This document shows, one piece after another, positions 1-64,000 of a stretch of 64,000 bases of DNA; position 1 is the first letter of the stretch, and every line of letters starts with the position of its first letter. Made by a program: the position numbers and the translations under genes. Under the pieces are notes generated by a model. The model saw only the letters and a program-made list of their open reading frames with translations. It had not been told where the DNA came from and ran no database searches. Location: positions 27,488,107-27,552,106 of the forward strand of contig OU744448.1 of the NCBI GenBank assembly GCA_916610825.1, read 5' to 3'. Source of the DNA: Haliclystus octoradiatus (lineage: Eukaryota > Cnidaria > Staurozoa > Stauromedusae > Haliclystidae).

Positions 1-2012
1 TATTTTTATACCTATACTTGGATACCATACCTTTATAGTGTGCAGATAACTAGTAAAAATGTAATTGAAAAGAAGTCATTGATGCACATCGTGTACATCT
101 GAAATAAATAACTGGTAAAAGAATGAAAAAAAGGGAAATTCCCTGATGACATTCACAAAAAAATCACTAGATTTTTCAAAATTTTGCTTTCGGTTTCGAT
201 CCTTTTCATTTCAATGTTATTGTTTGGAGAGTGAACGAACAGTGTAGACTTGCGTAGATTCCATCGAATGAAAAATTGTGTTTGCATTGCACTATATGCT
301 GATATGAAAATTCTAAGATTCCGAATCAAAAGGAATAAAATTTCTTTTTAATGTTTAAATGGTATCATGGAAATCTAAAACGTGTCCCTTGCATCATAGT
401 GAACTACCGACATTACCATAATTACCATTGGCGTACTATAGTATTAAGATGCTGGTAGGCCCTGGTACGCCTATGTTTAACGATCTGCCGTCTCCAAAAC
501 AGGCCTACTTTCAAATATGTCTCCTTGAGAATCATTTACGCTGTTATTCATCCCTATATATTAATTGTTTGTTTTTCTGTTACAAATTAGATATATGTAG
601 TTTCAACTTGGAACTGAGTGTTTGAATAAATGATTTAAATATAGGATGATAGTTGAATGATTGCCTGCTGGACTTCTGTCAGTATGATATATATATATTT
701 TGTCAAAATTGACTTGCAAATAAAGGACACGCTACATAGTGTCACTATAGATACAGCCTTAAAATTAAGTATGTTTTGCCTTGTGGCCTTGCATACCCGG
801 CCTCGCTGTTTGACTTGTTTTCACCTGTTCAATTAATGGAAACAATGAGCTCTATCAAGCTGATCGAATCATATCGTACGTGGAATCGTACGAGAAGCTA
901 CTTTACAATAGTATTATATAAAGCTTTTGTATATAAACCGATGGAGTATATAATTATTAAAGCTTATGGTAACGTTTTGCATATCTGTACAGTTGCCACG
1001 ATAGGTGGTGGTCATCAGCATTTCCCCGACAAGGGGGCATACTTCCCCAACGACGGGTTATACATAGAAAATATTAGCAAAAATGCTTGAAGAAATTACA
1101 AATTTCATGAAAAACAAAATGTTCTTACAGAGAGAAATTTCCGGCTCTATGCGGAGTTCTAAGGCCCCGGTGTTTGTTCTCGCCTCTGTTCGGAAATTTC
1201 TTCCATTTATATTTGCAATCCACCTCAAATTCACAATTGAAATGTAGCAGGGAAATCTTGTTGGACCCAGGATATTTGCCTTTTTCCCCGCCCTTACCTA
1301 TCCCTATTGAATATAGGACATCCTCGCTTATAGTTTGCATTTGAGAAATTTCGTATCAGCATTTTTTATAACTCTTTCACTCTTACGAAGTTACCATTAC
1401 CATAAATAGATCTCATAAGTTAATGTTCTTACAATATTAACGAGTTTATCAAATATCAAACCCATTCGACTTTTGCTTTTTGCAAACCCTAAATATGCTT
1501 TTACTCAATTTAAAACTGAGGCGAAGTGTATAATTATTACTGTGTTGGTCCTGTGGAATTATTCCTAAGTCTTTATAGTTACACTTTGTATGTTTATAGC
1601 TAGGTCAGTTGATAATATTGTCTGTAACTATAGTTTTAAAATACTGTTCATATAGTATATGCTTCCGCCCCGAGTGCCTCGTGCAGTGTGAATTTGAACG
1701 GAATACTTAGCCCCGGGGAAAAGCCACAGCGGATTCAATCGCGCAATTCAGTCGGTCATGTCGGTTCAGCGATCATTTTTTAGCGATGAGACATTTTTTC
1801 AACAGGTTACAAACAAATCAAGATTCGGCGATAAGAAATTGGTTTAGATCAATTCCAAAGCGATAAACACTAATAATTATTATTTGAAGAAATAATATGG
1901 TGCTCATTCGCTGGATATACAGCTGTAGATCTAGCTAATTTGTAGAAAAAGAAATGAATAATTGAAATCCTACTATCATTTGAACCCGCATTTGAAAGAT
2001 CTAGTTTTTAAA
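1..2012. other. 5' flank, no supported gene
   Basis: No exon could be supported here. Short open frames at 428-625, 776-1090 and 1125-1340 (minus) show no family resemblance and no convincing splice signals. This stretch presumably holds the promoter and any non-coding 5' exon of the lectin gene that starts coding at 2013, but I recognise no specific element. Confidence 0.4.
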
Positions 2013-5000
2013 ATGAGAAAGTTCAATTTAATTCTTTTAACATTTTTATGGATAATCATTGTTATTTTATTAAGAATATGCAGTCGCTCAATCCAATGGA
2101 GACAAGAAATTGAAGAAAGATTATATTTTGCAAAGGTAAAAGTTACATGTTAATCATTAGAATATATATATAAATACATATATAATTATGATATAAAGTA
2201 ATTATATAGGCAAAACATCAATTTGAGTGCTCAATGCTAAAAGAAGAGCAATATAAATAGTAGGTCAAAGATTACGAATTTACGTGGAGTAAATTCATGA
2301 TCTTTGTTCTACTAATGATACATACATGCAGATACAAAAAGTAATAATATAACATTATTTGTTTCAATATTATTGACTGTTATATTAGAATGAGATTCAA
2401 AAGTCGAAATATACTAGAATTACGCTACTTAAAGTTTCACACCATAAGGTGATCATCAGGCGATTTATTTCAACTAGCTCTAATATAGATAGCTACAAGA
2501 TCCTTTTGAGGTATTCACAATAGGATTTTGCTATTTCTTTCATTGACTATTAGTTGGATAGCCGTACCATTTTAGCATTGGAATATCTGCCTGCGTCGAC
2601 ACAGATTAATAATCCATAGATACACTTGACTGGCTCAAGTCCCGCTATGTGAAAACATAACATAATCGAGTTTGTCGTTGAAACACTATTTCTATAGAAA
2701 TTATTTGTATGGCCTAAATCGAAACATAGATTATTATGGTTGCTCTATTATCATATTAGCCTATACATGGAGTTTTATACAAATTGAAGTCAAAATTAAA
2801 GAATGATCTGGATAAAGGCTAAGAACGTTTCAGGATAATACACGGGATAATATACCGGTACTTCACGCTGTTATATATGATACGATACAATAATGGCTCA
2901 GTAGTTTAATTGTATGTTTTTTTGACAGGCAAGGTATAAAAACAAAAAAAATTTTCCTCAAAACAATGTTTTGCACAAATAAATTGACACAAACATAAAA
3001 CAAGAAAAACTTTTTTTTAAGAATTTATAATGTTTCCATGATTATTGTCACTAACATACAACAATAGTGAAATAATTGCAAGCAGATGATGATATAACTG
3101 TTATAGCCACACACAAAGAAAACACCAATCAAATTTACAAGTTACAGGTGTCATAGTTAAGCAAAAAACAGTGAAATTTCTCTTATTCTTACTTTCACAA
3201 TTAAAATGGAGGCTCCCCCAGACGATTAGTATTCGCTACAGATGTTTCAGAAAACTGATGCGTGATACAGATGTTACTGACAAATGTTTAAAATCATATA
3301 AATAATTAATAATTAATAATGAGGTACAACAATGTGAATAACGCTATCGGCATCCGTGCATCCGTGGGTTTTTTAAACATTCTTTTGGCGGTAGCCTCAT
3401 TCCATAAAGTGAAAAACATGCCACATATACTTGTACACGTCTGCGTGGAGTTGAGGGCCGTTATGGAATGAGGCTATTTTCGCGGGGTATACTATTATGA
3501 ATATAAAATGGGGAAATTACACATGGGCAGTATTATTTCATTTTTAAGACATTAGAAAACGAGATATAATAATGTCCGCAGTTAAAAATCCCCTTTACTG
3601 CAGCTAATCGGTCGCAGCTATTAGGTTAATCTGTTCAGCTAAAAAGCTATTTCACAGCACCTAATTAGCAACAGCCCTAAAATATTGTTAAAGTCATAAA
3701 ATTGACTGGCGGCCTTTGCGCTCAGTCTTCGAATATGCACTGAGTAATTATTATACATTGCTTATGACCTGAAATATGGCATTCACTTTTCAAATTTGAT
3801 CAAGCAAGGTGCCATGTCCAATTTTGTACCTTATCAAGGTGAAATGTATGGATGAAGTTTTCGTAGAAAATTCTGGAAGCGATAATGATACCGGAATAAT
3901 AAATGAGCAATATCTTTATTAATTTTATATTTTCTTTCTCTAGCTGTGGATAACCACTGGATCCAATATAATAATTTTAGAAGACAAATCATTAGGAAAT
4001 ATAAGGTGAGTGCTTATATAATATCCCTCCTAAATCCGATACGGTTGATTTCTTAGTCCAATTAAACTTTTATTCTTGAACTCATAAAAGATTGGTGAAG
4101 TCTATTATAGTTTACTGTGTGCAAAATAATTTAAAATTTATCAAATTCGAACCATAATTTCTGAGTAACCCAAACTAAAATTAGAAACAACTAAACTACC
4201 GTACAGAACCAAATTTCAATTTCGGAAAACATGATATTGTTTAATGTGTTTCATGCACTGATCTATATAATATAGATCAGTGGTTTCATTTTCATGTTAG
4301 GGAATCATCCATGAATACGGACTTTGCTCCATCGCAAACTCTTGGGCGCACTTGGTATGTTGGGTCCAGGGTTAGGACTCGAGAGGCACTTCGAGAAGCT
4401 AGAATAATCCGTGCATGTGGGTATGCTAGAATAAGATATAGCCTATGGCTCATTTATTTATTACGCTTCACTTTTTAAATTGTTTCCCAATACCAATCGG
4501 TTCAAGAACTTTAGGATGCGGCAAAACTGTGCATGAACTCTTGATCAATTAACCACACGCCTCAGTAAAAAACAAGCTCTTATAAGCTCAATTTGCGTTC
4601 AAACGAATATTACTTCAACTTTACATGCGTCTAGAAAAAATATAGACGGTCAGCCTACAGGACGAACTCTTGCTGTATACACGTTCCCATTTTCAATATA
4701 CGCGATCTAAATTTGAATAATTCTCTACCAAAATTTGATAACAATTCTCCCCACGATTGAATTGTGTTATAAAGCTGTTCTTATTTTTGTATTATTTATT
4801 ATAATACCTTATTGGATAAGTTTCTACTTAAAGAAGTGGATGACGAATTATAATTTTTATTACAATAATTAGAAGGTAATAAACGATTTTTCCTTGCATG
4901 TATTTCATGATGTTTCTACAGTTTCAGACAAGGTATACAATGTCTATATGCAATCCCTAGTAAAACGTCAAATTTTATTGGTCTTACGAGATGTGATGCA

Positions 5001-7474
5001 AATTTTCATACACAGGTAAGGGATGACTTAATCATTTAATGTTAATTTGAAGTTTTTTATCAATTTGCTAGATAAATTCTTAGAATGATTAATTCCGAGA
5101 TATTCTCCTATATCGCAGAAACATCTCTTACATTATAATATCATATAAGCTATTTATCACCACAAACACTAAAATCATGAAAATGCCATGAAAATGTTGT
5201 GAAAACACCATGAAAAGGTAAAAAAATAAAAACCACAAATTTTGTAGGCCATGAAAAAATTTGACAACTATGAAAACAGAAAACATCCATATTCAAGGTA
5301 TCAAAATGTGAATGTGCCGTGAAAATGTCATGAAATTTAACGATTTTTTGTGTCAGTAGGGTAATAATATAGATATTGACAATACTGTATACAAATTCAT
5401 CGACATTTAAACACAACTACTTCGATGATTTTACATCTGATTTACACATTCGTATTAGTATATTATCGCAATTCGTAGTTCATCGTTGTACTGTATATTA
5501 GCCTGCATGCATACCCTGTGTAAATGATAAGATATCCATTCTATTATTTCGTCAATTCAAAAATTTACACAGAGCTACTATACAGTAGTATTTCGGATTG
5601 CAGAAGGAACGAAAACCTCAGGCATCCACATGGACCACACCCATTTCACTCTTCGTATTATTCCGTATCGAGAAAATCGATCTGGTGTAGAACAACAACA
5701 CTGCAATGAAGCTTTCAAAATTCTATTCTATGTTGAATTGTGAGCATCGTCTACAGATGGCCCTTGTCAAATAACGCAAATTGTAACCGAAATGTCTATA
5801 ACAGCCTCCCAAAAAGTCACTTATTAAAATGTTGTGTTTTTCGAACTGCTTCATTAAAGGCATAAAATTGACCATCACGCCTTACATCCTTGAGTTGGAA
5901 AATGAATGCCATTTCTCAAGCCACAAGTATAGTGTATTCGTAGTGTACATCACGCATTATTATATTCGAAGACTGAGTGCAATGACCGCCAGTCAATTGT
6001 ATGCGACCTTTAAGGAGGAATTTGAGATTTGGTATCGGATTTGTTTCATTTTAAAGATCATTTAATTTCATTGTAGTAGTTACCTATTATATAGTTATTG
6101 AATCTATTCATTTTCTAGCTATGGACAGTTGAACCACTTGGAATAATCCGCACTGGATCTGTCTGTCTTGCCTCTCTTTCCATCACAAAAGGTTCATCCG
6201 TCATTGGTCAGACATGTAAACCAAACTCAACAGAGCAGGTATTGAACACTGTTTGTCTGCTTAATTAAAAAACCTGGATTTTGCATAATGATATGGCTGA
6301 TGGAACAGCACTTACATGATATGAGGATACCTTTAATTAGTTCTATAACATTACAACATATAGAGAAAAATGTAAACATCTTAAATTATCAACACATAAT
6401 TTGGGAATAATAAAATAATACAGTATATGTTTTATATATACTAGCAGATAATTCCATGGTATTTCCATCATACGAGTTATACAGCTGAAAAAAATGATTC
6501 CTAGTTTCTAATTCAGATTAAGTTGATGACAATAATGTTCCCGGATGCTCAATATGAATTTACTCTCCGTTACAACTTTCTATTCTGATATGCCTCATAC
6601 TAATTATCGGACTAATTCTGTATATACCTACCAAAAGACCCTGGACGATATACCAGCCAAAAGCTCCTATGTAGTGATTTGTATCCCACGAGACTGCTTC
6701 CATACTTTAGTATACAGGGACGTTGAAGTATTCAAGGGTATTCAAAATTCTGAAATAATTTTTTGGGAAATTTTTTGAGATTTACTTTTTCACTTTTGGC
6801 CAAATTTTCCCTTTTTCTCCATTTTTTTCTATTTTATCAAGGTAAAATATAAAATATATAAAATTTTTGGGGTATCTTTATCATAGTAATCTACCAAAGT
6901 TCCATTTAAGCGACCCTGTTGAAGCGCAACAGAAGTTACGACCCGTATCTCGATACATCTTTGCAGATCAATGAATACGTTATGTCGTTAACAGTTACAA
7001 CGATGATCCAATCCGCAATTATTCATCTTAATAATTATAAATTCCCTTTATACTATGTATACAGCTGCATATCTGGAAGACTGGGGAGATTTCAAGTGAT
7101 GTAGTAGATTATAATCACCTTACTCGACGTATTGATTTGAGATTCAGAATCATCCTTACCAGTAATGTCATTTGCGGACAGATAGGGTGGCTGCTGGAGT
7201 CGATTAATACCCTTTATTCTGTCTATACTCACATTACTGTGTACTGCATTTTCATTCTGTAAAATTAATATATTCTTTTACTTCATTTTAGATGTGGCTA
7301 CTGCGTGCTGGTAAAATATATCTGCGTGATTCAGCTAACTCGTTATGTTTAGATTCTTCCTTAGCAGATAGTGAAAAAGGTGTAATAGTTAGTAGTTGTA
7401 ACACATTCACAATGACACAGTATTGGCAAAGTTTACAACCAAAGTCAACTACTACAAATGAAGTCATTAAATAG
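2013..7474 (+). CDS. Signal-anchored ricin-B (beta-trefoil) lectin protein, 5 exons
   Basis: Coding exons are 2013-2135, 3944-4005, 4922-5015, 6119-6238 and 7292-7474. All introns are GT-AG and phases join without a gap (0, 2, 0, 0), giving 193 residues. Residues about 4-22 form a strongly hydrophobic segment after Met-Arg-Lys, which suggests a type II signal anchor with a luminal or extracellular C-terminus. Residues about 58-180 contain three ricin-B repeats. Each has a paired-Cys signature (QCL..RCD, VCL..TCK, LCLD..SCN) and ends in a QxW-like motif (TQLW, EQMW, TQYW). The repeat pattern resembles the C-terminal lectin domain of polypeptide GalNAc-transferases, but no glycosyltransferase domain is encoded and none is visible in the introns. 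The expected role is glycan binding in the Golgi or at the cell surface; that is inference. The first Met after the upstream stop-rich region was chosen as start. A foldback element abuts the 3' end. Confidence 0.8.
2259..2313. repeat. Short imperfect inverted repeat (hairpin)
   Basis: Arms 2259-2283 and 2289-2313 are near-complementary around a 5-base loop, in intron 1 of the lectin gene. It looks like a tiny foldback element. No hammerhead core is present. Confidence 0.55.
2386..2475 (-). ncRNA. Hammerhead ribozyme candidate, half element
   Basis: Read on the minus strand, CTGATGA (2453-2459) is followed by a CACC/GGTG stem II, then GAAAC (2434-2438), a 5-base loop and GTA (2426-2428), with CGC/GCG able to pair as the base of stem I (2460-2462 with 2423-2425). 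That is the full hammerhead consensus, with stem III reduced to AC/GU. The first stem II position is a U-U mismatch where natural hammerheads usually have G-C, so activity may be weak. It matches the left arm of the palindromic element at 59.3 kb and lies antisense in intron 1 of the lectin gene. Confidence 0.55.
3392..3476. mobile_element. Palindrome-ended MITE, family A (85 bp)
   Basis: The termini TAGCCTCATTCCATAA and TTATGGAATGAGGCTA are perfect inverted repeats. The internal CTGCGTGGAGTTGAGGGCC recurs in the element at 44.75-44.88 kb, so this is a dispersed family. It lies in intron 1 of the lectin gene. Confidence 0.7.
5160..5345. repeat. Degenerate CATGAAAA/TGTGAAAA repeat tract
   Basis: Copies of CATGAAAATG, GTGAAAAC and ACCATGAAAA-like words recur about every 15-30 bases in intron 3 of the lectin gene. 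The open frame on the opposite strand (5150-5416) is a by-product of this repetitiveness. Confidence 0.4.
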
Positions 7475-7514
7475 TAAATGTCTATGTGTATTGCGTATAA
7501 TTATAGATAAATGT

Positions 7515-7684
7515 ATATAATAAAAGGAGTCAAAGACTACACATTCATAATTGTTGCAAATAGTTTCATGCTTACGCAATCATCAGATAACTCAAATGAC
7601 TATGCTAAAAATCTGATGATTGCGTAAGCATAAAACGATTAGTAACAATTATGAATGTGTAGTCTTTGACTCCTTTTATTATAT
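7515..7684. mobile_element. 170-bp palindromic element with a hammerhead core in each arm
   Basis: Arms from 7515 and to 7684 are near-perfect inverted repeats around a short spacer. On the minus strand the left arm reads CTGATGA (7580-7586), a TGC/GCA stem II and GAAAC (7563-7567), then GCA where GTA would be expected. On the plus strand the right arm reads CTGATGA (7613-7619), the same stem II, AAAAC (7632-7636, first core G lost) and GTA (7642-7644). Each arm thus has one core defect. The element begins 40 bp after the lectin stop codon, and its terminal AATAAA (7519-7524) is the best poly(A) signal for that gene. Confidence 0.7.
7519..7524 (+). terminator. Poly(A) signal AATAAA of the lectin gene
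   Basis: This is the first canonical hexamer after the stop codon at 7472-7474. It lies inside the terminal inverted repeat of the foldback element, so the transposon may have supplied the 3' end signal. Confidence 0.5.
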
Positions 7685-10429
7685 TTAGCTCTGTCAAATG
7701 ACATTGAGCACTATGTTTTGCTATTAAATAATATCTAATATATTTATTAGTATGTATTATGTAAATTGGTATACAAACCGTATATAATAAGCTTGAAGAT
7801 AATATAATCAGGACTAATTATATTTCATCTTTGTATAAAATTTATAAATTTAGTTACTTGAGAGAATGAAATATAGCTCTTATTATTGGTATGCGATTGC
7901 GGATTATTTACCTATACATGGGATACTATATTTAATATGTTATTTATGATACTGTAGCAAAGTATAAAAGTTATGTAAAAATATATTGTATATATATGGC
8001 TTGGTGTTCTGTTTTGAATGGCTAAAATGTATTATCGCAACTGTTTAGGTATTATATAAAACTAAATTCACCCAAATTAATCCAGCAATGCGGGGAACTC
8101 ATTGCTATATAGTTATCGAATAGATCTATGGGCAGAAATGAGAGAGGATTCATCCCATCCAGGCACCAGGCTAGATTAATTTGAAGCCGTACAAGGATGA
8201 TTCCTCCTAGAATTGGGGTGCCTTGGGGGGTAGAGGATAAAGAGAGATGAGAATCAGAGTAAACGGGAATGCGTGATTTTTCAGAATCAGATACTCTATA
8301 TTAGCAGACTTATTAGCGCGAATACGGCACATGACCTGCGGACAGATCGTGCTGAAGATTAAAGAGAGGCTATTTAACCATTGCAGAAAGTGCCTTGTTT
8401 TTTCAAGTTTATTTAACATTCTGAAATTCAAGCTTGTATATGATTTGTATGTGTTTCGTTCCTGAGGCGATTTATCTGCCACCTTAAGGTAGCACATCAG
8501 AATGACGAAAAGACTTTTACAAGAAAAGGAAATATCAACTGCTAGATGGGAGCAGAAATGGAGCTTGGTTCCTACTTTGCTCAGAGCGCTCTCTTCTAAA
8601 GGAAGCACAACGACTAAAAGTAGGATGGCATAATTGTTTAGACTAGCAATATAGCTTTCCTCCCTCTGTGAAGTGTTTCTGTATTTATTTTTCAAAATTT
8701 TATTCTAGATAACTCTCAGGCTAACCGACTGACAATTGTATCCCATAATTAGATTCATATCCATTTATATCTATATCTATAGGGCCTATATCTATCTATT
8801 AAACCAAGTTAGAATTAAAGTTAATATTTGTTTGTTTGAAGACATAGTTAACGTTTCATTCAGTTTACAACATAGAGTAAAATTATATAAGCAAGTAAAT
8901 ATTAGCAATTATTAGAAGTATAAAGCCTTCGCGCTTTTCTACCCCTTGTATATACCAAAATTTAAAGCAGGTCCACATCAGCCAAGTGCTGCCAGGATCT
9001 CGACCTGCTCAAACAAATCAGAAATACATACATACATACATACATTCTCCTGATCCTAGATTTGAAGTAGCATTGTAAGCAAATGCGTCCATCATCATCA
9101 TCATCATCATCATCAACATTTCTCAAGTAAATAACATGAATAAATTATTGTTAGATAGCTGTAATTATCATCTTTAGAATGAATGCAAAACCATTTTAAG
9201 GGAAGAGAAATGATAAAAATACGATGATCCAATCCACAATTATTGGATCCACTCCGCTCCGCTTGGTGAATGATAATAATCAAAAGAAATCGATGAAATC
9301 AAATTTAATAGAATATCAAATCGCATCACCAAAGAAAAATCAAATCAAATGAAATTCAATAAAGTAAAATCAATCCAATCGAATGATATAAAATCAGATC
9401 AAATAAAAAAATGAAATTCAATAAAATAGCATAAAATAAAAAACCAAATCAAATCAAATAAATTAAAACAAAACAAATCAAAGCAAAATAATATTAATCA
9501 AACCAATATAATAATTATTGTATAACTTTGATTTATGAAATAAAATATATGAGATAGATATTAAGAATAGAATAATAAAATGAAAGTTGAAAACAGTAAA
9601 AAGAAAGTAGTGTAAAACAATCAGAAAAAATATTATACAAATAATAAGTCAAATAAAGAAAAGGAAGATAAAATAATTAAGCAGACCATAAGAGTTGAAC
9701 CCGACCCCATACATTTGGTACGGATGTTCCACCTCTATACCAAACCGAGGCTGGAGGTATGAAGTATTTTTCACTACTTATAATACAGGTGTGACTTGAA
9801 AATGACGTGCGAAGATGTCTCGCCTAATGCTGATATTGCAGCAAAATTAAAACATTTAATAAAAAATTTTAAAAAATGTAAACAACAAATAACCATGCAA
9901 ACTATTACCAGAAGACAGGCGTGGATACAGGATTTTTTTGTTTCTGAAGTAACTTTCTGTGCTGCTATTTCGTCGAATAAAATTAAAACAACTGATAGAT
10001 TTAGACATAATCTAGCCCGGTCTAGCCTATATTTCAATTTGAAACTGCTTTTATTCTTTCAAATCTGTTAGATATGCTATGATAGGTCGATGCGGTATGT
10101 TATGGAAATTTTACTCAACCGAGAAGCAATCCATAGCTTAAATGCGGTTCCAATTTCTCTTAAACATTTATTTATATATATTTGTTAACCCTTTCACTAT
10201 ATAGTCTATATAGTTGAGCCTACAGTCAAATTGGAAATAGTTTTCAATATCCGCACAGGTCGCCCTGCGGTCGCAGGTAACCCATTGCTACTATAAGATA
10301 AAACTCAACTTATATTTAACAAATAGAAAACGGTGCTCGGTATTATGTACTCTGGAAAAACATGCTAGGTGCGTAATGAGACAGAAGAGGAAAAAGATGT
10401 AATTGATAGGAAATTGGATAATATTGTGT
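7685..10429. other. Intergenic, low-complexity and simple repeats
   Basis: There is an (ATAC)n run near 9024-9045, an (ATC)n run at 9091-9115 and an A-rich AAATCAAAT-type tract at about 9290-9500. A 162-codon open frame on the minus strand (8207-8695) starts at a TTG and has no recognisable domain, so I do not call it a gene. The missing first exon of TTC7 could lie here or further downstream, but I could not identify it. Confidence 0.4.
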
Positions 10430-10512
10430 ATATATAATAATAAAAAAATAAAAAATCAGACATTCATATTTGCTACTATTAGTTTCACGCCAAGGCGATC
10501 ATCAGGCAATTT
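10430..10512 (-). ncRNA. Hammerhead ribozyme candidate (best minus-strand copy)
   Basis: On the minus strand: stem I 5' strand TTGC (10506-10509), CTGATGA (10499-10505), stem II CGCC/GGCG with a UU loop, GAAAC (10482-10486), a 5-base loop, GTA (10474-10476), then GCAA (10470-10473), which pairs perfectly with TTGC. All conserved core positions are present, and stems I and II differ in sequence from the 2.4 and 59.3 kb copies while remaining paired. As in the other copies, stem III is only AC/GU and stem II opens with a U-U mismatch. Such short stem III forms usually work better as dimers. Confidence 0.6.
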
Positions 10513-11269
10513 AGTCTGTGAAAAATATAATCTGTAAAAAGTACCTTTATGTAAGTACCTTTATATTACTAAGTTTGTGTATAAAGAAGCTAAACCCTTG
10601 ATATTTTTGATTTTTCCTATACCATGATTTTTCATACATTTGATTTTTCCTCTAACGGATCATTTTAAGAAGGTTTTTATCCATCAATTAAAAATATTAG
10701 CTGAAATGCTCAAAACGTTTATTTTCCATTTTATGACATCATTAAAATATCCAAAAATAGAACCAATTGAGGTAGGTCTATCATGAAATCGATTCCCAGA
10801 TCTTACTAAATGAATGCTCTGCTTTAGTATGCAAAATTTTAAGCAAATTGGTGTAGAAATGGACAAGTTATTTAAAACCAAGGCAGTCCTTCTAAAGGCC
10901 CTGGCAGTTGGCCCTTATATTTTTAAGCCTCCTTCTTCCAAGTTGACAACAACAAAAATGTCAATATAAGCATCTCACCAGCTAATCTTTTTTATACAAA
11001 ATACAATTTGACATAAATCCACTGTGCTTCCCTGTCTATTCAAAACCTCACAACGACATCTGCACCGAGCCGAGACATCCACATTCATTCAAACGCGATA
11101 GTGATGATTGTAAGTGGAATAGCTTTGTGTTTAGGATGAAAGTTGGTACTTATTGACATCCTAGGTTTAATATGTCTCCTAAAGAGAATCGGTATCACAA
11201 CCCGCTTAGTATAACTAATTTTTCAAAACCTCTCCTATCAAACTCAACGATTTCAATCCGGCTAATATC

Positions 11270-12290
11270 TAGCCTGCTCACAGACTCACTGTCAAAATGT
11301 AAATTTGGTAAACAGTAGAGTCTGCTAACTCGAGGTCAAAAGCTTGCCTTTACTGATTCAGCATGGGGCGTGGAAAGGTGTAAAAACTATTGTCTTACAA
11401 GGGCTGTGATTCGACGCAAAGATTTTCTGGCGACGAATCAGCGAAGAGTATTTCAAAGAGAGGCTTGGTGGGCTAGACTGCAATAACTCCCCTTCCTTGT
11501 TATTTTTCAGAAAACTTCATGCCTTTCTAAATCGTTTGGAACATTTGCGATAAACTTCAATGCCAAGAATTGAGAATTAATATCATTTCCAAGACGTGTT
11601 GGAACCATTAACTGTCGTAATTGCATCAATTATTTTTAGTTATATCTCTGATTAGTCTTATAAATGTATGAAATGTTTTGGACAGCGTTTTTATTCAAAA
11701 GCTAGTACAGCGGAGAGGCGCGACACGAAAACAACAACATCATTACTTGGCAACTTGGCAAGGAAAATTAATTCAACAAACAGCAAACACTTTAGTTCAG
11801 CCGCAGTATTTAATGGTTATAGAAAGGAAGCTATTGTTGAGCCACTGCTTTTCGTCGTCTTATTATTTTCATTATGATTGCTCTATATTTGCTTCGTTCG
11901 TTCGACAAAATAAGTCTATCACGTGGCTACTTCAAACTCATAGCGGCTCGAGTTTAATTCCGATGAAGCATAAATTAATGCAGTAGACCATTTGATCATT
12001 ACTGATGTTAAAGTCGAATTTCAGATTTATTGAAAACTAGATATCTTCCCTAAAATTAATTGTGAAATACTAACTGTAAATGAGTTTCTCAATTAAATTA
12101 ATAACAATATGGTTGGAGTCGTTGGTCTTTTTCTGGGCTTGACTTTTGTGGCCAAGCATTCTTAGCAAAAGCGAGGCAGCCAATTTCCACGCCCCGTGCT
12201 GATTCAGCAAAGGCAAGCTTTTGATCTCGAGTTAGCAGACTCTACTGTTTACCACATTTACATTTTGACAGTGAGTCTGCGAGCAGGCTA
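11270..12290. mobile_element. 1021-bp non-autonomous DNA transposon with 9-bp TSD
   Basis: Termini TAGCCTGCTC and GAGCAGGCTA begin inverted repeats of about 120 bp. The flanks are a perfect 9-bp direct repeat GCTAATATC (11261-11269 and 12291-12299). No transposase frame is supported. A 9-bp duplication with long terminal repeats is typical of Mutator-like elements; that assignment is inference. Confidence 0.8.
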
Positions 12291-12474
12291 GCTAATATCA
12301 CAACCCGCTTATTATCACAATTTTTGGCTGCACCAGAACAGTGATACAGTATTAAAAGGGTTATACTGTACTGTATTAGTATTTAGATCAGGTTTTGAGT
12401 GAAGTATTATTATTATGATGATGATAATGATAACGTATTATGTATTGTAACCACTAAACTGATTTTATTTTTAG

Positions 12475-15400
12475 CTGAGAATGATCTTTATCAACATGTG
12501 TTACATGGTGAAGTAGAATTAGAATCATTACTTATAACACATTTACAAAATACAAATGCTGATGATGAATCATTAGTATTTATTCCAATGGAAAGAAAAG
12601 TATTAAAAGTAGCCCTTGAACATTTAAATGAAGCTGTATCAACTGCAAAAGAATTAGAAAATGTTAATGTAAGTTTTGTTCAAGCCCAATTAACGCCTGC
12701 GAAATAAAGTTCATGAGTTCATGAACGTGAAATTGCCCAAAAGTTCATGAACTGTTCATGAGCCAACAAAAAAATGTTCATGAACTGTTCATGAAGTTCA
12801 TGAACTGTTCATGAACTCATGGATTTTTTTCGCAGGGGAAAATATGAACTAAAATGGCACATTTTATTTCATGGCGTAGAACGGTTGAGTAACTCAAACT
12901 GCCTCATTTATTATGCAAGTATCGATATCAGTTATTTACAGTTTTTAATTCATGAACGTTAGCTGTTAGATGGTCCAATTTAATTTTCATAGACTTTTTC
13001 ATGAACAGTTCATGAAACTTTGCAATTTAACGTTCACGAAGTATTTTCACCGGGAAGCCAATAATAAGGGGTTACTAAAAGGAAAAGTCAGAATAAAATT
13101 AAATCATCATTTCACATACAAATAAGACAATACAGTCAAATCTGCTATAACGGCCACTCTGATAGAACGGCCACTCATACAGAACGGCCACATTAAGTAT
13201 TTCTCCTGCCATTTTCTTTTGTTTTCTGTCCCTATAGAGCGGTCATCTCTCTAACGCGGCCAGCGGCCACTTTTTATCATTTGTTTTGTATCCAAACATC
13301 TCATACAACGGCCACTTTTGTATATTTTGTCCGTGTTTCTTTGAAAGTTATACAATTATTTTGTAAACAAGCGATTTCAAAACAATAGTTTGCATGAATA
13401 GTTTATGTAATTCAAAGCAGACGTGATCGAATTGCGTTTAATTCTTTTGTTTGTTCAAGTGTGAAAGGTCAACACATTAGTGTGAATGTCAAAAAAACGT
13501 GAGCAATTTGAACGATAAAGCGACGCGACTAACAAACAAACACGGAGAGAATATTTTCTTGCAAGTTTACAACTCTAACCATGCTCTCATTATTCTAACC
13601 AAAATATCATTAAACTGAAGAAGTCTCATCTTTTTCGAAATAAATTTAATTGTTGCTGTATTTTATTCATCTTTTTTTGCTGACTATAATTTATCATTCA
13701 ACTCTGCTTGAACTTTTCTATTTTCTATCAACATTTACTTTTTTGTTATTTAATATAAAGTAATTTATTATTTGAATAAAGAATTATACTACAGTTGTAG
13801 TTTCATTTCTCAATTCTCATTTATTTTATCTGTGATGAATTTGCAATATCCTTGTGTTGGTTTGCTTTATCCATTGTTCTATTCTATTGTTCTATGATTC
13901 TATTGTTTTTGACAGAACGGCCACTCTTATATAGCGGCCAATTTACGGCCGGCTATTTAGTGGCCGTTATAGACAGATTTGACTGTAGCTTCATTCGCTT
14001 TCAATGACAGAGCAAAACCACATTTTCTTTTATACATATATGGGATATTTAGAAAGGAAACCTCACTTACCTTAGATGGTTTTCAGGAAGTTCCCTCTGG
14101 TTTGCTTGGTGGCTGGTAATATTGTTTCAAATTCCAATGATAGTAAGTTTGATGACACTATTTCAGAAATGTTAATATCAATAGCAAAAACGCTTTTAAG
14201 TTACAAGTCTTTTTTCCTGGAATACAATAGGCTTTACAGTTATACAGAAATATATATGTGTAGTGTATGCTTGTTTGATCATACGAAAAGAGAATTATTA
14301 CTTGATAAATATAATAACCCTATGTGTACATGCTTTCTTGAAAAATCTTATGATCAGTTGATTGATCAATTGATTGTTGCCTGTTTTAATTTAGAGATGT
14401 ATTTGTTCATTTTTTGAGTATAGATGTGATTTGAATATTTATAAAGTATACGTTTTAATAATAATAATATAATAATAATAATGGTGGGATTGTTCCACAT
14501 CAGTTCTTGGTATAGTGCTCAATGAAAATTCCAACGTAAATCTAGCGTGTTTCATTTTTGACTCTCATTCTAATGTATTTATTTCACACATTTTAAATTT
14601 GAAATTTCTGGTGCCAAAAGTATGATTCAAATGTTGGTGTTGCATTGGGCTTCAAAAGCCTATATTGATGATTGTAGTCACTATGCATATTCAGATATAT
14701 TTCCATATTATAGGTCGCACAGAAGTTTACTGCTGTATGTTTGCTTGCTAAAGCAAATTTTGTATCTGGTAATTACGAAGGAGCATTACGGTATCTAAAT
14801 GAATTAGAATTTAAGGATATCAACTATGATGCATTTCCAAAGCGAGATCAACTTCTTTTATCTGAAGCTGCTGCATTAAAAGGTAAATTCTAGACTCGCA
14901 TGCTACTGTTCGTGAACCATGAGTTTTGCAGGGTTAAAAGCTGCTACAGTCAAACCTGTTTGTAACAGATCTACTGTAAATAAACTTACTGCTTTGTACA
15001 GTACTATTATATACTATGATACTTTATGCACTTTATGCATTTTGAATATCTGAAAACCTACTGAAACCATTACTAGAAACTTACTGGATAGGCCTACTAA
15101 ATTAGGCACTTTTATGTAGCTTTCAAATTTTAATTAAATAATTTATTTAATAATAGACATTACTCTTTGATGAAATGTGTTTTGTAAATTTTACAATCAA
15201 ACCGATTTGATAATGAAGAAGAATTGTAAAATTATCAAAAATCTCATTGATATGCAGTACCCTGCCTCATTTGCTCAACTATCTTCTTGGGTGTTCTAAA
15301 ACTCGAGTGTGCAAACATTTATGTAAGTCTTTATTTTTAACGGAATTATGTGCATAATTAATGATTATTACATTCTTCTCAGGTCTTTCAATGGAGTATG

Positions 15401-18400
15401 TTGCTGCTATTCAAGACTCTCAATGCGTATTTGAAAATGTTGCATCTTGCTATCTATTATCTACTGAAATTGCATTATTGGTTTTAACTGAAGTACACAA
15501 GTTTGGTAGTTTGAAACGAAATCCAGATCAAGAACCTGTTCCTGTTGATATTGGTGTTTTCATTAGTACTGCATTTGTGCGCTATTGTCAAATACTATTG
15601 ATCATGGGGTAAGTTGTTTTATTAGATTTTGGAATTTCATTCCTGTATCTGATTGGTTCAACACTTTTTTCCTTAAAATTCAACAAACATGCAACAACAG
15701 TAGTTTCAACAGAAGGCTCAATACTTGAATGCCTTTCCCCTGCGAAAAACAGTTCAGAAGTCGATGAATAGCTTGTGAACAATTCATGAACTGTTTTTCG
15801 CAAGGATTAAGATAATTATTAATAGAAAGTGAATCTTCAAATTAATAATTCGCTGCTTTCGAATTAATATTTCATAGTTAAGCTACGTTAGGTTGTATCA
15901 TTCCATTGCCAATGTTGTGAGTACTCGTTACAAAGGTAACCCGTTACTTGGTACTCGTTACTTGGTTTGAAGTAATTTTAAGGGTAATTAATTACTTTTT
16001 TGAGGAAAGTAATAAGTAAGTAATCAATTACTTTTTCAAGTAATGAGTATTTGCAGCCATAAAGTAATTGACGTTACTTCCCGATTACTTTACGAAATAC
16101 TTTATTCCCGATTTATTTCATTGTTTTGTTATTATGAAGTAGGTATATTGTTTTCAGTGCATAATTGTTGTAGAGTCCTAACTGATTTGAAATGATTGTT
16201 GTTTGTGTGAAGCTGGTTATTGTTTTCTAAATGTTTTGATTTTGAAATTATATCAGCAGCAGCAAGATTTTCGAAATAAACTATTTCATTGTTTACATAG
16301 AATTTATTCGTCACGCCATTTGACACTTCTGTTGTTCAAAGTTGAAAATGTCAATACATTTAGACTTGATGAGAAAAACACGCAAATGTTTTTGACTTAT
16401 GAATGAATAATATGATATTTCATCGATGAAAAACATAATCTTTTGCAACAATTTTTCAAAAAGTCATATTCAAACACAAAAATTGACACTGAGATTAATC
16501 ACATTAATTTGACAAAACTATTCGAAAAAAATTTAATTATTTTATAATTTCTTTTTTACATGCGTATGTATATTTATTGTTTGGTCGTTCAAAGTTTTGA
16601 ATATTTCAATGTTGTTTGACTATGGTTCAGCTACAGACAGTAAACATATTATAATAAACGCTTCCTGTCTAGCCTAAAATACATATAATTTTGAATCTTT
16701 ACAGACAGAATGTTTTGATAAATATTCCAAAAGTAACAAAATAATTAGTAATTAATTACTTTTTCGTCGAAGTAATTAGTAATTTGTAATTAATTATTTT
16801 TCTCAGAAAAGTAATTAGTAATGTGATTTTTGAATTTTTGGTAAAAGTAATTTGTAATCTAATTAATTACTTTTTCAAGTAATTCTCACAACACTGTCCA
16901 TTGCTTTGTTGTTTATTACTTATATTGTTTCCAAAAAACCAAACCATAAAATTAATGTTTGAGAGTTCCATGATAACTAGCCAATCATAACACATTCGAA
17001 CTACGACGCGTTATGTCATAAATATGCTTAGTAAGCACTATTGATATTTCCTTATAATTGTGAGATTTGTTTGTCAGCATAATTGTTAACCAGTTATTTT
17101 AGATCCAGTTGTTTTCGATCCGAAATTCCTATTAGACGAAGCCTTTAATACTTTCCAAACCCTTTCTTTCGTTAGATACGAGCCTAAACTGTGTCTGGAC
17201 GCTCTTCGTTAGGCTTGGTTTGCAGTTTTTGATAAGAAAAAGCTCCTTTAAAACGATCTGTTTTAGTCAAAAATCATTCAAAGCTTTGTGTGTTCCAAGC
17301 GACCGCAATCGTCCAAAGTCGATACACTTTAACTTATCAATCCTCTTATAATACCGTTGGAATTTGATTTAAATAACCTTATCCAATAAGATTGAGTTCT
17401 ATATTTATTTTTCGTGCTTTTTATTTTATTTAAATCTTTATATTATCATCGAAAGAAACGATTTTAAAACAACAACATTTGGAAATAAGGCTTGTATGTT
17501 ATAAATTTGATAATGCAGTCAGTATTATTCCACATCAATTTCCTTTTTTTCTAGGAGCGTCCATGAAGCAATTAACTTTTGTCGTCAAGTGCTTCAAGCG
17601 ACTGAAAGCAGATCAACATTAACGTTGAGAAAGGTAATATTTTCTAATACTGTAGCTTAACATTTTTTCAAGGACTTACACATTAATAATGTTACATTTC
17701 CAATCCTATATAATTGTGATTGACAGCACTGTCTCGTAGGAACAATTGGTTGTTTGTTTGAGAGACATAACAAATGTAAGAACATGTGTGCACCGGCAAG
17801 GATTTAAACCCCTGTCTCTCGCACAATGTGCGGCTACTCTACCACTGAGCTACTAGTGCACTCATTTCTGTAGCTAAAAATTTTGTGCTTTATGCGATCC
17901 TCAGAAAATATTTATATGTATAGTATTTAGCTCTCTTTAAACCATTGGCTTTGACACTGTTTATTTGCTTGTATTCTCATGTTAAGAAATGGTTCTGAAA
18001 TCACGAACATGAAATTTCCCAATTGTTCATGAACTTATGAATCTTTTTTCACAGTAGTTTAACCAGTAACCATATTATATTGTTACCAATATCTACAAAT
18101 ATAAATGCCAAATTCTGTATGGTGTGTGTAATGTAATGTGGAATATAATTCAATTAAACAACATTGGAATGTGTATTACAAGTTAGAACATAGTAAATAT
18201 ATTTCATAGACTGTGCGGTCCAATTTTCCGTTGTTTTCTCTATCGTTTTTCAAAATATCGATTTTTTCAGTCGTTGTTCGGATGAGCTTCGATTTTTATT
18301 TCATTTGAGAAAATATACCATTTCAATTGTATCAATTGTATGGCTTTCATAATTTAGATTTCAAATTTGATGACATAATTTTATATTGACAGCTAGAAGT

Positions 18401-21400
18401 CCAATAAATAGATTTCTCAAGTTATGATTTCAAAGTTTCAAAATTTAAACCTATTGTTGTTTAACATTTTTTATTCCGAGTAACTGCAATGTTTTATCTT
18501 CTAAGGACTTACTTCATACCGGAATGATGCCTATAAGAATGAAATGCCTGACAAAAACAATCCAAATTATAATATCCTAGACCCCGGAAGGCTAGACAAA
18601 ATTCAGAAGAAAATTGATGTTTTTAATGATTTTCTGGTCAAACCTCAACAAGAAAATTCAGAAGAAAAAGTTGAAATGCCCCTAGGATTTCAGAAGGCTG
18701 AACCTTTTGTCGGACCCTGGTTAATATTTTGTTATGATTTTCTTTACAGAGAATCACTCTTGAACTGGCTCACATGCTATTGACAGGGATTTCATCATCA
18801 ACATTTCATCCTCCTGCCAATGAAATGAGATCTCGCTCTTGTTCTGCAGGTGAATCTCATGTTGATAGTTTTCAAACTTCTTCTGCAATGTCTCCTTCGT
18901 TATCAAGTAGTTTTAACTCTCGTCTACTTCACAAGAAAGAAGGGTAAGGTTGTCAGCATTTTGTTTCTAGTCAATAATGTAAATAAGATATACTCACATC
19001 AGTTTGTAGTCAAATCAGAAATTATGGACTGTATGATCAATTACCCTTGTATTGTTAACATCATCTCCTTGCTAAAAGTAATCTTATAATGCATGGAATT
19101 TTCTATCTGAGAAATTATGCTCTTTTTAAGAAATAAGATAAATTCTCTTTATTATTTTGGCTTTAAGTCGGCCACTAGGTATGTCACAAATTTCACAAAA
19201 TCCCACTTACTTTAAGTGTTGTTATTTATACTGTTCGTCGGTCTCCTAACAGGGCCTGTCACCATTTTAATCCCTGTTTTAAATCCTTCCTATTTATTCT
19301 TTGTTTATCTGATAATGCTGTTGAATTAAAGTTATGTAACAAATGTTCAATTATCCATCATCAGAGTCTGCCAAAAGGTTCAGCCTTCTGGAATCCTAAA
19401 GGCATTTCAACATTTTCTTTTGAATTTTTTGTTGAAGTTTGACCTATAAATCATAAAAATGTAAATTTTCTTTTGAATTCCTACTTATGTTGTTGGAAAT
19501 ATCTTATCTTATCAATTATCTTATTTTTGAAAACAATTTACTTAAAAAGGCTTTATTTTCTCTGGGCCTAATGCTCTTGCTTATTCTGCTTACAACTACA
19601 TCTGGCCCTTCTAACTTTGTAAATCTTTCACTTCTATATTCGTTATTCTCACAGCGAAGCATTCAACCCAGGCCCTAATATTTTGTTTATTTGAATACTT
19701 ATCTACGTTATTGTTGACAAGACAAAGGGTTTTTTTTAGCAAGGGATAGGAAACACTTGACTGATTATTTTTGAAATGTTGATAACTGCCTTGTGTTGAT
19801 TTACTCAATTTAGTTAATTTACTTGATCTTTTTAGGTTGTTTTGTCCAAACGATGAACTTGAAGAAGCTATCCTTGTTTTGCTATTGAATGAATCTATGG
19901 TTAGTTAGTTAACTTGAAGTGTACATCCTTGATATTTGGGAGATTTCGTCATTAGATAGAAAATATTTTTCTACTCGCACATGTTGTTCTTGCGTTTTCG
20001 CTTTGCCAAAGTGACGATTTTGGGCTATTTTTGTGTCTCATTATTATTAATATACCAAAAACCCGTTTATTTTGCACAAGAGGGTTCACACTGGAAATAA
20101 TACAGTGTGCAAAACCAAATGACTTTCTGATTTTGGAAGGCTCGGCTCAAGATGTAGAGGAATATTTAATTACAATTTGTCGGCCAATTACAGAGATACA
20201 AGTCTCTTGAAAGTCAATCGTTTTTAGTTTTGGATTACCACTTGCCTATAACTCTCTACCAAGTTAATGTAAAGAATTGCAGCAACGTTTTTGCTACTTT
20301 TAGACAGAAGCTGAAGACTGAACTTTTTAGAGAAGCGTATATTGCATTGTAACCTTTTTAATTCCTTATATAGTTATTGATTTTAATTTTTAAATTGTTT
20401 GATCTTTTATCATTGGTGAACTTTTAAATATTTGTATATAATTATTATTTATTTATTGCACTGCACATTGTGGAGATTTTCTCGTAAAGGGCGCTTTATA
20501 AATACTCATCTTATTATTGTTATTATTATTAGTTGCTACAAGACACTCATATGCTTAGAATTACTTACCACGGTGACATCATTACAATAATAAAAGGATC
20601 GATTCATTTTCCATGACATTTTTGTCTAATTGAAAGTTTGCATAATTTTCACAACTTTTTCATTACGTTGTTTAACACTGTACAATAGTTTTAATTTAAT
20701 AGCAAGAAAACAATGGAATTGTATCCATGATTTTTCAAATGTTTACTTTTTTTGCAAACTTTCCACAACTTTCACATAGTGGTAGTTTGAATTACTTTCA
20801 TGAATAAAAATTGTATTTTGTTCTTGATATACCTGTTGGAACAACTATAAAAGTGTATTTAACTGAAGCTGCTGTGACATACATTTGACAGAAAAAGCAA
20901 TTGGTAACAACATAATTTAATATTTTATCAAGGTCAACGTTTCGATCACCACTAGTGATCATTTTCAAGATATTTAAACAAATATTTACAAGTTAGTACT
21001 TATATTTATAACAAAATGAAAATTATTACATTAGAAATATTGACAATGGAAACACTTTTTAAAAAATGTTAAAGAACTTTCGATCATTATTGGTGTGCGA
21101 AACCTTGATCTTAATAATATATTAGATTATGTTGTTACCAATTGCTTTTTCTGTCAAATATAAATGTATAAACCACTACAGTCAAACCTGTTATAACGGT
21201 CACCTCTATACAGCGGCCACCTGTCTATAGTGGTCACTCTTGCAATGTCAAAAATAATATTTTCTATTGAATCAAACCTGTATATAAAGGCCACCTGTCT
21301 ATAGTGGTCAATTTATCTACCTCTCTAACTTACCGTTATATACAGGTTTCACTGTATATGTTTGTGTGAATCTATGGTTGTTCATGTTTGTTTGTACATT

Positions 21401-24400
21401 ATATTGTTTATTATGGATCCAGATACTACATTCATGTCAATCTGCTGACCAACAAACTTTAAAGAAAGCATTACCATCAACAACAAGAATGTATGGCTTA
21501 CTTGCTTTGGCGTTGCAGCAAAGAGGACAACTAATGTTGTTATCTGAGGTAAATTTTATCACAGAAAAGCTTTAAACAGTTCTTAATTAAAATTACTTTT
21601 TTTTGCTTTATTAAGCTATGCATATATTTTCATGATTTATTATTTTTATTTTAGAGTTTAGAGAAAGGTTTAAAAGTTTCATGTAATGATTTTCATTTAT
21701 GGTTTCAATTTGGAATTTCTTTAAGTTGTGCTGGAAAGGTAATTATATGCAGCTAAAAATTGTTCACAATTCTGACTATATTTATTGAACTTATTATTTG
21801 ACATTCATAGTTTAGGTAATCTAAAATCGTAAAAATAACTGAAATCATATAACTTATCAATATCTATTATAAATAAGGGCAACACTCTGCCATGCAAATA
21901 AGCCTGAAAACAGACTTTATCACAATAGAACATTGGTCTAACAAACTGATTTAAAAACAGATTTCTCCACTGTGAAAAAAGTTCACGAGTCCACATCATT
22001 CATGAACTGGTTCATTAACTCTTCTCAAAAAATATTCATGAGTTGTTTATGAAGTTCATGAACTTGTGAGCGTTTCTCATCACATTAGCCTTGATTAAAA
22101 AGATATATCATTAAAGTCTACAATTCTAGTAAACTTGGCTGGTGTGTTTATATTATATTAGGTGAATCTGTACTGATCGTGGCAAGCCAATAGACATAGC
22201 TGACACCATTGAATGCCCTAACAACTACGCTTTTGATTTATATTCCAGTTTCAACACTCTTTATTTGTTCTCAATCATTGTTTGAAACTTCAAGAAGAAA
22301 ATTGTATGGTATTATTGCAATGCGCCAAATTGTGCATTAATCATCTTTCCAAGGTATTTATTTTCAGACTCACTTTAGCAGGTTTCACATTACTGTATTT
22401 TTTTCACCCTTGTACAGTGAAACCTGTACATAACATCCAGCCAAGAGAGGTAGATAAATTGACCACTATACGCAGGTGGCCTTTATATACAGGGTGGGTT
22501 CAATAGAAAATACTATTTTAGACATATCAAGAGTGACCACTATAGGCAGGTGGCTGCTATATAAAGGTGACTGGTATAACAGGTTTGACTGTAATTGTTA
22601 TTACTTTTACATGTTTCCTATTGGAACCCTTACAATAAACCAAAATGTCATAGCGTTCAGACTATGTTTGAAATTTGAGTTCTTGTGTCTGATCTAAGAA
22701 ATCAAATTAAAATTAATTAATTACAATTTTATATTCTTGCAAAATCAATCCATTAACATTGTTATGAATAGCTTGCAAATTTTATGGGAAGGTCATACAC
22801 AGTTCATAAACATCTCATTAATGATATCAGTCATTCACGAAATTTTTCATGTACATTACATATAGGTAGAATGAAAATGAGGGTTATTTTATTGAACTTT
22901 CCAAGAGCTCCCTTATGAAAAAATCTTCTGAGTTCTTGAACAGCTTGTGGAAATTGGGCCATTCAGTGTTTGTGAACATTTTTCACGGGGTGATTCATTA
23001 GCTATAGTGACTATTCACAAACCATTTCTCCTGCGAAAAAATTGCTTAGCTTTTTTCGGTTTGAACTGTTCATGAACTGTTCATAGACAATTTGTGGACA
23101 GTTTGTAAGCTTATAAATAAAAATTGGTCAGAAACATTTGGCCAGATTTTCATGAATCTTCCCATGAACATTTCATTATATGTTTATCAAAATTAGGCCA
23201 TTTAACACAGACTGAGGAAGGAATTACTGTAATATTAAATACATAAAATCAATTTTTAAGTAACTTTTATATTTTCAATTTCTCATTAAACTGTGAAACA
23301 TTTCCCCCTTCTTGACATTGTACACTATGTTCATCATTCTCATTTGTTATTTCACACACACATTTTCGGGACGTGAGAAAAATTGGGATACCAAGTCATA
23401 TGGGATACTTTGGTAATCGAGGAAGTCAACACTAATTTGTATGAGGAATGTAATGTAGAAGTTCCCTTTGCATATAGGACAATAATCAAGTGGACATTAA
23501 CCCCTAGGTTATACGCTGTACTTTCAAGACGTGATCCATCAAAAATAATAATATAACTTGGCAAAGTACAACGATTCATTTTTAGGTTGAACCAAAATCG
23601 AAAGTACGGCTGATTGAGGCGTAATCATGCTGTAGGTAGAAATTTATTTATGAAGCCATTGACGACAAACTAGTAGATGTGGATTAAAATGGCAATACAA
23701 ACAGCTGGGCTCTATATATATCACTATAAATCTTGGATATACTGAATCGCTACTGAAAACCCTCTGAAAACATACTGGAATGGGATTGGGTACTAATATA
23801 AAACCATACTGAAATTCACCAAACTTTCTTATTCTACTGAAAAACTACTGAATTGCTGATTTTTGAAGATGTTTGCTACTGAAAATGTTGTAAGCTACTG
23901 ATGAAAAGAGCCCATTTAGTAGCCCATTCAGTAGCCTATTTAGTAAGTTTTCAGTAGGTTTTCAGTAGGTTTTCAGATTTTCAAAATTCAAAGTGTACAC
24001 AGGGTTGATTCAATGATTCCTACTTTTAATATCACTACAGTGGCTGTTGTAACAGGTTAAATTGTTGAGGTTTATTTGGTCATATACATTTGTTTGAAAT
24101 ATTGCTTTGTTTTATTTAGTTTCAAGAAGCATTGAATTACAGTATGAAAGCTCAAGACTGTGCTGATAATCAATTCGATAAAGCGAATGCATTGTTAGCA
24201 TGTGGTATATCAAGTAGTCTACTTTCTAATCAGGGTAAAATAATGATCAACATCTTTATTGTTTTGTACAAGGAAAGAGCCAGACATAAAACTTTGAATA
24301 GCGTTAACTTTTTCATATTCTATATTAAATTTTCTACGTCATTTTCTGATCAAGATTCAGATTGTGATTTTCTGACGCATTTTTGTTTTCTCCTTACGTG

Positions 24401-27400
24401 CCTCTTGTGCACAACTAAGCGAGAATCATTTTGATGTTGTGAGTTTAAAATTAGTATTTGTTTTTTAATGAAATCCATGTATATTTTTAATATGAACATG
24501 ACATTTTTCCATCTTCTAAAATATCAAAAGATTTTCGAAGTATGAAATGTACGCCAAGGCAAATTAATATTAAAACATGTTTTAAACACACATAATAATG
24601 GCTAATGCCAGTAATTGTATTGCAGGCTATTTATGAAATATTTTTGAATGTTTCCCCCGAAATCTGATTTGTTAAAAAATCCAAAGCTATTTCAAAACCC
24701 TTATACTTTACATATAACTCTCGAAAGCTTGTAGTTGACTTTTTTCTAAATACGATATGGAACTTAGATGTTGTGAGACATCTTATGGAAGACAAGGTAT
24801 TTTACTTTACTAAGCACTCAAGATGCTGTGAAAAAATAACACATATAATTTACCAAGCACCTCTTGCTTAGATAATTCTTTTGTATGAGAATAATTTATT
24901 TCATAATTTCTATTGCAGCTTCTCATTATGATGCAAAGCTACGACTTCAACAGCAAGCTATTGATTATACAGAGAAGTAAGATTCAAAGGATTAATTGCA
25001 TTCAAATTTTATTATACATTATATAATATAGGCCTATGCTCTCACTAAACCTATTCTAAAACTTATCAGATATTATTCATGAGCAAATGAGGTTGTCCAA
25101 TGATTGATATTCTATTGTTTCCAGAAGTGACCTTACTCATTTTGACTGTAAATGTGTGTTGACTTATATTTGAACTTTATAGTTTTCAATTTTATTTGGT
25201 CTTTAGACTTATATAGTCGTGCTTATACAGTATTGTTTATTACAAACTCTGATAAGTCAAACTAATCTTGTTAAATATGTTTATTAGCTTTGTAAGAAAA
25301 CCAAGATGGAGTCAACAGATTCTTTGTTTGGTTCATTCCCCTGTGAAAATTTCATGAACGGTTCATGAACGGTTCGTGAACGTTAAATGTCACAATTTTT
25401 CATGAACCGTTCATGAACGTTGCGGAACATTCATGAACACAGAAAAATAGTTATTTGTAAAAGTTCATGAATTGTTCATGAACAGTTCATGAACTGTTCA
25501 CGAACGGTTCATGAACTGTTCATGAACCGTTCATTATTGGTGCCATTTAACATTCATGAACATCTTGGTAAAAATAAATCTAACTAACAACATTGTACCA
25601 ATAAATGTCATTTTCTGTCACCTGATTGTTTATTTATTCAAAGCCTTTTTGGAAGGCTTTTTACCCAAAGGGTCCTTACAGTTATTATCAATTCTGCTAT
25701 TTGTTGCAAATTACAAAAACGCACATCTCAATCAGAAGTTTGATCTGCCTTCCAGAAACCTTTGTTTCTAGGTTGCCATGTTCTATTGGACCTTAGTTTA
25801 GATGTTATGATTATGATGTACTCAGCACTGTTCATTCAACTGACAATTATATTCACTAGTATAGCCTATAACCAGTATATTTCCAACTGTGCAGTACTTG
25901 TCTAAATATGGTTTCCAACTATTATAATGTAAACCAGGATCCAACCCGGAATTGAAGTCAAATCACTCAGTTAGATATCTCTATGAATCTTGGATATATA
26001 CTGAATCGCAACTGAAAACATACTGGAATGGTAGCCTATAAGTTATTAAAAAATGGTACTGAACTTCACCAGACACTTCAATTAAATCTAGATTCTAGAA
26101 CAGTACTGTATTTGAAATTTAAAAGCTACTATTCAGTAAATTTTCACTAGGTTGTCAGTACGAGTTAAATTTTTCAAAATTTGTAATGTTAATTCTGGGT
26201 GAATATGTACATACTTACTGCAACAACTCTTATTTTGGTATTTTTGTTTATATCCTAATTGATATTATCTGGTTTTGATGTTAGAGCATATGAACTTGAT
26301 TCCAATGATGATGAGATTTGTTTTCATCTTGCCTTTTGTCAAGCAAGTTCCCACAAGGTACAGTCCTACTATAGTTGAGTTGATTCATAGACCACATAAC
26401 AGCTTTATCAGATACTCAGGGGGCATTTCAATGGCTACTCAGGGACAATTCTTCACATCCTTCACAGAAACATTATTCGTTAACCATTGATAGTTTTAAC
26501 TAGAATTATTTATCAGGTAAAAATGAATTGTTATCAGAATTTCAAAAGTTCATTCAGCGATACGAAAACCATTTTCAAAAGTGTAAGCAATCTGATTTGA
26601 TTCGATATAGAATGCTAAATTAATCATCCAGTTACATGAGTTGCCATCAAATTGCTCTATATATTTTAAATTCTTATCTGGTCCATGTTAGCTGATTGCT
26701 GGGAATATAAATTTCAAATCTTTGAATGGATAATTCTAATAATGTTAAAAGTAAGTAATGTAGAGGGTGTCACCCTACCAAAGGCACCCGCATCATTCCT
26801 CTAGAAACTCACCACTCCTCTAATTCTAGAGAAGTGGCTCTTTTCACTAAGAGCAATGATATTAAACGCTCTTTACTGATCTCAGCTGCGACACTGCAGA
26901 TCAATTTTAACAGATTTCATGGCAGACATATCTCGATTGCACAGCAGGTACTCACAATGCAATTCCCTCTGGCCCATTCCATCTGCCATCCTCAGATGAT
27001 ACTCATTTGATGTTTTAGATAAAGTCAAGGCTGAGTTGACCTTAGGGGTATTTAAACCACAGTCGATCAGCTATGATCCGGTCTGAAGTTTGGCTACTCT
27101 GCCATCTGAGCTAATCCTCCTTAATAATATTACACAGAATACAATTTATCCGCTACAAATTTGATACAAATTTATAACAGCTTTGAATGTGATATATGAA
27201 CAAATTTCTACTTTAGCTGAGTGCATCATTGAAAAGTATTGGTAAATGTCTTTCATTGAATCCATACCATTTACATTGCCTCCATTTACTAGCTTTGGTG
27301 ATTTCAGCTAAGAACAAGGTAGGTAGAACTATTTATTCAAGGGGAGAACCCGTTGAGGTGTTTCAAGCACATTGAGCATGGGTCTACAGTTCAAACTGTT

Positions 27401-30400
27401 ATAGGCGTTTCTCACTAAGAAAGAGCATTCACGATAAAATGCTGACAAACCAGAATATATCAAAACAGCCCTTGGCAAACCAGACTGGCATTCACAGTGC
27501 TTGTTTTCCCTTTTCCAGTTTCCAACCAATTACTATACATATACCTGCAACCCTCTTAATGAACTTTCAAATAAAGAAATAATATCATGTGTGTAATGAG
27601 TACGGAAGCTTGATTGATACTTTACTAAATTGAAAAGAGCATAGCTGATGTGGTCAGTCTCTTTGAAAATGTTTTGGTTAGAATTCACTGAAAAAAGACA
27701 TCAAATTCCAAAAGAATTAAATTTTAAATCTGTTTGCTTACTGATTTAGTATGGCGAGGCTCTGGAGGTAATCGACTCAACCCTGGCGGAATACCCTGAA
27801 GATTTTGGGTAAGATTATCCCATGTCATCACTATGTCTGTAATAAACCTTTAAGTCACCCTACTAAACGATAGTTAGTTGGGATGTTTAAATAGCTATAC
27901 TTGAAGTACACTCTATTGGACAGTTAGTCTAATAATAATTTATTTTAGGAATTATGCAATCCCTTATTGTATCCAACAGTAAATGGTTTGGACTTTAGAC
28001 CTTTGCCTGCATGCTTCTGGGTTCAATCCCCGGCAAGAGCACTATTCGGACCGTAAAACGCACTTCAAATAATAAATAATTAGCCAGCCTAGCCTATGAA
28101 AAAAGCTACTAGATTACCCGGTTTGTGATGATGATAGATACAGTAGAAAGTGGTTATAAAATCACTTTTATAACGGATCACTGTTTAGAACATACTGAGT
28201 TTATACTGACGTTCCTGGTGAAATATGTTATCTTTCTCCTGAATAATATTTGGCTGTAGCTGCACATTGTCTATAACATACTTTTGGAAGTTCCCTAGAC
28301 ATGTCTGTTATAGACAGTTTCTACTGTAAAATTCAAAAAGCATACATTTCTAAATAAGGACATCACTTGTCACACAATTCAACAGTGGGACCATCTAGCC
28401 CAGCGTGAACAGGATTTGTGCTCATGGATGTGTCCCACACTCTGCTGACATTCTGTATTTTGATTCAGTACAATCGAAACTGTTATAACAGTCACCTCTA
28501 TAAAGCGGCCACCTGTCTATAGTGGCCACCTGTCTATAGTGGTCACTCTTACAATGTCTAAAATAATATTTTCTATTGAATCAAACCTGCATATAAAGGC
28601 CACCTGTTTATAATCAGCTGGCTGTTATATACAGATTTCACTGTACCTTAGCTTTCATAAAAATTATTTGCTAGTGCTTGGCAAATTGTAAACATTTTTA
28701 AATACATATTTTCCTAGGTTACTACAGACAAAACTTAAATTGGTTGAAGCCTGTCATGGTGGAAAAAATGCTGTTTCTATTGGACAACAAATGTTAGAGA
28801 TTTGGAGCTTAATGTATGACACAGAAGATGGCATGAAGTATGTAAATATATACTGATCGTGGAAACACAATCATATACAAATGGGGTCTTGGTGTAATTG
28901 TTAGGGCATTAAACATTGTCCTGCAAGGTCTGGCTCAATCCCTGGAAGTTGACATTACATGTTGAGGTCAGGAAGGGCATCACCAACCAACCAACCATCA
29001 CGGTGAATGAAAGCTACTAGATTGTCCTGTTTGTGGGAAAATATGGTCAATTCAAAAAAAAAAAAATAATAAATAAACACAATTGGTTAATAGTTCATTA
29101 ATGGATTGTGAATAGTCGATAATTATCAAATGGTTTGTAAAAGTGTAAATTGTAAACATATGACGTCAGTCTGTTTTTCATTAACTTTCGTTTCATAAAC
29201 AGTTGCTGATTTGTGAATAAATTACAGTTCTTAAAATTATTATGATTACCATATATAGTAATTACTGATAACATTTCCTCTACAATTTCAGTGGACAAGC
29301 TCTAACAATTCCTTTGTTGTCTGGTGCTGAAAAACCTCATTCAATGAACCGAATGACCCGTACTGCATCTGACTCATTCCTATTGGATGCAACAAAGTCT
29401 CTCAAACAAATGACACTTGCAGCTGATACGTTTCAGCAAGATGGGACTGATGGTGAGTTAATGCAATTGAAGGATTTGTAATCATGGATAGATAAGGTTT
29501 ATCATAGGGCATATGGATACATTGAATATACATACACAGGAGTCCTTGAGTCCTAGATTCGGGAAGAGTAGAGCAAATTCTGTTGAAAATTGATATTTTA
29601 GATGATTTATTGGTCAAATATCAACAAACAATTCAGAAGAAAATGTCGAAATTCCTCTAGGATTTTCGAAGGCTGAATCTTTTTGTCTGCCCCTTTGCAT
29701 ACCTGTTGGCAAATGATTATGCCTATGACCAATGGATTCAAAACCAAGCTGATATCATCAATTGTTTCAAATTCAGCAATGATACACAACACAATGGCCA
29801 CGCTTACAACAGAAATCTGTTGATTGTGTTTACAAAATAAGGAGACAATAGAATGAAAAGCTTAAAAAGTGGTATACAGCATTCTGTGAAATGAACGTTG
29901 AATTAAATAATCCATGTACATCCCCTGCGAAAAAGAGTTCAGGAGTTCATGAACAATTCATGAACAGCTCAGGAACCCTCGCAGACAGTTCATGAACAGT
30001 TCATGAACATTTCATGAAGATTTGGGGCCATTTAACATTCATGAACTGTTCATGAACTCCTGAACTGTTTTCGGAGGGATGATGCGACGTTACATACTGC
30101 TAGGATATTGCACAATGAAATAAGTAAAACTCACAAAGAAACTGGTAACCAAACTGTGGATTTGAAATTTATATTTATTTAAAACTATTTATGAAATTTA
30201 TGAAAACTATTGAACTGCAAGAAATGATTAATAAGTTATGAAACAGATCAATGTTTTAAGTAAGGCTTTATTTTACTTTATCTATTTATTCATATTAACT
30301 TAAACCCCATGCAAGCATGTACTATTTTAAATTCTTAGTTACTACTTATTTTAATCCTTAATTGCTTTATTTTCATGTAAAGATGATGATGATGTATACA

Positions 30401-33400
30401 TATTTTGTTTGTTGTAGATGACACATCTAGTAGTATTCCTGTATCTGTGCGTCTTGAAAGAGAATTATCTGATGCAGTATCTGGTACAATATCATCAGGT
30501 TCTATCGTCATAGAAACAGCACTTACATTACTTACAAAGATATGGGAAGCAATAGGTAGATATACTCACATGTCTCCCTGCTAAACATCTACACTTAAAC
30601 CTGTATATAACCCTTGCAAATAACAGTTCGGGAGTTCATGAACAGTTCATGAACTTAAAATGGCCCCAAATTTTCATGAACTGTTCATTAAAATCACTGT
30701 CTGTTTGTGAATCATAATATATTTGGTTTGGCATTTGGTGCTTGGTTGGTGGGCAGATAGCAGTTGACAATAATATAAGTTAGGATACCGCAGAAAGCAG
30801 ACCTGTCACCACCAAGCCAAGCACCAGTCACACTGCTATGTCAGTGGAATACCTAATATACTTACCTTACCAATTGTAAGAGGAGGGAGGGAGTGGAAAT
30901 AATAAATCATGTAGAGTGTGCAGTATGGCACATATATATCAATAGAATGCAGTATAGCAAGACGTGCAGTATAGCACCTAGACAAATCAGTTCTGAGAAT
31001 TCTGTGCAGTATAGCACACAGATATATCAAGCAAGTCAACCACTAGTGCTTAGAGCAATATAAACCTGACCAGTCAAGAGAGTCATGTTAAATGTGCACT
31101 TAATGAGGAATAAGCAATGAGTAAGAATCCGTAAAAACAAGATAAAATCAAGATAGCAACCAAATTCTGGTAGACAATAACTCAAATGCGACTAGCACGC
31201 TAGATCACGATGGCAAGAGTTATTACCCCACCCTAGCATCTTGGACATGCGCAAACAAGAAATTACTCTTACCAACTATAATTGCAACCACATGATAGCG
31301 CATGCTCTCCACTAAGGCGCTTGAACCACTGACCTGATCCTGCTATCATGATTGTATGTTGCTAGCATTGGCTGATAGTTAATGTGTTCTCTATTTACTA
31401 ACATCTTCTTGACATTCATGATTTTAACCTCACTTACCGGTAAATGTTCATTTAAGAACAATAAACTGTCCGCAAGTGTTCATGAACTGTTTATGAACTG
31501 TTCATAAAATTGGGACCATTTAATGTTCATGAACTGTTCATGAACTGTTTTTTGCAGGAGAACAGCCAGCTATAGAGATAGATAAATTAACCAGTCAAAT
31601 TAGCAATAAAAGCTACTCATCTTGATATAGAATTGTAGCAAGGGCTACCCTTTGGAAGGATGCTATAATCTCTGTTAATGTTTGTATCTGAGCAACTCAA
31701 TTATACGCTCACAACATGATTTTCATCAGCTGTGAAACTATGTCCTTACTGTGAAACTTTAAATCGATTAACATTGTATTTGTGATCTACTGCAAAATAT
31801 GTAGGTCAACTTATTATTATTATTATTCTAGACAAACAAATATCACATATGTATTGTAGCATACACAATTATATTATAGATTCATTATTACTACTAACAG
31901 TTCATATTATTTTCTTTCTTTTGTTAGCTGATACTTTCTTGAATATCGATGATGTAACAAATGCAAGTCTCTGTATACAGGAAGCATCATCTGTATTTCC
32001 TCTTTCGCCTGATGTTCTTTATTTGGTAGGTGGCTTTACATTTCTTGTTGCATTTACCCAATAAATACTATGTTTAAAATTTCCAATACAGAATATGTTA
32101 ATGGGATTGATAAAAAAGACTGTGCAGCATTTTAAAATACAAACAGAGATTTATAGATTTCTCTGTAACCCCATGAAGGGAAGAGTAGTTATGAACTAGA
32201 GGTCTTCATCGGATTGGATTGGGCATTAGTAATCCTAATGTTTGCAAAAAACTTTCAATTCGAATCTGATTCAAGTATTTTAATCCGAAAAAAATCCAAA
32301 ACGTTTGTATTCTGCGTTGAGAATCCGATCTTACAGAATCCGGATCCGAGTAATGTATAATCTTCTATTCTATTTATGATCATAATGATATCGAAAACAA
32401 TGAAATTGTTATAAAATTTTCATAAAAGATAGCCCAGATAATATCAAGGATATCAAAAATCTGGTCCTATCCTATTCTAATAGTTCCTGAAAAATTCAAT
32501 ACCAATCCAAATCAGAAAAATGGTCAGATCGAATCAGATTTGAATCGGATTTGTAGACCTCTATTAGGAACAGATCATAAATAGCTCATCGTCAGTTGAA
32601 AAACTTGGAACTTTGCGAGTGTTTGTATAATGACTTTTTCAACATTGCATGCATTGTTAAGTAATTGCATGTTTTATTATTTGATTTTAGCGTGGTAAGC
32701 TGAATGATATTCAAGGCAACTATTCTGAAGCTAAAGCGTGTTATGATAGTGCACTTGCTATATCACCAACTCATGCACCAACATTGCAAAATCTGGTAGG
32801 CCTTGTTACTGTATATATAATGTGTGTGTGTGTTAGATAGAATGTTTTTGAACGTACCCATTCTATAGTTAGCGATTGCTGACCGAAGGTGGGATGAATA
32901 TCAGCTGATAATGACCAAGATCCGCTGAGGTCATTATGCCGATATTCATCAAGTCTGAGATCAATAACAGTTTTAGTCAATGCTTAACAGGTCAATTTTA
33001 GAACATATAATTATAACATGAATTTTACTGTATTTTAATGCATCAAAAACGCAATTATCCAGAACAGTTGAATCGAATTACTCGATTTACATATTGAAAT
33101 TTTAGTCGATGACTAATGCCATTCTTTGTGTGAAAATATAAAATACTCAATCAACCAAGCACGATTGTAAAGAGGGTTCAATTATTTCCGAAAATTTTAT
33201 AATATTGTATTGAATTGTTCCTGACAAGACAGACTTGGATCTTTCTACTTGATAGCTTGACTTGATGAAAATGCATGAGATCGGTTTATTCATACTTATC
33301 ATATATTTCTGAATAAATGATGATGATGATGATAATGAGTGATTGTGGTTTTGGACATTGTAAAAGTTCGAAAAGATAAGGGAAGCCTTTACATGAACAG

Positions 33401-34674
33401 AAATTCTAGTTCAGTACATTAGGCATACCTTGCAAGTGCAAGAAAAATTTCATTAGAAACTTACATTTATGTTTCTGAAGGAAGATAATGGCGACGTCAA
33501 TGATTATAAAATTACAGCAAATGAAATAATGACAGCTAACACCTTTTTCAGATAGATAATTAATCGATCATTTTGCTCTTGTTATTTCACTGTCAACTAT
33601 TCTACGTTCTGTTTTCATTAGGGAATATTGAATTCGGCAACTGGTGATTTTGTATTGGCTGAGAAATACCTTCGTGATTCACTTGATAACGATCCATCTA
33701 TTCCAGCTGTTTGGTAATTATTAATTTATACTACAGTGAAGCCTGTATATAACAGCCAGCTACTAGAGGTAGATAAATTGACCATTATAGACAGGTTGCC
33801 TTTATATACAGGTTTGATACAATAGAAAATACTATTTTAGACATTGCAAGAGTGACCACTGTAGACAGGTAGCCGCTTTATAGAGGTGACCGTTATAACA
33901 GGTTTGACTGCACAATCGAATCCATTTAAACGACTATGTATATATGATAGTTTTAACTTTCTGCCAGTCAGTCATTTTTAAAGTCTATCAAATAGCAGTA
34001 TTCAATTGAATTAACCCTGTATAAACGACCACCTGTTTATAGTAGTCAATTTCTCCTTATCCACAGCTGTGTGCTACACTCCTAATATTACATGCAAGGA
34101 TTTTTGTTTTTAAGGAACAATCCTTAATAACAGCTATAGTGAAATATCTACAAAGAAATTATTTCAATTTTTGAAATTCTGCAATGGACAATGGACATTA
34201 TAACTTACATTTTTCAGTAGGGACATATATTATCTGTGTAATTTCTTGAAGCCCAGAACCAGAAAATACCAGAATCTACCAATGACGTAGCAATCTCATG
34301 TTTGATTTTTGCTGTTGGTTCGGTCACCGGACATTATGATTTTTGGTAGAGGCCGACTATTCATGTACACATGGCACTTAAACCCCTTATATCGCATTTA
34401 AGTAATCAAATATTGGCGTTATTTCTTTGGTGTTGAAATATATTCAGTGCATGCGCATATGAGCTATGAACGACCTTTACCAAAAATAATAAAGTGTCCG
34501 ATGACCTTTAACTACTTCGTTTGAATCTGTAGGCATGAATTGGGGATTGTGTTGAGTTCAACTGGAGAGCACACAGAAGCTTCAAGTTGTTTTAATACTG
34601 CAATTGAATTAGAGAAGACATGTCCGATTGTTTCTTATACATGTATACCACGGTTACTAAGAGGTGGAAGTTAA
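12475..34674 (+). CDS. TTC7: Tetratricopeptide repeat protein 7 (TTC7), first exon not found
   Basis: TTC7 is the TPR scaffold that, with EFR3 and FAM126, holds PI4KA at the plasma membrane for PI4P synthesis (family knowledge). I assembled 21 phase-consistent GT-AG coding exons: 12475-12668, 14714-14882, 15383-15608, 17555-17633, 18750-18943, 19836-19899, 21423-21548, 21655-21738, 22249-22353, 24120-24234, 24919-24976, 26285-26357, 27217-27318, 27750-27808, 28718-28837, 29292-29452, 30418-30555, 31928-32025, 32691-32795, 33622-33713 and 34533-34674. They encode about 833 residues, so with a first exon of about 40 residues the total fits the usual 840-860. Landmarks matching the family include FCPNDELEEAILVLLLNESM, DFHLWFQFGISL, ALAISPTH and the C-terminal CIPRLL. 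The first exon must end in phase 1. The acceptor at 21422 is weak. The paralogue (7A or 7B) cannot be assigned. Confidence 0.93.
12694..12838. mobile_element. GTTCATGAAC-family MITE
   Basis: Ends CGCCTGCGAAA and TTTCGCAGGGG are inverted repeats, and the interior is mostly tandem overlapping GTTCATGAAC/GTTCATGAACTG palindromes. It sits 25 bp after the donor of the first located TTC7 exon. Related degenerate sequence follows at about 12950-13055. Confidence 0.65.
13133..13985. mobile_element. 853-bp TA-flanked Tigger/pogo-like non-autonomous element
   Basis: CAGTCAAATCTGCTATAACG at the left and the matching inverted end at the right (…GATTTGACTG) are each flanked by TA. Repeated 'aCGGCCACT' words follow both ends, as in the 177-bp family found at six other sites. 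No transposase frame is present. TA target choice and the CAGTCAAA terminus point to the Tc1/mariner-pogo superfamily (inference). Confidence 0.75.
14458..14582. repeat. Fragment of the hammerhead-bearing repeat with (AAT)n tract
   Basis: An (AAT)n run is followed by TTGGTATAGTGCTCAATGAA and TTTCATTTTTGACTCTCATT. The same modules flank the palindrome at 59.3 kb in matching order (59440-59556), but the ribozyme arms are missing here. It lies in a TTC7 intron. Confidence 0.6.
15737..15805. mobile_element. Mini GTTCATGAAC-family MITE
   Basis: CCCCTGCGAAAAACAGTTC and GAACTGTTTTTCGCAAGG form near-perfect terminal inverted repeats around about 30 bp. This short copy defines the family termini well. 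It lies in a TTC7 intron. Confidence 0.7.
15910..16896. mobile_element. 987-bp hAT-like element with 8-bp TSD
   Basis: The right end, read inward on the minus strand, is CAGTGTTGTGAGAATTAC, and the left end is CAATGTTGTGAGTAC. Repeated GTAATTAATTAC-type words lie inside both ends. The flanks are a perfect 8-bp duplication TCCATTGC (15902-15909 and 16897-16904), diagnostic of hAT insertion. No transposase frame is present. It lies in a TTC7 intron. Confidence 0.85.
17788..17862 (-). repeat. tRNA-like sequence / tRNA-derived SINE head
   Basis: On the minus strand there is an A-box-like TAGCTCAGTGGTAGAGTA and a B-box-like GGTTTAAATCC between self-complementary GTGCAC ends. The spacing from the 5' end to the D-stem is too long, and the anticodon and T stems do not fold properly, so this is a SINE or decayed tRNA rather than a working tRNA gene. 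Confidence 0.5.
18541..18720 (+). repeat. Dispersed repeat, family B
   Basis: The segment containing 'aattcagaagaaaa' and 'ttcagaaggctgaacctttt' recurs at 29545-29700 in the same orientation and at about 19360-19455 inverted. The open frame here (18544-18783) is out of frame with the adjacent TTC7 exon and is a by-product of the repeat. Confidence 0.55.
20185..20535 (+). mobile_element. 3' end of a non-LTR retrotransposon (LINE)
   Basis: One frame ends with FRQKLKTELFREAY before a stop at about 20350, which resembles the C-terminus of CR1/L2-type LINE reverse transcriptase ORFs (xxLPxxxR...FRxxLKTxLFxxAY). Downstream, GGGCGCTTTATAAATACTC and a TTATTATTG microsatellite form the kind of 3' tail seen in these elements. 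It is 5'-truncated and lies in a TTC7 intron. Confidence 0.6.
20883..21159. mobile_element. 277-bp foldback MITE with GATCGAAACGTTGACC motif
   Basis: ATTTGACAGAAAAAGCAATT at the left and its complement at the right form terminal inverted repeats of at least 34 bp. Inside, the minus strand reads a GATCAC/GTGATC stem followed by GAAACGTTGACC. That motif recalls decayed hammerhead-like sequences, but the CTGATGA box is absent. It lies in a TTC7 intron. Confidence 0.7.
21179..21354. mobile_element. TA-flanked Tigger/pogo-like MITE, copy 1 (176 bp)
   Basis: CAGTCAAACCTGTTATAACG and the opposite end …ACAGGTTTCACTG are each bounded by TA. Interior words CGGCCACCTGTCTATAGTGG and TATTTTCTATTGAATCAAAC are shared with all other copies. 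It lies in the intron just upstream of the TTC7 exon at 21423. Confidence 0.8.
21985..22085. repeat. GTTCATGAAC-family copy (degenerate)
   Basis: Several GTTCATGAAC-like palindromes lie in a TTC7 intron. Further degenerate copies are at about 18000-18060 and 23020-23180. Confidence 0.5.
22415..22591. mobile_element. TA-flanked Tigger/pogo-like MITE, copy 2
   Basis: 177 bp, inverted relative to copy 1, flanked by TA on both sides. It lies in a TTC7 intron, 60 bp after an exon. Confidence 0.8.
23735..23990. repeat. Dispersed inverted repeat, family C (TACTGAAAACC)
   Basis: Repeats of CTACTGAAAACC at the left and GGTTTTCAGTAGG at the right form an inverted structure. Related partial copies are at about 15040-15110 and 25975-26180, also within TTC7 introns. 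Confidence 0.55.
25335..25560. mobile_element. GTTCATGAAC-family MITE, most repetitive copy
   Basis: About ten GTTCATGAAC-type palindromes are arranged nearly in tandem after a CCCCTGTGAAAA left terminus. It lies in a TTC7 intron. Confidence 0.65.
26763..27080 (+). repeat. Dispersed repeat, family D, copy 1
   Basis: About 310 bp aligned end to end, by eye, with 62118-62425: CCCTACCAAAGGCACCC, GAGCAATGATATTAAACGCT, CAATTCCCTCTGG, TTTGATGTTTTAGA and GTATTTAAACCACA all recur in order. Open frames within it are not conserved. It lies in a TTC7 intron. Confidence 0.7.
27970..28080 (+). repeat. tRNA-derived SINE fragment
   Basis: A B-box-like GGGTTCAATCCCCGGCA is followed by the 'agcactat' motif shared with the SINEs at 42.7 kb and 62.6 kb (minus). 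It lies in a TTC7 intron. Confidence 0.5.
28471..28643. mobile_element. TA-flanked Tigger/pogo-like MITE, copy 3
   Basis: TA-flanked ends CAATCGAAACTG and TTTCACTG. It carries a duplicated CCACCTGTCTATAGTGG segment and an internal deletion relative to copy 1. It lies in a TTC7 intron. Confidence 0.7.
28885..29035 (+). repeat. tRNA-derived SINE
   Basis: A-box-like TCTTGGTGTAATTGTTAGGG and B-box-like GGCTCAATCC are followed by GGTCAGGAAGGGCATC, a body motif also present in the 42.7 kb copy (GTCAGGACGGGCATCC). It lies in a TTC7 intron. Confidence 0.55.
29545..29700 (+). repeat. Dispersed repeat, family B, copy 2
   Basis: It matches 18541-18720 in order and orientation (aattcagaagaaaa, CCTCTAGGATTT, AAGGCTGAA). 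It lies in a TTC7 intron. Confidence 0.55.
29921..30082. mobile_element. GTTCATGAAC-family MITE
   Basis: CCCCTGCGAAAAAGAGTTC at the left and GAACTGTTTTCGGAGGG at the right enclose tandem GTTCATGAAC palindromes. Related fragments are at 30607-30690 and 31445-31562, all in TTC7 introns. Confidence 0.65.
33734..33910. mobile_element. TA-flanked Tigger/pogo-like MITE, copy 4
   Basis: 177 bp, same orientation as copy 2, starting 20 bp after a TTC7 exon. A truncated relative follows at about 33995-34065. Confidence 0.75.
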
Positions 34675-34874
34675 AGAATTAATACAAGTAATTTGGTTAC
34701 CATGTTACTCCAACTGGCTTGTTAGTAAAGTAGCTTGAAATTTATGCACATACTGTAGACCTTAGTCAATCAACTTAGATTAATTAAAAAATTATAATTA
34801 TCAATTTTGTACATATTAGTGTAATCGAATTTATTAGATTTTATTTGGGAACTTTTAATTTTGAAATATATGTC

Positions 34875-34880
34875 AATAAA
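34875..34880 (+). terminator. Poly(A) signal AATAAA of TTC7
   Basis: This is the first canonical hexamer after the stop codon at 34672-34674, 200 bp downstream, within an AT-rich 3' UTR. Confidence 0.6.
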
Positions 34881-35034
34881 ATCTCTCAGTTGCACACTGT
34901 TCCCACTACAACCTAGTCTGCATACCGGCCTTGAGGGTTTTTCGGTAACTATAAGGTCTGGGAATCAATGTGTAACTTTCTGTTAGGCAAATTCCACAGA
35001 TTTGAGGATGTAACTGCTGTGTTACGTCATAATC

Positions 35035-35580
35035 CTGTAAAAAAATCCATGAGTTTATGAATTGTTCATCACACAAGAAGAAAATGTCCACGAATTGTTC
35101 ATCATGAAGTTCATGATTTTTTTATAAAGGAAACATTCAGTTGGCAGTTGAAAACTATGACGTGTTTCAAATAATTTCCAAATTTTTTCTAGTTGTTCTT
35201 TCTGCTTAACAGAAAATTACACTTTGGTTAGCATACCCTCTGATTTTCTGAAATGGCCTGGTATATATATATTGTTAGTTAGTTTATGATGGGTTTTGTT
35301 AGTATAGTATATGACCAACAAAAGTAAGAACTTCAAAATGTATTTTTGGTTATTGGATTTAATTGCTTTTGATTTCCAGAAACATTCAACAAACAAAATA
35401 TGGGCTACTGTTGTCGGAATGTCCCTGTAAAAATTGATCAGTTCATAAATACATTATAACAGGTTCATGAACTTTAAAATACATGATTTCACAATTTCTT
35501 TGTATTAAGCTCTCGTGAACTATTCATAAAATGAGACTATCTAATTATTTATGAATCTTGAAAGTTAGTATTATCAAAAG
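35035..35580. repeat. Degenerate GTTCATGAAC-family sequence
   Basis: Scattered GTTCATGAA-like words lie at 35035-35125 and 35425-35580, between the convergent ends of TTC7 and CRIPT. No gene is supported here. Confidence 0.4.
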
Positions 35581-35904
35581 ATCAGCAAATCAAATTTATA
35601 GACGACACTCCCGAGTCCTGGAAACCATCTAAGATGAGTGAGGCTTCCTCTCAAAAATATATATATATAAAACTATAGATAATAATTATTATTCATTATA
35701 TAATTGTATGTCTCAATTGCGCTTGCGCAATTTTGAGCACTATTAACTCGGGATGTGTCTATACTATTTGCGTTATACATTTCCCACTACTTCGGTAGTT
35801 TGAGCACTCTGGTATGACAGATGTTTTTTTCATGTGGTGAATTTATTCATCATATTGATTAGCTCATCTTGACTTAGTTATATAACACGCTAAGTCAGTC
35901 CCTT

Positions 35905-35970
35905 GTTCACTGAGCAGTACTGATGACGGCTAATAGCCAGAAACAAGTACTTGTCCGCTGCTATATAATT
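35905..35970 (+). ncRNA. Type I hammerhead ribozyme candidate (best overall fold)
   Basis: Stem I 5' strand AGCAGT (35913-35918) is followed by CTGATGA (35920-35926), stem II GGCT/AGCC with an AAT loop, then GAAA (35940-35943). Stem III ACAAG/CTTGT closes on a 2-base loop, and C35955 sits at the cleavage position (GUC). GCTGCT (35957-35962) pairs with AGCAGT. All conserved core bases and all three stems are present. Imperfections are a C-A mismatch opening stem II and an A-C mismatch at the base of stem I. It lies between the 3' ends of TTC7 (plus) and CRIPT (minus), so it would not be sense to CRIPT. Confidence 0.65.
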
Positions 35971-36327
35971 ATATATATACCAATTTTGAAATCATTTGAA
36001 TGGTTAGTGATATTCAAATTGTTTCCGAGAAATACAAGTTTTGGTTGAATCAACAAATATAAATTATATACCAGTATATTGATTAAATACTGTTACATAA
36101 AATAAAATGAAAAATAATTATTATAAAATGTACACAAATGTAGGCCTATATACAAATCAACAATCTAAAATGAGTTTACATTAAAGACGGAAAGAGTATA
36201 TGTTACCGAGAAACTGTTTATACCGGTAATAGATGTGAGTCAAATAATTTAGAACTTGAAATATTGATATAATTAATCCGTTAAGTTGTGTCCCAAGATA
36301 GAAGTTTTATACAAATTTTGATTGGTT

Positions 36328-39300
36328 TTAAACTGAAGTCTGTTTGTAATTCTTTGTGTTCAGAACTTGTTTACCACACATGGCACATATTCCTAAACAT
36401 AAAATAATTTTAATATATATATATCATGTTGAAATAGTCATAAATTGTTATAATCTATGGGCTTGGCTACAATACGAAAATAAACCTTCAAATAAGCTTC
36501 CCAAGTTAGTTTAACTTGGAATTGATATTGTTAGGCTACAACTATTGGTTTTCATGTTACTATATTTGAGCATCGTAGACGTTCGTTTTAACCCAAAAGC
36601 TGATGCGATTTTCAGAATCAAAACAATAACCAAAAGTTCAAAATTGTGTAGAAATCCAGAGTTCTTGACAGGCCTCTATTTCAATGAATATTTTTCCATT
36701 AAAAAAAGCCAAGATAAATCAGATATGATAATAATTCACATGCAATCAATTTCAATAACAATAAACTTTGTGCTACTCTGCCTTAATGTTGGGTTACATA
36801 TACAAATATTTTCCCAATTGAATTATCACAACTAAATAGTAGGCATTACACTAATTGAATTTTTTTTAGGACTATCCTTTCAACAACAGTAAATCTATTT
36901 TCATAATTTATTTATTACTTATAACAGCAAAATAAGCAAATACCTTTTTTATATGCACAACCTAATAATAAAGAAAGAAACAATTGTTTGGTAACAACAA
37001 GATATAATAATCAAGGTCAAGAATCAAGGGAAATTCAGAATTTATGATATCTTAAGCTCTATAGCCAGGCGTTTCAGCCCTAGTAGCCTGTGGAGAGCCA
37101 TAACTAGACTGTACGATTACTTTTTAATAATATAACTACAGAAATTCAATAAAACCTACAAAGAAGATGTGAAATAAAGTTTTAATCCTTGACGGCTCCT
37201 TTTCTATTTTTAGAGTAACAGTCTCTTTTATCCAACATCTTATATGTTTTGTTGTGTTGTAATTTTTCAAACCGATTTCTAATTGCATTATCGTTGCCTG
37301 AGTTACATAAGCAAAACTTTTATCAAATATTATTTTCTGCTGTGATTAATTACAAGATCTCAAAAGTTCCTTTAGTCCATGTCATAATTCCACGTTGTCC
37401 GGCTGTTCTATCAACCAATTGTTTTCCAATTTTGCTCTTTGCAATTTTGCTCTGCACACTTGTTTTCTCGTAAATGTGCATACTTTGTGAATTAGAATGT
37501 TGGATTGCTTGTGTTGTGTATCTAGAGATTTCAATTATAGATTACAGGTTTCAGGCCTACTTAGGCTAGGGTTATATGGACGCACCGAACTCAATTCGAA
37601 TTAGGTGCGACACCGAATAGCATTAAATTCGCATTTGGGGTTATACAGACGAACCAAATGTCGAAGATCTTTAAAAACTGGCATTGATAGGAAGTAGTTT
37701 TCTTGGAATTATACCGCATGGTTTGAAAACAGAGTGTTTTGTTTGCATTATTATTCACTTTCGGCGATGTTTCCGTTCTATTTTGCCTATCAATAGTTTG
37801 AAACTTGTATGAAGTAGTAATCTCAAAGGTTTGCAAGCATTTTTACGGGAGACAGTTTTTGTTCTAGCAAGGCATAGTACTCAGAGCAAATTAAATGTGA
37901 ATAACGTAAAATAACGTATTATGATAAAAGCGACCCCAATTCTAGTGCTGATGCATTGTGATTGACTAGGAGGAAGCGTTTTTAAATGTTTTAAATCATG
38001 ATTTTGGAAAACATCAGCTTCCCTGTCAGCCATCTTTCAATCATATAAACAAGTCACCATAACAACTTCCAAAAAGCGATGTTCTTTCCATCGCATTGCC
38101 ATGGAAACATCCTTTGAAATGATTTATGATTTGCACATCCCCCGGTTTATTGCCATATAAGGTAGATATAGGAGCTCAGTCACGGCACCGTGAGTGGAAT
38201 GTATTTAGTTCGATGCGATGATAGCTCGCTCGTATAACGCGGCCATGAATTTAATTCATGGAGAAGAGCTCGGCACGTCAAGGCTTGACGTGCGGAGCTA
38301 GCTTGACGCACTTAATGTTTTTTGAGGAATGTTGATGAACCGAATGATGTTATACGAAGCGCGCTATCATGAGATTTAATTCGAATGAATGAATCAATTG
38401 AGTTCGGTGCGTCCATATAACCCTAGCCTTAGACTACTCTCTGTAGTTTGTTCATACTTTCAAAGTACAAACATATTATGCTATAAATTTTAAATATACC
38501 TTGACAATAATGAGAATGAGGCTGATGAGTTGTCTGTTTGCAAATACGACATTTACTAAATTTTTCATACGGAGAAAACCTAATAATAAACAAAAATAAA
38601 ATGATTTGTGAAATTGAAAAAGTTGAAATCAAAACTAAGTTAATTTATAATTATTGTCAAACCTGTTATAATGGTCACCTCTGTACAGCGGCCACCTGTC
38701 TATAGTGGTCACCTTTGCAATGTCTAAGATAGTATTTTCTATTGAATCAAACCTGTATATAAAGGCCACCTGTCGATAGTGGTCAATTTATCTATCTCTG
38801 GTAGCTGGCTGTTATATACAGGTTTCACTGTACTAGCATCTTTGAAATTAAATTTAAGAGCCATATATGAAGCAACTTAAGATATATGACAATTGCTTGT
38901 TTCCTCACAATAAATAGGACTTAGTCCTTGCATAATACATTCTTTCAAATCTATTCTTGATCACAGGGTCTAGGGAAATTTGAATGATTTAAATCACATC
39001 CTTATCATTCATATGGAATGACACCTACAACAAATTCAGACAGCGTTGACGATAAAATGAAATAATTAAAAATGGCTTGACAATACCAACCTGTTTTTCT
39101 TTGAAGATAATAATTTGTTTTCACCAACTTTTCTTTTTCCTGACTCTAAAATATTTAGAAATTATTAGATCATATTATTATTCAGCTAGTCGATCCCTAT
39201 CTAAACCTATAAATACAGAAGTCTGCATGTGAGTGGTGTGTGTGTTTTTACGCTGTTTTCAGCACTTTCCGTTAGGAACAACAAAAGAAAGTATAGTGTT

Positions 39301-40517
39301 TCATCTGTATTCATTTAAGGCTTTCACTTCGATAACAAATTTCCCCAGGTGTCGAATCCCAAAAATACATCAACTTGAAGCACTTGTATATATCGCCTTT
39401 TGGAAAACAACGACTTTAGATAGAAGTTTTTTTAAAGTAAAGTAGAACGATTCTGATTTTCGTTTTGCCTGTAGCACTCAAAACGTAGGATGGCTGAAAA
39501 TCATGGACTTCACGGTCAAACTTTCTTGTGGTAAATAATATTGTTCCTTTTTTGGTTTCAAAAAGTGGGACACAAGAATCTCCAAAATACCATTTCAAGG
39601 TCAATTTTGACAGGGAAAGAGTGACACTATGCAAGAACGCAACAGTGACCATTATGTTCCAAATTAGGCGGTAGAGACACTTCAAGTCGATGTAGGCCTA
39701 TATTGTATTCTTGGAATTCGACATCCGGGTATTTTACTTGCCGTATACACTTTAAAATTTGTTATTGTTTACCTATGTTACTTTAATTAACCCAGCCCAG
39801 CAACACGGTGACTCATTTCTAGTCATGCTATCTAGTTTATATGATTCTAGTATCGCCTATCACGCATCAGCGTGACAGACTAAAACATTTTGAGATAGTT
39901 TTGGACCCAGTCTGCAGATTATATGGCAATGGCGCACCCGAGATTCAACGATATTTAGATATTTTATGGTGAAATGTCAACAAAGTATTTGCTGTTGCGC
40001 ACCAGAGATCTCGGCGAAAACTGCCCTTATCTGCAGACTGGTTTTGGACTGTGACACAAGCTTTGATAGTAGTGTCACTGAAGCTATTTCACAAGAGAAG
40101 AGAAAATACATTCTACTATAAAACGGGTTAAATATAAAGCAAGGGTCCGGGATAATCATTATGTCTAATCAATGCAAGCAGCCTAGGCAACATAGCTATA
40201 TATTAATGTATAGACAGTATAGGCCCAATAAGCTCCTTAGAGTCCTAGCATATTCGACATTAACTACTACCACGTTAAATGCAATACATTCATACCAGTT
40301 GTATTTGTTGCACCTGCTTTCCATGGATCAGGAGTTATAACTTTTCCAAGTTTCTTCTGACCTAAACATTTTAAAATATTTCAATAAATCAACCATTTGT
40401 GAGGCTTGTGACAGAGAAATGTTTGTATGTTAATAGGCAGGCCTAACAACTTTAATTATATAGTCAAGATTAGTGACGAAGGTAATCCAAACTCTACTTA
40501 CATTTTTCACAAACCAT
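36328..40517 (-). CDS. CRIPT: Cysteine-rich PDZ-binding protein CRIPT, 6 exons
   Basis: Coding exons in transcript order are 40502-40517, 40296-40361, 39091-39145, 38500-38579, 36944-36961 (18-nt microexon) and 36328-36392. All junctions are GT-AG with consistent phases, giving 99 residues against 101 in human. CRIPT is a small zinc-ribbon-like protein that binds PDZ domains of PSD-95 through its C-terminus and is also linked to the minor spliceosome (family knowledge). Four CxxC pairs are visible at C3/C6, C56/C59, C71/C74 and C81/C84, and the PDZ ligand YKQTSV ends the protein. Landmarks GKVITPDPWK, HYCQGCAYKKG and CAMCGK are near-identical to the family. The gene is head-to-head with EXOSC4. 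Its long intron between 36961 and 38500 holds an 865-bp transposon, and the next intron holds a MITE. Confidence 0.96.
37564..38428. mobile_element. 865-bp PIF/Harbinger-like non-autonomous element
   Basis: Termini GGCTAGGGTTATATGGACGC and the complementary right end (…TATAACCCTAGCC) are flanked by TTA (37561-37563 and 38429-38431). A 3-bp TTA duplication suits PIF/Harbinger (inference). No transposase frame is supported. It lies in a CRIPT intron. Confidence 0.75.
38654..38830. mobile_element. Tigger/pogo-like MITE, copy 5
   Basis: 177 bp in the orientation of copy 1. The left TA flank has decayed and the right end TTTCACTG is followed by TA. It lies in a CRIPT intron. Confidence 0.75.
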
Positions 40518-41018
40518 GATGATTCGAAGGATAATTTGAAACGAGTAGCTTAACAATACTGCTCACAATCCTGATCAAAAGCAGTCCTAACAAAATCAAT
40601 AACAAACTTCATTCTTCGCAGCCATTTAATTCTCTTTGAAGAATCGACATTGGAGCCTTGTAATAGATTTGCAACGTAACCGTGACCATTTGTGATTTGC
40701 ACAGAAGTTTTAGACTGGAAAATCACAAGTACTAAAGCTCACGGTCACAGGGATGAATTCATTCGTAGTCAGCCTCGCTATTGTAGTAATCCTCGTTTTA
40801 TAGTTCAAAATGGCTTAAAAATACATTTGGATTGGATTGGAGTCTTGGACAACAAGGTGAATCAGAATCACACGTGCGTATGTTCAGTTTATTCGACCAT
40901 TAACTGCAAGTATAAAACATTCAAACTCAGAACTTATCAAACGTAATATTGTTGATGTGTCATACCTGAAAAGTAGCTTAAAAATTAGATATTATTTACA
41001 TCTATTGTGCCCAAAAGA
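40518..41018. promoter_or_regulatory. Bidirectional promoter interval, CRIPT / EXOSC4
   Basis: Start codons of CRIPT (minus) and EXOSC4 (plus) are 501 bp apart and diverge. Two housekeeping genes in this arrangement suggest a shared promoter. I see no clear TATA box or CpG-rich core, so the exact start sites are unknown. Confidence 0.5.
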
Positions 41019-41765
41019 ATGGCTGGGTTGGAATTGCTTTCTGCTGAAGGCCTCAGGATTGATGGTAGAAGACCACAAGAAATAAGGAAATTTACTGCTC
41101 ACCTTGGTACTTTTTCAAAAGCATCTGGTTCAGTAACATTAGAAATAGGCAATACAAAAGTAATAGCAAGTGTTTTTGGTCCACATGAATGTACAAATAG
41201 AGCAAATGTTTCTCATGACAAAGCAGTTATAAAATGTCAATATTTTATCACAACATTCAGTGCAGGTGAAAGGAGACGTGCTAATAAAATGGATAGAAGA
41301 TTTTTAGAGACAGCATTATTAATTGAAGATGTATTTTCGGCAGCAATAATGTGTCAATTATATCCAAGATCACAAATTGATATCTGTTTAAATGTATTAC
41401 AATCAGATGGTGGTGTATTGTCAACATGTATTAATGCTGTATGCCTTGCATTAGTTGATGCTGGTATCCCTATGTTTGATTATGTATGTAGTTCAACGGC
41501 AAGTCTTATCGATGACAAACCATTGCTTGATGTTAACTATCTTGAAGAAAGTTCTGGTGCTCCAAAATTAACTCTTGCTATATTACCAAGAAATTCCAAA
41601 GTGCTTTTATGCCATATGGATTGTAAATTACACATTGATAATTTTGAAAAGGTTTTAGAACATCTTCAAACTGGTTGCCAAAGTATTTATCAAGAAATTG
41701 ATAAAACTGTAAGAATAGAATGCTCACAAAACTGTATTTCTGAATCAGGATACTCACAGTCATAA
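41019..41765 (+). CDS. EXOSC4: Exosome complex component RRP41 (EXOSC4), intronless
   Basis: A single open frame of 248 residues, against 245 in human. It starts MAGLELLSAEGLRIDGRR, nearly the same as the vertebrate N-terminus, which fixes the start at 41019 rather than the upstream in-frame GTG. It is an RNase PH-fold subunit of the six-membered ring of the RNA exosome, pairing with RRP45 (family knowledge). Landmarks are GNTKVIASVFGPHE, the CQYFITTFSAGERRR segment, LYPRSQIDICLNVLQSDGG and DAGIPMFDYVC, all in family order. Divergence is concentrated in the C-terminal third. The whole coding sequence lies in one exon, and no canonical AATAAA was seen in the next 300 bp. Confidence 0.96.
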   Translation: MAGLELLSAEGLRIDGRRPQEIRKFTAHLGTFSKASGSVTLEIGNTKVIASVFGPHECTNRANVSHDKAVIKCQYFITTFSAGERRRANKMDRRFLETALLIEDVFSAAIMCQLYPRSQIDICLNVLQSDGGVLSTCINAVCLALVDAGIPMFDYVCSSTASLIDDKPLLDVNYLEESSGAPKLTLAILPRNSKVLLCHMDCKLHIDNFEKVLEHLQTGCQSIYQEIDKTVRIECSQNCISESGYSQS

Positions 41766-42689
41766 GAATTCTGGAACTTCATAATTTATGACTCTTTATT
41801 AGTATTCAAGGTATGCTAGATGTATAATTATTATAATTTATATTCATCTCTTTTGTAATATATGGGAATATATAAATAGTACTTAGATAAGCCGTATAGA
41901 AACATTGTTTTTTGAACCCATTCCTGGTCAGGGTCCGACAAAGACCGGAAACCTGGTTAATGTAGAAGGCTAGGGAAATTCAGAAGGGAAAGGCAAAATG
42001 CTGGATAAATTTAATCTAAAATCATTGGAAAACTATAAAAATAAGGTTTTCATGATTAACGTTTGTATGTCATTAAAATTACTCGAACAATTGATCTGAC
42101 GGTAACCACCTTGAAGCTGACAAGTCAAGGTTTGTGGAAAGTAAAACATTTTGTCGAACCATGTTTCCCATATTCTATCTGGTCAGTTAGGCTATGTTTC
42201 GTGCATAGACGTATTAGACGTAAGACTGAGTGCTTTGACGTCAGTGAATGAAGCAACTGCGTCCCGCCAAGGAGATTCAAAATGGTAGCAGCATAAGGGA
42301 AATTAAGTTTGGAATATTAACAAAGTTAATTAGAAACTGTATAAAAACACAGGAAAACTTCTGATCGCCAGGGTGTATGCTATATGATTTTGTTTTAACC
42401 TGTAATTATCAATTATTTTGACGAAATTAGACATACTATCTAAATATTTTTTGCTCCCGAAATTATTTTAAATTGTGAAATCAAGAGAAAATGTCCGAAT
42501 TTGAATAGCAATGAAAATTCAAAAGGCTCAAAACCATATCAAAACCTCACAGCTACCTTGTGTATCACATACGTTTTCAATTACGGCAATTGAAACATCT
42601 CAGAATGGTGTATTTCCAGTCCATTTTCTGCAAAATTTTCAGTTTTTAACAAAATCATTCAGCATATATCCTGGCGATGAGATGTTTTC

Positions 42690-42800
42690 CTGTGCCTTGG
42701 TGTAGTGGTTACGGCTTTATAGACCTTAACCTGCAGGGTCTTGGGTTCAATCCCTGGCAGAAGCACTACTGATTGGTGTCAGGACGGGCATCCAGCCATT
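42690..42800 (+). repeat. tRNA-derived SINE, best copy
   Basis: A-box-like TTGGTGTAGTGGTTACGGC and B-box GGGTTCAATCCCTGGCAG are correctly spaced for a tRNA-Glu/Asp-like head, followed by GTCAGGACGGGCATCCAGCC. The tRNA part does not fold into a functional tRNA. Relatives are at 27.97, 28.9 and 62.6 kb. Confidence 0.7.
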
Positions 42801-44750
42801 AAATGTACACACCGTTCGAAAAACTAAGAGTGGATTGCTCAAATACTAATAATTCTAAAATTGAAAAAAATCTTCATTTTATTTCGTTCAACAGGCAAGA
42901 GAAATTAATTTTATTGCTGATTTTTTGCCTAACATAGTAACTGTTACTTTTTGCTGTTATAAAAGTGACGTTTATGCATTCATTTGATCCTTTCAATGCT
43001 AGTATACATTGCGTATTCTTGGCCCCTGATAGTGATCGTTTTCTTTTTGCACCATAGACTTATCAACTACTGGTGACCCTAGTGTTGATTGATACCCATT
43101 AAAAAAATGGTCAAATTTCGAGCAATTTTGAGAGGAAAAATTGCAGAAATCTTGCAATTTCAAAAGTATATCAGCACTTAAGCTCCCAAATATGCATATG
43201 CCACTCCTTCTTTCCGGGCAAAATGCCCATTGTACCGGGCAAAATGGACAAATACCCCCCCTCGGTCAGAAGCATCTAGTTTCGGCTGTGCGTAGATTTT
43301 ACTTCTGCTTTCTTAGAAAAAGGAGGATTGTGTGTAATGGTAGCGCTTTGCTTATTTCGTTCTTTCCCAATTGAGGTTCAATCAATCCATGTTATTGGTT
43401 GCCCATTGGTCTATTGCTGAATATGAACTTGCAATTAATAAAACATACTTTACATCATATTATTATATGACTAGCATACAAATTGATACTGTCTAAATCA
43501 AAAAGCAAGAAGGGACTCAAATTCTCTTAATGTGTGAATTCATATTTTTATTCTTTTGCTAGATTATTCAACTAAACCATCCCATATTTGAATTTGTGTC
43601 CTCTCATTATGTTCTTATTACTATACCGGTATCACATATATACTCAAATATCAAAATGATATTCAAGATATTCAAATTGTGAGCGAGATCATTTTGATGA
43701 AATTTTTTGTAGTTACTAGATACTTCAACTATATTAAACTCGTAAAAGTTGAGTGTTGATCAGCGGTAAGAACATGACACAATGATTTACGACAGTTTCA
43801 AGTTAATCTAAAATCATCATCAGGTGCAGTAAGAAGAGAGATAATGAACAAATTTACATCGTTTATACGAGGAATAACTAATTAGAAAATTATGATGTCT
43901 TGTTCTTATCGCTCATCAACAAAATGAAGTTAAATTTAAGTAATAGTTATTCAACAAAGTTAAAATGTACATCCCGGATATTGGGAGTTTGCGTCTTTGG
44001 GAAGAGAAACTTTTTCTATTCGTACATGTTCATGGGTTTTTGCTCTGCGCTATCATCACCCCTACAAAATGTAGTCAAAGTGACGATTTTGTGTCTCACT
44101 CTATTTCCACACCAGGAACCCGTTTATTTTTCATAAAGGGTTTAGACCGGAAAAAACAATTGACGTTTGGTGTTTTTGTCTCTAATTAAAAAACGGCTGA
44201 TCCAGATGACAATATGCTTTCAGAATGATCATTTCAACGTTTAGTTCAATATGCAGATATATATCTATTTTTTTTATCAATATTTGAGGTCCAACAAAGG
44301 AGATGTAAGTGAAAAAAAATGCAGACTTAAACTTTTTTTCAAGCGGTTACACATCTTTATGGCTTAGCCGAGATAGCATGTTTGAAGGAGAAGCGAGCCG
44401 ATTGCGCAAAGCAAAAACCCAAGAAAAATATGTACAAATAGAAAAATGTTCTGTATCTATTCGCCACTCGGGAGGGGAGTAACTTCAATTGCGCTTCAAC
44501 GGGGCTTTTGTTCAAATGGAACTTTGGCAGGAAGACCATAAAAATGATTCAGATCATGAAAAATATATCCCAAATATATTTTTATGAAGTGACAGATTCA
44601 ACCTAAAAAAATAACTTTCATAGATAAAACTTGTTTTGCAAAATGAAAATATTGCTTAGGTGTCAAAAGCATACCTCAAAAGATTTCATGACAAAGCATA
44701 AAACTTTTTATGGATTTTGAAAATGGTACCCTTTAATATTTTATCCTTAG

Positions 44751-44879
44751 TCCATAACGGCCCTCAACTCCTCGCAGACGCTACGATAGCGCATAGAGGT
44801 ATATCTTATACCTTTATGCGATAACGGTCCTCCTTGTAGCGTCTACGTGGAGTTAAGGGCCGTTATGTAATGAGGCTAT
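44751..44879. mobile_element. Palindromic MITE, family A, copy 2
   Basis: ATAACGGCCCTCAACTCC and GGAGTTAAGGGCCGTTAT are inverted repeats extending through CGCAGACGCTA/TAGCGTCTACG, ending in AATGAGGCTA as in the 3.4 kb copy. Confidence 0.7.
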
Positions 44880-47779
44880 AAATATTCGAACGTCCCCGTA
44901 TACCAAAGTATGAAAGTTACCCCCTCCCGAAAACCAAAAACTGCAGAATAAGCGATCAACAACTCCGATGATTTGCTTTTTGTTACTAAGTATATACTTG
45001 TTGTTGGAGAGGTGAGTCCGCATTTAAAATCCAAGTGGTTGTCGTAAAGAAGGGAAAGGAGTCTGGGTGTATCAACAAAAGCGTACCAAGGTTGAATCTA
45101 GAGTTCAACACATAAATGTCAAACGGAACACTTTGGAAAGTTAAAATCGCAAATGATTATAGTTAAGTACGATTCTTGCTTGCACCGCCGTCGTGATATT
45201 AACGGGGTTTCACTGTAGTATGAAACCATTAGATTAAAGCCTGCTTTCCATTCCGGGTGAATAGAACCGGTGGTATTCCCGGCTTTCCGCCATATGGATT
45301 GCGATTTCTAGTCTTTTTGATCGCCTTTTGATGCTTCCAGATGTGCTTGAACCGAAATATAGAAGCATTGCTGTCCAAAATTTTGTAAGACCGCTGATAT
45401 AAAGTAATACTCTTCCATGTAAAAAATGAAAAAACCATGCGTGACTATATACTATACCTGTTAGTCTAATCGTTATAAAAATTATTTACATTTCCATATA
45501 ATGGATTGTTTATCTAACACCGTGGTTGTGTATCCATGAGGTCTGCGATACCTGCGTTCCGTAGTGTTTACCGTTTTAAATTTAACTACTTGTGAGACCG
45601 GAGACGCCACCTTGTCAAAGCAGATATTTTGAAGATTGAAACAACTAAATAGGAACACTTTGGAACATTATTAATTTTAATTTTTTCCAAGTATTAAAAT
45701 AATTTCATTTCCTTTTTTACTTCATGACCTTTCATTGTGTTTCTTTTGTTTTCTGGTTGTCGCTTCTCATTTTGATTAATTTAACTCTTATTATTTCTCC
45801 CTTGGATGTATTGCATGAAATTAATGTGATTTCAGACTAATCATTGTTCTATAGTCTAAAGCAGTTTGTTATGTTCCAATCAATACCTTTCTGATGTTAG
45901 TATATTTGCTCATTTTATAGACAATGATTTGACATGAATTGAGCTTGAGGAGGGGAGAAGAGTTTTTTTGCTTCGACATTTGACAGTTCTATTATTATCA
46001 CGCTATATACAACTGTTACAATAATAGATATGTCTATATATCGCTAAAAATAAGCCATGCCCGCACAGTGAACAACTTAAAGTTTTGTTTAAGATATTTT
46101 ACGGAATCTAATTTGGTTGTTTGGGGTGTATTATTTTATTTATAATGTTATTATTTATATCCATGTTTATTGTTATTAGTTTTTCTTGTTTCCATAAAAT
46201 GGCAAACGACATGTGATCCATTTCGAGCGATTTCATTTTGAAATTTTGAAAGGATTCGCTACTTCCATTGCTTCATGTTTGATGACTTTGAGTTCCGAAA
46301 AGTAACTGTCTTCCCATCAGCCATTGCGATGTTCGGATATTCTATTAAATGATACAATAGAGTAAATTTGGAATGAAATTGAAAAATGCATTTCCAAGTT
46401 TGGATCTTTATTCATATTCTGATAGAAATATATTTTTTGTCCGCGTGACTCTGGAAGTGTAGTAGTAGGCCACTGCTAGTTGCTCCGCGCATCAATTGTT
46501 GGCATTATTGCAAGTGTGGCGTCCACATGCCGATAGTAGTGTGATGGAAGCGCGCTATATTTAGTTTTCATTGTCTCTTCTATGTTACATAAAAAACAAT
46601 TAGACATGAGCGGGAATAACGGGGAACCCATGGCCACATTCATAAATAATGATTCAACATCGTATGAAATTAAGACGTCATTAGCAGTAATACTGCTTGT
46701 GTTTAGACTTTCCGTGAAGTTTTAGATGCCATTGACTGTATAGTCATTTGTAGATAAGGGACTGAGTTTTTCATCTAACCATTTTACCAATTTAAAGTGT
46801 AGGAGCTCCTTGCAGATAATATAGGCAGCATGAATAAAACCATAGTTTATCATATATGATAAATCCGGCTTTTGTATTTTTGGCACACCCTATATGTCGA
46901 AAGTTCAAAAAAGTATCTTATTGCTCACTTTTATCACACAATTAATAAGTAGAAACTTACACTGTGATGATAAAATATTGAATAAAGTAATCATTCTTGA
47001 CTAATTATCACCGTAAGCGAGTTGCGATTTCGTCCCGGATTTCGTAACAGTAATTTTAGTTGATCTTTAAGTTGAAGTGACCGTGTGCATCCCATGACCC
47101 CTTTACCTGTAATGTTTATCAGACGTAGTTAAGCATGTCGAGACAAATTAGTTACTCTGAACAAAGCTTGACAATATTTATAGGTTTGTTCTGAGAATTA
47201 ATAAACACTAGCAAACAAAGTATTGAACAAAATAAAACACGCGATGCTTTACAATTTGAATTTTGCATAAAAATATTAATTTACAAATCTTTAAATAGTA
47301 TTATATTATTTTAAATAAACAAACGCTAAGTTTGAATAGTATTGTAGCGTGTCATTTGTATTTCTCTCCGGCGACAGTATAAACAATTATTTTTTTAAGA
47401 AAATGCCACCAGCTATAGTCTTGATTATAGCATGTTGTAAACTTTCAAACAAAACCTTTTGCTGCCTTAGATTTCTTTATGTCTTGTAATACAAAGTTCT
47501 CATAAACAAACCATTTAATTGGTCAATCTCTGAGTGAGTGAACGCATTCTCACTGATTCCCGACATATACAAGCCGGCGAAATGAATTAACAATTTTTGA
47601 AATAAAGAAATACATTAATATACTGTTTCATTTCACATCAAGGTATTATTTAATTTTGATATATTTATATTAACAATTATTTTATCGTTTATTTAATATT
47701 AAGTAGCTGTAATCCAAAGTTGACATTTTTAGAAAGAAATTATTTTCTACACATATTTGTTTAAAATCTATATAAAAAG

Positions 47780-48814
47780 ATGGAAAATTCAATGAAACAT
47801 AATTCATATTGGCATACTAGGATGACAGTTAACGAAAGTCGACATGAAATGATGGCATTTAAGAGTCATTCAAAAGTACCTTGGACATCAAATAATAACG
47901 AATGCCGGCAAATGATCCCAACGAGGATAATAGAAGAAGAAGCGATGCATCCACAAAAAGTTAGCCCCCGTGTTCATTCACAAAGTCCCCCTATGATGGT
48001 GTATCACACAAGAAATGAAATTGAACTTGCAGAAAAAATGAAACATTCGTTGGCAAATGATCACAAACCAATCGAATCAGAACGAATATGTAATGATAAT
48101 GATCCATCAAAACAATCAAATGGTTTACCTTCTTATACTGCAATGATAGCACAATCAATTCTATGTAAAGAAGGTCGTAAATCAACACTAGGAGAGATCT
48201 ATGAATACATGGAAAAGAAATTCCCATCGTTAGAAAAACGTGGTACAGGTTGGAGAAATTGTGTCAGACATACACTATCATTAAACGATTGTTTCATTAA
48301 ATTACATCGTCCTGAAAATGGGCGAAGCTGTAATTGGGCAATACATCCAACATATTATGAAAATTTTATTAATGGTGATTATCGCAAACGGAGAATGTTA
48401 AGAAAAAGAATGCGTCCCATTGGCGGATGGCACCATCAACAATCATCATTACAACAACAAAGTATCACAACACCGAATTATTATGATGAACTCAATAATA
48501 ACCAATATGGTTTGAAAACAACATCACTAGCAACTAATCAACCATGGATATATAATCAACTACATCATTCTGCTATGGTTAATCCACCAAGGGGGCTTAC
48601 ATTTCCTCAAGCTCATCCTGGTTTTGCTATGAGATCACCTGATGGTGGGCACATGAAAGATTTTAGAAACGTACAATACGCCAAGACGCAAATTACACCC
48701 GTTGATTACCCACATGGAAGACCAACTTCAACCACATGTCCATATCCAGACTATAACTGTAATTGTACTGAGCAAAAATCTCCGGGGAGTTTTTGCGGAT
48801 ATTATGCACCTTGA
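47780..48814 (+). CDS. Forkhead transcription factor, FoxQ2-like, intronless
   Basis: 344 residues in one exon. The forkhead domain spans about residues 115-211: LPSYTAMIAQSIL (helix 1), GEIYEYMEKKFPSLE, the recognition helix GWRNCVRHTLSLNDCF, then NWAIHP and GDYRKRRMLRKRM. The ENG..WAIHP...F..GDYRKRR wing is closest to FoxQ2 as I know it; FoxI or FoxQ1 affinity cannot be excluded. The near-invariant RHN of helix 3 is RHT here and NSI is NCV, so DNA contacts may differ. The N-terminus is Met/His-rich; the C-terminal third is rich in Asn, Gln, His and Tyr and likely disordered. FoxQ2 genes usually pattern the anterior/apical ectoderm (family knowledge). Start is the first in-frame ATG after TATATAAAAAG; later Mets (residues 5, 15) are possible. 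AATAAA at 48965 follows. Confidence 0.85.
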   Translation: MENSMKHNSYWHTRMTVNESRHEMMAFKSHSKVPWTSNNNECRQMIPTRIIEEEAMHPQKVSPRVHSQSPPMMVYHTRNEIELAEKMKHSLANDHKPIESERICNDNDPSKQSNGLPSYTAMIAQSILCKEGRKSTLGEIYEYMEKKFPSLEKRGTGWRNCVRHTLSLNDCFIKLHRPENGRSCNWAIHPTYYENFINGDYRKRRMLRKRMRPIGGWHHQQSSLQQQSITTPNYYDELNNNQYGLKTTSLATNQPWIYNQLHHSAMVNPPRGLTFPQAHPGFAMRSPDGGHMKDFRNVQYAKTQITPVDYPHGRPTSTTCPYPDYNCNCTEQKSPGSFCGYYAP

Positions 48815-48964
48815 AATATTGAAGAAAACACAAAGTCGCTCTATTAGATGTGTCGTCGACTAACTGTGACTGGTACTGCAATTATTTGTATGACCTTTGA
48901 TGTATCTTTGCTCTCCAATTGAAACTAAATGATTTATATTATCAGTTTAAATATTATTCATTGC

Positions 48965-48970
48965 AATAAA
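48965..48970 (+). terminator. Poly(A) signal AATAAA of the forkhead gene
   Basis: It lies 150 bp after the stop codon at 48812-48814. Confidence 0.55.
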
Positions 48971-50450
48971 TTTGTACATCCCCCGTTTGTTAATCGCTGA
49001 TATTCAAGGACACATTTATAAATCTATTATTTTACTAGATGTTATCCATTTTATTATGGAAATCCTAGCATAAACAGTTTTTCAAATAAATCTAAATTAT
49101 TTAATTTATTATCCTATATGAAATTATCAAATTTTCGTTTTGATTAATCTCGTACAGTATACACCATCTTCTCTCAGTTTTTAATCATTTTTTATGGGTC
49201 CTCTTGAAATCAGATTTAATATTTCAAAGTTCAAATCTCGCTTCTGGGTAAATGATTATTGTAAGCATTCGATATTTCACAGTTAAGAAATTGTTGAATT
49301 TAAAGTTTACTTAAGAGAAATAAATCAACCATTGTCGCTGCCCTCATCCATCGTTAAAGGTGCATATATGATATAGTTCTAACAACTCTAGACTTGTTTT
49401 TCACGAGAGTGGTTCAAAACTGTTATATCTAATCTAATACCTATAACCTAGATCTTCATTTTTTAAATGTGAGTCTCGCTTCAGTGTAAATAATCAATAT
49501 TATCAAGACGCAAAATTATGTAATGTGGGAAATTAAAAAAGAAAAGTTAAAAAAAATATTATTTCGTTGTTGTAGTCCTCGGACACTATTTAATTTTTTA
49601 AAAGCGCCGGGTTATGATAACTTTTTGTATAATAACAAGTGTCCTAATTGATATAGATTTACTCGTCAAAAAAGATACCCCAAATACATTTTATAAAGGA
49701 CATATTACCCTAAAAAAAACAACAACAAAAAACATGTTGAGCAAAAAAATTGTTGAAAAAGTTAATAATTGGTCATGGCAAAGAATATCCTAAAATTCTT
49801 TTTAGAATTTGAAAAAGGTACCGTTAAATATTGAATGTACGTCCACATGAATAATTCCAAAAGTATGGAAGTGTCCCACGGTAGCGCTAAAATTTCATCT
49901 AACATATTTGCGGCTTCATTTCCAGATTGCTTGAAACATGCTTGAAATAAGGATTGTGGAGAGTTTCCCTGGATGCAAATCTTAAGTAATTCAAGAAGTG
50001 TGTCTATCTTCCTTTGAACACCACCTCAACAATTTTGATATATAATATGCAATCGAATTCTTTCAAATTCAAAAATTATTACGAAAGAGAAGTTTCGTCT
50101 CATTTTGTAACGTTTTTGTATCGTTCTTTGTGTAGCAAATATGTTGGGCGAAAGAGGGACTATTATGTTCCTATCACGTTCCTATAGATCTATAATGTGA
50201 CCGTCTTATAGCTTGAAATGCGTCGTATAAAAGCTGATCTACGCATGCTTTATAAAAATGTATATCAAATTACTGCACTTTTCAATGAATTTTTTAAATT
50301 TGCAACTTTTAAATTAGAAAATCACAAATATTCCTTGCAGTCCCGCTGCTACTGTGCAAAATGAATTGCAAGGTAAAATATCTCGTATTCAGGTGAAAAC
50401 TCAAAATGAGAGTCCAGCTCAAAAGAACTCTCAAAAGTCAAAGGCTGAGA

Positions 50451-51045
50451 CTATTTGACAGGCAGCCTACCATTTAGCGCTGCGGCTATTTGACAGGCAG
50501 TCCAATACGCATGCGCAGAAGTGGATACGTCATACTTTATTGATTCAAGCGATTCATAAACTGCCTGTCAAATAGCGCTGGGATTTATTTGACAGGCAGT
50601 TTCGAAAGAATAATTATTACACTGCCTACCATTTAAGAAGCGGAACTATTTGACAGGCAGTCTTGGCTCGAAGTAATAAAATGTTTGTTGATTTTGACTG
50701 AAAAATTACTAGATTGGTTGCCCATCCAGGAAGCTGATGGACAATTCGAAGGACAGTCTATTAGACTATTGGATAGTTGGTAAAATATTGTTGCTCTGCA
50801 AAAATTTTGGCAAAGGAATTATTACTCTTAGATTGCCTGCCATTTAACCAACGGGGCTGTTTGACAGACATCATTTGCAGTATTGACTTGCATGTTGTTT
50901 ATAATCATAGAGGTATTATTAAATTGCATGACAGGCAGCCATACATTTTGTTTCGATTTGTTTTAATCCTGATGTGTGGCCATGTCAGAAGATTAGGTAG
51001 ATTGTCTCCCATTTATAATATAGGACTATTTGACAGGCATCACAC
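50451..51045. repeat. Cluster of CTGCCT...AGGCAG hairpins
   Basis: CTATTTGACAGGCAG or a close variant occurs at 50451, 50486, 50585, 50646 and 51026, and its complement CTGCCTGTCAAATAG at 50561. Related CTGCCTACCATTTA words precede several of them, making palindromic units of about 40 bp at roughly 50463-50500, 50558-50602 (17-bp perfect arms), 50620-50661, 50825-50870 and 51000-51041. Another arm is at about 53908-53925. The origin is unknown. Confidence 0.65.
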
Positions 51046-51849
51046 ACTTTTGTAGGATCATTTGACGAGAAGCATTTGATTATAAATTTAAATTTACTAT
51101 GAAATGCAGCTACATCTGATGATCGGAGTTGTGCATCATCAACAGGTGGCCATTCACAACAGGGTATCGCAAAATGTTATACAATATAAATATGAACAAA
51201 GAAAGTAGTTGACAAGTGTAAATAAAAAATGAATTGATATAAATCAAGCTGCATGATTACGATTGTATGTACATTGTGTTTGCAGACACTCACAATTATT
51301 TCAAAGATTACAGGCGTATCTTGTAGAAGTTCCACAATTCTACATTTATAAATAACATAATTATATCTATCATCAATCGGATGACACTAATAGATGTCAT
51401 CCAATGCTCCGACTTGTTCAAGTAGAATCTGTCTTTCAATAAGAACATACAATTATGTGAGACGTCGGAAATTCACTAAAAAAATACAATTGACAGGTTA
51501 AACAATAGCCACAACAACAGTTTCAAATGTTGGTGATGTATAATTACTTCAAATATATCAGGTTGATAGGCTTAGAGAGGGAAAATATGTGTGACTGTCG
51601 ATCGATAATGTATGATATTGATTGGGCCTCCTTATGAAAGTTCAAAACTTTTGACATATGGTAGATTTAGATTCTGTGATTACATAGAACGACACCAAGT
51701 CATTTTGTTAGGCAAGAGATTTTCTTATTTGCAGTCAAGCAAGTAACCATGCGTAAGAGTGTTTTACATCACATAATCGTTGTCTCGTCGATTGGTCGTG
51801 ACTGCAGGTCATCCTGGTGAACTCTATTTGACTAGCACTTGTTAGCTAA

Positions 51850-51855
51850 TTTATT
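51850..51855 (-). terminator. Poly(A) signal of the small membrane-protein gene
   Basis: AATAAA on the minus strand, 112 bp downstream of the stop codon at 51967-51969. Confidence 0.5.
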
Positions 51856-51966
51856 CGTTCTTCATTTTAACATAGATGATGTTGGCAGTCCTTTTACTTT
51901 ATTTCATGACTGACTACTGGATTTGAACGGTTGAACCATTAACAAACTTAACAATCTTTCTTGTTA

Positions 51967-53722
51967 TTAGTCACATTGATCATTACTACATTGAACATTT
52001 GATGATACTTTATTTTGTGAAATCATTTCGTATATCTTCTGTACTTCTTGCAATTCAAATTCAACATGTTTGCAGAGGATTGTAAAGGCAATAAGCAATG
52101 TTCCAAAGAATTGCAATAAATCACAAACCTAACTGAAAAAGAAAACAATTTTGATCAACTTAGCATGCATGTATGTATGTTCATGTGAAGTAAAACTGGT
52201 TGAGTGGTTTTATTATAGGACGTGGATAGAGTCCCGGTAACCGGGTCTTTGGTTGAAAAAAGCAAGAGTCCCGGTAGTCCAATTCGCATGCGCAGAACGC
52301 TTTTCTGTCTTCGAAATGTGTAGCCTAAATAAAACTTTCAATTTTCTTAAACTTTAAAGTTATATCTATTTTAAAAGTTATTAAAAGATATCACATTTAT
52401 TTGATAATGACATTGAGGCAAATAGGATAACTTGTGAAACGGACTCAACATTTTTGGAACTACAGTAAATGCTTGATTTAGCAGAAACAGAAAATTATTT
52501 AATCGACGTCGCGTTTTTCACGATGGCCGACGGATACATTCAAGACGTTCAACAAGCTGAAATCAGATCTCACATTTGTAGAATGAATATAATATTTTAC
52601 TGCCTAAACACAGTGGATCAACCATTTGTAATTGTTTTCTGTCAATAAAATCAGCAACGACATAGTTTCACAATCATGAAAGCGGCTAGCCTAGCTAAAG
52701 AATCGCTGTTTTCACTTTGTTCCACAATATTAAGAATGTGGAAAACTTTGAAGAAAACATCTGAAGCAGTGCTTCTTTATATTTATCGAATATATATATA
52801 TAGATGTATATCAGCATATCAGATTATAAATTGATCAATGTAGTTTAATTTTCACGAAAGAATTTTCAATCCCATTGCATCGAAAAGCCGTGACAGAAAT
52901 GAAAATACGATATTGATGTTTCACGCTTTGCGTTTCACGCTTGGCGTTGTGCGCGTGCGCATTTGACTGCCGGGACTTTAGTTTTTTTCAACCAAAGACC
53001 CGGTTACCGGGACTATATCCACTTCGTTTATTATATGTCAGCCCTCAGAAATAGTAGGCCTGCCGCATACGTTAACAAAGGCAACTTTCTTTCAACTCTT
53101 ATACACATTCAATTTGACAGCCTAGCTGCCTAGATGGTAATTTCACTAGGTGGTAAGTGATTGTAAATTTTGTGAAGTATTGTATAGGCTAGTGAAAGTA
53201 AATGTTGAGAGATTGGTCAATCCTTGTAGAGTAGGCTAGCTAGTGAATTCGTTATAAGGTAACGTACTAACGGTTAATCTTTCAGTACTAATCTTCAAGT
53301 CTCATAGTAAAATTTTTGCTAGATAAGTTTGAGACTGAGAGCAATTAAAACACGGCAAACATGCATTTACCTGAGTATGATTTTACTGGATACCTATAAA
53401 AATGAGATCGTCTAAAAACATTTATCTTGAAATGTTAGGAGACGTTCAATGTAAAAACCAAACGATCGACTCCGTCTAGAGCATACAGGATAAAGATTTC
53501 AGTTACAGTAGTGGGTTAAATACTTACTGCTATAATGATAGTGTGTAAGATCAATTGATGGCTTATAGGAACCAGAAACAGCCTGAACCAACTAGGCACA
53601 TCAGAAATTCCTCCAAGAGTTAGAGGTACGCCTTCGACTTTCTTGAGCCCATTCGCACGAATCACAAAAACCAACCAAATTGACAAGTTTAGAGCAACAC
53701 AGATGACATAATTACAAACCAT
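51967..53722 (-). CDS. Small multi-pass membrane protein, 2 exons, family not recognised
   Basis: Exon 1 is 53528-53722 (65 codons, donor GTAAGT) and exon 2 is 51967-52128 (53 codons plus stop, acceptor preceded by a pyrimidine-rich tract). Both join in phase 0 to give 118 residues. Hydrophobic segments lie at about residues 4-22, 45-65 and 67-85, the last two nearly contiguous (LFLVPISHQLILHTIIIA then DLLQFFGTLLIAFTILC). The tail, about 86-118, is polar and ends with two Cys-containing clusters. I do not recognise the family, and the function is unknown. The intron contains an 809-bp transposon. The gene is head-to-head with the exon at 54115, 392 bp away. A short internal exon could have been missed, but none is needed to keep the frame. 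Confidence 0.65.
52218..53026. mobile_element. 809-bp non-autonomous DNA transposon with 9-bp TSD
   Basis: GTGGATAGAGTCCCGGTAAC at the left and its complement at the right (…GTTACCGGGACTATATCCAC) continue into TCTTTGGTTGAAAAA. The flanks are a perfect 9-bp repeat TTTATTATA (52209-52217 and 53027-53035). It fits Mutator-like or another group with 8-9-bp duplications (inference). It is inserted in the intron of the small membrane-protein gene. Confidence 0.8.
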
Positions 53723-54114
53723 TAGGTTGAAATAAACTTGAACGAAAAGGCATTCAAGGTGACTGACTGTCTGATAAGTTTGATATCAGCCACGATTCAT
53801 AGTTTCAAACCGTCGACCAAGACAACTCTGATTTGATTTGAATTTAGCGCGAAGGTGAGATTGCCATCCTGCGCACGCGCAAACAAATCATAATGGCTGC
53901 AACTGCCTACCAAATAGTCACTGCGAAAGTCAAAATATTTGATTTTGATTTGATTGACATTTTGTTAAATTTGTTTGATGACATTTGACAACTTCTCGCT
54001 TGTTCAGCAAAGTGCAAACCATAGATCAAACCCAGCTCTGATCAAACTGAGAACTCATGCGTAACTATCGATAAGCTTATAAAATTATGTGATACTATAT
54101 TTCGTTTATTCGCC
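53723..54114. promoter_or_regulatory. Bidirectional promoter interval
   Basis: It separates the divergent start codons of the 118-residue membrane protein (minus) and the signal-anchored protein (plus). It includes a GC-richer patch with GCGCACGCGC near 53870. No TATA box is recognised. Confidence 0.45.
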
Positions 54115-54231
54115 ATGACAAAGGCAAAATTTGGATATGCCGCCTTGTTTCTAGTTATTTGGATTGCAATTTTTCTAGTGCCGTTTGTTAACCGTAAGGC
54201 TAAAGTTTATTCTGCATACTTGGAGAGAGAA
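54115..54231 (+). CDS. First exon of a signal-anchored (type II) membrane protein
   Basis: ATG at 54115 opens 39 codons ending at a GTAAGT donor in phase 0. After MTKAKFG, a hydrophobic stretch of about 18 residues (ending LVPFV) is followed by NRKAK and YSAYLERE. This looks like a signal anchor followed by the start of a helical stem, as in Golgi glycosyltransferases, but the family is unknown. The next recognisable plus-strand exon (59107-59247) needs an incoming phase of 2, so at least one exon between them was not found, or the two belong to different genes. Confidence 0.5.
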
Positions 54232-54451
54232 GTAAGTTTTGATTTTAATCTTGTGCCCTGTACCGATAATATCATTTGGATTTTGGAGGTTATTCATTTC
54301 ATAAACAGTTTCCATTCATCCACCCGTACATGCTGATTATTCTTAGTCCTACTCAGTTTGGCTAGCAACCTGCTGGCTGGCGCCTGGCAATGCATGGCAG
54401 CAAGCCAACAATAAGGTCAACTCATAACAAATTAAAACTCAAAATTTCTGC

Positions 54452-55640
54452 CTAAATGTGGGAATAAACCCCCAGACTATCTTGTATCTTCACTTTTGTA
54501 ACTGACTGACAGACCCAGATTGGAAAATTTGCATTGTGCGCGGCCAAGGCGGCAGAGCCATCTATTTACAAGAGTTGGGACACGCTTTCATGTGCCGCTA
54601 TCGTCTCCAATTGGACAGATGCCAGTCACGTGATTTTTGGATGCCATCTTTGTTCTTTTGAAAACAGGTTCTCGATCATTTCAAGTGAAACGCGCGAAAA
54701 AATACAATACAATATGGCTGAAAAGACACACAACATTCTCCTGCACATGCGCACTGTTAAAAACGTGCTCGGGTCCAGGCAAAAAGATACAAAAATGGCA
54801 GAAGTGTCCCAACTCTTGTAAATAGATGGCTCTGCAAGGCGGTATTTTTTCTCGGAAAATGTGCGGCTGAAAGCCAAATTCTGGTGTAATTTTGCGTAGA
54901 CGGATCACATATATATGTCGGCAAATTTTGGATATAACATCTAAATAATCATGGAAATTATGTCAATTTCTTATAAACACGGATAGAATTATGAAATGCG
55001 CGGCTGGAATTTAACTTCAGATTCATGTAGCTAAAAGATAAAACCAGTCTAGAAACAGCACCCAGAATAATCCAACATGCTATAATTTAAGCTGTTGAAC
55101 ATTAATTAGATTATCTAAAAGTTTATACACAGAAAGTAGAGACATTTTCTCAAGATTGGATTTTGCCGGGAGAAAGTGAGAGAAACCATGAGATTCAATG
55201 TAAAAGCGTGAGACTCACAGCAAAGACGTGATATTTGGAAGGTCTGGACTGAACTTGACGTTCAAAAAACAATCTTGCATTTTTTTTCGATCTGGAAATC
55301 ATTTCTTGTAGAAAGAGGCCTTCAAAGTAGCATTTTGACACTTAAATGTCGCTGAGAAATAAGAGATTGGATTTGGCTTTATGACGTCAGCCCTGAAAAG
55401 CCACACAATAAGTTCTGATAGGCAGAGCCATTACAAACATTATGTAAAATAATGTTATTGATGATTGCGGGAGCAGAATAAATTCAATTGAAACACTTAG
55501 ACAAATAGACATTGTAGTCTCAGTAGAGTCTTTGGAGGTAGCTTGATTCTACACTGTAAATAATTTGAAGGTTTACAGTTGCTCCTGAGTGATTTTCATG
55601 AGAAGATATACTTTGCATTATCTATAGCCTACCATGTGAC
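54452..55640 (+). mobile_element. Truncated copy of the long-inverted-repeat element (family E)
   Basis: GTGGGAATAAACCCCC at 54456 matches both ends of the 59571-61223 element. Sequence at about 55265-55420 (ctggaaatcatttcttg, ccttcaaagtagca, tgtcgctgagaaa) matches that element's arm. It is interrupted by the hAT MITE at 54553-54834. The boundaries are approximate. Confidence 0.5.
54553..54834. mobile_element. 282-bp hAT-like MITE with 8-bp TSD
   Basis: Termini CAGAGCCATCTATTTACAAG and the perfect complement at the right are flanked by a perfect 8-bp duplication CAAGGCGG (54545-54552 and 54835-54842). The CAGAG terminus and 8-bp duplication are typical of hAT. The several short open frames here are by-products. 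Confidence 0.85.
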
Positions 55641-55757
55641 TAAAAATTGACTCAATAGGCCTATGAATATACAGGCATATACAGACAATTCCGTTCTAAA
55701 AAAAAGTTAAAGCCCAGATTAGCTAAATATGTAGGCTACTTTATTAGTAAATGTGCT

Positions 55758-56260
55758 TTGTGTGCTCAAATCCGCCCGATAAGTGGTAAATCTCTTTACC
55801 GTTGGCTAAAGGTTCCACCATCGGAACGTCTTCATATGTACTTTGGTCACATTGCCAACGTCAGTAATGTGTTATTAATCGTCAGCGCTGATAGCGGATG
55901 GCTCGAGGCTTTTTGTTGTCCGGACAGATCCATCTCACATCTTATTAAGATATTTATCTATTTTCTCGTTTTGGCATAGCTAGGCATCTTGTTTCATATC
56001 ATCATGCCCAGGAATTTGTTAATGACAAAATTGTGAATTTGGCTAAAAAATTCCGGCAGAAACACCTATTTATTTCCTTTGCTCTAATGCTCTGCCCAAG
56101 CCATTAAATGCTCTGTAAAAGCTTGGCACAAAGGCATGCGTATATCGTTTGATATGTTTCTCAACAAGATATAAGTATTGCTAATCTACCGCACAACGTC
56201 AATCGCCTGAGGAAAATCTCCAGCTGAGATACTTTTTAGTTGTCAATTAAGGGTTCCTTT
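55758..56260 (+). pseudogene. Decayed Ty3/Gypsy-type integrase
   Basis: A frame from about 55780 reads WLKVPPSERLHMYFGH...VSADSGWLEAF, recognisable as the WxxPxxPWERxHxDFxG...VDxxSKWxEVF core of retroviral-type integrases from LTR retrotransposons. After a stop at 55977 and a frame change come HLVSYHHAQEFVND (the TLVSDNGxQFxS segment) and, near 56190, YRTTSIA-stop-GKSPAEILF (YRTTPHSTTGxSPAELLF). Several stops and frame shifts break it, and the acidic catalytic residues are partly lost. No LTRs or reverse transcriptase are visible nearby. Confidence 0.75.
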
Positions 56261-56872
56261 CGTTTTCGAATTTTCCCCAGGGAAAGAAGTCATTTATTGG
56301 CAGAATTTGTTATCAGTAAGGGCTCTAACACATCATGGCTCAATTTCGGTGGACGGTTATCCTAGCCTTGCATAATCAAATAGGTTGTACAATGTACATG
56401 CTCCTGTAATAATGATTTTCAAAATGATAATGATGCACCAGAGTTTTCGTCGTCACCTGAACAACCTGGTACTATTCCTGGGCAAGATATTAGTGGTGCT
56501 ATGTTATCACAATCTAGGGAAGAACAAAGTAGCACAGACAGACGCGGAATCTCATTGACACTTCACACATGTAACTAATTGTCCTTCCTATTATGGGTAG
56601 CCTACGATCAATAATAATTTAAATTTAGATTATTTTCTGTAACGAATAATTAATTTGTAATAGTATTTAATATACATATTTCTCCACCTAGAGGGAGGTA
56701 AAGCTGTGGCATAATGGGATGCCTCATTTCCATGTAAACCAGTTTGTATATTCTGTACTTATAGTAAATTTAACGTCAGAATAGATCAGTTCTATCTCAG
56801 CTATGAACATGTCATCATCTTCCTTCCTTTTAATGCTTATGTGGTGATATCACAAATCAGAGCTACAAACTA

Positions 56873-57057
56873 CAATCAAACCTATTATAACGGTCACCTC
56901 TATAAAGGGGCAACCTGTCTATAGTGGTCACTCTTGGTAGCCTATATGTAAAGTAATATTTTCTATTGAATCGACCCTGTATATAGTGGTCACCTCCACA
57001 TAGTGGTCAGTTTATCTACCTCTCATAGGCGGCTGTTATATATGTCAGGTTTCACTG
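56873..57057. mobile_element. TA-flanked Tigger/pogo-like MITE, copy 6
   Basis: 185 bp in the orientation of copy 1, with TA flanks. An extra few bases near each end (GTAGCCTATAT inside) account for its length. Confidence 0.75.
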
Positions 57058-57639
57058 TATAGTTATATAAGATATTAGCAATACTAATTATAAATGATAT
57101 ATAGCTGAGCTGAAGCAAATCTAACCTGAGAAAAAATATCTTGAGTCATAATTTAGTTAGGCCTACTCAGACACATGACCAGTCTTTTCTAATATTTCTT
57201 TATAAACCATACATTTGGACAGTCAAATCACCCAAAGGTAATTTCTTGATGGTTTCCCAATTAAATTAGTTTAAAATGCAAAAGATTGTAGATCTAATGT
57301 GTGTGATGGTCAATATTATCCATATGGTCATATATGGCGCAACAACTTGATGATTCTAAAATATCATATATATTCAAAAAATAATAAAAAATATTCAAAA
57401 TAATGGGTTTTAAAGTGTGATGTCCATACATCTTACATTTATTTAATCTTTTTTTCACTTGAAGGAGTAACTCCATTTTCTCTTTGTTTTTCTATGTTTT
57501 ATCAAAATCTGCTGTTTTTATCAAATAGAAATTATACTTGTAAGTATATTTTGTAACTTTTTTATGATTTCAGTTAACTTTGCTTCACATTTTTTGTGAC
57601 AATACATCTTACAAAACTATATTGATGACAATGTTAAGA

Positions 57640-58110
57640 ACTTTTCCAAATATTTACCGTATTAGCACGAGTATAGGAAAACCTTTTTTTCAAAAATAAA
57701 TGGTCTTATAAACGAGACCACAATGTTTACATTTTTATTTTGCGGCACATGGGATAAGCAATAGAACAATATTACCCTTGAATATTTACGTAAGTTTAAT
57801 ATCACACTTCACTTTTGGCGCCTATCCTCTGAAACCTCATCATTGTCCGGCCAATATTAAAAATTTTATGTTGTATGAGGTGTTTACTGTACTAATTTTG
57901 CCTGCTATTTTGGGTTGACTTATTCTTGCACTTTTACATTTTTCTGGAATATATCACCTAAAAATTAGGGGTTTGCTTATACTCGGACTGACTTATAGTC
58001 GATGCGTACATACTTTGATGGTTGACACCCCCTTCAAATGTACGTACCTTTACACTTTTGGTATGACCTCCCTCCCTCCCCTTCAACTGAGTACATACTT
58101 TATGGGTAGC
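57640..58110. repeat. Dispersed repeat with 'gcacgagtatagg / ttatactcgg' ends
   Basis: The left part (ATTAGCACGAGTATAGG) and the right part (TTGCTTATACTCGGACTGAC) are roughly complementary, with TTTTGGGTTGACTTATTC inside. This resembles an old DNA transposon of a kind common in invertebrates. The boundaries are uncertain. Confidence 0.4.
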
Positions 58111-58659
58111 CCTTAATTAGGAAATCAATGAGTTTCCTTTTTTTTCATTTGAGTTTCACTTGGTATAATTTTGGCTGAATCTTTTACTTCAACAATGCTT
58201 TTATGAAATCTAGGGTGCAAACGTTCAGTCATTTCATCAATTTCATGTTCGGAATGATATCTCCATACAGACTGATACAAGTATAAACTATATGTCACAT
58301 TTTGATACATCCTGACAAAGCTGTTCATAACATTATCTCAGCCAATAAAAAGTCAGCGAATGGAGGAAGATCCATACCTATATGGGGGAAATCCCACACA
58401 ACAGATTTGAGGTGAAAATATCAATACAAAATTACGTTACACTCTGAAGCCACACAGTGAAAAGAAACATTTTTTTGTTTTGACACAAAAGTTCAAAATG
58501 AAAACAAATTTCAAGCCACATAGCAACTTGGTCCAGAAAACTGCAATTTGAATGTTAGCCTAAGACCTACTTATTCAGAAATCAAAGAGATATGAAAAAA
58601 TAAATGACTGCTCAAGGAAACTTATAATTATAGGAATTATAGATGAGGATATGTGTAGG

Positions 58660-58979
58660 CAGGGCCGCCATCCCGCCGCTAGAAAATGTTTGGAAGAGGG
58701 GATGTAAAAAAAGAATTTGCCCACAAAATCGGGACAAAATCACATAATTTTGTTTGCTGAGAAACCACTTAAAATTCCAGGAAATTCTAAGGGGCCATCA
58801 TCAAACTTTTGTTGGCATATTTACAATGAATCCATTAATTTGAAAATAATCAAAGTCTTCCAGATCAATCAAAGCAACTGATAGGTACAGTCAATATGCC
58901 AACAAAAAACTAAAATCCAGGATTTGCAGACAGAATTTTGCTCGGGGGGGGGGGGGGGTTCCTTCCGCCTACGGCCCTG
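58660..58979. mobile_element. 320-bp hAT-like element with 15-G run
   Basis: Ends CAGGGCCG and CGGCCCTG are perfect 8-bp inverted repeats of the classic hAT type. Flanking octamers (TGTGTAGG, AATGTAAG) match at only 5 of 8, suggesting an old insertion. A run of 15 G lies at 58944-58958. Confidence 0.6.
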
Positions 58980-59106
58980 AATGTAAGTTCTCAAACAATT
59001 TATTTCAAAAGTGTTATGCTGATGTAATTTATATCCACTCTATTCATTTTATTCATGATTTGTTTTCAGACTGATGTATATTTTATAAACTTGTAATTAA
59101 ATGTAG

Positions 59107-59247
59107 GAATTCTATTGGAAATTTAAAAGAAAAGTTGGAAAAACTTCAAGATAAATTAGATAATGTCTCTCCACGTTCAAAAAGCATTGATAATGGTAAA
59201 ACACAAAGTAACCCGGCTCAGCCAACAAAACAAAGAGGAATAATTGG
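59107..59247 (+). CDS. Internal exon with coiled-coil stem, gene unknown
   Basis: TAG acceptor, 141 bases open in one frame only, and a GTATGT donor; incoming and outgoing phases are both 2. It encodes NSIGNLKEKLEKLQDKLDNV, a short heptad-like helix, then a Ser/Asn/Pro/Gln-rich linker ending KQRGIIG. It could be the stem region of the signal-anchored protein starting at 54115, since type II Golgi enzymes have this layout, but the phases show that a further exon would be needed. No downstream exon was found before the window end. Confidence 0.5.
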
Positions 59248-59291
59248 GTATGTAATTTTATTTTAATACTGTAGGCCTATAGTATTAATTC

Positions 59292-59556
59292 AGAATAAGA
59301 GTCAAAAATGAAACATTCTAGAATTATGCTACTTCAAGTTTCACACCAGAAGGTGATCATCAGGCGATTTATTTCAACTAGCTGAAATAAATCGCCTGAT
59401 GATCACCTTCTGGTGTAAATCTTGAAGTAGCGTAATGCTAGCATGTTTCATTTTTGACTCTCATTCTATAAATGATCTGATTAATTTCATTCAGCACTAT
59501 ACCAAAAACTGGACAATGCCACTATTATTATTATTATTATATTATTATTATTATAG
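59292..59556. mobile_element. Palindromic hammerhead-bearing element with (ATT)n tail
   Basis: The arms 59298-59377 and 59380-59465 are inverted repeats. On the minus strand the left arm has CTGATGA (59357-59363), CACC/GGTG stem II, GAAAC (59338-59342) and GTA (59330-59332), an intact core with weak stem I pairing. On the plus strand the right arm has CTGATGA (59396-59402) and the same stem II, but AAATC replaces GAAAC, so that copy is dead; GTA is at 59427-59429. Downstream are the CACTATACCAAAAACTGG module and an (ATT)n tract, both shared with 14.46-14.58 kb. Confidence 0.7.
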
Positions 59557-59570
59557 TATTAGTTACATGA

Positions 59571-61223
59571 TTAAAATGGGAGTAACCCCCCAAACTATCT
59601 TTACATATATGTAGTAGTTCTAACTCGATGTGAAAAAAACAATGTCGTATTTTTTTTGATTTGGAAATTATTTCTTGGTGAAAAACGCCTTCAAAGCGGT
59701 GTTTTGACTCAAATGTCACTGAGAAAAAATTGGGATTGGATCTAGCTTTTATGACGAAGAAGTTACAAATCATGTGGTTTGTCTAACAGACTTATGAGTG
59801 GGCTGATCACGCGACGTTATGTTTGAGGTGACGTAGCCCCGAAAAGCCACACAAAATTTTTTTTTTGACAAGACCGAGCCATGAAGAAACATATAAACTC
59901 GCGAATTACATGAAAAAAGAATTTGTGACTTCAGGAGCAGTATAAAATCTATTGGATCGCTCTCTCAAATAGACACGTGTCCTTCGAAATAGCTTGATCT
60001 TACACTGTATAAGTTATAACTCTTTTTAACTTTTAAGTTGTTCGTGAGTGAATATTTCTATAAGATATCCTTTCCATGATCTAAATGTGAATGTAAACTG
60101 ACTCGCCTTGCACAGGCATGCACATATGATATGACTTTTCCTCAAGATAGTTGATACTGGAAAGTATTTATTGTACTTCTTTGGATTTATTCGAGTATTA
60201 CTAAATTATTAAATAGATATTTTTCAATAATCATTTCAAAGCTTAAGTTTGAAATCGATGCTTGTCTAGTAAAACTTAAACCATGTCATTGTATTGTTTA
60301 TATGACTGTAGATAGATAGATATTATGCTCAGCAGTCTAACAAAGTGTTCATCTGTTGGGACTGTTTCCAACATGTTTTGCATTTCACGCATTCAATTAT
60401 TATAACAAACCATTGAAAACTCTTTAGTACAGTAGAACATGTTAGCATCATGCCAGGCCATGTCACGATGTGTAGTTATGAAATGCGGTAATACCAGTGC
60501 ATTATGTGCATAAGCTACTTTGTACAAAATACCTTTCTACGGAGACGATAAATCAGAGAGTGTTAGATGAAGAAAAGTAGGGACAGATTTGTTTCTGTGA
60601 AAAGGGCTAAGTAGCATTCTACGCGCTCAAGCATATTTTCAGAGCGTTTCCCACCATACATTACCCTCAAAAGAATACTCCATTTCAGTTTAGACATACA
60701 CTTACAACAATAAGTTCTACTTGGCTAGTTATTGTTGTCACCAGAGATTCTATATGTGTTAAATACCGGTGTGTGCGAGAATAATATGTCAAAATATAAT
60801 CTGTATAACGCACGCTTAGAATGAAACATTTTCTGATTTTTATTTTCTTTAAATTCGTGAACTTTAAAATCGTTAAATCATCTGGAATTTTGCTACTCTT
60901 GAGTTTAGATGTTCTTCCTTACCTCAGTTTTGTGGAATAGAAAAATAGATTGCTGTTACAGAGCTACACCATCTCAAACGTAACATCGCGTGATTAATCC
61001 AATCTAAAGTCTATTAGACAAACCACACGACTTGTGACTTTGTCGTCATAAAGCTAGATCCTATCCCTTTTTTTCCTCAGCGACATTTGGGTCAAAACAC
61101 CACTTTGAAGGCATTTTTTCCCAAGAAATAATTTCCAGATCGAAAATAAATTACCCTATGGTTTTTTCATGTCGGGTTCTACTACATATGTAAAGATAGT
61201 CTGGGGGTTTATTCCCACTTTAA
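59571..61223. mobile_element. 1.65-kb element with ~260-bp terminal inverted repeats (family E)
   Basis: TTAAAATGGGAGTAACCCCC at the left and its complement at the right begin long inverted repeats that continue through acatatgtagta, ggaaattatttcttg, ccttcaaagcggtg and gtggtttgtct. The unique middle (about 59850-60960) has no supported gene. Confidence 0.7.
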
Positions 61224-62117
61224 ACCAGCGTTTTCTATTCTTCAAAATGTCTTTTCATATAGCCCAACTGTAGGCCTAATCAACACATTAGTGTATTATG
61301 ACAAAGTGGTCTTGAGAACAGATCTCAAGTAAAGCAATCAATCAACTTAGGCAAATAAAACTATATTGCCTGCTTGTTATATAATAATTGCAAACAGAGA
61401 TAATTGAATGGAACTTTAACAACATTTTATTTCTAATGAACTCACAATTCATTGAAACTTTTTCTTTACTTGATCATCATTTCATAAACTTAATCCAAGG
61501 CATTAGAGCATATTAATACACAATCACACGTATTGCTGCCCTGTGCTGCATGATGTTTGTTTTCAAGAGACCATTTATATCAAACATTTTGATAATAAGC
61601 TGGTTGTGGTATTAACCGGTGTGAAATATTTAAGTTTATAGAAATTGTCTCTGAAAAGTAATGATCTAAACCGGGTTACCCTGTAATTTAAATGACCTAA
61701 ATTTTAGCACAGACCTGGCTGACACATGCATGCAATCACACACAGACTTTTGTATTTATAAATATGGATCAACTGATTCAATAGAAATAATTCATTCAAC
61801 TTCAACTCAGTAATCCAATACCCGTTGCAGCAATATTCAATCCCAATCAGTAAGAGCTTCAATAAAATTAAACAAAATTTGGACTAAACATGGAGATGCC
61901 TATAATATTTTGTTAACGCTAGTAAAGTTTATGTCTTGGATATTGGGAGCAAGCTTCTCTGAAGTGAGGACTGTTTTCTATTTGTATGCGTTCTATTTGT
62001 GTTTTGCTTGGTGCAAGATTTTCCATTCAAAACTGCAGTCAAAGTGACGATTTGCGATTATCACACAAGTTCAATCAGTATGCTATTTGGAGAAATACGG
62101 CAAAAGTATAAAAAATA

Positions 62118-62425
62118 ATAGTAGTTGCCCTACCGAAGGCACCCCTACCACTCCTCCATTTGTAGAGGAATGGTTCTTTTTGCAGAGAGCAATGATGTTA
62201 AATGCTCTTTATTGATCTCAGCCGCGGCACTGCGGATCAATTTCGACAGATCTCATGGAAGAAAGGCCTTGATTGTCAATGCGCAACAGTTCGCTGCAGC
62301 TACTCACAATACAATTCCCTCTGGACCATTCCACCCGCTTTCCTTAGATTGTACTCATTTGATGTTTTAGACAAAGTCAAGGCTCGGTTGATCTATGTGG
62401 GATTTAAACCACATTTAATCAGATT
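62118..62425 (+). repeat. Dispersed repeat, family D, copy 2
   Basis: It aligns by eye with 26763-27080 over its full length. The open frames of 81 and 104 codons here are not preserved in the other copy. Confidence 0.7.
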
Positions 62426-62579
62426 TGAAGAAGCAATCTCTAAATATCCGAGATATACACATCAAATTAACTTAAATGTTGTTGTTGGATTTATAATTTT
62501 ATCACAAACCAATTAAACATTTTTTCATGGGGATGTTGGTTGTTTGGTTTGTGTTTTTTTGGAGCGTGTGTGAGTTTAA

Positions 62580-62680
62580 CGGCAGGGTGCCCTATACCTC
62601 ACGCCAGTCAATATTAGTGCTTCTGCCAGGGATTGAACCCAAGACCTTACCGACTAAGGTCCTACACCTTGAATGTAACT
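62580..62680 (-). repeat. tRNA-derived SINE (minus)
   Basis: On the minus strand, GGTCTTGGGTTCAATCCC (B box) is followed by TGGCAGAAGCACTAATA, as in the 42.7 kb copy, then GGGCACCCTGCC. Confidence 0.6.
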
Positions 62681-64000
62681 AGTTGTAAGATTATTAGGAC
62701 TGATTATGTGTGAAGTTATGTTTTGATAAACTTCAACCCATCCAGGTTCTTTCAAAATGACAAAATTTGCCTCGACACATTGGAACATAGCATTGGAGAT
62801 AGCCTTGGTATATATGAATGTCATTTTAATGGTAGAAATCAGGTAAGCCACCACTGATACAACTACATATCTCACATTCTGTTTTACAGTTAATCTTCTT
62901 TATTTAAAAGTCAATACCAGTGAGTGATATGAATGAATCTATGGAGATACAGCATATTTTTTGTATCTGAAACTGTCCCCTACTGTAGCCTGATTTGCTT
63001 TTTGTCTAATTAATCATTATTATCAAATGATGTCGCAAACATGAAAAATGATTGATTTCTTTTGAATTCTGATTGAGTTTTATAAAGAAATTACCAAAGA
63101 TGTTAACAAAATTCAACTTTATTTATAATATCTGCCTCTGATAAGGCTTTTGGCTGTTTTGGTTTGTGTGATCCAACCACAGGAGTTAGCTTACCAAGTT
63201 ACTAGAACGGCATTCGGAAATTTCTCTTGTTTTACAAAATACATTTGAACTTGTGACTAATTCTGTTTATTCAAAATGCTTAAAAAGTCACTGACTAGAA
63301 AATGACACCATTATTGTCAGAAAAGCATTAATTAGAACTTTCTTATATGAAGCAGCTGTTAATAAAAGAAATATAGAAAATCATTCCAAATGCTGAGATT
63401 TGTGCGATTTGGAAATTTGTGCCGACGGTTGTACTTGAAAAGTTTCTGCGACTGACTGTTCCAGCCAGCCCCATTTTATTGATTTCTGAACAGAGGATTA
63501 ATCCCTTGAGAATAAAACCAATGAGTCCATGAATATTTTTTGAACTGCATACACTATTCATGAATCTACAAACTGTTTTCGAACCCATTATAAAAACGTA
63601 TAAACATTTCATGAACCTTAAATCGCTTGTTTTTCATAAACCTTTCACGGACTGTTCATGAAGTCTTCATAAGAAGTAAGAGCATTTAACGTTCGTGAAC
63701 TGTTTTTGAAATCAAAGGCAATCCTGAATTTTTAAGATGAGTCGCAAAGTTAAGATGATTTTTATTTTTGGTATCATTCGAAATATTATTATGAAATAAT
63801 AGTATTTATTATAACCATCAGTGTTTTGGTGGCTTTTCCGCCACTCATACAAGCTGTATTTGATAAAGTTGATATTTCATACGTAAAGATATGATATTTT
63901 AAAATAACGCTTTTCAACCAATCACAGGGCGTCTTGCATTTGCATTACCAAGGAAACTCCTGCTTTCAAAACTAAAAGAAACGCCATGTTTACAAGGTTT

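Follow-up and report, generated by a model that had tools for sequence, protein, structure and literature searches.

Minimal type I hammerhead ribozymes reportedly occur in Penelope-like elements (PLEs), in work ascribed to Cervera and de la Pena in 2014 and to Lunse, Weinberg and Breaker in 2017. Their role in these elements was called a mystery in a 2020 review (PMC7761336), and a similar question hangs over the way in which PLEs make inverted copies, for which PMC3846280 favours self-priming and asks for tests. A palindromic loop III has been published as a mark of hammerheads that act as dimers (PMC3088659, PMC6466107), and natural hammerheads with a U10.1-U11.1 mispair have been described, this mispair supporting more cleavage than any other (PMC3088659). 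In a PLE of Anolis, two reverse transcription start sites flank the tail, the enzyme cuts and extends both strands, and insertion proceeds in vitro without ribozyme cleavage (PMC11167929). The 64-kb stretch of DNA analysed here (the window) very probably contains fossil 3' ends of PLEs whose active RNAs would each have carried a minimal type I hammerhead capable of acting as a dimer, and would have been inserted by target priming. The features of the window on which this reading draws are the following:

2386..2480, minus strand: tail-less arm of a family A insertion, bearing the 2.4 kb core; limits approximate
2426..2459, minus strand: core, family A, with stem II CACC/GGUG and stem I CGC/GCG
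7515..7684, no strand assigned: head-to-head family C arms forming a palindrome, with the tail motif on the plus side
7555..7586, minus strand: damaged family C core, in which GCA replaces GUA
7613..7644, plus strand: damaged family C core of the opposite arm, in which UAAAAC replaces UGAAAC
10457..10518, minus strand: family B core plus stem I, with the inner helix UUGC/GCAA adjoining the core, also scripted
10474..10505, minus strand: core, family B, with CTGATGA, U.U at 10.1-11.1, GAAAC, loop III UAAUA and GUA
14433..14594, minus strand: further, related insertion of family A, in which arm start and tail are present and the ribozyme core is not
59292..59467, no strand assigned: head-to-head family A arms of 88 nt, 92% complementary, the plus arm with a damaged core
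59330..59363, minus strand: core, family A, core letters intact, stem I CGC/GCA
59470..59555, plus strand: 3' tail of the 59.3 kb insertion, ending in ATT repeats; right limit approximate

The three minus-strand cores proposed in the initial annotation are indeed present, at 2426-2459, 10474-10505 and 59330-59363. They have the CUGANGA and GAAA segments, the three stems and the NUH letters at the predicted cleavage site of a type I hammerhead core, with three, four and two stem I pairs respectively (at least three in two of the three), and, as scripted, all of them have four stem II pairs and a fully palindromic loop III. The stems as drawn there hold up less well in detail. At 59.3 kb, one pair of stem I (CGC/GCA) is broken, and a stem II of CGCC/GGCG at 10.5 kb leaves just two bases between its arms, so that CGC-CUUG-GCG is the better reading; past an internal loop, the same copy has a possible outer stem I helix, CAGAC/GUCUG, as read from the sequence. 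The stem changes described across three copies are changes between two families, since the copies at 2.4 and 59.3 kb belong to one family (91% identity over 80 nt) and the copy at 10.5 kb to another.

It could be supposed that such cores are chance matches to a short motif, and of the five matches to CTGATGA, gap, GAAAC, gap, GTA in the window, two (at 35920 and 43788) are indeed look-alikes. For the cores reported here a chance origin is practically impossible and is already refuted: shuffles lead one to expect 0.01 such matches, 200 first-order Markov windows held no fully structured core (stem I of at least two pairs, stem II of at least three, loop III fully palindromic), and the 262 Mb assembly contains 3,118 exact cores with positions 10.1 and 11.1 left free, compared with 10 for the reversed control pattern. 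Both look-alikes were rejected as cores, 43788-43823 being without stem I and having a single stem II pair, and 35920-35949 being without a three-pair stem I and having a loop III of two bases; the latter is contained in a repeat at 35705-35967 that is related to L014:928-1356 and L020:355-510. A search of the window with Rfam 15 returned only other families and no hammerhead, either at the gathering score or up to E 10, and the canonical pattern with CGAAAC has no match in the window.

The remainder of the window holds features of other kinds. Dispersed repeats in both orientations (TATAACGGTCACC...) lie at 21154-21324, 28463-28633, 38629-38799, 22413-22591, 33732-33910 and 56868-57042; the TATAACGGTCACC family looks like a pogo-type miniature DNA transposon. 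A tRNA-like Rfam match on the minus strand at 17789-17859 scores 28.3 bits against a gathering score of 29, and ARAGORN found no tRNA in the window. Two long open frames on the plus strand are ordinary animal genes, one for an exosome RRP41-like protein (40989-41765; at most 54% identity to the matches listed) and one for a forkhead protein (47765-48814).

The three window cores share U.U at 10.1-11.1, and this pair predominates throughout the genome. Exact cores with U at both positions number 2,631 (control 2), about 84% of all exact cores, the two patterns being nearly equal in length span, and 20 stretches of 10 kb at set positions yielded three cores, all with U.U, when both positions were left free. 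Among the first 100 cores listed the pair is UU in 77, AU in 12, UA in six, GU in three, GG in one and CU in one, and the canonical G10.1-C11.1 pair occurs in none; by inspection, all 12 AU cores share one stem II type and four of the six UA cores another. The missing G10.1-C11.1 pair does not cost these elements their membership among type I hammerheads, because the exception is already in print (PMC3088659). Nor is the U-U mismatch, which had been taken for a lineage trait, peculiar to this lineage, as it is published for other natural hammerheads in that source and as other copies in this genome, among the first 100 listed, have A-U (12) or U-A (six) instead. Stems I and II each reach at least three pairs in 36 of the 60 loci fetched for the motif from this genome, and do so in four of the 120 U-U matches and 13 of the 123 G-C matches listed for viral contigs. 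Six IMG/VR loci (L233, L236, L247, L248, L255 and L276) are well-formed hammerheads with the usual G10.1-C11.1 on viral contigs.

To compare families, one genomic copy per stem II and loop III type was aligned, giving 12 representatives (alignment A2) of types that we chose and that had been found with a pattern in which most core letters were fixed. Stems I and II and, more tellingly, stem III covary across these 12 families: 95.1% of 143 cells are paired compared with 82.8% in shuffled alignments, 24 cells are changed on both sides compared with 7.9, and the covariation score is 0.481 compared with a shuffled mean of 0.234, none of 500 shuffles being as high on any of the three counts. The number of pairs changed on both sides (seven versus 4.2; eight of 500 shuffles reach seven) and that of further pair types (14 versus 13.2; 195 of 500 reach 14) are weaker measures. 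When the partner is slid, the score does not exceed 0.145. Two warnings apply to these values: the shuffle control is inflated if the sequences are related, and any structure derived from the sequences themselves will outscore its slid versions. Variation on both sides affects all four stem II pairs and two of the four stem I pairs. The claim of compensating stem changes thus stands between families, whereas within family A the copies, by inspection, mostly break pairs and seldom compensate, as dead copies would. Selection therefore acted on active elements and not on the family A copies present here.

The suggestion that the minimal stem III resembles that of hammerheads acting as dimers is borne out by its loop. 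Stem III and loop together form an interrupted palindrome, ACU-N-n-N'-AGU, so that the stem is diminished and the loop pairable between RNAs, as in the minimal PLE hammerheads for which dimers have been proposed. Among the first 100 cores listed there are 83 five-base loops, of which 79 can pair bases 2 and 4 (74 of them by Watson-Crick pairs), with T (29), C (24), A (19) or G (11) as the middle base. Copies within a family are not independent, which makes the count per family the one to trust: the innermost stem III pair is U-A in six families, C-G in three and A-U in two, with a gap in one, such that all 11 families with letters at this place can pair. Because a one-base loop cannot close this innermost pair within a hairpin, we read its covariation as probable pairing between two RNAs. 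Such pairing, between two molecules or between two units of a tandem transcript, would give a shared 8-bp stem III, and the resulting double hammerhead would cut after GUA, although both the action as dimers and the place of cleavage are predictions from sequence. In all 11 representatives modelled with nearest-neighbour energies (family E, its stems being largely broken, was left out of the 12), the double hammerhead is more stable than two single ones by 7.6-13.9 kcal/mol, and unconstrained cofolding finds dimers of still lower energy than the double hammerhead in all 11. When six stretches were folded singly, the minimum-energy folds were not complete hammerheads and were no more stable than those of shuffles.

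Such weak monomer folds might indicate that the element serves the PLE enzyme just as a folded 3' signal for recognition or dimerisation, the hammerhead letters being retained for that purpose and the ribozyme lost or never good, and the Anolis PLE does insert in vitro without hammerhead cleavage, with unprocessed RNA as the main substrate (PMC11167929). We consider this quite unlikely, given that the core letters are constant in 12 families whose stems and loops change, as catalysis would lead one to expect, an argument weakened by a search pattern that fixed most of these letters, and given that U.U at 10.1-11.1 reportedly supports cleavage (PMC3088659). It is also conceivable, but unlikely, that the palindrome in stem III serves mainly as an RNA dimerisation site, comparable to the retroviral dimer initiation site; two PLE RNAs would then travel in each particle and one would be primed from each side of the cut, giving head-to-head insertions of which some, such as L079, are of mixed family.

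Returning to a ribozyme carried by the PLE RNA, its context is seen in 38 stretches around family A copies, which share about 150-400 bp. The units open with TAGAATGAGAGTC-like sequence, which repeats the 3' end in inverted orientation, and close with a tail that contains GAGCACTAT and ATT repeats. The inner stretch of L022, used as a query, led to L067, a 5 kb copy with protein pieces, 3' UTR, ribozyme (one core change, CTTATGA), tail and ATT repeats, at whose 5' end the final 850 nt of the element recur in inverted orientation. A reading of the inner stretch of L012 and L022 as a 5' UTR was rejected, since the matching sequence of L067 lies in its 3' UTR. One protein piece of L067 has 616 homologues at E<=0.001, and the pieces contain what look like reverse transcriptase (YRDDG) and GIY-YIG-like motifs. 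A Pfam search of these pieces found no domain, and a structure model of low confidence (mean pLDDT 56) has as its best fold match, a weak one at E 0.49, T4 EndoII, a GIY-YIG enzyme. The protein pieces are presumably those of a PLE, and since no family model matched them, our confidence in the overall reading is kept at very probable. Membership among PLEs is likely and rests mainly on architecture, namely pLTR-like ends that are often inverted with an optional one-sided tail, as described in PMC3846280, and target duplications of variable length. End repeats stand out against swapped flanks at P<=0.033 in 10 of 24 units, two of the 10 (L031 and L032) being near-identical loci and a third (L075) sitting in ATT repeats, and in seven units P is 0.79 or more. 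The one-sided tail, the variable duplications and L067 led us to reject a DNA transposon with terminal inverted repeats. In the tails of L070, L071, L072, L074, L077, L087 and L049 and at 59470-59500 of the window, a GCTCTG...GAGCACTAT motif recurs across families; it could form a hairpin and is a candidate recognition site for the reverse transcriptase.

The minimal stem III had first been likened to that of retrozymes and satellites; the units resemble the 3' ends of Penelope-like retrotransposons instead. Non-autonomous retrozymes or satellites would consist of 150-450 bp units in tandem, with hammerheads that set free monomers for circularisation, and the setting here, a low-GC animal genome with type I hammerheads in small dispersed repeats, would suit them; L085 even has two copies of one family in direct orientation about 525 bp apart. 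That the elements are of this kind is nonetheless very unlikely. Tandem direct repeats of 150-450 bp with hammerheads do not occur among the 123 listed cores, where neighbouring cores up to 200 bp apart are head to head in 14 of 16 pairs, tail to tail in one and on the same strand in one, which is of mixed family, and the one-sided tail and a 3' UTR held in common with a protein-coding element likewise speak against it.

In the PLE reading, the active RNA would have carried its hammerhead between the coding region and the 3' tail, one arm of an insertion would have been primed at the tail end, and a second, inverted and tail-less arm would often have been added from the other side of a staggered cut, in an order of steps that we infer from the insertions. 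All 14 core pairs less than 150 bp apart are head to head, one of them of mixed family (123 listed cores). By script, the tail lies on one arm in 19 of 23 head-to-head pairs, on both in three and on none in one, and in the three pairs with both, the second match lies, as read, beyond the unit or in a neighbouring element. The palindromes at 7515-7684 and 59292-59467 of the window have one core per arm, three of the four damaged, and an 11-base repeat occurs at both ends of the former, partly inside the arm. In L077 (about 243-402), a long poly(A)/poly(T) lies between the ribozyme arms, a pattern that the copying of a homopolymer at the junction could have left.

Head-to-head arms might come from self-priming on one antisense RNA and not from two RNAs, the model favoured in PMC3846280, and we hold this to be possible, though less likely than not. 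In six of the 19 pairs that allow comparison, the two arms match each other better than they match any further copy, and mean identity is 0.927 within pairs (20 pairs) compared with 0.895 between copies (344 comparisons); in the remaining 13, one or more further copies match as well as the partner arm or better. Arm-to-arm identity is thus not decisive as a test of one versus two RNAs. Against self-priming, L009 joins two subfamilies of family A, and L079 unites a family D arm and a family B arm within a single target duplication (16 bases, one mismatch; P 0.013 in the comparison with swapped flanks), which suggests that two RNAs were primed, one from each side of the cut. L079 could also be explained by an older D fragment that already lay at the target, but this is less likely because the duplication is found at both of its outer ends. 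Both routes may occur, since the average advantage of the partner arm over other copies is slight and yet in six of 19 pairs the two arms are each other's closest match.

Reports already exist of minimal PLE hammerheads, of dimer action, of U.U and of inverted PLE copies. Less expected are the lack of G10.1-C11.1 in the first 100 cores listed and the mixed-family insertion L079, with the two templates that it suggests. Among the literature titles and beginnings of abstracts listed, none joins palindromic hammerheads to two-template PLE insertion, weak evidence of novelty from a scope that subscription papers mostly fall outside. In a dozen families here, compensating changes in stem III speak for an encounter of two RNAs, and the scars of insertion can reveal whether the templates were one RNA or two, so that the role of the hammerhead and the origin of inverted copies both become countable in one assembly.

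The minimal PLE hammerheads known so far (PMC7761336, PMC6466107) are like those described here in being of type I with a minimal stem III, in their PLE context, in their thousands of copies and in their proposed action as dimers. Unlike in the published accounts as far as available, the ribozyme here lies 3' of the coding region beside the tail, often in head-to-head pairs, and U.U is the majority pair, with G-C absent from the first 100 listed cores. The Anolis PLE Poseidon (PMC11167929) also has its hammerhead near a tail that marks the starts of reverse transcription, and the one-sided tail seen here recalls the start sites flanking that tail, whereas the Poseidon ribozyme overlaps the start of the ORF and that of L067 follows the coding region (by inspection, the frame that begins at the ATG of the L067 ribozyme is short). 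Penelope elements of the rotifer Adineta vaga (PMC3846280) share the inverted head-to-head pLTR, the optional one-sided tail and the target duplications, of 8-10 bp in the rotifer; their description favours self-priming, whereas L079 points to two RNAs, and a word search of that source does not find the word hammerhead. Metazoan retrozymes (PMC7229834) likewise place a type I hammerhead in small animal repeats, but they form tandem arrays of 150-450 bp, absent among the listed cores here, and in contrast to their stable helix, stem III is here an interrupted palindrome. Repeat-type hammerheads such as those of Aedes aegypti (PMC3088659) have the same palindrome of stem III and loop and the same proposed double hammerhead; there, the palindromic loop emerged from comparing several ribozymes, while here it is the compensation at the inner pair among the families of one genome that brings it out.
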